Source: Loxodes magnus (Eukaryota; Ciliophora; Karyorelictea; Loxodida; Loxodidae). Taken from it: DNA of 64,000 nt. The stretch covers positions 1-64,000 of the forward strand of contig CAMPDV010002157.1 in the NCBI GenBank assembly GCA_946699065.1. The letters run 5' to 3'. The notes beneath the pieces are model-generated. The model ran no database searches. It saw only the letters and a list, made by a program, of their open reading frames with translations, and had not been told where the DNA came from. Made by a program: the position numbers and the translations under genes. Shown piece after piece: positions 1-64,000 of the stretch. How positions within the stretch are numbered: the first letter of the stretch is position 1; each line of letters opens with the position of its first letter.

Positions 1-324
1 GAAAATTACAAATTGAAAATTAAAATTGAAAAATGGAAAAAAGGATGAAAAAAAATTTATGATGGAAATAAAATAGAAAAAGAAGAAAAAAAAATGGAGG
101 TTAAGGAGGCAGATTTGTACAGATAAGTGTAACACGCAGTTAAATGAAAAATATTAAGTAAGAAGTTTTGTTAAATATTTTTGAAAAGAGACTATTAATG
201 TAAAACTTTGTGATGAAGAAATAGTTTTTATAGAGATGTGTAGAAAGGAATGATAATAAAGACATAAATCGAGAATTAAAGAGTGCTTTTAAAAGCCTGA
301 TAGATGTTAAAAAGAAATAAAATT
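1..324 (+). repeat. Reference monomer of the satellite
   Basis: First complete 324-bp monomer in the window. Positions 1-40 carry phased A-tracts and degenerate ATTGAAAATTA sub-repeats. Positions about 36-97 are the variable A/G tract, where most copy-to-copy length change occurs. Positions about 98-150 hold the GGAGG purine block and the variable AACACGCAG site, which is AATATGCAG or CATATGCAG in other monomers. Positions about 150-324 are the core, nearly invariant over the first 10 kb. An open frame of 60 codons starts at ATG 144-146 and ends at a TGA spanning the junction with the next monomer, if UAR is read as Gln. Confidence 0.9.
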
Positions 325-2593
325 GAAAATTACAAATTGAAAATTAAAATTGAAAAATGGAAAAAAAGAAGAAAAAAAAATTATGATGGAAATAAAATAG
401 AAAAAGAAGAAAAAAAAATGGAGGTTAAGGAGGCAGATTTGTACAGATAAGTGTAACACGCAGTTAAATGAAAAATATTAAGTAAGAAGTTTTGTTAAAT
501 ATTTTTGAAAAGAGACTATTAATGTAAAACTTTGTGATGAAGAAATAGTTTTTATAGAGATGTGTAGAAAGGAATGATAATAAAGACATAAATCGAGAAT
601 TAAAGAGTGCTTTTAAAAGCCTGATAGATGTTAAAAAGAAATAAAATTGAAAATTACAAATTGAAAATTAAAATTGAAAAATGGAAAAAAAGAAGAAAAA
701 AAAATTATGATGGAAATAAAATAGAAAAAGAAGAAAAAAAAATGGAGGTTAAGGAGGCAGATTTGTACAGATAAGTGTAACACGCAGTTAAATGAAAAAT
801 ATTAAGTAAGAAGTTTTGTTAAATATTTTTGAAAAGAGACTATTAATGTAAAACTTTGTGATGAAGAAATAGTTTTTATAGAGATGTGTAGAAAGGAATG
901 ATAATAAAGACATAAATCGAGAATTAAAGAGTGCTTTTAAAAGCCTGATAGATGTTAAAAAGAAATAAAATTGAAAATTACAAATTGAAAATTAAAATTG
1001 AAAAATGGAAAAAAGGATGAAAAAAAATTTATGATGGAAATAAAATAGAAAAAGAAGAAAAAAAAATGGAGGTTAAGGAGGCAGATTTGTACAGATAAGT
1101 GTAACACGCAGTTAAATGAAAAATATTAAGTAAGAAGTTTTGTTAAATATTTTTGAAAAGAGACTATTAATGTAAAACTTTGTGATGAAGAAATAGTTTT
1201 TATAGAGATGTGTAGAAAGGAATGATAATAAAGACATAAATCGAGAATTAAAGAGTGCTTTTAAAAGCCTGATAGATGTTAAAAAGAAATAAAATTGAAA
1301 ATTACAAATTGAAAATTAAAATTGAAAAATGGAAAAAAAGAAGAAAAAAAAATTATGATGGAAATAAAATAGAAAAAGAAGAAAAAAAAATGGAGGTTAA
1401 GGAGGCAGATTTGTACAGATAAGTGTAACACGCAGTTAAATGAAAAATATTAAGTAAGAAGTTTTGTTAAATATTTTTGAAAAGAGACTATTAATGTAAA
1501 ACTTTGTGATGAAGAAATAGTTTTTATAGAGATGTGTAGAAAGGAATGATAATAAAGACATAAATCGAGAATTAAAGAGTGCTTTTAAAAGCCTGATAGA
1601 TGTTAAAAAGAAATAAAATTGAAAATTACAAATTGAAAATTAAAATTGAAAAATGGAAAAAAAGAAGTAAAAAAAATTATGATGGAAATAAAATAGAAAA
1701 AGAAGAAAAAAAAATGGAGGTTAAGGAGGCAGATTTGTACAGATAAGTGTAACACGCAAATAAATGAAAAATATTAAGTAAGAAGTTTTGTTAAATATTT
1801 TTGAAAAGAGACTATTAATGTAAAACTTTGTGATGAAGAAATAGTTTTTATAGAGATGTGTAGAAAGGAATGATAATAAAGACATAAATCGAGAATTAAA
1901 GAGTGCTTTTAAAAGCCTGATAGATGTTAAAAAGAAATAAAATTGAAAATTACAAATTGAAAATTAAAATTGAAAAATGGAAAAAAAGAAGAAAAAAAAA
2001 TTATGATGGAAATAAAATAGAAAAAGAAGAAAAAAAAATGGAGGTTAAGGAGGCAGATTTGTACAGATAAGTGTAACACGCAGTTAAATGAAAAATATTA
2101 AGTAAGAAGTTTTGTTAAATATTTTTGAAAAGAGACTATTAATGTAAAACTTTGTGATGAAGAAATAGTTTTTATAGAGATGTGTAGAAAGGAATGATAA
2201 TAAAGACATAAATCGAGAATTAAAGAGTGCTTTTAAAAGCCTGATAGATGTTAAAAAGAAATAAAATTGAAAATTACAAATTGAAAATTAAAATTGAAAA
2301 ATGGAAAAAAAGAAGAAAAAAAAATTTATGATGGAAATAAAATAGAAAAAGAAGAAAAAAAAATGGAGGTTAAGGAGGCAGATTTGTACAGATAAGTGTA
2401 ACACGCAAATAAATGAAAAATATTAAGTAAGAAGTTTTGTTAAATATTTTTGAAAAGAGACTATTAATGTAAAACTTTGTGATGAAGAAATAGTTTTTAT
2501 AGAGATGTGTAGAAAGGAATGATAATAAAGACATAAATCGAGAATTAAAGAGTGCTTTTAAAAGCCTGATAGATGTTAAAAAGAAATAAAATT

Positions 2594-5500
2594 GAAAATT
2601 ACAAATTGAAAATTAAAATTGAAAAATGGAAAAAAAGAAGAAAAAAAAATTATGATGGAAATAAAATAGAAAAAGAAGAAAAAAAAATGGAGGTTAAGGA
2701 GGCAGATTTGTACAGATACGTAATATGCAGTTAAATGAAAAATATTAAGTAAGAAGTTTTGTTAAATATTTTTGAAAAGAGACTATTAATGTAAAACTTT
2801 GTGATGAAGAAATAGTTTTTATAGAGATGTGTAGAAAGGAATGATAATAAAGACATAAATCGAGAATTAAAGAGTGCTTTTAAAAGCCTGATAGATGTTA
2901 AAAAGAAATAAAATTGAAAATTACAAATTGAAAATTAAAATTGAAAAATGGAAAAAAAGAAGAAAAAAAAATTATGATGGAAATAAAATAGAAAAAGAAG
3001 AAAAAAAAATGGAGGTTAAGGAGGCAGATTTGTACAGATAAGTGTAACACGCAGTTAAATGAAAAATATTAAGTAAGAAGTTTTGTTAAATATTTTTGAA
3101 AAGAGACTATTAATGTAAAACTTTGTGATGAAGAAATAGTTTTTATAGAGATGTGTAGAAAGGAATGATAATAAAGACATAAATCGAGAATTAAAGAGTG
3201 CTTTTAAAAGCCTGATAGATGTTAAAAAGAAATAAAATTGAAAATTACAAATTGAAAATTAAAATTGAAAAATGGAAAAAAGGATGAAAAAAAATTTATG
3301 ATGGAAATAAAATAGAAAAAGAAGAAAAAAAAATGGAGGTTAAGGAGGCAGATTTGTACAGATAAGTGTAACACGCAGTTAAATGAAAAATATTAAGTAA
3401 GAAGTTTTGTTAAATATTTTTGAAAAGAGACTATTAATGTAAAACTTTGTGATGAAGAAATAGTTTTTATAGAGATGTGTAGAAAGGAATGATAATAAAG
3501 ACATAAATCGAGAATTAAAGAGTGCTTTTAAAAGCCTGATAGATGTTAAAAAGAAATAAAATTGAAAATTACAAATTGAAAATTAAAATTGAAAAATGGA
3601 AAAAAAGAAGAAAAAAAAATTATGATGGAAATAAAATAGAAAAAGAAGAAAAAAAAATGGAGGTTAAGGAGGCAGATTTGTACAGATACGTAATATGCAG
3701 TTAAATGAAAAATATTAAGTAAGAAGTTTTGTTAAATATTTTTGAAAAGAGACTATTAATGTAAAACTTTGTGATGAAGAAATAGTTTTTATAGAGATGT
3801 GTAGAAAGGAATGATAATAAAGACATAAATCGAGAATTAAAGAGTGCTTTTAAAAGCCTGATAGATGTTAAAAAGAAATAAAATTGAAAATTACAAATTG
3901 AAAATTAAAATTGAAAAATGGAAAAAAAGAAGAAAAAAAAATTATGATGGAAATAAAATAGAAAAAGAAGAAAAAAAAATGGAGGTTAAGGAGGCAGATT
4001 TGTACAGATAAGTGTAACACGCAGTTAAATGAAAAATATTAAGTAAGAAGTTTTGTTAAATATTTTTGAAAAGAGACTATTAATGTAAAACTTTGTGATG
4101 AAGAAATAGTTTTTATAGAGATGTGTAGAAAGGAATGATAATAAAGACATAAATCGAGAATTAAAGAGTGCTTTTAAAAGCCTGATAGATGTTAAAAAGA
4201 AATAAAATTGAAAATTACAAATTGAAAATTAAAATTGAAAAATGGAAAAAAAGAAGTAAAAAAAATTATGATGGAAATAAAATAGAAAAAGAAGAAAAAA
4301 AAATGGAGGTTAAGGAGGCAGATTTGTACAGATAAGTGTAACACGCAAATAAATGAAAAATATTAAGTAAGAAGTTTTGTTAAATATTTTTGAAAAGAGA
4401 CTATTAATGTAAAACTTTGTGATGAAGAAATAGTTTTTATAGAGATGTGTAGAAAGGAATGATAATAAAGACATAAATCGAGAATTAAAGAGTGCTTTTA
4501 AAAGCCTGATAGATGTTAAAAAGAAATAAAATTGAAAATTACAAATTGAAAATTAAAATTGAAAAATGGAAAAAAAGAAGAAAAAAAAATTATGATGGAA
4601 ATAAAATAGAAAAAGAAGAAAAAAAAATGGAGGTTAAGGAGGCAGATTTGTACAGATAAGTGTAACACGCAGTTAAATGAAAAATATTAAGTAAGAAGTT
4701 TTGTTAAATATTTTTGAAAAGAGACTATTAATGTAAAACTTTGTGATGAAGAAATAGTTTTTATAGAGATGTGTAGAAAGGAATGATAATAAAGACATAA
4801 ATCGAGAATTAAAGAGTGCTTTTAAAAGCCTGATAGATGTTAAAAAGAAATAAAATTGAAAATTACAAATTGAAAATTAAAATTGAAAAATGGAAAAAAA
4901 GAAGAAAAAAAAATTTATGATGGAAATAAAATAGAAAAAGAAGAAAAAAAAATGGAGGTTAAGGAGGCAGATTTGTACAGATAAGTGTAACACGCAAATA
5001 AATGAAAAATATTAAGTAAGAAGTTTTGTTAAATATTTTTGAAAAGAGACTATTAATGTAAAACTTTGTGATGAAGAAATAGTTTTTATAGAGATGTGTA
5101 GAAAGGAATGATAATAAAGACATAAATCGAGAATTAAAGAGTGCTTTTAAAAGCCTGATAGATGTTAAAAAGAAATAAAATTGAAAATTACAAATTGAAA
5201 ATTAAAATTGAAAAATGGAAAAAAAGAAGAAAAAAAAATTATGATGGAAATAAAATAGAAAAAGAAGAAAAAAAAATGGAGGTTAAGGAGGCAGATTTGT
5301 ACAGATAAGTGTAACACGCAGTTAAATGAAAAATATTAAGTAAGAAGTTTTGTTAAATATTTTTGAAAAGAGACTATTAATGTAAAACTTTGTGATGAAG
5401 AAATAGTTTTTATAGAGATGTGTAGAAAGGAATGATAATAAAGACATAAATCGAGAATTAAAGAGTGCTTTTAAAAGCCTGATAGATGTTAAAAAGAAAT

Positions 5501-8500
5501 AAAATTGAAAATTACAAATTGAAAATTAAAATTGAAAAATGGAAAAAAAGAAGAAAAAAAAATTATGATGGAAATAAAATAGAAAAAGAAGAAAAAAAAA
5601 TGGAGGTTAAGGAGGCAGATTTGTACAGATAAGTGTAACACGCAGTTAAATGAAAAATATTAAGTAAGAAGTTTTGTTAAATATTTTTGAAAAGAGACTA
5701 TTAATGTAAAACTTTGTGATGAAGAAATAGTTTTTATAGAGATGTGTAGAAAGGAATGATAATAAAGACATAAATCGAGAATTAAAGAGTGCTTTTAAAA
5801 GCCTGATAGATGTTAAAAAGAAATAAAATTGAAAATTACAAATTGAAAATTAAAATTGAAAAATGGAAAAAAAGAAGTAAAAAAAATTATGATGGAAATA
5901 AAATAGAAAAAGAAGAAAAAAAAATGGAGGTTAAGGAGGCAGATTTGTACAGATAAGTGTAACACGCAAATAAATGAAAAATATTAAGTAAGAAGTTTTG
6001 TTAAATATTTTTGAAAAGAGACTATTAATGTAAAACTTTGTGATGAAGAAATAGTTTTTATAGAGATGTGTAGAAAGGAATGATAATAAAGACATAAATC
6101 GAGAATTAAAGAGTGCTTTTAAAAGCCTGATAGATGTTAAAAAGAAATAAAATTGAAAATTACAAATTGAAAATTAAAATTGAAAAATGGAAAAAAAGAA
6201 GAAAAAAAAATTATGATGGAAATAAAATAGAAAAAGAAGAAAAAAAAATGGAGGTTAAGGAGGCAGATTTGTACAGATACGTAATATGCAGTTAAATGAA
6301 AAATATTAAGTAAGAAGTTTTGTTAAATATTTTTGAAAAGAGACTATTAATGTAAAACTTTGTGATGAAGAAATAGTTTTTATAGAGATGTGTAGAAAGG
6401 AATGATAATAAAGACATAAATCGAGAATTAAAGAGTGCTTTTAAAAGCCTGATAGATGTTAAAAAGAAATAAAATTGAAAATTACAAATTGAAAATTAAA
6501 ATTGAAAAATGGAAAAAAAGAAGAAAAAAAAATTATGATGGAAATAAAATAGAAAAAGAAGAAAAAAAAATGGAGGTTAAGGAGGCAGATTTGTACAGAT
6601 AAGTGTAACACGCAGTTAAATGAAAAATATTAAGTAAGAAGTTTTGTTAAATATTTTTGAAAAGAGACTATTAATGTAAAACTTTGTGATGAAGAAATAG
6701 TTTTTATAGAGATGTGTAGAAAGGAATGATAATAAAGACATAAATCGAGAATTAAAGAGTGCTTTTAAAAGCCTGATAGATGTTAAAAAGAAATAAAATT
6801 GAAAATTACAAATTGAAAATTAAAATTGAAAAATGGAAAAAAGGATGAAAAAAAATTTATGATGGAAATAAAATAGAAAAAGAAGAAAAAAAAATGGAGG
6901 TTAAGGAGGCAGATTTGTACAGATAAGTGTAACACGCAGTTAAATGAAAAATATTAAGTAAGAAGTTTTGTTAAATATTTTTGAAAAGAGACTATTAATG
7001 TAAAACTTTGTGATGAAGAAATAGTTTTTATAGAGATGTGTAGAAAGGAATGATAATAAAGACATAAATCGAGAATTAAAGAGTGCTTTTAAAAGCCTGA
7101 TAGATGTTAAAAAGAAATAAAATTGAAAATTACAAATTGAAAATTAAAATTGAAAAATGGAAAAAAAGAAGAAAAAAAAATTATGATGGAAATAAAATAG
7201 AAAAAGAAGAAAAAAAAATGGAGGTTAAGGAGGCAGATTTGTACAGATACGTAATATGCAGTTAAATGAAAAATATTAAGTAAGAAGTTTTGTTAAATAT
7301 TTTTGAAAAGAGACTATTAATGTAAAACTTTGTGATGAAGAAATAGTTTTTATAGAGATGTGTAGAAAGGAATGATAATAAAGACATAAATCGAGAATTA
7401 AAGAGTGCTTTTAAAAGCCTGATAGATGTTAAAAAGAAATAAAATTGAAAATTACAAATTGAAAATTAAAATTGAAAAATGGAAAAAAAGAAGAAAAAAA
7501 AATTATGATGGAAATAAAATAGAAAAAGAAGAAAAAAAAATGGAGGTTAAGGAGGCAGATTTGTACAGATAAGTGTAACACGCAGTTAAATGAAAAATAT
7601 TAAGTAAGAAGTTTTGTTAAATATTTTTGAAAAGAGACTATTAATGTAAAACTTTGTGATGAAGAAATAGTTTTTATAGAGATGTGTAGAAAGGAATGAT
7701 AATAAAGACATAAATCGAGAATTAAAGAGTGCTTTTAAAAGCCTGATAGATGTTAAAAAGAAATAAAATTGAAAATTACAAATTGAAAATTAAAATTGAA
7801 AAATGGAAAAAAAGAAGTAAAAAAAATTATGATGGAAATAAAATAGAAAAAGAAGAAAAAAAAATGGAGGTTAAGGAGGCAGATTTGTACAGATAAGTGT
7901 AACACGCAAATAAATGAAAAATATTAAGTAAGAAGTTTTGTTAAATATTTTTGAAAAGAGACTATTAATGTAAAACTTTGTGATGAAGAAATAGTTTTTA
8001 TAGAGATGTGTAGAAAGGAATGATAATAAAGACATAAATCGAGAATTAAAGAGTGCTTTTAAAAGCCTGATAGATGTTAAAAAGAAATAAAATTGAAAAT
8101 TACAAATTGAAAATTAAAATTGAAAAATGGAAAAAAAGAAGAAAAAAAAATTATGATGGAAATAAAATAGAAAAAGAAGAAAAAAAAATGGAGGTTAAGG
8201 AGGCAGATTTGTACAGATAAGTGTAACACGCAGTTAAATGAAAAATATTAAGTAAGAAGTTTTGTTAAATATTTTTGAAAAGAGACTATTAATGTAAAAC
8301 TTTGTGATGAAGAAATAGTTTTTATAGAGATGTGTAGAAAGGAATGATAATAAAGACATAAATCGAGAATTAAAGAGTGCTTTTAAAAGCCTGATAGATG
8401 TTAAAAAGAAATAAAATTGAAAATTACAAATTGAAAATTAAAATTGAAAAATGGAAAAAAAGAAGAAAAAAAAATTTATGATGGAAATAAAATAGAAAAA

Positions 8501-9715
8501 GAAGAAAAAAAAATGGAGGTTAAGGAGGCAGATTTGTACAGATAAGTGTAACACGCAAATAAATGAAAAATATTAAGTAAGAAGTTTTGTTAAATATTTT
8601 TGAAAAGAGACTATTAATGTAAAACTTTGTGATGAAGAAATAGTTTTTATAGAGATGTGTAGAAAGGAATGATAATAAAGACATAAATCGAGAATTAAAG
8701 AGTGCTTTTAAAAGCCTGATAGATGTTAAAAAGAAATAAAATTGAAAATTACAAATTGAAAATTAAAATTGAAAAATGGAAAAAAAGAAGAAAAAAAAAT
8801 TATGATGGAAATAAAATAGAAAAAGAAGAAAAAAAAATGGAGGTTAAGGAGGCAGATTTGTACAGATAAGTGTAACACGCAGTTAAATGAAAAATATTAA
8901 GTAAGAAGTTTTGTTAAATATTTTTGAAAAGAGACTATTAATGTAAAACTTTGTGATGAAGAAATAGTTTTTATAGAGATGTGTAGAAAGGAATGATAAT
9001 AAAGACATAAATCGAGAATTAAAGAGTGCTTTTAAAAGCCTGATAGATGTTAAAAAGAAATAAAATTGAAAATTACAAATTGAAAATTAAAATTGAAAAA
9101 TGGAAAAAAAGAAGAAAAAAAAATTATGATGGAAATAAAATAGAAAAAGAAGAAAAAAAAATGGAGGTTAAGGAGGCAGATTTGTACAGATAAGTGTAAC
9201 ACGCAGTTAAATGAAAAATATTAAGTAAGAAGTTTTGTTAAATATTTTTGAAAAGAGACTATTAATGTAAAACTTTGTGATGAAGAAATAGTTTTTATAG
9301 AGATGTGTAGAAAGGAATGATAATAAAGACATAAATCGAGAATTAAAGAGTGCTTTTAAAAGCCTGATAGATGTTAAAAAGAAATAAAATTGAAAATTAC
9401 AAATTGAAAATTAAAATTGAAAAATGGAAAAAAAGAAGTAAAAAAAATTATGATGGAAATAAAATAGAAAAAGAAGAAAAAAAAATGGAGGTTAAGGAGG
9501 CAGATTTGTACAGATAAGTGTAACACGCAAATAAATGAAAAATATTAAGTAAGAAGTTTTGTTAAATATTTTTGAAAAGAGACTATTAATGTAAAACTTT
9601 GTGATGAAGAAATAGTTTTTATAGAGATGTGTAGAAAGGAATGATAATAAAGACATAAATCGAGAATTAAAGAGTGCTTTTAAAAGCCTGATAGATGTTA
9701 AAAAGAAATAAAATT
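2594..9715 (+). repeat. 11-monomer higher-order repeat, two copies of 3,561 bp
   Basis: Monomers here fall into types marked by small linked variants: A (AAAGGATG tract), B (GAAGAAAA tract), C (GAAGTAAA tract with CACGCAAAT), D (longer tract plus CACGCAAAT) and E (GATACGTAATATG, 2 bp shorter). From 2594 the order is E-B-A-E-B-C-B-D-B-B-C and it repeats exactly from 6155. The E markers at 2711 and 3681 recur at 6272 and 7242, each offset by 3,561 bp. That equals eleven 324-bp monomers minus the E deletions plus one base in D. Units before 2594 (A-B-B-A-B-C-B-D) are a rearranged version. Confidence 0.9.
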
Positions 9716-10020
9716 GAAAATTACAAATTGAAAATTAAAATTGAAAAATGGAAAAAAAGAAGAAAAAAAAATTATGATGGAAATAAAATAGAAAAAGAAG
9801 AAAAAAAAATGGAGGTTAAGGAGGCAGATTTGTACAGATAAGTGTAACACGCAGTTAAATGAAAAATATTAAGTAAGAAGTTTTGTTAAATATTTTTGAA
9901 AAGAGACTATTAATGTAAAACTTTGTGATGAAGAAATAGTTTTTATAGAGATGTGTAGAAAGGAATGATAATAAAGACATAAATCGAGAATTAAAGAGTG
10001 CTTTTAAAAGCCTGATAGAT

Positions 10021-13000
10021 GTTAAAAAGAAATAAAATTGAAAATTACAAATTGAAAATTAAAATTGAAAAATGGAAAAAAAAAAGAAAAGAGGAAAAAA
10101 AAATGTATGTATGGAAATAAAATAGAAAAAGAATAAAGAGAAATGGAGGTTAAGGAGTTAGATTTGTACAGATAAGTGTCATATGCAGTTAAATGAAAAA
10201 TATTAAGAAGAAGTTTTGTTAAATATTTTTGAAAAGAGACTATTAATGTAAAACTTTGTGATGAAGAAATAGTTTTTATAGAGATGTGTAGAAAGGAATG
10301 ATAATAAAGACATAAATCGAGAATTAAAGAGTGCTTTTAAAAGCCTGATAGATGTTAAAAAGAAATAAAATTGAAAATTACAAATTGAAAAATGGAAAAA
10401 AAGAAGAAAAGAGGAAAAAAAAATTTATTATGGAAATAAAATAGAAAAAGAAGAAAAAAAAATGGAGTTAAGGAGTTAGATTTGTACAGATAAGCGTTAT
10501 ATGCAGTTAAATGAAAAATATTAAGTAAGAAGTTTTGTTAAATATTTTTGAAAAGAGACTATTAATGTAAAACTTTGTGATGAAGAAATAGTTTTTATAG
10601 AGATGTGTAGAAAGGAATGATAATAAAGACATAAATCGAGAATTAAAGAGTGCTTTTAAAAGCCTGATAGATGTTAAAAAGAAATAAAATTGAAAATTAC
10701 AAATTGAAAATTAAAATTGAAAAATGGAAAAAAAGAAGAAAAAAAAATTTATGTATGGAAATAAAATAGAAAAAGAAGAAAAAAAAATGGAGTTAAGGAG
10801 TTAGATTTGTACAGATAAGTGTAATATGCAGTTAAATGAAAAATATTAAGTAAGAAGTTTTGTTAAATATTTTTGAAAAGAGACTATTAATGTAAAACTT
10901 TGTGATGAAGAAATAGTTTTTATAGAGATGTGTAGAAAGGAATGATAATAAAGACATAAATCGAGAATTAAAGAGTGCTTTTAAAAGCCTGATAGATGTT
11001 AAAAAGAAATAAAATTGAAAATTACAAATTGAAAAATGGAAAAAAAGAAGAAAAGAGGAAAAAAAAATTTATTATGGAAATAAAATAGAAAAAGAAGAAA
11101 AAAAAATGGAGTTAAGGAGTTAGATTTGTACAGATAAGCGTTATATGCAGTTAAATGAAAAATATTAAGTAAGAAGTTTTGTTAAATATTTTTGAAAAGA
11201 GACTATTAATGTAAAACTTTGTGATGAAGAAATAGTTTTTATAGAGATGTGTAGAAAGGAATGATAATAAAGACATAAATCGAGAATTAAAGAGTGCTTT
11301 TAAAAGCCTGATAGATGTTAAAAAGAAATAAAATTGAAAATTACAAATTGAAAATTAAAATTGAAAAATGGAAAAAAAGAAGAAAAAAAAATTTATGTAT
11401 GGAAATAAAATAGAAAAAGAAGAAAAAAAAATGGAGTTAAGGAGTTAGATTTGTACAGATAAGTGTCATATGCAGTTAAATGAAAAATATTAAGTAAGAA
11501 GTTTTGTTAAATATTTTTGAAAAGAGACTATTAATGTAAAACTTTGTGATGAAGAAATAGTTTTTATAGAGATGTGTAGAAAGGAATGATAATAAAGACA
11601 TAAATCGAGAATTAAAGAGTGCTTTTAAAAGCCTGATAGATGCTAAAAAGAAATAAAATTGAAAATTACAAATTGAAAATTAAAATTGAAAAAAAGAAAA
11701 AAAAGAAGAAAAAAAAATGTATGAAGGAAAATAAAATAGAAAAAGAAGAAAAAAAAATGGAGTTAAGGAGTTAGATTTGTACAGATAAGTGTAATATGCA
11801 GTTAAATGAAAAATATTAAGTAAGAAGTTTTGTTAAATATTTTTGAAAAGAGACTATTAATGTAAAACTTTGTGATGAAGAAATAGTTTTTATAGAGATG
11901 TGTAGAAAGGAATGATAATAAAGACATAAATCGAGAATTAAAGAGTGCTTTTAAAAGCCTGATAGATGTTAAAAAGAAATAAAATTGAAAATTACAAATT
12001 GAAAATTAAAATTGAAAAAAAGAAAAAAAAGAAGAAAAGATGAAAAAAAAATTTATTATGGAAAATAAAACAGAAAAAGAAGAAAAAAAATGGAGTTAAG
12101 GAGTTAGATTTGTACAGATAAGTGTTATATGCAGTTAAATGAAAAATATTAAGTAAGAAGTTTTGTTAAATATTTTTGAAAAGAGACTATTAATGTAAAA
12201 CTTTGTGATGAAGAAATAGTTTTTATAGAGATGTGTAGAAAGGAATGATAATAAAGACATAAATCGAGAATTAAAGAGTGCTTTTAAAAGCCTGATAGAT
12301 GTTAAAAAGAAATAAAATTGAAAATTACAAATTGAAAATTAAAATTGAAAAATGTATAAAAAGAAGAAAAAAAATGTATGATGGAAATAAAACAGAAAAA
12401 GAAGAAAAAAAAATGGAGGTTAAGGAGGCAGATTTGTACAGATAAGTGTAACACGCAGTTAAATGAAAAATTTTGAGTAAGAAGTTTTGTTAAATATTTT
12501 TGAAAAGAGACTATTAATGTAAAACTTTGTGATGAAGAAATAGTTTTTATAGAGATGTGTAGAAAGGAATGATAATAAAGACATAAATCGAGAATTAAAG
12601 AGTGCTTTTAAAAGCCTGATAGATGTTAAAAAGAAATAAAATTGAAAATTACAAATTGAAAATTAAAATTGAAAAATGGAAAAAAAGAAGAAAAGAGGAA
12701 AAAAAAATTTATTATGGAAATAAAATAGAAAAAGAAGAAAAAAAATGGAGGTTAAGGAGTTAGATTTGTACAGATAAGTGTAATATGCAGTTAAATGAAA
12801 AATATTAAGTAAGAAGTTTTGTTAAATATTTTTGAAAAGAGACTATTAATGTAAAACTTTGTGATGAAGAAATAGTTTTTATAGAGATGTGTAGAAAGGA
12901 ATGATAATAAAGACATAAATCGAGAATTAAAGAGTGCTTTTAAAAGCCTGATAGATGTTAAAAAGAAATAAAATTGAAAATTACAAATTGAAAATTAAAA

Positions 13001-16000
13001 TTGAAAAATGGAAAAAAAGATGAAAAAAAAATTTATGTATGGAAATAAAATAGAAAAAGAAGAAAGAGAAATGGAGTTAAGGAGTTAGATTTGTACAGAT
13101 AAGTGTCATATGCAGTTAAATGAAAAATATTAAGTAAGAAGTTTTGTTAAATATTTTTGAAAAGAGACTATTAATGTAAAACTTTGTGATGAAGAAATAG
13201 TTTTTATAGAGATGTGTAGAAAGGAATGATAATAAAGACATAAATCGAGAATTAAAGAGTGCTTTTAAAAGCCTGATAGATGTTAAAAAGAAATAAAATT
13301 GAAAATTACAAATTGAAAATTAAAATTGAAAAATGGAAAAAAAGAAGAAAAGAGGAAAAAAAAATTTATTATGGAAATAAAATAGAAAAAGAAGAAAAAA
13401 AAATGGAGGTTAAGGAGGCAGATTTGTACAGATATGTGTAATATGCAGTTAAATGAAAAATATTAAGAAGAAGTTTTGTTAAATATTTTTGAAAAGAGAC
13501 TATTAATGTAAAACTTTGTGATGAAGAAATAGTTTTTATAGAGATGTGTAGAAAGGAATGATAATAAAGACATAAATCGAGAATTAAAGAGTGCTTTTAA
13601 AAGCCTGATAGATGCTAAAAAGAAATAAAATTGAAAATTACAAATTGAAAATTAAAATTGAAAAATGTATAAAAAGAAGAAAAGATGATAAAAAAATGTA
13701 TGATGGAAATAAAATAGAAAAAGAAGAAAAAAAAAATGGAGGTTAAGGAGGCAGATTTGTACAGATATGTGTAATATGCAGTTAAATGAAAAATATTAAG
13801 AAGAAGTTTTGTTAAATATTTTTGAAAAGAGACTATTAATGTAAAACTTTGTGATGAAGAAATAGTTTTTATAGAGATGTGTAGAAAGGAATGATAATAA
13901 AGACATAAATCGAGAATTAAAGAGTGCTTTTAAAAGCCTGATAGATGTTAAAAAGAAATAAAATTGAAAATTACAAATTGAAAATTAAAATTGAAAAATG
14001 GAAAAAAAGATGAAAAAAAAATTTATGTATGGAAATAAAATAGAAAAAGAAGAAAGAGAAATGGAGGTTAAGGAGTTAGATTTGTACAGATAAGTGTAAT
14101 ATGCAGTTAAATTAAAAATATTAAGTAAGAAGTTTTGTTAAATATTTTTGAAAAGAGACTATTAATGTAAAACTTTGTGATGAAGAAATAGTTTTTATAG
14201 AGATGTGTAGAAAGGAATGATAATAAAGACATAAATCGAGAATTAAAGAGTGCTTTTAAAAGCCTGATAGATGTTAAAAAGAAATAAAATTGAAAATTGA
14301 AAATTAAAATTGAAAAATGTATAAAAAGAAGAAAAGATGATAAAAAAATGTATGATGGAAATAAAATAGAAAAAGAAGAAAAAAAAATGGAGGTTAAGGA
14401 GGCAGATTTGTACAGATATGTGTAATATGCAGTTAAATGAAAAATATTAAGTAAGAAGTTTTGTTAAATATTTTTGAAAAGAGACTATTAATGTAAAACT
14501 TTGTGATGAAGAAATAGTTTTTATAGAGATGTGTAGAAAGGAATGATAATAAAGACATAAATCGAGAATTAAAGAGTGCTTTTAAAAGCCTGATAGATGT
14601 TAAAAAGAAATAAAATTGAAAATTACAAATTGAAAGTTAAAATTGAAATGGAAAAAAAGATGAAAAAAAAATTTATGTATGGAAATAAAATAGAAAAAGA
14701 AGAAAAAAAAATGGAGGTTAAGGAGGCAGATTTGTACAGATAAGTGTAATATGCAGTTAAATGAAAAATATTAAGTAAGAAGTTTTGTTAAATATTTTTG
14801 AAAAGAGACTATTAATGTAAAACTTTGTGATGAAGAAATAGTTTTTATAGAGATGTGTAGAAAGGAATGATAATAAAGACATAAATCGAGAATTAAAGAG
14901 TGCTTTTAAAAGCCTGATAGATGTTAAAAAGAAATAAAATTGAAAATTACAAATTGAAAATTAAAATTGAAAAAAAGAAAAAAAGATGAAAAAAAAATGT
15001 ATGATGGAAATAAAATAGAAAAAGAAGAAAAAAAAATGGAGGTTAAGGAGGCAGATTTGTACAGATATGTGTAATATGCAGTTAAATGAAAAATATTAAG
15101 AAGAAATTTTGTTAAATATTTTTGAAAAGAGACTATTAATGTAAAACTTTGTGATGAAGAAATAGCTTTTATAGAGATGTGTAGAAAGAAATGATAATAA
15201 AGACATAAATCGAGAATTAAAGAGTGCTTTTAAAAGCCTGATAGATGTTAAAAAGAAATAAAATTGAAAATTACAAATTGAAAATTAAAATTGAAAAATG
15301 TATAAAAAGAAGAAAAAAAATGTATGATGGAAATAAAACAGAAAAAGAAGAAAAAAAAATGGAGGTTAAGGAGGCAGATTTGTACAGATAAGTGTAATAT
15401 GCAGTTAAATGAAAAATATTAAGTAAGAAGTTTTGTTAAATATTTTTGAAAAGAGACTATTAATGTAAAACTTTGTGATGAAGAAATAGTTTTTATAGAG
15501 ATGTGTAGAAAGGAATGATAATAAAGACATAAATCGAGAATTAAAGAGTGCTTTTAAAAGCCTGATAGATGTTAAAAAGAAATAAAATTGAAAATTACAA
15601 ATTGAAAATTAAAATTGAAAAAAAGAAAAAAAAGAAGAAAAGATGAAAAAAAAATTTATTATGGAAAATAAAACAGAAAAAGAAGAAAAAAAATGGAGTT
15701 AAGGAGTTAGATTTGTACAGATAAGTGTTATATGCAGTTAAATGAAAAATATTAAGTAAGAAGTTTTGTTAAATATTTTTGAAAAGAGACTATTAATGTA
15801 AAACTTTGTGATGAAGAAATAGTTTTTATAGAGATGTGTAGAAAGGAATGATAATAAAGACATAAATCGAGAATTAAAGAGTGCTTTTAAAAGCCTGATA
15901 GATGTTAAAAAGAAATAAAATTGAAAATTACAAATTGAAAATTAAAATTGAAAAATGGAAAAAAAGAAGAAAAAAAATGTATGATGGAAATAAAACAGAA

Positions 16001-19000
16001 AAAGAAGAAAAAAAAATGGAGGTTAAGGAGGCAGATTTGTACAGATAAGTGTAACACGCAGTTAAATGAAAAATTTTGAGTAAGAAGTTTTGTTAAATAT
16101 TTTTGAAAAGAGACTATTAATGTAAAACTTTGTGATGAAGAAATAGTTTTTATAGAGATGTGTAGAAAGGAATGATAATAAAGACATAAATCGAGAATTA
16201 AAGAGTGCTTTTAAAAGCCTGATAGATGTTAAAAAGAAATAAAATTGAAAATTACAAATTGAAAATTAAAATTGAAAAATGTATAAAAAGAAGAAAAAAA
16301 ATGTATGATGGAAATAAAACAGAAAAAGAAGAAGAAAAAATGGAGGTTAAGGAGGCAGATTTGTACAGATAAGTGTCATATGCAGTTAAATGAAAAATAT
16401 TAAGTAAGAAGTTTTGTTAAATATTTTTGAAAAGAGACTATTAATGTAAAACTTTGTGATGAAGAAATAGTTTTTATAGAGATGTGTAGAAAGGAATGAT
16501 AATAAAGACATAAATCGAGAATTAAAGAGTGCTTTTAAAAGCCTGATAGATGTTAAAAAGAAATAAAATTGAAAATTACAAATTGAAAATTAAAATTGAA
16601 AAATGGAAAAAAAGAAGAAAAGAAGAAAAAAAAATTTATGATGGAAAATAAAATAGAAAAAGAAGAAAAAAAAATGGAGTTAAGGAGTTAGATTTGTACA
16701 GATAAGTGTCATATGCAGTTAAATGAAAAATATTATGTAAGAAGTTTTGTTAAATATTTTTGAAAAGAGACTATTAATGTAAAACTTTGTGATGAAGAAA
16801 TAGTTTTTATAGAGATGTGTAGAAAGGAATGATAATAAAGACATAAATCGAGAATTAAAGAGTGCTTTTAAAAGCCTGATAGATGTTAAAAAGAAATAAA
16901 ATTGAAAATTACAAATTGAAAATTAAAATTGAAAAATGTATAAAAAGAAGAAAAGATGAAAAAAAAATTTATGATGGAAATAAAATAGAAAAAGAAGAAA
17001 AAAAAATGGAGGTTAAGGAGGCAGATTTGTACAGATATGTGTAATATGCAGTTAAATGAAAAATATTAAGAAGAAGTTTTGTTAAATATTTTTGAAAAGA
17101 GACTATTAATGTAAAACTTTGTGATGAAGAAATAGTTTTTATAGAGATGTGTAGAAAGGAATGATAATAAAGACATAAATCGAGAATTAAAGAGTGCTTT
17201 TAAAAGCCTGATAGATGTTAAAAAGAAATAAAATTGAAAATTACAAATTGAAAATTGAAAAATGTATAAAAAGAAGAAAAGATGAAAAAAAAATTTATGA
17301 TGAAAATAAAATAGAAAAAGAAGAAAAAAAAATGGAGTTAAGGAGTTAGATTTTTACAGATAAGTGTAATATGCAGTTAAATGAAAAATATTAAGTAAGA
17401 AGTTTTGTTAAATATTTTTGAAAAGAGACTATTAATGTAAAACTTTGTGATGAAGAAATAGTTTTTATAGAGATGTGTAGAAAGAAATGATAATAAAGAC
17501 ATAAATCGAGAATTAAAGAGTGCTTTTAAAAGCCTGATAGATGTTAAAAAGAAATAAAATTGAAAATTACGAATTGAAAATTAAAATTGAAAAATGTATA
17601 AAAAGAAGAAAAAAAAATGTATGATGGAAATAAAACAGAAAAAGAAGAAAAAAAAATGGAGGTTAAGGAGGCAGATTTGTACAGATAAGTGTAACACGCA
17701 GTTAAATGAAAAATATTAAGTAAGAAGTTTTGTTAAATATTTTTGAAAAGAGACTATTAATGTAAAACTTTGTGATGAAGAAATAGTTTTTATAGAGATG
17801 TGTAGAAAGGAATGATAATAAAGACATAAATCGAGAATTAAAGAGTGCTTTTAAAAGCCTGATAGATGTTAAAAAGAAATAAAATTGAAAATTACAAATT
17901 GAAAATTAAAATTGAAAAATGGAAAAAAAGAAGAAAAAAAAATTTATTATGAAAATAAAATAGAAAAAGAAGAAAAAAAAATGGAGGTTAAGGAGTCAGA
18001 TTTGTACAGATAAGTGTAACACGCAGTTAAATGAAAAATATTAAGTAAGAAGTTTTGTTAAATATTTTTGAAAAGAGACTATTAATGTAAAACTTTGTGA
18101 TGAAGAAATAGTTTTTATAGAGATGTGTAGAAAGGAATGATAATAAAGACATAAATCGAGAATTAAAGAGTGCTTTTAAAAGCCTGATAGATGTTAAAAA
18201 GAAATAAAATTGAAAATTACAAATTGAAAATTAAAATTGAAAAATGTATAAAAAGAAGAAAAAAAATTTATTATGGAAATAAAATAGAAAAAGAAGAAAA
18301 AAAAATGGAGGTTAAGGAGGCAGATTTGTACAGATAAGTGTAACACGCAGTTAAATGAAAAATATTAAGTAAGAAGTTTTGTTAAATATTTTTGAAAAGA
18401 GACTATTAATGTAAAACTTTGTGATGAAGAAATAGTTTTTATAGAGATGTGTAGAAAGGAATGATAATAAAGACATAAATCGAGAATTAAAGAGTGCTTT
18501 TAAAAGCCTGATAGATGTTAAAAAGAAATAAAATTGAAAATTACAAATTGAAAATTAAAATTGAAAAAAAGAAAAAAAAGAAGAAAAGATGAAAAAAAAA
18601 TTTATTATGGAAATAAAATAGAAAAAGAAGAAAAAAAAATGGAGGTTAAGGAGGCAGATTTGTACAGATATGTTTAATATGCAGTTAAATGAAAAATATT
18701 AAGTAAGAAGTTTTGTTAAATATTTTTGAAAAGAGACTATTAATGTAAAACTTTGTGATGAAGAAATAGTTTTTATAGAGATGTGTAGAAAGGAATGATA
18801 ATAAAGACATAAATCGAGAATTAAAGAGTGCTTTTAAAAGCCTGATAGATGTTAAAAAGAAATAAAATTGAAAATAAAAATTGAAAAATGTATAAAAAAA
18901 AGAAAAAAAATTTATTATGAAAATAAAATAGAAAAAGAAGAAAAAAAAATGGAGGTTAAGGAGGCAGATTTGTACAGATAAGTGTAACACGCAGTTAAAT

Positions 19001-22000
19001 GAAAAATATTAAGTAAGAAGTTTTGTTAAATATTTTTGAAAAGAGACTATTAATGTAAAACTTTGTGATGATGAAATAGTTTTTATAGAGATGTGTAGAA
19101 ATGATAATAAAGACATAAATCAAGAATTAAAGAGTGCTTTTAAAAGCCTGATAGATGTTAAAAAGAAATAAAATTGAAAATTACAAATTGAAAATTAAAA
19201 TTGAAAAATGTATAAAAAGAAGAAAAGATGAAAAAAAAATTTATGATGAAAATAAAATAGAAAAAGAAGAAAAAAAAATGGAGGTTAAGGAGTCAGATTT
19301 GTACAGATAAGTGTAACACGCAGTTAAATGAAAAATATTAAGTAAGAAGTTTTGTTAAATATTTTTGAAAAGAGACTATTAATGTAAAACTTTGTGATGA
19401 AGAAATAGTTTTTATAGAGATGTGTAGAAAGGAATGATAATAAAGACATAAATCGAGAATTAAAGAGTGCTTTTAAAAGCCTGATAGATGTTAAAAAGAA
19501 ATAAAATTGAAAATTACAAATTGAAAATTAAAATTGAAAAAAAGAAAAAAAAGAAGAAAAGATGAAAAAAAAATTTATTATGGAAAATAAAACAGAAAAA
19601 GAAGAAAAAAAAATGGAGGTTAAGGAGGCAGATTATTACAGATAAGTGTAATATGCAGTTAAATGAAAAATATTAAGTAAGAAGTTTTGTTAAATATTTT
19701 TGAAAAGAGACTATTAATGTAAAACTTTGTGATGAAGAAATAGTTTTTATAGAGATGTGTAGAAAGGAATGATAATAAAGACATAAATCGAGAATTAAAG
19801 AGTGCTTTTAAAAGCCTGATAGATGTTAAAAAGAAATAAAATTGAAAATTACAAATTGAAAAATGTATAAAAAGAAGAAAAAAAATTTATTATGGAAATA
19901 AAATAGAAAAAGAAGAAAAAAAAATGGAGTTAAGGAGTTAGATTTTTACAGATAAGTGTAATATGCAGTTAAATGAAAAATATTAAGTAAGAAGTTTTGT
20001 TAAATATTTTTGAAAAGAGACTATTAATGTAAAACTTTGTGATGAAGAAATAGTTTTTATAGAGATGTGTAGAAATGATAATAAAGACATGAATCGAGAA
20101 TTAAAGAGTGCTTTTAAAAGCCTGATAGATGTTAAAAAGAAATAAAATTGAAAATTACAAATTGAAAATTAAAATTGAAAAATGTATAAAAAGAAGAAAA
20201 GATGAAAAAAAAATTTATGATGGAAATAAAATAGAAAAAGAAGAAAAAAAAATGGAGGTTAAGGAGGCAGATTTGTACAGATATGTGTAATATGCAGTTA
20301 AATGAAAAATATTAAGAAGAAGTTTTGTTAAATATTTTTGAAAAGAGACTATTAATGTAAAACTTTGTGATGAAGAAATAGTTTTTATAGAGATGTGTAG
20401 AAAGGAATGATAATAAAGACATAAATCGAGAATTAAAGAGTGCTTTTAAAAGCCTGATAGATGTTAAAAAGAAATAAAATTGAAAATTACAAATTGAAAA
20501 TTAAAATTGAAAAATGGAAAAAAAAAAGAAAAGATGAAAAAAAAATTTATGATGAAAATAAAATAGAAAAAGAAGAAAAAAAAATGGAGGTTAAGGAGGC
20601 AGATTTTTACAGATAAGTGTAATATGCAGTTAAATGAAAAATATTAAGTAAGAAGTTTTGTTAAATATTTTTGAAAAGAGACTATTAATGTAAAACTTTG
20701 TGATGAAGAAATAGTTTTTATAGAGATGTGTAGAAAGGAATGATAATAAAGACATAAATCGAGAATTAAAGAGTGCTTTTAAAAGCCTGATAGATGTTAA
20801 AAAGAAATAAAATTGAAAATTACAAATTGAAAAATGTATAAAAAGAAGAAAAAAAATTTATTATGGAAATAAAATAGAAAAAGAAGAAAAAAAAATGGAG
20901 TTAAGGAGTTAGATTTTTACAGATAAGTGTAATATGCAGTTAAATGAAAAATATTAAGTAAGAAGTTTTGTTAAATATTTTTGAAAAGAGACTATTAATG
21001 TAAAACTTTGTGATGAAGAAATAGTTTTTATAGAGATGTGTAGAAAGAAATGATAATAAAGACATAAATCGAGAATTAAAGAGTGCTTTTAAAAGCCTGA
21101 TAGATGTTAAAAAGAAATAAAATTGAAAATTACAAATTGAAAATTAAAATTGAAAAATGTATAAAAAGAAGAAAAAAAAATGTATGATGGAAATAAAACA
21201 GAAAAAGAAGAAAAAAAAATGGAGGTTAAGGAGGCAGATTTGTACAGATAAGTGTAACACGCAGTTAAATGAAAAATATTAAGTAAGAAGTTTTGTTAAA
21301 TATTTTTGAAAAGAGACTATTAATGTAAAACTTTGTGATGAAGAAATAGTTTTTATAGAGATGTGTAGAAAGGAATGATAATAAAGACATAAATCGAGAA
21401 TTAAAGAGTGCTTTTAAAAGCCTGATAGATGTTAAAAAGAAATAAAATTGAAAATTACAAATTGAAAATTAAAATTGAAAAAAAGAAAAAAAAGAAGAAA
21501 AGATGAAAAAAAAATTTATGATGAAAATAAAATAGAAAAAGAAGAAAAAAAAATGGAGGTTAAGGAGTCAGATTTGTACAGATAAGTGTAACACGCAGTT
21601 AAATGAAAAATATTAAGTAAGAAGTTTTGTTAAATATTTTTGAAAAGAGACTATTAATGTAAAACTTTGTGATGAAGAAATAGTTTTTATAGAGATGTGT
21701 AGAAAGGAATGATAATAAAGACATAAATCGAGAATTAAAGAGTGCTTTTAAAAGCCTGATAGATGTTAAAAAGAAATAAAATTGAAAATTACAAATTGAA
21801 AATTAAAATTGAAAAATGTATAAAAAGAAGAAAAAAAATTTATTATGGAAATAAAATAGAAAAAGAAGAAAAAAAAATGGAGTTAAGGAGTTAGATTTTT
21901 ACAGATATGTGTAATATGCAGTTAAATGAAAAATATTAAGAAGAAGTTTTGTTAAATATTTTTGAAAAGAGACTATTAATGTAAAACTTTGTGATGAAGA

Positions 22001-22500
22001 AATAGTTTTTATAGAGATGTGTAGAAAGGAATGATAATAAAGACATAAATCGAGAATTAAAGAGTGCTTTTAAAAGCCTGATAGATGTTAAAAAGAAATA
22101 AAATTGAAAATTACAAATTGAAAATTAAAATTGAAAAATGTATAAAAAGAAGAAAAAAAAATGTATGATGGAAATAAAACAGAAAAAGAAGAAAAAAAAA
22201 TGGAGGTTAAGGAGGCAGATTTGTACAGATAAGTGTAATATGCAGTTAAATGAAAAATATTAAGTAAGAAGTTTTGTTAAATATTTTTGAAAAGAGACTA
22301 TTAATGTAAAACTTTGTGATGAAGAAATAGTTTTTATAGAGATGTGTAGAAAGGAATGATAATAAAGACATAAATCGAGAATTAAAGAGTGCTTTTAAAA
22401 GCCTGATAGATGTTAAAAAGAAATAAAATTGAAAATTACAAATTGAAAAATGTATAAAAAGAAGAAAAAAAATTTATTATGGAAATAAAATAGAAAAAGA
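10021..22500 (+). repeat. Heterogeneous monomer block
   Basis: Monomers here lose the regular higher-order pattern. They mix GGAGTTAAGGAGTTAG and GGAGGTTAAGGAGGCAG purine blocks; AATATGCAG, CATATGCAG, TTATATGCAG and AACACGCAG variants; and TAAGTAAGAAG versus the 1-bp shorter TAAGAAGAAG. Some copies lose part of the ATTGAAAATTA block, for example near 10380, 14291, 17250, 18870, 19856, 20827 and 22442. A three-monomer stretch near 10368-11360 looks locally duplicated. No gene is visible in it. Confidence 0.8.
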
Positions 22501-25500
22501 AGAAAAAAAAATGGAGGTTAAGGAGGCAGATTTGTACAGATAAGTGTAATATGCAGTTAAATGAAAAATATTAAGTAAAAAATTTTTTTAAATATTTTTG
22601 AAAAGAGACTATTAATGTAAAACTTTGTGATGAAATAGTTTTTATAGAGATGTGTAGAAATGATAATAAAGACATAAATCAAGAATTAAAGAGTGCTTTT
22701 AAAAGCCTGATAGATGTTAAAAAGAAATAAAATTGAAAATTACAAATTGAAAATTAAAATTGAAAAATGTATAAAAAGAAGAAAAAAAAATTTATGTATG
22801 GAAATAAAACAGAAAAAGAAGTAAAAAAAATGGAGGTTAAGGAGGCAGATTTTTACAGATAAGTGTAACACGATGTTAAATGAAAAATATTAAGAAGAAG
22901 TTTTGTTAAATATTTTTGAAAAGAGACTATTAATGTAAAACTTTATGATGAAGAAATAGTTTTTATAGAGATGTGTAGAAAGGAATGATAATAAAGACAT
23001 AAATCGAGAATTAAAGAGTGCTTTTAAAAGCCTGATAGATGTTAAAAAGAAATAAAATTGAAAATTACAAATTGAAAATTAAAATTGAAAAATGTATAAA
23101 AAGATGAAAAAAAAATTTATGTATGGAAATAAAACAGAAAAAGAAGTAAAAAAAATGGAGGTTAAGGAGGCAGATTTGTACAGATAAGTGTAACACGCAG
23201 TTAAATGAAAAATATTAAGTAAGAAGTTTTGTTAAATATTTTTGAAAAGAGACTATTAATGTAAAACTTTGTGATGAAGAAATAGTTTTTATAGAGATGT
23301 GTAGAAAGGAATGATAATAAAGACATAAATCGAGAATTAAAGAGTGCTTTTAAAAGCCTGATAGATGTTAAAAAGAAATAAAATTGAAAATTACAAATTG
23401 AAAATTAAAATTGAAAAATGGAAAAAAAGATGAAAAAAAAATGTATGATGGAAATAGAAAAAGAAAAAAAAAAATGGAGGTTAAGGAGGCAGATTTGTAC
23501 AGATAAGTGTAACACGCAGTTAAATGAAAAATATTAAGTAAGAAGTTTTGTTAAATATTTTTGAAAAGAGACTATTAATGTAAAACTTTGTGATGAAATA
23601 GTTTTTATAGAGATGTGTAGAAATGATAATAAAGACATAAATCAAGAATTAAAGAGTGCTTTTAAAAGCCTGATAGATGTTAAAAAGAAATAAAATTGAA
23701 AATTACAAATTGAAAATTAAAATTGAAAAATGTATAAAAAGAAGAAAAAAAATTTATTATGGAAATAAAATAGAAAAAGAAGAAAAAAAAATGGAGGTTA
23801 AGGAGGCAGATTTGTACAGATAAGTGTAACACGCAGTTAAATGAAAAATATTAAGTAAGAAGTTTTGTTAAATATTTTTGAAAAGAGACTATTAATGTAA
23901 AACTTTGTGATGAAGAAATAGTTTTTATAGAGATGTGTAGAAATGATAATAAAGACATAAATCAAGAATTAAAGAGTGCTTTTAAAAGCCTGATAGATGT
24001 TAAAAAGAAATAAAATTGAAAATTACAAATTGAAAATTAAAATTGAAAAATGTATAAAAAGAAGAAAAAAAATGTATGATGGAAATAAAACAGAAAAAGA
24101 AGAAAAAAAAATGGAGGTTAAGGAGGCAGATTTGTACAGATAAGTGTAATATGCAGTTAAATGAAAAATATTAAGTAAGAAGTTTTGTTAAATATTTTTG
24201 AAAAGAGACTATTAATGTAAAACTTTGTGATGAAGAAATAGTTTTTATAGAGATGTGTAGAAATGATAATAAAGACATAAATCAAGAATTAAAGAGTGCT
24301 TTTAAAAGCCTGATAGATGTTAAAAAGAAATAAAATTGAAAATTACAAATTGAAAATTAAAATTGAAAAATGGAAAAAAAGATGAAAAAAAAATGTATGA
24401 TGGAAATAAAATAGAAAAAGAAGAAGAAAAAATGGAGGTTAAGGAGGCAGATTTGTACAGATAAGTGTAATATGCAGTTAAATGAAAAATATTAAGTAAG
24501 AAGTTTTGTTAAATATTTTTGAAAAGAGACTATTAATGTAAAACTTTGTGATGATGAAATAGTTTTTATAGAGATGTGTAGAAATGATAATAAAGACATA
24601 AATCAAGAATTAAAGAGTGCTTTTAAAAGCCTGATAGATGTTAAAAAGAAATAAAATTGAAAATTACAAATTGAAAATTAAAATTGAAAAATGTATAAAA
24701 AGAAGAAAAAAAATGTATGATGGAAATAAAACAGAAAAAGAAGAAAAAAAAATGGAGGTTAAGGAGGCAGATTTGTACAGATAAGTGTAACACGCAGTTA
24801 AATGAAAAATATTAAGTAAGAAGTTTTGTTAAATATTTTTGAAAAGAGACTATTAATGTAAAACTTTGTGATGAAGAAATAGTTTTTATAGAGATGTGTA
24901 GAAATGATAATAAAGACATAAATCAAGAATTAAAGAGTGCTTTTAAAAGCCTGATAGATGTTAAAAAGAAATAAAATTGAAAATTACAAATTGAAAATTA
25001 AAATTGAAAAATGTATAAAAAGAAGAAAAAAAATGTATGATGGAAATAAAACAGAAAAAGAAGAAAAAAAAATGGAGGTTAAGGAGGCAGATTTGTACAG
25101 ATAAGTGTAATATGCAGTTAAATGAAAAATATTAAGTAAGAAGTTTTGTTAAATATTTTTGAAAAGAGACTATTAATGTAAAACTTTGTGATGAAGAAAT
25201 AGTTTTTATAGAGATGTGTAGAAATGATAATAAAGACATAAATCGAGAATTAAAGAGTGCTTTTAAAAGCCTGATAGATGTTAAAAAGAAATAAAATTGA
25301 AAATTACAAATTGAAAATTAAAATTGAAAAATGGAAAAAAAGATGAAAAAAAAATGTATGATGGAAATAAAATAGAAAAAGAAGAAAAAAAAATGGAGGT
25401 TAAGGAGGCAGATTTGTACAGATAAGTGTAATATGCAGTTAAATGAAAAATATTAAGTAAGAAGTTTTGTTAAATATTTTTGAAAAGAGACTATTAATGT

Positions 25501-26260
25501 AATACTTTGTGATGAAATAGTTTTTATAGAGATGTGTAGAAATGATAATAAAGACATAAATCGAGAATTAAAGAGTGCTTTTAAAAGCCTGATAGATGTT
25601 AAAAAGAAATAAAATTGAAAATTACAAATTGAAAATTAAAATTGAAAAATGGAAAAAAAGATGAAAAAAAAATGTATGATGGAAATAAAATAGAAAAAGA
25701 AGAAAAAATAATGGAGGTTAAGGAGGCAGATTTGTACAGATAAGTGTAATATGCAGTTAAATGAAAAATATTAAGTAAGAAGTTTTGTTAAATATTTTTG
25801 AAAAGAGACTATTAATGTAATACTTTGTGATGAAATAGTTTTTATAGAGATGTGTAGAAAGGAATGATAATAAAGACATAAATCGAGAATTAAAGAGTGC
25901 TTTTAAAAGCCTGATAGATGTTAAAAAGAAATAAAATTGAAAATTACAAATTGAAAATTAAAATTGAAAAATGGAAAAAAAAGAAGAAAAAAAAATTTAT
26001 GATGGAAATAAAATAGAAAAAGAAGAAAAAATAATGGAGGTTAAGGAGGCAGATTTGTACAGATAAGTGTAACACGCAGTTAAATGAAAAATATTAAGTA
26101 AGAAGTTTTGTTAAATATTTTTGAAAAGAGACTATTAATGTAAAACTTTGTGATGAAGAAATAGTTTTTATAGAGATGTGTAGAAATGATAATAAAGACA
26201 TAAATCGAGAATTAAAGAGTGCTTTTAAAAGCCTGATAGATGTTAAAAAGAAATAAAATT

Positions 26261-29200
26261 GAAAATTACAAATTGAAAATTAAAATTGAAAAATGGAAAA
26301 AAAGATGAAAAAAAAATGTATGATGGAAATAAAATAGAAAAAGAAGAAGAAAAAATGGAGGTTAAGGAGGCAGATTTGTACAGATAAGTGTAATATGCAG
26401 TTAAATGAAAAATATTAAGTAAGAAGTTTTGTTAAATATTTTTGAAAAGAGACTATTAATGTAAAACTTTGTGATGATGAAATAGTTTTTATAGAGATGT
26501 GTAGAAATGATAATAAAGACATAAATCGAGAATTAAAGAGTGCTTTTAAAAGCCTGATAGATGTTAAAAAGAAATAAAATTGAAAATTACAAATTGAAAA
26601 TTAAAATTGAAAAATGTATAAAAAGAAGAAAAAAAATGTATGATGGAAATAAAACAGAAAAAGAAGAAAAAAAAATGGAGGTTAAGGAGGCAGATTTGTA
26701 CAGATAAGTGTAATATGCAGTTAAATGAAAAATATTAAGTAATAAGTTTTGTTAAATATTTTTGAAAAGAGACTATTAATGTAAAACTTTGTGATGAAGA
26801 AATAGTTTTTATAGAGATGTGTAGAAATGATAATAAAGACATAAATCGAGAATTAAAGAGTGCTTTTAAAAGCCTGATAGATGTTAAAAAGAAATAAAAT
26901 TGAAAATTACAAATTGAAAATTAAAATTGAAAAATGGAAAAAAAGATGAAAAAAAAATGTATGATGGAAATAAAATAGAAAAAGAAGAAAAAAAAATGGA
27001 GGTTAAGGAGGCAGATTTGTACAGATAAGTGTAATATGCAGTTAAATGAAAAATATTAAGTAAGAAGTTTTGTTAAATATTTTTGAAAAGAGACTATTAA
27101 TGTAATACTTTGTGATGAAATAGTTTTTATAGAGATGTGTAGAAATGATAATAAAGACATAAATCAAGAATTAAAGAGTGCTTTTAAAAGCCTGATAGAT
27201 GTTAAAAAGAAATAAAATTGAAAATTACAAATTGAAAATTAAAATTGAAAAATGGAAAAAAAGATGAAAAAAAAATGTATGATGGAAATAAAATAGAAAA
27301 AGAAGAAAAAATGGAGGTTAAGGAGGCAGATTTGTACAGATAAGTGTCATATGCAGTTAAATGAAAAATATTAAGTAAGAAGTTTTGTTAAATATTTTTG
27401 AAAAGAGACTATTAATGTAAAACTTTGTGATGAAGAAATAGTTTTTATAGAGATGTGTAGAAATGATAATAAAGACATAAATCGAGAATTAAAGAGTGCT
27501 TTTAAAAGCCTGATAGATGTTAAAAAGAAATAAAATTGAAAATTACAAATTGAAAATTAAAATTGAAAAATGGAAAAAAAAGAAGAAAAAAAAATTTATG
27601 ATGGAAATAAAATAGAAAAAGAAGAAAAAATGGAGGTTAAGGAGGCAGATTTGTACAGATAAGTGTAACACGCAGTTAAATGAAAAATATTAAGTAAGAA
27701 GTTTTGTTAAATATTTTTGAAAAGAGACTATTAATGTAAAACTTTGTGATGAAGAAATAGTTTTTATAGAGATGTGTAGAAATGATAATAAAGACATAAA
27801 TCGAGAATTAAAGAGTGCTTTTAAAAGCCTGATAGATGTTAAAAAGAAATAAAATTGAAAATTACAAATTGAAAATTAAAATTGAAAAATGGAAAAAAAG
27901 ATGAAAAAAAAATGTATGATGGAAATAAAATAGAAAAAGAAGAAGAAAAAATGGAGGTTAAGGAGGCAGATTTGTACAGATAAGTGTAATATGCAGTTAA
28001 ATGAAAAATATTAAGTAAGAAGTTTTGTTAAATATTTTTGAAAAGAGACTATTAATGTAAAACTTTGTGATGATGAAATAGTTTTTATAGAGATGTGTAG
28101 AAATGATAATAAAGACATAAATCGAGAATTAAAGAGTGCTTTTAAAAGCCTGATAGATGTTAAAAAGAAATAAAATTGAAAATTACAAATTGAAAATTAA
28201 AATTGAAAAATGTATAAAAAGAAGAAAAAAAATGTATGATGGAAATAAAACAGAAAAAGAAGAAAAAAAAATGGAGGTTAAGGAGGCAGATTTGTACAGA
28301 TAAGTGTAATATGCAGTTAAATGAAAAATATTAAGTAAGAAGTTTTGTTAAATATTTTTGAAAAGAGACTATTAATGTAAAACTTTGTGATGAAGAAATA
28401 GTTTTTATAGAGATGTGTAGAAATGATAATAAAGACATAAATCGAGAATTAAAGAGTGCTTTTAAAAGCCTGATAGATGTTAAAAAGAAATAAAATTGAA
28501 AATTACAAATTGAAAATTAAAATTGAAAAATGGAAAAAAAGATGAAAAAAAAATGTATGATGGAAATAAAATAGAAAAAGAAGAAAAAAAAATGGAGGTT
28601 AAGGAGGCAGATTTGTACAGATAAGTGTAATATGCAGTTAAATGAAAAATATTAAGTAAGAAGTTTTGTTAAATATTTTTGAAAAGAGACTATTAATGTA
28701 ATACTTTGTGATGAAATAGTTTTTATAGAGATGTGTAGAAATGATAATAAAGACATAAATCAAGAATTAAAGAGTGCTTTTAAAAGCCTGATAGATGTTA
28801 AAAAGAAATAAAATTGAAAATTACAAATTGAAAATTAAAATTGAAAAATGGAAAAAAAGATGAAAAAAAAATGTATGATGGAAATAAAATAGAAAAAGAA
28901 GAAAAAATGGAGGTTAAGGAGGCAGATTTGTACAGATAAGTGTCATATGCAGTTAAATGAAAAATATTAAGTAAGAAGTTTTGTTAAATATTTTTGAAAA
29001 GAGACTATTAATGTAAAACTTTGTGATGAAGAAATAGTTTTTATAGAGATGTGTAGAAAGGAATGATAATAAAGACATAAATCGAGAATTAAAGAGTGCT
29101 TTTAAAAGCCTGATAGATGTTAAAAAGAAATAAAATTGAAAATTACAAATTGAAAATTAAAATTGAAAAATGGAAAAAAAAGAAGAAAAAATAATGTATG

Positions 29201-29452
29201 ATGGAAATAAAATAGAAAAAGAAGAAAAAAAAATGGAGGTTAAGGAGGCAGATTTGTACAGATAAGTGTAATATGCAGTTAAATGAAAAATATTAAGTAA
29301 GAAGTTTTGTTAAATATTTTTGAAAAGAGACTATTAATGTAAAACTTTGTGATGAAATAGTTTTTATAGAGATGTGTAGAAATGATAATAAAGACATAAA
29401 TCAAGAATTAAAGAGTGCTTTTAAAAGCCTGATAGATGTTAAAAAGAAATAA
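26261..29452 (+). repeat. 5-monomer higher-order repeat, two copies of about 1.6 kb
   Basis: The monomer series starting at 26261 (GAAGAAGAAAA tract, ACAG-type, GTAATAC-type, CATATGCAG-type, longer-tract type) recurs from 27857, an offset of 1,596 bp. The GTAATACTTTG marker at about 27102 recurs near 28697 and the short GAAGAAAAAATGG tract at about 27301 recurs near 28900. Copies differ at a few sites, including a GGAA insertion-deletion and the last monomer's tract. Most monomers in the surrounding 22.5-31.5 kb carry AGAAATGATAAT rather than AGAAAGGAATGATAAT. Confidence 0.75.
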
Positions 29453-32400
29453 AATTGAAAATTACAAATTGAAAATTAAAATTGAAAAATGGAAAAAAAA
29501 GATGAAAAAAAAATGTATGATGGAAATAAAATAGAAAAAGAAGAAAAAAAAATGGAGGTTAAGGAGGCAGATTTGTACAGATAAGTGTAATATGCAGTTA
29601 AATGAAAAATATTAAGTAAGAAGTTTTGTTAAATATTTTTGAAAAGAGACTATTAATGTAATACTTTGTGATGAAATAGTTTTTATAGAGATGTGTAGAA
29701 ATGATAATAAAGACATAAATCAAGAATTAAAGAGTGCTTTTAAAAGCCTGATAGATGTTAAAAAGAAATAAAATTGAAAATTACAAATTGAAAATTAAAA
29801 TTGAAAAATGGAAAAAAAGATGAAAAAAAAATGTATGATGGAAGTAAAATAGAAAAAGAAGAAAAAAAAATGGAGGTTAAGGAGGCAGATTTGTACAGAT
29901 AAGTGTAATATGCAGTTAAATGAAAAATATTAAGTAAGAAGTTTTGTTAAATATTTTTGAAAAGAGACTATTAATGTAAAACTTTGTGATGAAGAAATAG
30001 TTTTTATAGAGATGTGTAGAAATGATAATAAAGACATAAATCGAGAATTAAAGAGTGCTTTTAAAAGCCTGATAGATGTTAAAAAGAAATAAAATTGAAA
30101 ATTACAAATTGAAAATTAAAATTGAAAAATGGAAAAAAAGATGAAAAAAAAATGTATGATGGAAATAAAATAGAAAAAGAAGAAAAAAAAATGGAGGTTA
30201 AGGAGGCAGATTTGTACAGATAAGTGTAATATGCAGTTAAATGAAAAATATTAAGTAAGAAGTTTTGTTAAATATTTTTGAAAAGAGACTATTAATGTAA
30301 TACTTTGTGATGAAATAGTTTTTATAGAGATGTGTAGAAATGATAATAAAGACATAAATCAAGAATTAAAGAGTGCTTTTAAAAGCCTGATAGATGTTAA
30401 AAAGAAATAAAATTGAAAATTACAAATTGAAAATTAAAATTGAAAAATGGAAAAAAAGATGAAAAAAAAATGTATGATGGAAATAAAATAGAAAAAGAAG
30501 AAAAAATGGAGGTTAAGGAGGCAGATTTGTACAGATAAGTGTCATATGCAGTTAAATGAAAAATATTAAGTAAGAAGTTTTGTTAAATATTTTTGAAAAG
30601 AGACTATTAATGTAAAACTTTGTGATGAAGAAATAGTTTTTATAGAGATGTGTAGAAATGATAATAAAGACATAAATCGAGAATTAAAGAGTGCTTTTAA
30701 AAGCCTGATAGATGTTAAAAAGAAATAAAATTGAAAATTACAAATTGAAAATTAAAATTGAAAAATGGAAAAAAAAGAAGAAAAAATAATGTATGATGGA
30801 AATAAAATAGAAAAAGAAGAAGAAAAAATGGAGGTTAAGGAGGCAGATTTGTACAGATAAGTGTCATATGCAGTTAAATGAAAAATATTAAGTAAGAAGT
30901 TTTGTTAAATATTTTTGAAAAGAGACTATTAATGTAAAACTTTGTGATGAAATAGTTTTTATAGAGATGTGTAGAAATGATAATAAAGACATAAATCAAG
31001 AATTAAAGAGTGCTTTTAAAAGCCTGATAGATGTTAAAAAGAAATAAAATTGAAAATTACAAATTGAAAATTAAAATTGAAAAATGGAAAAAAAGAAGAA
31101 AAAAAAATGTATGATGGAAATAAAATAGAAAAAGAAGAAAAAAAAATGGAGGTTAAGGAGGCAGATTTGTACAGATAAGTGTCATATGCAGTTAAATGAA
31201 AAATATTAAGTAAGAAGTTTTGTTAAATATTTTTGAAAAGAGACTATTAATGTAAAACTTTGTGATGAAATAGTTTTTATAGAGATGTGTAGAAATGATA
31301 ATAAAGACATAAATCAAGAATTAAAGAGTGCTTTTAAAAGCCTGATAGATGTTAAAAAGAAATAAAATTGAAAATTACAAATTGAAAATTAAAATTGAAA
31401 AATGGAAAAAAAGAAGAAAAAAGAAGAAAAAAAAAGTATGATGGAAATAAAATAGAAAAAGAAGAAAAAAAAATGTAGGTTAAGGAGGCAGATTTTTACA
31501 GATAAGTGTAATATGCAGTTAAATGAAAAATATTAAGTAAGAAGTTTTGTTAAATATTCTTGAAAAGTGACTATTAATGTAAAACTTCGTGAAGAAATAG
31601 TTTTTATAGAGATGTGTAGGAATGATAATAAAGACATAAATCAAGAATTAAAGAGTGCTTTTAAAAGCCTGATAGATGTTAAAAAGAAATAAAATTGAAA
31701 ATTACAAATTGAAAATTAAAATTGAAAAATGGAAAAAAAGATGAAAAAAAAATGTATGATGGAAATAAAATAGAAAAAGAAGAAAAAATAATGGAGGTTA
31801 AGGAGGCAGATTTGTACAGATAAGTGTAACACGCAGTTAAATGAAAAATATTAAGTAAGAAGTTTTGTTAAATATTTTTGAAAAGAGACTATTAATGTAA
31901 AACTTTGTGATGAAGAAATAGTTTTTATAGAGATGTGTAGAAATGATAATAAAGACATAAATCGAGAATTAAAGAGTGCTTTTAAAAGCCTGATAGATGT
32001 TAAAAAGAAATAAAATTGAAAATTACAAATTGAAAATTAAAATTGAAAAATGGAAAAAAAAGAAGAAAAAAAAATGTATGTATGGAAATAAAATAGAAAA
32101 AGAAGAAAGAGAAATGAAGGTTAAGGAGGCAGATTTGTACAGATAAGTGTAATATGCAGTTAAATGAAAAATATTAAGTAAGAAGTTTTGTTAAATATTT
32201 TTGAAAAGAGACTATTAATGTAAAACTTTGTGATGAAATAGTTTTTATAGAGATGTGTAGAAATGATAATAAAGACATAAATCAAGAATTAAAGAGTGCT
32301 TTTAAAAGCCTGATAGATGTTAAAAAGAAATAAAATTGAAAATTACAAATTGAAAATTAAAATTGAAAAATGGAAAAAAAGAAGAAAAAAAAATGTATGA

Positions 32401-34268
32401 TGGAAATAAAATAGAAAAAGAAGAAAAAAAAATGGAGGTTAAGGAGGCAGATTTGTACAGATAAGTGTCATATGCAGTTAAATGAAAAATATTAAGTAAG
32501 AAGTTTTGTTAAATATTTTTGAAAAGAGACTATTAATGTAATACTTTGTGATGATAAAATAGTTTTTATAGAGATGTGTAGAAATGATAATAAAGACATA
32601 AATCGAGAATTAAAGAGTGCTTTTAAAAGCCTGATAGATGTTAAAAAGAAATAAAATTGAAAATTACAAATTGAAAATTAAAATTGAAAAATGCAAAAAA
32701 AGATGAAAAAAAATGTATGATGGAAGTAAAATAGAAAAAGAAGAAAAAAAAATGGATGTTAAGGAGGCATATTTGTACAGATAAGTGTAATATGCAGTTA
32801 AATGAAAAATATTAAGTAAAAAATTTTTTTAAATATTTTTGAAAAGAGACTATTAATGTAAAACTTCGTGAAGAAATAGTTTTTATAGAGATGTGTAGAA
32901 AGGAATGATAATAAAGACATAAATCGAGAATTAAAGAGTGCTTTTAAAAGCCTGATAGATGTTAAAAAGAAATAAAATTGAAAATTACAAATTGAAAATT
33001 AAAATTGAAAAATGGAAAAAAAGATGAAAAAAAAATGTATGATGGAAATAAAATAGAAAAAGAAGAAGAAAAAATGGAGGTTAAGGAGGCAGATTTGTAC
33101 AGATAAGTGTCATATGCAGTTAAATGAAAAATATTAAGTAAGAAGTTTTGTTAAATATTTTTGAAAAGAGACTATTAATGTAAAACTTTGTGATGAAATA
33201 GTTTTTATAGAGATGTGTAGAAATGATAATAAAGACATAAATCAAGAATTAAAGAGTGCTTTTAAAAGCCTGATAGATGTTAAAAAGAAATAAAATTGAA
33301 AATTACAAATTGAAAATTAAAATTGAAAAAAAGAAAAAAAAGAAGAAAAAAGAAGAAAAAAAAATGTATGATGGAAATAAAATAGAAAAAGAAGAAAAAA
33401 AAATAGAGGTTAAGGAGGCAGATTTGTACAGATAAGTGTCATATGCAGTTAAATGAAAAATATTAAGTAAGAAGTTTTGTTAAATATTTTTGAAAAGAGA
33501 CTATTAATGTAAAACTTTGTGATGAAGAAATAGTTTTTATAGAGATGTGTAGAAAGGAATGATAATAAAGACATAAATCGAGAATTAAAGAGTGCTTTTA
33601 AAAGCCTGATAGATGTTAAAAAGAAATAAAATTGAAAATTACAAATTGAAAATTAAAATTGAAAAATGGAAAAAAAGATGAAAAAATAATTTATTATGGA
33701 AATAAAATAGAAAAAGAAGAAAAAAAAATGGAGGTTAAGGAGGCAGATTTGTACAGATATGTGTAATATGCAGTTAAATGAAAAATATTAAGAAGAAGTT
33801 TCGTTAAATATTCTTGAAAAGTGACTATTAATGTAAAACTTCGTGAAGAAATAGTTTTTATAGAGATGTGTAGGAATGATAATAAAGACATAAATCAAGA
33901 ATTAAAGAGTGCTTTTAAAAGCCTGATAGATGTTAAAAAGAAATAAAATTGAAAATTACAAATTGAAAATTAAAATTGAAAAATGGAAAAAAAGATGAAA
34001 AAAAAATGTATGATGGAAGTAAAATAGAAAAAGAAGAAAAAATAATGGAGGTTAAGGAGGCAGATTTGTACAGATAAGTGTAATATGCAGTTAAATGAAA
34101 AATATTAAGTAAGAAGTTTTGTTAAATATTTTTGAAAAGAGACTATTAATGTAAAACTTTGTGAAGAAATAGTTTTTATAGAGATGTGTAGAAATGATAA
34201 TAAAGACATAAATCGAGAATTAAAGAGTGCTTTTAAAAGCCTGATAGATGTTAAAAAGAAATAAAATT

Positions 34269-37200
34269 GAAAATTACAAATTGAAAATTAAAATTGAAAA
34301 ATGCAATAAAAGATGAAAAAAAAAATTTATGATGGAAATAAAATAGAAAAAGAAGAAAAAAAGATGGAGTTAAGGAGTTAGATTTGTACAGATAAGTGTA
34401 ACACGCAGTTAAATGAAAAATTTTAAGTAAGAAGTTTTGTTAAATATTTTTGAAAAGAGACTATTATTGTAAAACTTTGTGATGAAGAAATAGTTTTTAT
34501 AGAGATGTGTAGAAAGGAATGATAATAAAGACATAAATCAAGAATTAAAGAGTGCTTTTAAAAGCCTGATAGATGTTAAAAAGAAATAAAATTGAAAATT
34601 ACAAATTGAAAATTAAAATTGAAAAATGGAAAAAAAGATGAAAAAAAAATGTATGATGGAAATAAAATAGAAAAAGAAGAAGAAAAAATGGAGGTTAAGG
34701 AGGCAGATTTGTACAGATAAGTGTCATATGCAGTTAAATGAAAAATATTAAGTAAGAAGTTTTGTTAAATATTTTTGAAAAGAGACTATTAATGTAATAC
34801 TTTGTGATGATGAAATAGTTTTTATAGAGATGTGTAGAAATGATAATAAAGACATAAATCGAGAATTAAAGAGTGCTTTTAAAAGCCTGATAGATGTTAA
34901 AAAGAAATAAAATTGAAAATTACAAATTGAAAATTAAAATTGAAAAATGGAAAAAAAGATGAAAAAAAAATGTATGATGGAAATAAAATAGAAAAAGAAG
35001 AAAAAAAAATGGAGGTTAAGGAGGCAGATTTGTACAGATAAGTGTAATATGCAGTTAAATGAAAAATATTAAGTAAGAAGTTTTGTTAAATATTTTTGAA
35101 AAGAGACTATTAATGTAAAACTTTGTGATGAAATAGTTTTTATAGAGATGTGTAGAAATGATAATAAAGACATAAATCAAGAATTAAAGAGTGCTTTTAA
35201 AAGCCTGATAGATGTTAAAAAGAAATAAAATTGAAAATTACAAATTGAAAATTAAAATTGAAAAATGGAAAAAAAGATGAAAAAAAAATGTATGATGGAA
35301 ATAAAATAGAAAAAGAAGAAGAAAAAATGGAGGTTAAGGAGGCAGATTTGTACAGATAAGTGTCATATGCAGTTAAATGAAAAATATTAAGTAAGAAGTT
35401 TTGTTAAATATTTTTGAAAAGAGACTATTAATGTAAAACTTTGTGATGAAATAGTTTTTATAGAGATGTGTAGAAAGGAATGATAATAAAGACATAAATC
35501 AAGAATTAAAGAGTGCTTTTAAAAGCCTGATAGATGTTAAAAAGAAATAAAATTGAAAATTACAAATTGAAAATTAAAATTGAAAAAATTGAAAAATGGA
35601 AAAAAAAGAAGAAAAAAAAATTTATGATGGAAATAAAATAGAAAAAGAAGAAAAAATAATGGAGGTTAAGGAGGCAGATTTGTACAGATAAGTGTAACAC
35701 GCAGTTAAATGAAAAATATTAAGTAAGAAGTTTTGTTAAATATTTTTGAAAAGAGACTATTAATGTAAAACTTTGTGATGATGAAATAGTTTTTATAGAG
35801 ATGTGTAGGAATGATAATAAAGACATAAATCGAGAATTAAAGAGTGCTTTTAAAAGCCTGATAGATGTTAAAAAGAAATAAAATTGAAAATTACAAATTG
35901 AAAATTAAAATTGAAAAATGCAAAAAAAGATGAAAAAATAATTTATTATGGAAATAAAATAGAAAAAGAAGAAAAAATAATGGAGGTTAAGGAGGCAGAT
36001 TTGTACAGATAAGTGTAATATGCAGTTAAATGAAAAATATTAAGTAAGAAGTTTCGTTAAATATTCTTGAAAAGTGACTATTAATGTAAAACTTTTTAAT
36101 GAAATAGTTTTTATAGAGATGTGTAGAAAGGAATGATAATAAAGACATAAATCGAGAATTAAAGAGTGCTTTTAAAAGCCTGATAGATGTTAAAAAGAAA
36201 TAAAATTGAAAATTACAAATTGAAAATTAAAATTGAAAAATGCAAAAAAAGATGAAAAAAAATGTATGATGGAAGTAAAATAGAAAAAGAAGAAAAAAAA
36301 ATGGATGTTAAGGAGGCATATTTGTACAGATAAGTGTAATATGCAGTTAAATGAAAAATATTAAGTAAAAAATTTTTTTAAATATTTTTGAAAAGAGACT
36401 ATTAATGTAAAACTTCGTGAAGAAATAGTTTTTATAGAGATGTGTAGAAAGGAATGATAATAAAGACATAAATCGAGAATTAAAGAGTGCTTTTAAAAGC
36501 CTGATAGATGTTAAAAAGAAATAAAATTGAAAATTACAAATTGAAAATTAAAATTGAAAAATGGAAAAAAAGATGAAAAAAAAATGTATGATGGAAATAA
36601 AATAGAAAAAGAAGAAAAAATAATGGAGGTTAAGGAGGCAGATTTGTACAGATAAGTGTAACACGCAGTTAAATGAAAAATATTAAGTAAGAAGTTTTGT
36701 TAAATATTTTTGAAAAGAGACTATTAATGTAAAACTTTGTGATGAAATAGTTTTTATAGAGATGTGTAGAAATGATAATAAAGACATAAATCGAGAATTA
36801 AAGAGTGCTTTTAAAAGCCTGATAGATGTTAAAAAGAAATAAAATTGAAAATTACAAATTGAAAATTAAAATTGAAAAATGGAAAAAAAGATGAAAAAAA
36901 AATGTATGATGGAAATAAAATAGAAAAAGAAGAAAAAAAAATGGAGGTTAAGGAGGCAGAATTTTACAGATAAGTGTAATATGCAGTTAAATGAAAAATA
37001 TTAAGTAAGAAGTTTCGTTAAATATTCTTGAAAAGTGACTATTAATGTAAAACTTTGTGATGATGAAATAGTTTTTATAGAGATGTGTAGAAAGGAATGA
37101 TAATAAAGACATAAATCGAGAATTAAAGAGTGCTTTTAAAAGCCTGATAGATGTTAAAAAGAAATAAAATTGAAAATTACAAATTGAAAATTAAAATTGA

Positions 37201-40200
37201 AAAATGGAAAAAAAGATGAAAAAAAAATGTATGATGGAAATAGAAAAAAAAGAAAAAATAGAGGCAGATTTGTTGAGATAAGTGTTATATGCTGTTTAAA
37301 ATATTTTTGGTTTAATGAAAAATATTAAGTAAGAAGTTTTGTTAAATATTTTTGAAAAGAGACTATTAATGTAAAACTTTGTGATGAAATAGTTTTTATA
37401 GAGATGTGTAGAAAGGAATGATAATAAAGACATAAATCGAGAATTAAAGAGTGCTTTTAAAAGCCTGATAGATGTTAAAAAGAAATAAAATTGAAAATTA
37501 CAAATTGAAAATTAAAATTGAAAAATGGAAAAAAAGATGAAAAAAAAATGTATGATGGAAATAAAATAGAAAAAGAAGAAGAAAAAATGGAGGTTAAGGA
37601 GGCAGATTTGTACAGATAAGTGTAACACGCAGTTAAATGAAAAATATTAAGTAAGAAGTTTTGTTAAATATTTTTGAAAAGAGACTATTAATGTAAAACT
37701 TTGTGATGAAATAGTTTTTATAGAGATGTGTAGAAAGGAATGATAATAAAGACATAAATCAAGAATTAAAGAGTGCTTTTAAAAGCCTGATAGATGTTAA
37801 AAAGAAATAAAATTGAAAATTACAAATTGAAAATTAAAATTGAAAAAAAGAAAAAAAAGAAGAAAAAAGAAGAAAAAAGAAGAAAAAAAAATGTATGATG
37901 GAAATAAAATAGAAAAAGAAGAAAAAAAAATAGAGGTTAAGGAGGCAGATTTGTACAGATAAGTGTAATATGCAGTTAAATGAAAAATATTAAGTAAGAA
38001 GTTTTGTTAAATATTTTTGAAAAGAGACTATTAATGTAAAACTTTGTGATGAAATAGTTTTTATAGAGATGTGTAGAAAGGAATGATAATAAAGACATAA
38101 ATCAAGAATTAAAGAGTGCTTTTAAAAGCCTGATAGATGTTAAAAAGAAATAAAATTGAAAATTACAAATTGAAAATTAAAATTGAAAAAAAGAAAAAAA
38201 AGAAGAAAAAAGAAGAAAAAAGAAGAAAAAAAAATGTATGATGGAAATAAAATAGAAAAAGAAGAAGAAAAAATGGAGGTTAAGGAGGCAGATTTGTACA
38301 GATAAGTGTAACACGCAGTTAAATGAAAAATATTAAGTAAGAAGTTTTGTTAAATATTTTTGAAAAGAGACTATTAATGTAAAACTTTGTGATGAAATAG
38401 TTTTTATAGAGATGTGTAGAAAGGAATGATAATAAAGACATAAATCAAGAATTAAAGAGTGCTTTTAAAAGCCTGATAGATGTTAAAAAGAAATAAAATT
38501 GAAAATTACAAATTGAAAATTAAAATTGAAAAATGCAATAAAAGATGAAAAAAAAAATTTATGATGGAAATAAAATAGAAAAAGAAGAAAAAAAGATGGA
38601 GTTAAGGAGTTAGATTTGTACAGATAAGTGTAACACGCAGTTAAATGAAAAATTTTAAGTAAGAAGTTTTGTTAAATATTTTTGAAAAGAGACTATTATT
38701 GTAAAACTTTGTGATGAAGAAATAGTTTTTATAGAGATGTGTAGAAAGGAATGATAATAAAGACATAAATCAAGAATTAAAGAGTGCTTTTAAAAGCCTG
38801 ATAGATGTTAAAAAGAAATAAAATTGAAAATTACAAATTGAAAATTAAAATTGAAAAATGGAAAAAAAGATGAAAAAAAAATGTATGATGGAAATAAAAT
38901 AGAAAAAGAAGAAGAAAAAATGGAGGTTAAGGAGGCAGATTTGTACAGATAAGTGTCATATGCAGTTAAATGAAAAATATTAAGTAAGAAGTTTTGTTAA
39001 ATATTTTTGAAAAGAGACTATTAATGTAATACTTTGTGATGATGAAATAGTTTTTATAGAGATGTGTAGAAATGATAATAAAGACATAAATCGAGAATTA
39101 AAGAGTGCTTTTAAAAGCCTGATAGATGTTAAAAAGAAATAAAATTGAAAATTACAAATTGAAAATTAAAATTGAAAAATGGAAAAAAAGATGAAAAAAA
39201 AATGTATGATGGAAATAAAATAGAAAAAGAAGAAAAAAAAATGGAGGTTAAGGAGGCAGATTTGTACAGATAAGTGTAATATGCAGTTAAATGAAAAATA
39301 TTAAGTAAGAAGTTTTGTTAAATATTTTTGAAAAGAGACTATTAATGTAAAACTTTGTGATGAAATAGTTTTTATAGAGATGTGTAGAAATGATAATAAA
39401 GACATAAATCAAGAATTAAAGAGTGCTTTTAAAAGCCTGATAGATGTTAAAAAGAAATAAAATTGAAAATTACAAATTGAAAATTAAAATTGAAAAATGG
39501 AAAAAAAGATGAAAAAAAAATGTATGATGGAAATAAAATAGAAAAAGAAGAAGAAAAAATGGAGGTTAAGGAGGCAGATTTGTACAGATAAGTGTCATAT
39601 GCAGTTAAATGAAAAATATTAAGTAAGAAGTTTTGTTAAATATTTTTGAAAAGAGACTATTAATGTAAAACTTTGTGATGAAATAGTTTTTATAGAGATG
39701 TGTAGAAAGGAATGATAATAAAGACATAAATCAAGAATTAAAGAGTGCTTTTAAAAGCCTGATAGATGTTAAAAAGAAATAAAATTGAAAATTACAAATT
39801 GAAAATTAAAATTGAAAAAATTGAAAAATGGAAAAAAAAGAAGAAAAAAAAATTTATGATGGAAATAAAATAGAAAAAGAAGAAAAAATAATGGAGGTTA
39901 AGGAGGCAGATTTGTACAGATAAGTGTAACACGCAGTTAAATGAAAAATATTAAGTAAGAAGTTTTGTTAAATATTTTTGAAAAGAGACTATTAATGTAA
40001 AACTTTGTGATGATGAAATAGTTTTTATAGAGATGTGTAGGAATGATAATAAAGACATAAATCGAGAATTAAAGAGTGCTTTTAAAAGCCTGATAGATGT
40101 TAAAAAGAAATAAAATTGAAAATTACAAATTGAAAATTAAAATTGAAAAATGCAAAAAAAGATGAAAAAATAATTTATTATGGAAATAAAATAGAAAAAG

Positions 40201-42732
40201 AAGAAAAAATAATGGAGGTTAAGGAGGCAGATTTGTACAGATAAGTGTAATATGCAGTTAAATGAAAAATATTAAGTAAGAAGTTTCGTTAAATATTCTT
40301 GAAAAGTGACTATTAATGTAAAACTTTTTAATGAAATAGTTTTTATAGAGATGTGTAGAAAGGAATGATAATAAAGACATAAATCGAGAATTAAAGAGTG
40401 CTTTTAAAAGCCTGATAGATGTTAAAAAGAAATAAAATTGAAAATTACAAATTGAAAATTAAAATTGAAAAATGCAAAAAAAGATGAAAAAAAATGTATG
40501 ATGGAAGTAAAATAGAAAAAGAAGAAAAAAAAATGGATGTTAAGGAGGCATATTTGTACAGATAAGTGTAATATGCAGTTAAATGAAAAATATTAAGTAA
40601 AAAATTTTTTTAAATATTTTTGAAAAGAGACTATTAATGTAAAACTTCGTGAAGAAATAGTTTTTATAGAGATGTGTAGAAAGGAATGATAATAAAGACA
40701 TAAATCGAGAATTAAAGAGTGCTTTTAAAAGCCTGATAGATGTTAAAAAGAAATAAAATTGAAAATTACAAATTGAAAATTAAAATTGAAAAATGGAAAA
40801 AAAGATGAAAAAAAAATGTATGATGGAAATAAAATAGAAAAAGAAGAAAAAATAATGGAGGTTAAGGAGGCAGATTTGTACAGATAAGTGTAACACGCAG
40901 TTAAATGAAAAATATTAAGTAAGAAGTTTTGTTAAATATTTTTGAAAAGAGACTATTAATGTAAAACTTTGTGATGAAATAGTTTTTATAGAGATGTGTA
41001 GAAATGATAATAAAGACATAAATCGAGAATTAAAGAGTGCTTTTAAAAGCCTGATAGATGTTAAAAAGAAATAAAATTGAAAATTACAAATTGAAAATTA
41101 AAATTGAAAAATGGAAAAAAAGATGAAAAAAAAATGTATGATGGAAATAAAATAGAAAAAGAAGAAAAAAAAATGGAGGTTAAGGAGGCAGAATTTTACA
41201 GATAAGTGTAATATGCAGTTAAATGAAAAATATTAAGTAAGAAGTTTCGTTAAATATTCTTGAAAAGTGACTATTAATGTAAAACTTTGTGATGATGAAA
41301 TAGTTTTTATAGAGATGTGTAGAAAGGAATGATAATAAAGACATAAATCGAGAATTAAAGAGTGCTTTTAAAAGCCTGATAGATGTTAAAAAGAAATAAA
41401 ATTGAAAATTACAAATTGAAAATTAAAATTGAAAAATGGAAAAAAAGATGAAAAAAAAATGTATGATGGAAATAGAAAAAAAAGAAAAAATAGAGGCAGA
41501 TTTGTTGAGATAAGTGTTATATGCTGTTTAAAATATTTTTGGTTTAATGAAAAATATTAAGTAAGAAGTTTTGTTAAATATTTTTGAAAAGAGACTATTA
41601 ATGTAAAACTTTGTGATGAAATAGTTTTTATAGAGATGTGTAGAAAGGAATGATAATAAAGACATAAATCGAGAATTAAAGAGTGCTTTAAAAGCCTGAT
41701 AGATGTTAAAAAGAAATAAAATTGAAAATTACAAATTGAAAATTAAAATTGAAAAATGGAAAAAAAGATGAAAAAAAAATGTATGATGGAAATAAAATAG
41801 AAAAAGAAGAAGAAAAAATGGAGGTTAAGGAGGCAGATTTGTACAGATAAGTGTAACACGCAGTTAAATGAAAAATATTAAGTAAGAAGTTTTGTTAAAT
41901 ATTTTTGAAAAGAGACTATTAATGTAAAACTTTGTGATGAAATAGTTTTTATAGAGATGTGTAGAAAGGAATGATAATAAAGACATAAATCAAGAATTAA
42001 AGAGTGCTTTTAAAAGCCTGATAGATGTTAAAAAGAAATAAAATTGAAAATTACAAATTGAAAATTAAAATTGAAAAAAAGAAAAAAAAGAAGAAAAAAG
42101 AAGAAAAAAGAAGAAAAAAAAATGTATGATGGAAATAAAATAGAAAAAGAAGAAAAAAAAATAGAGGTTAAGGAGGCAGATTTGTACAGATAAGTGTAAT
42201 ATGCAGTTAAATGAAAAATATTAAGTAAGAAGTTTTGTTAAATATTTTTGAAAAGAGACTATTAATGTAAAACTTTGTGATGAAATAGTTTTTATAGAGA
42301 TGTGTAGAAAGGAATGATAATAAAGACATAAATCAAGAATTAAAGAGTGCTTTTAAAAGCCTGATAGATGTTAAAAAGAAATAAAATTGAAAATTACAAA
42401 TTGAAAATTAAAATTGAAAAAAAGAAAAAAAAAGAAGAAAAAAGAAGAAAAAAGAAGAAAAAAAAATGTATGATGGAAATAAAATAGAAAAAGAAGAAGA
42501 AAAAATGGAGGTTAAGGAGGCAGATTTGTACAGATAAGTGTAACACGCAGTTAAATGAAAAATATTAAGTAAGAAGTTTTGTTAAATATTTTTGAAAAGA
42601 GACTATTAATGTAAAACTTTGTGATGAAATAGTTTTTATAGAGATGTGTAGAAAGGAATGATAATAAAGACATAAATCAAGAATTAAAGAGTGCTTTTAA
42701 AAGCCTGATAGATGTTAAAAAGAAATAAAATT
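34269..42732 (+). repeat. 4,232-bp tandem duplication of 13 monomers
   Basis: Distinctive variants recur at a constant 4,232-bp offset. ATGCAATAAAAG lies at 34301 and 38533; TGCAAAAAAAGATG at 36241 and 40473; CAGAATTTTACAG near 36961 and 41193; a GTTGAGATAAG monomer at 37261 and 41493. Monomer starts give copies 34269-38500 and 38501-42732 with 13 monomers each. The only differences I noticed are single-base changes in A/T runs, such as a missing T near 41690 and an extra A near 42430. Near identity over 4.2 kb of an otherwise variable region implies very recent duplication, or an assembly artefact. Confidence 0.9.
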
Positions 42733-45700
42733 GAAAATTACAAATTGAAAATTAAAATTGAAAAAAAGAAAAAAAAGAAGAAAAAAGAAGAAAAAAGAAG
42801 AAAAAAAAATGTATGATGGAAATAAAATAGAAAAAGAAGAAAAAAAAAATAGAGGTTAAGGAGGCAGATTTGTACAGATAAGTGTAATATGCAGTTAAAT
42901 GAAAAATATTAAGTAAGAAGTTTTGTTAAATATTTTTGAAAAGAGACTATTAATGTAAAACTTTGTGATGAAATAGTTTTTATAGAGATGTGTAGAAAGG
43001 AATGATAATAAAGACATAAATCAAGAATTAAAGAGTGCTTTTAAAAGCCTGATAGATGTTAAAAAGAAATAAAATTGAAAATTACAAATTGAAAATTAAA
43101 ATTGAAAAAAAGAAAAAAAAGAAGAAAAAAGAAGAAAAAAGAAGAAAAAAAAATGTATGATGGAAATAAAATAGAAAAAGAAGAAAAAAAAAATAGAGGT
43201 TAAGGAGGCAGATTTGTACAGATAAGTGTAATATGCAGTTAAATGAAAAATATTAAGTAAGAAGTTTTGTTAAATATTTTTGAAAAGAGACTATTAATGT
43301 AAAACTTTGTGATGAAATAGTTTTTATAGAGATGTGTAGAAAGGAATGATAATAAAGACATAAATCAAGAATTAAAGAGTGCTTTTAAAAGCCTGATAGA
43401 TGTTAAAAAGAAATAAAATTGAAAATTACAAATTGAAAATTAAAATTGAAAAAAAGAAAAAAAAGAAGAAAAAAGAAGAAAAAAAGAAGAAAAAAAAAAT
43501 GTATGATGGAAATAAAATAGAAAAAGAAGAAGAAAAAATGGAGGTTAAGGAGGCAGATTTGTACAGATAAGTGTAACACGCAGTTAAATGAAAAATATTA
43601 AGTAAGAAGTTTTGTTAAATATTTTTGAAAAGAGACTATTAATGTAAAACTTTGTGATGAAATAGTTTTTATAGAGATGTGTAGAAAGGAATGATAATAA
43701 AGACATAAATCAAGAATTAAAGAGTGCTTTTAAAAGCCTGATAGATGTTAAAAAGAAATAAAATTGAAAATTACAAATTGAAAATTAAAATTGAAAAAAA
43801 AGAAAAAAAGAAGAAAAAGAAGAAAAAAGAAGAAAAAAAAAATGTATGATGGAAATAAAATAGAAAAAGAAGAAAAAAAAATAGAGGTTAAGGAGGCAGA
43901 TTTGTACAGATAAGTGTAATATGCAGTTAAATGAAAAATATTAAGTAAGAAGTTTTGTTAAATATTTTTGAAAAGAGACTATTAATGTAAAAACTTTGTG
44001 ATGAAATAGTTTTTATAGAGATGTGTAGAAAGGAATGATAATAAAGACATAAATCAAGAATTAAAGAGTGCTTTTAAAAGCCTGATAGATGTTAAAAAGA
44101 AATAAAATTGAAAATTACAAATTGAAAATTAAAATTGAAAAAAAGAAAAAAAAGAAGAAAAAAGAAGAAAAAAGAAGAAAAAAAAATGTATGATGGAAAT
44201 AAAATAGAAAAAGAAGAAAAAAAAATAGAGGTTAAGGAGGCAGATTTGTACAGATAAGTGTAATATGCAGTTAAATGAAAAATATTAAGTAAGAAGTTTT
44301 GTTAAATATTTTTGAAAAGAGACTATTAATGTAAAACTTTGTGATGAAATAGTTTTTATAGAGATGTGTAGAAAGGAATGATAATAAAGACATAAATCAA
44401 GAATTAAAGAGTGCTTTTAAAAGCCTGATAGATGTTAAAAAAAAATAAAATTGAAAATTACAAATTGAAAATTAAAATTGAAAAAAAGAAAAAAAAGAAG
44501 AAAAAAGAAGAAAAAAGAAGAAAAAAAAATGTATGATGGAAATAAAATAGAAAAAGAAGAAGAAAAAATGGAGGTTAAGGAGGCAGATTTGTACAGATAA
44601 GTGTAACACGCAGTTAAATGAAAAATATTAAGTAAGAAGTTTTGTTAAATATTTTTGAAAAGAGTACTATTAATGTAAAACTTTGTGATGAAATAGTTTT
44701 TATAGAGATGTGTAGAAAGGAATGATAATAAAGACATAAATCAAGAATTAAAGAGTGCTTTTAAAAGCCTGATAGATGTTAAAAAGAAATAAAATTGAAA
44801 ATTACAAATTGAAAATTAAAATTGAAAAAAAGAAAAAAAAGAAGAAAAAAGAAGAAAAAAGAAGAAAAAAAAAATGTATGATGGAAATAAAATAGAAAAA
44901 GAAGAAAAAAAAATAGAGGTTAAGGAGGCAGATTTGTACAGATAAGTGTAATATGCAGTTAAATTGAAAAATATTAAGTAAGAAGTTTTGTTAAATATTT
45001 TTGAAAAGAGACTATTAATGTAAAACTTTGTGATGAAATAGTTTTTATAGAGATGTGTAGAAAGGAATGATAATAAAGACATAAATCAAGAATTAAAGAG
45101 TGCTTTTAAAAGCCTGATAGATGTTAAAAAGAAATAAAATTGAAAATTACAAATTGAAAATTAAAATTGAAAAATGGAAAAAAAGATGAAAAAATAATTT
45201 ATTATGGAAATAAAATAGAAAAAGAAGAAAAAAAAATGGAGGTTAAGGAGGCAGATTTGTACAGATAAGTGTAATATGCAGTTAAATGAAAAATATTAAG
45301 TAAGAAGTTTCGTTAAATATTCTTGAAAAGTGACTATTAATGTAAAACTTTGTGATGATGAAATAGTTTTTATAGAGATGTGTAGAAAGGAATGATAATA
45401 AAGACATAAATCGAGAATTAAAGAGTGCTTTTAAAAGCCTGATAGATGTTAAAAAGAAATAAAATTGAAAATTACAAATTGAAAATTAAAATTGAAAAAA
45501 AGAAAAAAAAGAAGAAAAAAGAAGAAAAAAAAAGAAAAAAAAAATGTATGATGGAAATAAAATAGAAAAAGAAGAAAAAAAAATGGATGTTAAGGAGGCA
45601 TATTTGTACAGATAAGTGTAATATGCAGTTAAATGAAAAATATTAAGTAAAAAATTTTTTTAAATATTTTTGAAAAGAGACTATTAATGTAAAACTTCGT

Positions 45701-48700
45701 GAAGAAATAGTTTTTATAGAGATGTGTAGAAAGGAATGATAATAAAGACATAAATCGAGAATTAAAGAGTGCTTTTAAAAGCCTGATAGATGTTAAAAAG
45801 AAATAAAATTGAAAATTACAAATTGAAAATTAAAATTGAAAAATGGAAAAAAAGATGAAAAAAAAATGTATGATGGAAATAGAAAAAAAAGAAAAAATAG
45901 AGGCAGATTTGTTGAGATAAGTGTTATATGCTGTTTAAAATATTTTTGGTTTAATGAAAAATATTAAGTAAGAAGTTTTGTTAAATATTTTTGAAAAGAG
46001 ACTATTAATGTAAAACTTTGTGATGAAATAGTTTTTATAGAGATGTGTAGAAAGGAATGATAATAAAGACATAAATCGAGAATTAAAGAGTGCTTTTAAA
46101 AGCCTGATAGATGTTAAAAAGAAATAAAATTGAAAATTACAAATTGAAAATTAAAATTGAAAAATGGAAAAAAAGATGAAAAAAAAATGTATGATGGAAA
46201 TAAAATAGAAAAAGAAGAAGAAAAAATGGAGGTTAAGGAGGCAGATTTGTACAGATAAGTGTAACACGCAGTTAAATGAAAAATATTAAGTAAGAAGTTT
46301 TGTTAAATATTTTTGAAAAGAGACTATTAATGTAAAACTTTGTGATGAAATAGTTTTTATAGAGATGTGTAGAAAGGAATGATAATAAAGACATAAATCA
46401 AGAATTAAAGAGTGCTTTTAAAAGCCTGATAGATGTTAAAAAGAAATAAAATTGAAAATTACAAATTGAAAATTAAAATTGAAAAAAAGAAAAAAAAGAA
46501 GAAAAAAGAAGAAAAAAGAAGAAAAAAAAATGTATGATGGAAATAAAATAGAAAAAGAAGAAAAAAAAATAGAGGTTAAGGAGGCAGATTTGTACAGATA
46601 AGTGTAATATGCAGTTAAATGAAAAATATTAAGTAAGAAGTTTTGTTAAATATTTTTGAAAAGAGACTATTAATGTAAAACTTTGTGATGAAATAGTTTT
46701 TATAGAGATGTGTAGAAAGGAATGATAATAAAGACATAAATCAAGAATTAAAGAGTGCTTTTAAAAGCCTGATAGATGTTAAAAAGAAATAAAATTGAAA
46801 ATTACAAATTGAAAATTAAAATTGAAAAAAAGAAAAAAAAGAAGAAAAAAGAAGAAAAAAGAAGAAAAAAAAAATGTATGATGGAAATAAAATAGAAAAA
46901 GAAGAAGAAAAAATGGAGGTTAAGGAGGCAGATTTGTACAGATAAGTGTAACACGCAGTTAAATGAAAAATATTAAGTAAGAAGTTTTGTTAAATATTTT
47001 TGAAAAGAGACTATTAATGTAAAACTTTGTGATGAAATAGTTTTTATAGAGATGTGTAGAAAGGAATGATAATAAAGACATAAATCAAGAATTAAAGAGT
47101 GCTTTTAAAAGCCTGATAGATGTTAAAAAGAAATAAAATTGAAAATTACAAATTGAAAATTAAAATTGAAAAAAAGAAAAAAAAGAAGAAAAAAGAAGAA
47201 AAAAGAAGAAAAAAAAATGTATGATGGAAATAAAATAGAAAAAGAAGAAAAAAAAATAGAGGTTAAGGAGGCAGATTTGTACAGATAAGTGTAATATGCA
47301 GTTAAATGAAAAATATTAAGTAAGAAGTTTTGTTAAATATTTTTGAAAAGAGACTATTAATGTAAAACTTTGTGATGAAATAGTTTTTATAGAGATGTGT
47401 AGAAAGGAATGATAATAAAGACATAAATCAAGAATTAAAGAGTGCTTTTAAAAGCCTGATAGATGTTAAAAAGAAATAAAATTGAAAATTACAAATTGAA
47501 AATTAAAATTGAAAAATGGAAAAAAAGATGAAAAAATAATTTATTATGGAAATAAAATAGAAAAAGAAGAAAAAAAAATGGAGGTTAAGGAGGCAGATTT
47601 GTACAGATAAGTGTAATATGCAGTTAAATGAAAAATATTAAGTAAGAAGTTTCGTTAAATATTCTTGAAAAGTGACTATTAATGTAAAACTTTGTGATGA
47701 TGAAATAGTTTTTATAGAGATGTGTAGAAAGGAATGATAATAAAGACATAAATCGAGAATTAAAGAGTGCTTTTAAAAGCCTGATAGATGTTAAAAAGAA
47801 ATAAAATTGAAAATTACAAATTGAAAATTAAAATTGAAAAAAAGAAAAAAAAGAAGAAAAAAGAAGAAAAAAGAAGAAAAAAAAATGTATGATGGAAATA
47901 AAATAGAAAAAGAAGAAAAAAAAATGGATGTTAAGGAGGCATATTTGTACAGATAAGTGTAATATGCAGTTAAATGAAAAATATTAAGTAAAAAATTTTT
48001 TTTTAAATATTTTTGAAAAGAGACTATTAATGTAAAACTTCGTGAAGAAATAGTTTTTATAGAGATGTGTAGAAAGGAATGATAATAAAGACATAAATCG
48101 AGAATTAAAGAGTGCTTTTAAAAGCCTGATAGATGTTAAAAAGAAATAAAATTGAAAATTACAAATTGAAAATTAAAATTGAAAAATGGAAAAAAAGATG
48201 AAAAAAAAATGTATGATGGAAATAGAAAAAAAAGAAAAAATAGAGGCAGATTTGTTGAGATAAGTGTTATATGCTGTTTAAAATATTTTTGGTTTAATGA
48301 AAAATATTAAGTAAGAAGTTTTGTTAAATATTTTTGAAAAGAGACTATTAATGTAAAACTTTGTGATGAAATAGTTTTTATAGAGATGTGTAGAAAGGAA
48401 TGATAATAAAGACATAAATCGAGAATTAAAGAGTGCTTTTAAAAGCCTGATAGATGTTAAAAAGAAATAAAATTGAAAATTACAAATTGAAAATTAAAAT
48501 TGAAAAATGGAAAAAAAGATGAAAAAAAAATGTATGATGGAAATAAAATAGAAAAAGAAGAAGAAAAAATGGAGGTTAAGGAGGCAGATTTGTACAGATA
48601 AGTGTAACACGCAGTTAAATGAAAAATATTAAGTAAGAAGTTTTGTTAAATATTTTTGAAAAGAGACTATTAATGTAAAACTTTGTGATGAAATAGTTTT

Positions 48701-51700
48701 TATAGAGATGTGTAGAAAGGAATGATAATAAAGACATAAATCAAGAATTAAAGAGTGCTTTTAAAAGCCTGATAGATGTTAAAAAGAAATAAAATTGAAA
48801 ATTACAAATTGAAAATTAAAATTGAAAAAAAGAAAAAAAAGAAGAAAAAAGAAGAAAAAAGAAGAAAAAAAAAAAATGTATGATGGAAATAAAATAGAAA
48901 AAGAAGAAAAAAAAATAGAGGTTAAGGAGGCAGATTTGTACAGATAAGTGTAATATGCAGTTAAATGAAAAATATTAAGTAAGAAGTTTTGTTAAATATT
49001 TTTGAAAAGAGACTATTAATGTAAAACTTTGTGATGAAATAGTTTTTATAGAGATGTGTAGAAAGGAATGATAATAAAGACATAAATCAAGAATTAAAGA
49101 GTGCTTTTAAAAGCCTGATAGATGTTAAAAAGAAATAAAATTGAAAATTACAAATTGAAAATTAAAATTGAAAAAAAGAAAAAAAAGAAGAAAAAAGAAG
49201 AAAAAAGAAGAAAAAAAAATGTATGATGGAAATAAAATAGAAAAAGAAGAAGAAAAAATGGAGGTTAAGGAGGCAGATTTGTACAGATAAGTGTAACACG
49301 CAGTTAAATGAAAAATATTAAGTAAGAAGTTTTGTTAAATATTTTTGAAAAGAGACTATTAATGTAAAACTTTGTGATGAAATAGTTTTTATAGAGATGT
49401 GTAGAAAGGAATGATAATAAAGACATAAATCAAGAATTAAAGAGTGCTTTTAAAAGCCTGATAGATGTTAAAAAGAAATAAAATTGAAAATTACAAATTG
49501 AAAATTAAAATTGAAAAAAAGAAAAAAAAGAAGAAAAAAGAAGAAAAAAGAAGAAAAAAAAATGTATGATGGAAATAAAATAGAAAAAGAAGAAAAAAAA
49601 ATAGAGGTTAAGGAGGCAGATTTGTACAGATAAGTGTAATATGCAGTTAAATGAAAAATATTAAGTAAGAAGTTTTGTTAAATATTTTTGAAAAGAGACT
49701 ATTAATGTAAAACTTTGTGATGAAATAGTTTTTATAGAGATGTGTAGAAAGGAATGATAATAAAGACATAAATCAAGAATTAAAGAGTGCTTTTAAAAGC
49801 CTGATAGATGTTAAAAAGAAATAAAATTGAAAATTACAAATTGAAAATTAAAATTGAAAAATGGAAAAAAAGATGAAAAAATAATTTATTATGGAAATAA
49901 AATAGAAAAAGAAGAAAAAAAAATGGAGGTTAAGGAGGCAGATTTGTACAGATAAGTGTAATATGCAGTTAAATGAAAAATATTAAGTAAGAAGTTTCGT
50001 TAAATATTCTTGAAAAGTGACTATTAATGTAAAACTTTGTGATGATGAAATAGTTTTTATAGAGATGTGTAGAAAGGAATGATAATAAAGACATAAATCG
50101 AGAATTAAAGAGTGCTTTTAAAAGCCTGATAGATGTTAAAAAGAAATAAAATTGAAAATTACAAATTGAAAATTAAAATTGAAAAAAAGAAAAAAAAGAA
50201 GAAAAAAGAAGAAAAAAGAAGAAAAAAAAATGTATGATGGAAATAAAATAGAAAAAGAAGAAAAAAAAATGGATGTTAAGGAGGCATATTTGTACAGATA
50301 AGTGTAATATGCAGTTAAATGAAAAATATTAAGTAAAAAATTTTTTTAAATATTTTTGAAAAGAGACTATTAATGTAAAACTTCGTGAAGAAATAGTTTT
50401 TATAGAGATGTGTAGAAAGGAATGATAATAAAGACATAAATCAAGAATTAAAGAGTGCTTTTAAAAGCCTGATAGATGTTAAAAAGAAATAAAATTGAAA
50501 ATTACAAATTGAAAATTAAAATTGAAAAAAAGAAAAAAAAGAAGAAAAAAGAAGAAAAAAGAAGAAAAAAAAATGTATGATGGAAATAAAATAGAAAAAG
50601 AAGAAAAAAAAATAGAGGTTAAGGAGGCAGATTTGTACAGATAAGTGTAATATGCAGTTAAATGAAAAATTTTAAGTAAGAAGTTTTGTTAAATATTTTT
50701 TGAAAAGAGACTATTAATGTAAAACTTTGTGATGAAATAGTTTTTATAGAGATGTGTAGAAAGGAATGATAATAAAGACATAAATCAAGAATTAAAGAGT
50801 GCTTTTAAAAGCCTGATAGATGTTAAAAAGAAATAAAATTGAAAATTACAAATTGAAAATTAAAATTGAAAAAAAGAAAAAAAAGAAGAAAAAAGAAGAA
50901 AAAAGAAGAAAAAAAAATGTATGATGGAAATAAAATAGAAAAAGAAGAAGAAAAAATGGAGGTTAAGGAGGCAGATTTGTACAGATAAGTGTAACACGCA
51001 GTTAAATGAAAAATATTAAGTAAGAAGTTTTGTTAAATATTTTTGAAAAGAGACTATTAATGTAAAACTTTGTGATGAAATAGTTTTTATAGAGATGTGT
51101 AGAAAGGAATGATAATAAAGACATAAATCAAGAATTAAAGAGTGCTTTTAAAAGCCTGATAGATGTTAAAAAGAAATAAAATTGAAAATTACAAATTGAA
51201 AATTAAAATTGAAAAAAAGAAAAAAAAGAAGAAAAAAGAAGAAAAAAGAAGAAAAAAAAATGTATGATGGAAATAAAATAGAAAAAGAAGAAAAAAAAAT
51301 GGAGGTTAAGGAGGCAGATTTGTACAGATAAGTGTAATATGCAGTTAAATGAAAAATATTAAGTAAGAAGTTTTGTTAAATATTTTTGAAAAGAGACTAT
51401 TAATGTAAAACTTTGTGATGAAATAGTTTTTATAGAGATGTGTAGAAAGGAATGATAATAAAGACATAAATCAAGAATTAAAGAGTGCTTTTAAAAGCCT
51501 GATAGATGTTAAAAAGAAATAAAATTGAAAATTACAAATTGAAAATTAAAATTGAAAAATGGAAAAAAAGATGAAAAAATAATTTATTATGGAAATAAAA
51601 TAGAAAAAGAAGAAAAAAAAATGGAGGTTAAGGAGGCAGATTTGTACAGATAAGTGTAATATGCAGTTAAATGAAAAATATTAAGTAAGAAGTTTCGTTA

Positions 51701-51940
51701 AATATTCTTGAAAAGTGACTATTAATGTAAAACTTTGTGATGATGAAATAGTTTTTATAGAGATGTGTAGAAAGGAATGATAATAAAGACATAAATCGAG
51801 AATTAAAGAGTGCTTTTAAAAGCCTGATAGATGTTAAAAAGAAATAAAATTGAAAATTACAAATTGAAAATTAAAATTGAAAAAAAGAAAAAAAAGAAGA
51901 AAAAAGAAGAAAAAAGAAGAAAAAAAAATGTATGATGGAA
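37840..51940 (+). repeat. Expanded polypurine sub-repeat, (GAAGAAAAAA)n, inside monomers
   Basis: In many monomers of this stretch the A/G tract is lengthened by tandem ~10-bp units of GAAGAAAAAA, usually three in a row, as at 37857, 38197, 42080, 42430, 42777, 43125, 46495 and 49190. Elsewhere in the array the unit is present once or not at all. The run is a pure purine tract of about 50-60 bp on the plus strand, recurring roughly every 330-350 bp. This is a microsatellite inside a satellite and makes these monomers the longest. Confidence 0.85.
45142..49828 (+). repeat. 7-monomer higher-order repeat, about 2.34 kb, two copies plus a partial third
   Basis: A monomer with an AATAATTTATTATGG tract marks the start at 45142 and recurs at 47484, 49829 and 51527. 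The first two intervals are 2,342 and 2,345 bp (7 monomers); the third is 1,698 bp (5 monomers). Each full copy also has one TGGATGTTAAGGAGGCATA monomer and one GTTGAGATAAG monomer (the latter at 45901 and 48244). The third copy lacks the GTTGAGATAAG type, so two monomers were probably lost by unequal exchange. Confidence 0.8.
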
Positions 51941-53157
51941 ATAAAATAGAAAAAGAAGAAAAAAAAATGGATGTTAAGGAGGCATATTTGTACAGATAAG
52001 TGTAATATGCAGTTAAATGAAAAATATTAAGTAAAAAATTTTTTTAAATATTTTTGAAAAGAGACTATTAATGTAAAACTTCGTGAAGAAATAGTTTTTT
52101 ATAGAGATGTGTAGAAAGGAATGATAATAAAGACATAAATCGAGAATTAAAGAGTGCTTTTAAAAGCCTGATAGATGTTAAAAAGAAATAAAATTGAAAA
52201 TTACAAATTGAAAATTAAAATTGAAAAATGGAAAAAAAGATGAAAAAAAAATTTATTATGGAAATAAAATAGAAAAAGAAGAAAAAATAATGGAGGTTAA
52301 GGAGGCAGATTTGTACAGATAAGTGTAATATGCAGTTAAATGAAAAATATTAAGTAAGAAGTTTCGTTAAATATTCTTGAAAAGTGACTATTAATGTAAA
52401 ACTTTTTAATGAAATAGTTTTTATAGAGATGTGTAGAAATGATAATAAAGACATAAATCAAGAATTAAAGGTTGCTTTTAAAAGCCTGATAGATGTTAAA
52501 AAGAAATAAAATTGAAAATTACAAATTGAAAATTAAAATTGAAAAATGGAAAAAAAGATGAAAAAAAAATGTATGATGGAAATAGAAAAGAAGAAATTGA
52601 GGAGGCAGATTTGTTGAGATAAGTGTTATATGCTGTTTAAAATATTTTTTGTTTAATGAAAAATATTAAGTAAGAAGTTTTTTTAAATATTTTTGAAAAG
52701 AGACTATTAATGTAAAACTTCGTGAAGAAATAGTTTTTATATAGATGTGTAGAAAGGAATGATAATAAAGACATAAATCGAGAATTAAAGAGTGCTTTTA
52801 AAAGCCTGATAGATGTTAAAAAGAAATAAAATTGAAAATTACAAATTGAAAATTAAAATTGAAAAATGCAAAAAAAGATGAAAAAAAAATGTATGATGGA
52901 AATAAAAAAGAAGAAAATGGAGGAGGCAGATTTGTTGAGATAAGTGTAATATGCAGTTTAAAATATTTTTGGTTTAATGAAAAATATTAAGTAAGAAGTT
53001 TTGTTAAATATTCTTGAAAAGAGACTATTAATGTAAAACTTTGTGATGAAGAAATAGTTTTTATAGAGATGTGTAGAAAGGAATGATAATAAAGACATAA
53101 ATCGAGAATTAAAGAGTGCTTTTAAAAGCCTGATAGATGTTAAAAAGAAATAAAATT

Positions 53158-54455
53158 GAAAATTACAAATTGAAAATTAAAATTGAAAAATGGAAAAAAA
53201 TGATGAAAAAAAATTTATGATGGAAATAGAAAAAGAAGAAAAAAAAATGGAGGTTAAGGAGGCAGATTTGTACAGATAAGTGTAACACGCAGTTAAATGA
53301 TAGATATTAAGTAAGAAGTTTTGTTAAATATTTTTGAAAAGAGACTATTAATGTAAAACTTTGTGATGAAATAGTTTTTATAGAGATGTGTAGAAATGAT
53401 AATAAAGACATAAATCAAGAATTAAAGAGTGCTTTTAAAAGCCTGATAGATGTTAAAAAGAAATAAAATAGAAAATTACAAATTGAAAATTAAAATTGAA
53501 AAATGGAAAAAAAGATGAAAAAAAAATTTATGATGGAAATAGAAAAAGAAGAAAAAAAAATGGAGGTTAAGGAGGCAGATTTGTACAGATAAGTGTTATA
53601 TGCAGTTTTAAATATTTTTGGTTTAATGAAAAATATTAATTAAGAAGTTTTGTTAAATATTCTTGAAAAGAGACTATTAATGTAAAACTTTGTGATGAAG
53701 AAATAGTTTTTATAGAGATGTGTAGAAAGGAATGATAATAAAGACATAAATCGAGAATTAAAGAGTGCTTTTAAAAGCCTGATAGATGTTAAAAAGAAAT
53801 AAAATTGAAAATTACAAATTGAAAATTAAAATTGAAAAATGGAAAAAAATGATGAAAAAAAATTTATGATGGAAATAGAAAAAGAAGAAAAAAAAATGGA
53901 GGTTAAGGAGGCAGATTTGTACAGATAAGTGTAACACGCAGTTAAATGAAAGATATTAAGTAAGAAGTTTTGTTAAATATTTTTGAAAAGAGACTATTAA
54001 TGTAAAACTTTGTGATGAAATAGTTTTTATAGAGATGTGAAGAAATGATAATAAAGACATAAATCAAGAATTAAAGAGTGCTTTTAAAAGCCTGATAGAT
54101 GTTAAAAAGAAATAAAATAGAAAATTACAAATTGAAAATTAAAATTGAAAAATGGAAAAAAAGATGAAAAAAAAATTTATGATGGAAATAGAAAAAGAAG
54201 AAAAAAAAATGGAGGTTAAGGAGGCAGATTTGTACAGATAAGTGTTATATGCAGTTTAAAATATTTTTGGTTTAATGAAAAATATTAATTAAGAAGTTTT
54301 GTTAAATATTCTTGAAAAGAGACTATTAATGTAAAACTTTGTGATGAAGAAATAGTTTTTATAGAGATGTGTAGAAAGGAATGATAATAAAGACATAAAT
54401 CTAGAATTAAAGAGTGCTTTTAAAAGCCTGATAGATGTTAAAAAGAAATAAAATT
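53158..54455 (+). repeat. 649-bp dimer repeat at the array edge, two copies
   Basis: Monomer pairs 53158-53806 and 53807-54455 match at a 649-bp offset. ATGATGAAAAAAAATTTATG recurs from 53191 to 53840 and the unusual AAATAAAATAGAAAATTAC from 53461 to 54110. The second monomer of each pair carries an extra TTAAATATTTTTGGTTTAATG-like segment. These are the most diverged copies in the window, directly next to single-copy DNA. The last partial monomer starts at 54456 and breaks off by about 54478. Confidence 0.85.
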
Positions 54456-54478
54456 GAAAATTACAAATTGAAAATAAA

Positions 54479-54960
54479 ATGGAGACATTTTGAATATAGA
54501 TATACTTGTTTATAAAGATTTCAAAATAATATTATGATCTAAATTCTTAAATTCAGATAGGTAGAAATAATGAATCGTAATTAGATGTTAAGAACAATTG
54601 ATAAAATGATTTTAACCAAATTATGGTTACAAATGTACATTAAAATTACTAATACTTTGATATGATTTGGTATATATAGCTAACTGATTATAATTGTACT
54701 CAATAGAGTAATAAAATTAAGAAATGAATATAAATCACGTGGCTTGATGAAGATTAAATCAAAAAAGATTATAATCTACTCAGTAAATTATTTAATTTTT
54801 TAGCCTTTAATGGAATATATTATTTTCGAACAAGCTTGGTTATAAAAGAAAAAATCTATGTAATTTCTAAATTATATCCAGCTTTTTATACAAACCTTAA
54901 TGATCCCGATGAAAATTATTATTTTCAATTAAAAATTAAATAAAATTTTCAAGTGAATTA
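54479..54960 (+). CDS. Possible protein-coding stretch next to the satellite, unrecognised
   Basis: I do not recognise this. From ATG 54479 a frame reads through with UAR = Gln and UGA = Trp. Its later part (about 54660-54950) looks most protein-like: codons often begin with G or A, and there are segments such as WLDEDQIKKDYNLLSKLF and YTNLNDPDENYYF. Beyond about 54960 the other frames look equally plausible, so an intron or the gene end may lie there. It contains several in-frame TGA codons besides TGG codons. Because no codon is an unconditional stop under the inferred code, openness alone proves nothing, and no domain supports a function. The start lies only a few bases inside unique DNA and may be accidental. 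Confidence 0.25.
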
Positions 54961-55537
54961 CGCTATTTCTCATCTTTTGATGTTATTATTAAGCAAATAA
55001 TGAAATTTATACTTATGGATATCATTCTTAAGTATATAATTTTAAATTTTATGCTTAAAGCAAAATTTAAGATTATAGTAATAATTTCTAGCAAAGTCAT
55101 CTAGTACTTCTGTTAAATATAAAAGGAGAATTAAAGTTTTTTAATGAAAGCAATTAAAATATATATACATATATGGTGCTTATTTTATGAAAGTCACGGT
55201 TCAAGGTTAAAGATTATCTACTATCTAAAAATGTTTGGTTTCATGTAACAATTTTATAGTTGAAGTGATATTAGCATTATAAGATTTTATAACTATGTAT
55301 TTATATCTTTAGGAATTCGGAATAGATATCCATAACTGCATTAAAAACTTATTCACATTTTTAACATTTTTATATTCTTAAATCGCAAAATAATCTTAGC
55401 AGTTTAAGAAAGGATTAAATCTCGAAAAATTCCGCAAATTACTAGTACAAACGAATAAGCAACTAAAAATATATATTTATGAGATATCAAAAGATAGGTA
55501 GGAAAGAGATTTTAAACTTTAAAAATCAAATCTTTTT
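54961..55537. other. Unassigned AT-rich single-copy DNA
   Basis: No frame on either strand stands out. It may be the rest of the gene suspected at 54479, an intron, or an intergenic gap between that gene and the kelch gene, whose 3' end faces this region. No tRNA, repeat or convincing terminator is visible. Confidence 0.5.
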
Positions 55538-56611
55538 TCATTATTAAAAAGATAAAAAAAGCTAAATAATAGAAAAAATAGCACATAATCTTAAAGTATA
55601 AAATATTAAAAAATCTTATAAATTAACTAAAAATAAATTCAGAGTTTTTATGAAAGTTATTTTTTTATTTCCTCTGCCTGTTTTTTTTCCATTTTCCACT
55701 TTTATATCATGAATAAACAATATACTGTTCATATTAAACTAAAACAAATTATTTCTACTTTAAACTGGCTAAGTAAAGTCGTAATTTGTGCCGTTTTGGA
55801 TATATTACTCACCTTAAACATAAACTTTTTTTAGGTCATAAACTTAAGTATCAATTTAGTCATTGTTTCCATATATAATAAAGAATCTTTTTGATAACAT
55901 GAATTTTGATGAAGTTCTTCATTTTTACATCAAAACTTGGTCACATAAATATCACTCATCAAATTAGTAGTTATAATATTAAATGCTATCTATTCTAGAC
56001 GATCTCTCAACATTAGATCCTCCAAATAAAAAAACTTATTTGTCACTTAAGTCGCATCCAAAGAGATAAGAAGATACTTTTATTTATTTAATTTAGCTTA
56101 ATTTCTAAGATTACATATTGAACACTTCGCATTATTATATATCCTAGAATTAGTAATCATTATTAATACCCGAAAAAATGAAATTACATTGCTTTTTATA
56201 CTGAATAGTTCTATGAAAGTATCTTGCAAATTACACTTAAAAATCATTTTAGCTAATCTAGTTATAAATTGTAAATCTCTATTTGTTTATATCAGATCCA
56301 CCTGTTAAAAGTAAGCTTTCTTATTCTATCTACTCTATTTATAAATGGCCACTAAAAGGAATATTTAAATCAACATGTTTAAAATCAAAAATCTCAGTAG
56401 CTACATTATAAGAAAGTTGAGAGTTTTAGTAATTTTAAAAAGTGAAAATTTTTATGTAATAAGCTAATTTAAGATTTGGGCATAATTCATATTTAGTAAC
56501 TCCTATTCCAAATCTTCCAAACAGCCTATTTCTATCAAAGTTTTAAGAGGTTCTAATAATTTTTCTTAAAAACAGTAAATTTAACAAAGAGTTATTACAT
56601 CTCTCTTGCAT
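55538..56611 (-). CDS. Kelch-repeat (beta-propeller) protein with UGA at a conserved tryptophan
   Basis: Read on the minus strand from ATG 56611-56609 with UAR = Gln, this frame gives about 357 residues to a TGA at 55540-55538. The true end may be earlier, since the last ~55 residues are low complexity. Kelch signatures are visible: LLLTGGSD near residue 102, FIFSGINND near 150, VFLFGGSNVE near 195, then YYNYQFDE followed by the expected blade tryptophan at residue 220, and FFIIYGNND near 245. The codon at residue 220 is TGA (55954-55952) and another TGA lies at 55921-55919 (residue 231); both sit inside continuing kelch-like sequence. Kelch propellers are protein-interaction scaffolds, so no enzymatic role is implied. 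The N-terminal ~90 residues are unassigned and the start could lie upstream behind an intron. It is divergent from the coiled-coil gene at 57527. Confidence 0.65.
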
Positions 56612-57526
56612 TTGATAAAAGGAATTTAAATTAAACAGTTTAAAATGGGATTATGATAGTTAAATATTTAAGAACTAAGAGTTATATATTTCTTGATTTA
56701 ATATATAAGTACTGATAAAGTAAATTGCTATATAATTGATTTAATGAATATTTATACTATTAGTTTTACTTTATATAAATAGACTATAATATAGCTATTT
56801 TAAGTAGAAGCTTTTGTATATATTTATAAATTAAAATATTAGTTGATATTAAATGTTTCTAACTAGTTTAATTTAATCTTATAATATCTAGTTATTTAAT
56901 TAAATAACTAGTTGCATATAAATTATTTAGGATTAACTAAAGTAAACTAAAATTATACTTATTTTTAATTTATATAAGTTAATGTGAAATATGTTTTACT
57001 TTGTTATCATTTAATGTTAATAATTTAATTTTACTATGCTTTTAAATATATATTTATCTAAATTTAAGTATGAAGTAGAGTTTTAATTTATCTCTTAATT
57101 ATATACATTTAGTTAAAAATTGGATAATTTTAATAGTAGATTGGTTATATTTAAGTTAATGTAAAATATTAATTTTGTATAGATTTAGGAGTATTCTCTT
57201 AAATCCTTTATATTAATAGTAAGGATTCTTGATATTGCATATTAAGATAATAAATCAAAATTACCTATTTAATAGTTTAATTTTATTATCTAATGTATAT
57301 TTCCTTTATTATGCAGCTTTCATTTCATCTATTTCTTTTCTTCTAATTATAGAATCTTTAAGTCTTTAATCTAACATAAGAATTAATAATATAGTATAAA
57401 TGCAATCATTATAGTATATATCTAATGCCTTCTAACTAATAACACTATTTTTAACGAAACATTTAAACTGGAACTTTCTCTAAAGGGTTAAAAGCCAAAT
57501 AATTACAATGAGTGAAAGTGAGAAAT
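56612..57526. promoter_or_regulatory. Divergent AT-rich intergenic region
   Basis: About 0.9 kb separates the starts of the minus-strand kelch gene and the plus-strand coiled-coil gene. From 56640 to 57300 GC is very low and no frame looks coding. Both promoters should lie here by position, but I see no defined core promoter motif. The only structured element is the palindrome at 56888-56911. Confidence 0.45.
56888..56911. repeat. 24-bp perfect palindrome
   Basis: A perfect inverted repeat without spacer, made of CTAGTTATTTAA followed by its reverse complement. It sits in the divergent gap between two genes. It could be a dimeric protein-binding site or a chance product of AT-rich DNA. Symmetry over 12 bp per arm, including four G/C positions, is notable. 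Confidence 0.6.
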
Positions 57527-58256
57527 ATGATTGATATGACGAACATTAACCACTTGAAAATCCATAATTAAAAACTTCTTACACAAACTAAAATAGAAAT
57601 ATTATCTAAGTCATTAAAAGAGTTTATGAACTAAAATAGATACCTCACTGATAAAGTATAAAAACTAATAACGTCTTTGCTTGAGAAACAATATTAATCA
57701 TCATAAGAAATAGAAAAAAAACTGGAACAAAGAATTCTTTAAATTTAATAATAAATTCAGGTAACACCATTTTCGTTTTAACAGAATTAATCAGATCTTA
57801 TAGAAATAGAAAATGAAATCTCAAATTAAAATAAACAGTAAAAATTAATTTAAAATAAGTAGTAAATTTAAATAAAATAAATATTACAGGAATAATAGTT
57901 TAAAAGAAGAATAAAATGCTACGTGTGCAATAAATAACATCAGTGAAAATGCTGCTACTAACTAAGCGAAGATTAAAGAAAGAATAAATAAGATATTTTT
58001 AGAAAACTATTTAGGATATATCCAACATAGCATAGAAATTTATAGAAAAAATTCTTTAATTCAAATCTTAATCTTGGAGAAATAATTAGGAACGCTACAA
58101 GCAAGATAAGAACTATTCAGAATATTAAAGGATGGTGAACTAATGAAGTGCTATACCGCCAAACTAAGTTTAGTGGAATTCATGACAAACTAATGGAGAC
58201 AAGTTGATAGAATAGGTCAGATGGCTGACTACTAAGGCTTTAGCAAAGCTTTTTAA
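57527..58256 (+). CDS. Coiled-coil protein, probably two exons (57527-57837, 57890-58256)
   Basis: Exon 1 opens at ATG 57527 and, with UAR = Gln, gives a heptad-rich helix (SLKEFMNQNRYLTDKVQKL, then SSQEIEKKLEQRILQIQQQ). A GT...AG segment at 57838-57889 (52 nt) looks like an intron. Removing it shifts the frame into a second stretch with strong G/A-first codon bias (NISENAATNQAKIKERINKI, EKQLGTLQARQELFRILKDG, ending DYQGFSKAF). The spliced protein is about 225 residues and contains no TGA. A second GT...AG segment of 24 nt at 57761-57784 is in frame and may or may not be spliced. If UAA cannot stop, the frame continues from TAA 58254 to a TGA at 58602. The function is unknown; it may be a host gene or the 5' part of the neighbouring LINE's first protein. 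Confidence 0.5.
57838..57889 (+). other. Probable 52-nt spliceosomal intron
   Basis: It begins GTAAAAATTA and ends TATTACAG, is almost pure A/T inside, and has a length (52 = 3n+1) that exactly reconciles the two protein-like frames of the flanking exons. The joined codon is CA|G. Inferred from frame continuity only. Confidence 0.5.
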
Positions 58257-58604
58257 CTTTAAGCTTTTTTTTATTATATTTAAAATATTATAAAATATAA
58301 TTTCTAAATATTATTCTAAACTAAATAAAGTTATTAATATATCAAGAAATTATTAAAATTAAACACTTTAAAATTATTAATCTTTTAAAACTTAAATAAT
58401 ATTCTAGCTTTAAACAGCTAACTATTTAGAAATGTTTTAAAAGAGATAACTTTTAGTTTAACATACTGCTTTAAAGATTAGATAGAAGCAATATTTTTTA
58501 TTTTAATAGCATATTATTATTAAAATAATAAATTATTTTAATATAAAGCAAGTTTAATATAAAAAAATAGACGAAATATAGAATTCACTAGTTTTTAATA
58601 GTGA
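58257..58604. other. Extremely AT-rich spacer
   Basis: About 350 bp with very few G or C, between the coiled-coil gene and the LINE ORF1 region. The same reading frame spans it from the upstream exon to TGA 58602-58604. It may be a 3' untranslated region plus spacer, an intron, or a low-complexity linker. No other feature is visible. Confidence 0.4.
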
Positions 58605-58841
58605 CTCTTCTTTAATTAATTTCAAAGAAGCTGCAAATTCATAGGAAAAGCATAGGCAGGTGCATTAAAATCTTCAAACGAAAGATTTGGAGTAACTACA
58701 AATTAAATAAGTAAACCTAATAATGAATTTATTAAGATAAATACTTAAAAATTGTAGTCAAAAACCGGAAAACAAATTCATACACGTCCCATTAAAACTA
58801 TTAGGAACTTTCTTCAACGTGGATATTAATTGTAGCGTATT

Positions 58842-60785
58842 ATGAAAGTAAAATCAACCTATAAATAGATGAACAGATTAACCGCCTAAAATAATACCGC
58901 GAAATATACAAAACGATTACCTAAGAAATCTTTCCAAAAATAAGATATTATCTTAGATAGTTAGAATTCTAAAGATATACCTTCAAATCCTAATTAAAAT
59001 TCAAATAAAGATATCCTTTTATGGTAATCAAAAATAACATAAACTTAAGATTAATTTTTGAATAATACTAATTAACAATTCTATTACATTTCAAATAACT
59101 AAATTAGTCAGAAATAAAATAATATTACTAATCCTGATAATTCAAATAATCATTATTTACCTGATCTACAGAGCAAACAACCTTAAAATTAAACTGCTGA
59201 TTTAAGAAATATAATATAAAATCAAATAATTAATTAGTCTAACGAGAATTTATTTACTTTAGAAATAAAAGAACTTAAACATAATATATAAAGACTTATA
59301 GATAAGAACCAATAATTAAATGAAATGCTAATTAATATAAAAGTAAAATATGAACGAGATATTGAAACATTGATAAGTAACTAAGAAGTATCCAAAGCAT
59401 ATTATAAAACTTATATAAATAAAATTTATTAGAAATATAAACAATTATAGAACTATTTTTAATCAATCAAATCTGATATATAGCAATATCACAAAAAAAT
59501 GCTATCAAAATAACTAGTTCATAAAATTACTTAAGCAAACTTCTCCACTTATTAAAGTAACTAAATAGTTTAAACAGATGAAATAATTAGTATATTTCAA
59601 GAAATTTAGATATAATAGAAAAACTATGAGAATTAAGTCAATTAAATAGATGAAATATAATCTAATTAAGAGATTCAAATTGAAGCCAATGCTAATTTAA
59701 GCTTTACTTAAGCTTAAATAATAGAAGCAAATAATTCACTATGGCAAAACTTTAATAAAATTAGAAATTTTACTTAAATTGAAATAGATAACTTTCTAAA
59801 TAAAACTTAGCAAGGATATCAATAGACTATATTAGAATAGAACTAATATTTACTTCAACAAATTACCTAATAAAAAATAATAACCGAAATTTAACTCCAA
59901 GAGTTATATTCTTAATATTAAAAATTATAAAACTAAAATAAGTAATTTATAGATTAAGAATAGAAAGCTTAAATGGAAATTTTAACTTTTAAAATCTAAT
60001 TAGATAAGTAAAGATAATAAAACTATGAAATAAATATAGCTTTTCAAAATTAAATTCTATTAAAAAATAAGGAAATTCAAATGTATAAAGAATTATTTTA
60101 GAATTAAATCTAACATACAAAAGAATTTAGTAATTAATAGTAATTTTAGAAGAAGTAATTTGTAGATGCATAAACTTAGACATTATATGGAAATATTTAA
60201 ACAAAGGATAGTATTATCTAAACAGATAATATAAATAAATAATAAACAGCTTTTTTGTGTCAAAAATTTACTCAAACAAATATAATCAAGCAAGACAAGT
60301 TAATGTAAACTTAAAATAATTAATAGGAAGCATAAACTAATACTATTATAACATAACATAATAACTAATACTGTCAAATAAAATTGCCAGATGAAGATTT
60401 TGTTTTACTATAGCATTAATATCACTAACTCAATTTAAAATTCATTTAAAGTACCCAAAATATATAGACACTTGAGATAAAAATAGAAGAGTTTTAAAAA
60501 CTTAATTAAAATTTGAAAACAGATATATTTAATTATTCTACTAAAAGATGAAAAAAAGATTAATAAAACTAAACAAATTCGATTGATGCTATTTATCAGA
60601 ATTAAACCTTATCTTCCAATATTAATCTTAATATTCTTAAAAGGAAACATGAAGAAGAAGATAAAACAATTCCGCCAGCAAAACGTATGAGTAAACATAA
60701 TAATAAAAAAGAGTGCGATTAAATAATATGTTATTTCAATCTGACTAGTCTATAACTTTAAAAGTTTATTAAATCCGAAACTTGA
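58842..60785 (+). CDS. LINE ORF1-like protein: Q/N-rich coiled coil with QT-motif cluster
   Basis: ATG 58842 to TGA 60783-60785 is 648 codons in a single frame with UAR = Gln. Protein-like sequence extends upstream to 58605 (AQAGALKSSNERFGVTTNQ), so the true start may be earlier or spliced. The N-terminus is basic (RLTAQNNTAKYTKRLPKKSF). Residues about 130-430 are heptad-like coiled coil. Residues about 442-510 hold closely spaced QT motifs (AQTQT, IQTDN, TQTNI, MQTQN, QTNT), plus VQTDE near 245, resembling dynein light chain LC8 binding sites. Residues about 599-617 (KRKHEEEDKTIPPAKRM) look like a bipartite nuclear localisation signal. One TGA (60549) and two TGG codons occur. No zinc knuckle or RRM is visible. 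Assignment as ORF1 rests on position upstream of ORF2 and general composition; it could be an independent host gene. Confidence 0.55.
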
Positions 60786-61090
60786 AGACGTCCATAGTAC
60801 GAAATGTACAATATATAAGGTAGATATGTCACAGTTACTTAAGATTTAGAATAAGGTACATGTGATAGTGTGAAAAGTAAAATTGATATAGATAGAAAGC
60901 TACTTAAAAATATACGACGTAAGTAATATATATTTTGATACAATATTTTCATTAACATCCCGAGTATGGAAAAAGATTAGTACATATTTAGATTAACCAA
61001 TAAGGATAGAAAAGCATTTGCGTTTACGAAAGTGGTCTATCTGCAGGCTCGGAAAAAATTAGAAAGGACTAATAAATTTAAAAAATAAAG
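60786..61090. other. Spacer between ORF1 and ORF2
   Basis: About 300 bp. The ORF2 frame stays protein-like upstream of 61091 to roughly 60960 (RLVHIQINQQGQKSICVYES), but without an in-frame ATG. The real ORF2 start may therefore use an upstream start through splicing, reinitiation or a non-ATG codon. TGA codons lie in this frame near 60863 and 60884. Confidence 0.45.
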
Positions 61091-64000
61091 ATGGGACATA
61101 TAAATATTAATGGAATAGCGAGCAAGTGTTTGAATATTGAAGAATTTATCAGAGATAACAGTATAGATATTTTATCAATAAACGAAACCTGATAAAAAGA
61201 TGACTTTCCTCCAATATTGATAAATGGATTTAAAACATATTTTAAGAACTCAGGAAAAGGAGGAGGTGTATGCTTAATTGTAGGAGAAGAATTTAATAGT
61301 ACAGAAATACATATATAAGTTGAAAAAGAAATAAATAGATTCATAACAATTAAACTGGATAATATTTTAATCACGTCTTGTTACATGCCTGATAGTGGAA
61401 AAAGTTAAGATGTTAAATATTTAGCTTATGAACAACTAAATACATTGCTGAATTTATATAATGATAATCCACATATACTAATGGGAGATTTTAATGCTCT
61501 TTTATAAGTTTTCGGTGATAATCCTGAAAATGCTTATGATAATAACATTAGACTATAAGAATTCTTACTATAAAACGATCTTGAGATAGTGAATGATAGC
61601 AACATTAATACATGTATTCACAAAGGAACAGGAAAAACGTATTGTAATGATTATATCATTATAAACAACCATTTGAACGTTAATTAGTTTGCAAACTTCA
61701 CTGCTCATAATAATAGTTTATTTTCTGATCATATTCCAATCACTGTCGACTTTATCAATAATTCTATAGTATATTGGGAAAAGATAACTCAGAGAAAATA
61801 TAAAATAAATAGGTTATAAGATGCAATAGATAGGCAAAAATATTAAGAATCTTTCCTACAAACTTATCTAGAATTCTTTTAAATAGATTAAGATAATCTT
61901 GAAGATTAATATGAATGCATCAAAAGTAATATTTAAGACAATGCTGATCAAACATTAGGTTCGTTTATTCCAGACTCAAATTATAACAAACTTCCTCGAG
62001 CTCTCACAAAGAAATATATAGAGGCAAAAAGAACTAACTCAGAATATAAAAAAGCTCATGTAAAATTTGGAAGAATAAACTAGCAAGTAACTAATCTTCA
62101 TGAGGAAGCAAAATGACTTTGGAAAGACTTCAAGTATAATCTATGAAAATTTAAAAAGAACAAAGCAAAAAAGAAATTTCTACTTCTTAATGGAGATTCT
62201 AAGGAATTTTTTTCACAAGCTAAGAAAATTCTAAATCCTTTGAAGAGAAATACTATGAACTTTAATTAAGAAATCAAAAATAAATTCATTGAATCATGGG
62301 AAAATTGTGTTTTTAGCAAGCATTCTAATCTAACTCAAGAATAGATAAATCTTAGTAATTAAAAAATAGATAAAATATACGATAATATTTAAGAAATTAA
62401 AGATTATCCACTCTCGTATTTGTAAGGATTTTATCTTTTTACCATAAAAGAAATATAAGAAATTATAAAAGAAATTCCGAATGGAAAAGCAGCTGGTTCA
62501 GATGGAATAAAAGGCGAACTTCTGAAATATGGTGGATAATATTTATTAATAATTCTTCATTCTTTTCTGAATAATATGCTAAGACTTGGAAGAATCCCTT
62601 AGGAATTAAATATATCGGTGATAATTCCAATATTTAAAAAAGGAAATAAAGATGATTGGAAAAACTGACTACCTATTTCTCTTATTAATACTATTCTAAA
62701 ACTATATGATAAAGCTTTAACAAAAAGACTATACAATCTGATTTATTAGAGAAATTTGATTCATCCTTCATAAATGGGATTTATGAAAAACAGATGAACA
62801 ACTTAATAAATTTGAATAATATAGCAAATAATTGATAACTATCGGAAATGTGCTAAAGGTAAGACTAAATTAATAGCAACACTGATAGACGTTGAAAAAA
62901 TGTTTGACTCAATAGAAAGAAGACTCTTGTTTGATTAACTTAAGAGAGTTAAACTACCACTTGGAATAATAATAGCATTAGAATCGTTTTATAAAAACCT
63001 AAATTCTTCATTTATCATAGATGGTAAGAGCACCAGAACTTTATAATTCAACAATGGAGTTATGTAAGGAAATTCTCATGGACCAGTTTTAGCATTATTG
63101 TATTATGACATAGTAATTAGATATCTGGAAAGTAAAAGTAACTAATTTGGATTTAAATGCCAGGATTCAAGTATTAGCTTCGCTTGTAGAGGATGGGCAG
63201 ATGATCTTATTCTTCTTTCCAAATCTGCAAAGTAGATGTAGAATTTAATAAATGAAGCAAATAAAGTTTTAGCATGAACACATTTAAAGATTAATGTTAC
63301 CAAATTCGAATGCATCTAATTTCTAAAGAAGAATCAAAAATAATAAATTTTAAATTTATAATTAGGAAATTAACCAATTGCTTAAAAAGAACAAGTAACA
63401 TATTTAGGAGTTATTCTACATTAGAAGAAGAACTTAAATCCCCATTGCAAAGAAGCTGCATTCAAATATATAGCTGCAATGAAGAAACCTGCTTTTTAAC
63501 TGATGAGATATAAGAATGTAACTCCTTGACATTTTAAAACTTTATGTAGACATTTTACATTACCTAAAGCAGAATATGGAGGAGACTTAGTATCATGAAG
63601 TATTCAAAAAGGAGTAACTGGAGTTCTGAATAGAATAGAATCAAGCATGAGATTAATTTCAAGAAAAGCTTTTTAAGTAGCAACTTCAACATTTAATAAA
63701 TCATGTTATATAGACCTGAATTGATTACCCTTTAAGCACATTATGGCTATAAAATTTTTCAGATTCTACCATAAAATTAAATAAGAAAGTACTGATTTTC
63801 CAAGATCAACAATAGGCTCTCTTTTCATTAATATATGGAAAAAGATTTCAATACTACGATTAAGTGTAGCAATTATCAGACCTTTATAATATCGATCTGC
63901 AGAATTAATAGAATAATACCAATCTTAAAACTTTTACTAAACATGTAAGAGAAAAAATACAACAATATTTCTACAAAGTAGCTACTAAAAAATTTATGAG
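61091..64000 (+). CDS. LINE ORF2: APE endonuclease and reverse transcriptase, C-terminus outside window
   Basis: One frame runs 970 codons from ATG 61091 to the window end with UAR = Gln and UGA = Trp. Endonuclease motifs in order: NING (codons 5-8), SINET-W with catalytic Glu at codon 32, Tyr 98 (YMPD), MGDFNA (Asp 133, Asn 135), NDYII, and SDH at codons 212-214. Reverse-transcriptase motifs: GKAAGSDGI, then KN-W-LPISLINTILKLYDKAL, motif A DVEKMFD (Asp 600 and 606), motif B GVMQGNSHGPVLALL, motif C GWADD (Asp 704 and 705), motif D LKINVTKFEC, and YLGVIL. The usual Tyr or Phe of YADD is Trp here. Ten TGA codons (61190, 62114, 62144, 62666, 62795, 62813, 63275, 63527, 63596, 63722) and six TGG codons occur. 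Several TGAs sit where LINEs have Trp (NETW, NW-PIS). The domain begins almost at the ATG, so the start may be upstream. Confidence 0.88.

What the first reader, a model, noticed from the sequence alone, without database searches (positions are those of the whole stretch)
61091..64000. UGA appears to encode tryptophan alongside UAA/UAG = glutamine: no dedicated stop codon
In ORF2 of the LINE ten TGA codons lie in one otherwise unbroken 970-codon frame. At least two replace near-invariant LINE tryptophans (the W of INETW at 61190; the W of NW-PISL at 62666), and others (63275, 63596, 63722) fall where related proteins often have W. All endonuclease and RT catalytic residues are intact and there is no frameshift, which random decay does not predict. 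UAA and UAG are abundant at glutamine-compatible sites. This matches karyorelict (code 27) or Condylostoma (code 28) usage, where stops are recognised by context.
Basis: partly seen in the sequence, partly recalled or inferred. Interest (0 to 1): 0.85.

Follow-up and report, generated by a model that had tools for sequence, protein, structure and literature searches.

The report
UGA probably read as tryptophan
In this very AT-rich, ciliate-like DNA a mobile element and a separate kelch-like gene both run through the stop triplet UGA at places where tryptophan is expected, and use UAA/UAG where glutamine fits, which points to a known but rare genetic code in which all three usual stop signals can spell amino acids.

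Summary
Confirmed: 61091-64000 is one unbroken 970-codon frame with ten TGA, 39 TAA and 9 TAG, carrying endonuclease and reverse transcriptase domains. UAA/UAG = Gln is supported. UGA = Trp is supported, not proven: read as each of 20 letters, Trp gives the best summed Pfam score (127.7 against 125.6 bits for Arg), and three of ten TGA sit where a profile of 28 LINE ORFs prefers Trp. Against: in that profile's total Trp is only fifth, though the control TGG does no better. The strongest new evidence is a second gene, a kelch-repeat ORF on the minus strand (about 56290-55820). Its TGA at 55954-55952 lies opposite the kelch Trp and the repeat continues beyond; Trp is again best of 20 letters, by 3.4 and 5.3 bits, though these matches stay below Pfam's curated cut-offs. 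The lack of any frameshift and the second gene make decay in a UGA-stop ciliate less likely (0.16). 'No dedicated stop codon' could not be tested: no gene end is fixed and no genome is held. The code type (NCBI 27/28) is known; the host is unidentified. UGA is the commoner Trp codon here (15 of 23), unlike published usage.

The parts
61091..64000 (+). ORF2 of an APE-type non-LTR retrotransposon (LINE): AP-like endonuclease and reverse transcriptase; runs off the window
   Evidence: [quoted passage not shown] 345-bit match to a 28-member LINE profile with stops masked; 10 TGA, 39 TAA, 9 TAG in frame
61190..61192 (+). TGA at ORF2 residue 34 (INET-W), Trp top letter
   Evidence: profile column W 3.4 bits, rank 1
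62666..62668 (+). TGA at ORF2 residue 526 (N-W-xPIS), Trp top letter
   Evidence: W 4.3 bits, rank 1; 9 of 15 aligned LINE loci have W; 3 of 5 printed PDB chains have W, 2 have Y
63722..63724 (+). TGA at ORF2 residue 878, Trp top letter
   Evidence: W 3.2 bits, rank 1
62114..63598 (+). span of the seven other in-frame TGA (62114, 62144, 62795, 62813, 63275, 63527, 63596), at columns not Trp-like in the profile; the span also contains the TGA at 62666 listed above
   Evidence: W rank 13-20 at these seven
58605..61133 (+). probable ORF1 of the LINE: Gln-rich, coiled-coil-like by eye; TGA-free 58605-60548, then TGA at 60549, 60783, 60936 and 61131 (possible end); TGG at 59022, 59742, 61092; start not fixed
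   Evidence: frame scan; TGA 0 of 648 codons against 5, 16, 11, 18 and 6 in the five other frames of that stretch; no Pfam match
55820..56290 (-). kelch-repeat ORF, no kinship to the LINE seen, read through two TGA; no TGG in its frame
   Evidence: with TGA=W: PF24681 29.6 bits, E 5.4e-7 (cut-off 50); PF24981 20.9 (cut-off 50); Kelch_1 20.0 (cut-off 20.1); PDB kelch proteins, best E 7.3e-6
55952..55954 (-). TGA at the kelch Trp; the repeat continues beyond it
   Evidence: opposite W in 8 of 8 printed repeat alignments to 3 PDB chains, the query being read with W there; Kelch_1 20.0 bits as W against at most 14.7 for the 19 other letters
55919..55921 (-). second in-frame TGA of the kelch ORF; no sign of Trp preference
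   Evidence: frame reading; no W opposite it in the printed alignments that reach it
1..54480 (.). 324-bp satellite array, about 167 copies, strong strand asymmetry (context only)
   Evidence: Tandem Repeats Finder; 165 copies of an anchor word; GC skew about 0.65

Best explanation
The DNA comes from a ciliate-like protist whose nuclear code reads UAA and UAG as glutamine and UGA, at least inside genes, as tryptophan. A LINE (ORF1 and ORF2) and a kelch-repeat gene near it are written in this code. [quoted passage not shown] Shown here: the open frames, Gln at UAA/UAG, and a best fit of Trp for TGA in two genes. Inferred: the tRNA, context-dependent termination, and the host group.
For: (1) Two unrelated genes, LINE ORF2 and a kelch ORF, run through TGA in one frame. 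(2) TGA read as each of 20 letters: Trp gives the best Pfam score in both. LINE, RVT_1 + Exo_endo_phos summed: 127.7 bits, next Arg 125.6. Kelch: PF24681 29.6, next Arg 26.2; Kelch_1 20.0, next Phe 14.7. (3) 3 of 10 TGA fall on the 23 of 878 columns with Trp >= 3 bits, P = 0.0017; by 'Trp first' (50 of 878), P = 0.016. (4) The kelch TGA at 55954-55952 lies opposite Trp in 8 of 8 printed repeat alignments, and the match runs on behind it. (5) TAA: Gln top by 11.4 bits (n = 32); TAG: Gln top by 1.8 bits (n = 9). (6) Simulated neutral decay needs a median of 586-686 substitutions to make ten TGA in ORF2, and frameshifts would be expected; none is seen.
Against: In the summed LINE profile TGA is Arg (6.1 bits), His, Phe, Tyr, then Trp fifth (-0.5); with well-aligned columns only (n = 8) Trp is fourth (3.3, Arg 4.3). 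The control TGG fails too (n = 5: Tyr first, Trp -5.2) and only 28 of 57 sense codons get their right letter, so the sum has little power. RVT_1 alone ties Trp and Arg at 92.6 bits. Seven of ten TGA sites are not Trp-like. Simulated decay puts on average 1.7-2.9 of ten TGA on former TGG codons, so point (3) does not speak against decay. The kelch matches are below Pfam's curated cut-offs. TGA use (10 of 970 codons) is far above the 0.042-0.120% published for Condylostoma, Parduczia and Blepharisma. Coding GC (24.6-26.4%) is below the 33.5% of Loxodes CDS. The Pfam letter scan was not run on TGG as a control.
Confidence: 0.8

Rival explanations
1. Decayed copies in a ciliate that uses UGA as its only stop (NCBI code 6, such as Tetrahymena or Paramecium germline DNA): the LINE and the kelch gene are pseudogenes in satellite-rich germline-limited DNA.
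For: Long satellite array beside them; low GC and Gln codon use resemble Tetrahymena (recalled, not tested); germline genomes of code-6 ciliates hold LINEs (passages); 10 of 50 conserved LINE columns are not kept; seven of ten TGA sites are not Trp-like, and simulated decay puts only 1.7-2.9 of ten TGA on former TGG. At 300 substitutions 40 of 50 kept columns would be no surprise (P 0.40).
Against: No frameshift over ORF2 residues 1-908: simulated chance 7e-4 to 3e-3 at 0.02 indels per substitution and 4e-7 to 2e-5 at 0.05 (mutation settings assumed). At 600 substitutions, near the median that decay needs, P for 40 of 50 kept columns is 0.004 and the profile score falls from 345 to a mean of 97. 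Some unusual residues (F>A, T>F) need two or three base changes, which speaks for long divergence (my reading). A second gene shows TGA at a conserved Trp.
Confidence: 0.16
2. UGA is read as another amino acid (Arg, Cys or other).
For: Arg ties with Trp on RVT_1 and leads the summed LINE profile.
Against: Trp beats Arg and Cys in the kelch gene by 3.4-6.4 bits and in the summed LINE Pfam score; Cys totals -13.7 bits in the LINE profile. A nuclear code with UGA = Arg is not known to me (recalled).
Confidence: 0.02
3. UGA is a stop in DNA but transcripts are edited (A-to-I, UGA to UGG) before translation.
For: Would give the same DNA pattern; A-to-I removal of stops exists in some fungi (recalled).
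Against: No such editing is known to me in ciliates (recalled); nothing here tests it.
Confidence: 0.01

Closest known systems
Karyorelict nuclear code (NCBI table 27; Loxodes)
   Same: UAA/UAG = Gln and UGA = Trp inside genes; [quoted passage not shown]
   Different: UGA as the only stop is not testable here; coding GC 24.6-26.4% here against 33.5% in L. magnus CDS; UGA far commoner than published for the karyorelict Parduczia (0.120% of codons)
Condylostoma code (NCBI table 28, number recalled)
   Same: UAA/UAG = Gln, UGA = Trp, all 64 codons read
   Different: whether UAA/UAG also end genes is not testable; UGA usage there is 0.042% of codons
Amoebophrya sp. ex Karlodinium veneficum code
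   Same: UAA/UAG probably Gln, UGA probably Trp, 4-bp-stem tRNA-Trp
   Different: a dinoflagellate; no link to this DNA was tested
Ciliate non-LTR retrotransposons (Paramecium groups 1-5, Tetrahymena)
   Same: APE and RT domains in ORF2; groups 1-3 have an upstream ORF1
   Different: those hosts use UGA as stop; ORF1 of groups 1-3 ends in a zinc finger, and the ORF1 here has no Pfam match

Membership tests
NCBI code 27 (karyorelict) | UAA and UAG encode Gln | tested here: met
   Gln top letter for TAA (margin 11.4 bits, n = 32) and TAG (1.8 bits, n = 9); the control CAA+CAG gives Gln by 1.0 bit
NCBI code 27 (karyorelict) | UGA encodes Trp inside genes | tested here: met
   best of 20 letters by Pfam in the LINE and in the kelch gene; small margin in the LINE, and the summed LINE profile prefers Arg; decay not excluded
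NCBI code 27 (karyorelict) | UGA is the only stop, near the mRNA end | not testable with these tools
   no gene end can be fixed in the window; ORF2 leaves it
NCBI code 28 (Condylostoma) | UAA and UAG also serve as stops near mRNA ends | not testable with these tools
   no transcripts, no fixed gene ends
[quoted passage not shown]
   no tRNA found in the window; no genome held
codes 27/28 | UGA sense codons rare in genes (0.042-0.120% of codons); descriptive rather than defining | tested here: not met
   10 of 970 codons in ORF2; Trp codons TGA 15, TGG 8 over ORF2, ORF1 (58605-61088) and kelch. A mobile element need not follow host usage
APE-type non-LTR retrotransposon (LINE) | AP-like endonuclease and RVT_1 in one ORF | tested here: met
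Ciliate non-LTR clade (Paramecium/Tetrahymena) | place in the RT tree; ORF1 ending in a zinc finger (groups 1-3) | tested here: inconclusive
   ORF1 has no Pfam match; no tree built, those sequences were not at hand

The most novel reading that the evidence does not exclude
An unidentified, very AT-rich ciliate, neither Loxodes nor Condylostoma, in which UGA is the commoner Trp codon (15 of 23 here) while UAA and UAG are the commoner Gln codons, so that all three stop triplets are everyday sense codons and termination must rest wholly on context.
Probability: 0.2. Interest if true: 0.65.

Novelty: new member of a known kind. Interest (0 to 1): 0.4.

Why it matters
Few genomes are known to read all three stop triplets as amino acids, and they show how termination can be decided by context. 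A case in which UGA is the usual Trp codon in a mobile element and in a nearby gene would sharpen the question of how ribosomes then stop, and would show a retrotransposon following the altered code of its host. The code type itself is already described.

Tried and rejected
Searches of viral contigs for relatives of ORF2, from the single protein and from an RT alignment, and for a satellite pattern, found none; tblastn of ORF2 against phage records at E 1e-3 found none. One genome-contig scan gave 16 loci, titled as bacterial records; I read them as eukaryotic LINEs contaminating those assemblies. A plain tally of residues opposite TGA in these 16 loci was weak: Arg 13, Phe 10, Trp 9, all nine Trp at one site; so a profile was built from more loci.

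Profile set: 67 loci gave 76 ORFs of 250 aa or more, 49 matched the masked ORF2 at E 1e-6, 28 were kept after removal of near-duplicates.

No RNA family was found in 54001-64000 at E up to 1 and no tRNA in the window. A frame at 57482-58315 (+) with several TGA and a weak PHD-like match (E 0.04) was not used as evidence. Hypermutation confined to GG was considered: 41 GGN codons and 59 GG remain in ORF2 and the 6 Gly columns among the 50 most informative are all kept, which does not fit it; no formal test was made. Origin in Loxodes magnus was considered from its published repeat content and could not be tested; the lower coding GC speaks against it. No structure prediction was made, as it would not decide the codon's meaning.

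Full report
What is there. The first 54,480 bases are a satellite of 324 bp in about 167 copies; 165 copies of an anchor word were found, and the 12 commonest spacings lie between 318 and 344. Then come about 3 kb of AT-rich DNA with a gene on the minus strand, a stretch of uncertain coding, and a LINE. Its ORF2 starts at 61091 and leaves the window at 64000. The frame has 10 TGA, 39 TAA, 9 TAG and 6 TGG in 970 codons. It carries RVT_1 (E 3.7e-26), Exo_endo_phos_2 (4.6e-11) and Exo_endo_phos (1.5e-8). The frame 58605-61133 is the probable ORF1: no TGA in 648 codons (58605-60548) where the five other frames have 5 to 18, then TGA at 60549, 60783, 60936 and 61131. It is Gln-rich and has no Pfam match.

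Relatives. A scan of bacterial genome contigs with an RT alignment gave 16 loci in nine assemblies. Searches of those assemblies gave more: 8 of 9 with the ORF2 protein, 4 of 7 searched with PF14529. I read these as eukaryotic LINEs contaminating the assemblies. From 67 loci, 28 LINE ORFs were kept and made into a profile. With all TGA, TAA and TAG masked as X, ORF2 matches it at 345 bits, E 2.8e-107, residues 1-908, in one frame. The 28 members score 446-1126 against their own profile, so ORF2 is more distant than any of them.

What the triplets mean. With profile columns as a vote, TAA is Gln by 11.4 bits (n = 32) and TAG is Gln by 1.8 bits (n = 9); the control CAA+CAG is Gln by 1.0 bit. For TGA (n = 10) the sum prefers Arg (6.1), His (4.7), Phe (1.3), Tyr (1.1), then Trp (-0.5); with well-aligned columns only (n = 8), Arg 4.3, Phe 3.8, His 3.5, Trp 3.3. 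The same sum fails for TGG (n = 5; Tyr 3.3, Trp -5.2), and only 28 of 57 sense codons get their right letter, so it has little power for rare residues. Site by site, Trp is the first letter at 3 of 10 TGA (residues 34, 526, 878; 3.4, 4.3, 3.2 bits) and at 0 of 5 TGG. Columns with Trp at 3 bits or more number 23 of 878, and 3 of 10 TGA fall on them (P = 0.0017; by 'Trp first', 50 of 878, P = 0.016). By Pfam score, with TGA read as each of 20 letters, RVT_1 + Exo_endo_phos (my sum) is best for Trp (127.7), then Arg (125.6); RVT_1 alone ties Trp and Arg at 92.6. This scan was not run on TGG as a control.

A second gene. On the minus strand, 56290-55820, a kelch-repeat ORF reads in one frame through TGA at 55954-55952 and 55921-55919; there is no TGG in its frame. 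With TGA = Trp it matches PF24681 at 29.6 bits (E 5.4e-7, curated cut-off 50) and Kelch_1 at 20.0 bits (cut-off 20.1). The best other letters give 26.2 (Arg) and 14.7 (Phe). Cut at the first TGA it gives 20.3 bits for PF24681; the part behind that TGA alone gives no match up to E 10. Of 13 PDB sequences matched at E up to 1, 12 are kelch proteins (one by a designed-protein name, two such entries), the best at E 7.3e-6. In 8 of 8 printed repeat alignments, to three chains, the TGA lies opposite Trp, and some run on into the next repeat; single repeats score weakly, and the query carried Trp there, which helps the alignment. The second TGA has no Trp opposite it. Whether this gene is expressed is unknown.

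Decay or code. In a ciliate with UGA as stop, ten TGA would need a median of 586-686 neutral substitutions in ORF2 over six settings of 60 runs each. The chance of no frameshift is 7e-4 to 3e-3 at 0.02 indels per substitution, 4e-7 to 2e-5 at 0.05, if 80% of indels shift the frame; these settings are assumed, not measured for this host. In the same runs 1.7-2.9 of ten TGA fell on former TGG codons, so three Trp-like sites do not tell code from decay. Of the 50 most informative columns, 36 equal consensus and 40 score positive. That is no surprise after 300 substitutions (P 0.40, mean score 211) and unlikely after 600 (P 0.004, mean score 97). Ten columns are not kept, so the element is divergent or mildly degraded. 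The missing frameshifts and the kelch gene carry the argument; I put decay at 0.16.

Known codes. UAA/UAG = Gln with UGA = Trp is described for Condylostoma and Parduczia (PMC4967479, passages seen), for Loxodes (PMC11441545, passages and one section seen) and probably for Amoebophrya (PMC12005148, passages seen). An earlier survey (PMC6935857, passages seen) gave karyorelicts UGA as stop with UAR = Gln, without sense UGA in the passages that I saw. [quoted passage not shown] a critique of that mechanism for ciliates is cited in PMC12005148 (title seen only). The Loxodes magnus genome is rich in tandem repeats and LINEs, which suits this window, but its CDS GC is 33.5% against 26.4% in ORF2 and 24.6% in the kelch core here. 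UGA makes up 0.042%, 0.120% and 0.059% of codons in Condylostoma, Parduczia and Blepharisma, against 10 of 970 in ORF2. Over ORF2, ORF1 (58605-61088) and kelch (without the last TGA, 55540-55538) Trp codons are TGA 15, TGG 8. In ORF2 the A-ending share is lower for TGA/TGG (62%) than for the other purine-ending pairs (83%, P = 0.04).

Verdict. UGA = Trp with UAA/UAG = Gln is the best reading (0.80). 'No dedicated stop codon' and the choice between codes 27 and 28 are untested. The host is not identified.

Noticed in passing
window 1-54480: A 324-bp satellite in about 167 copies, similar along the array, with GC skew about 0.65 and AT skew about 0.3 over more than 50 kb.
   Followed up: partly
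window 57482-58315 (+): A frame with several TGA, coiled-coil-like and with a Cys/His-rich motif (weak PHD-like Pfam match, E 0.04); may be a further ORF with UGA = Trp, but another frame looks as plausible.
   Followed up: partly
L001-L016 (genome contigs): LINE ORFs lie in assemblies titled as bacterial symbionts or MAGs (for example Bathymodiolus and Alviniconcha symbionts), which suggests eukaryotic contamination of those records.
   Followed up: no
window 63194-63196 and 62669-62671: ORF2 has Trp-Ala-Asp-Asp in place of the usual Tyr/Phe-Ala-Asp-Asp, and Leu for the conserved Arg of the N-Y/W-R-P-I motif.
   Followed up: no
L024 (G008:C46:1166-1708; L015 lies in the same assembly): A LINE RT fragment with 2 TGA and 1 TAG inside its matched frame, in an assembly titled Holosporales; decayed or differently coded, not examined.
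   Followed up: no
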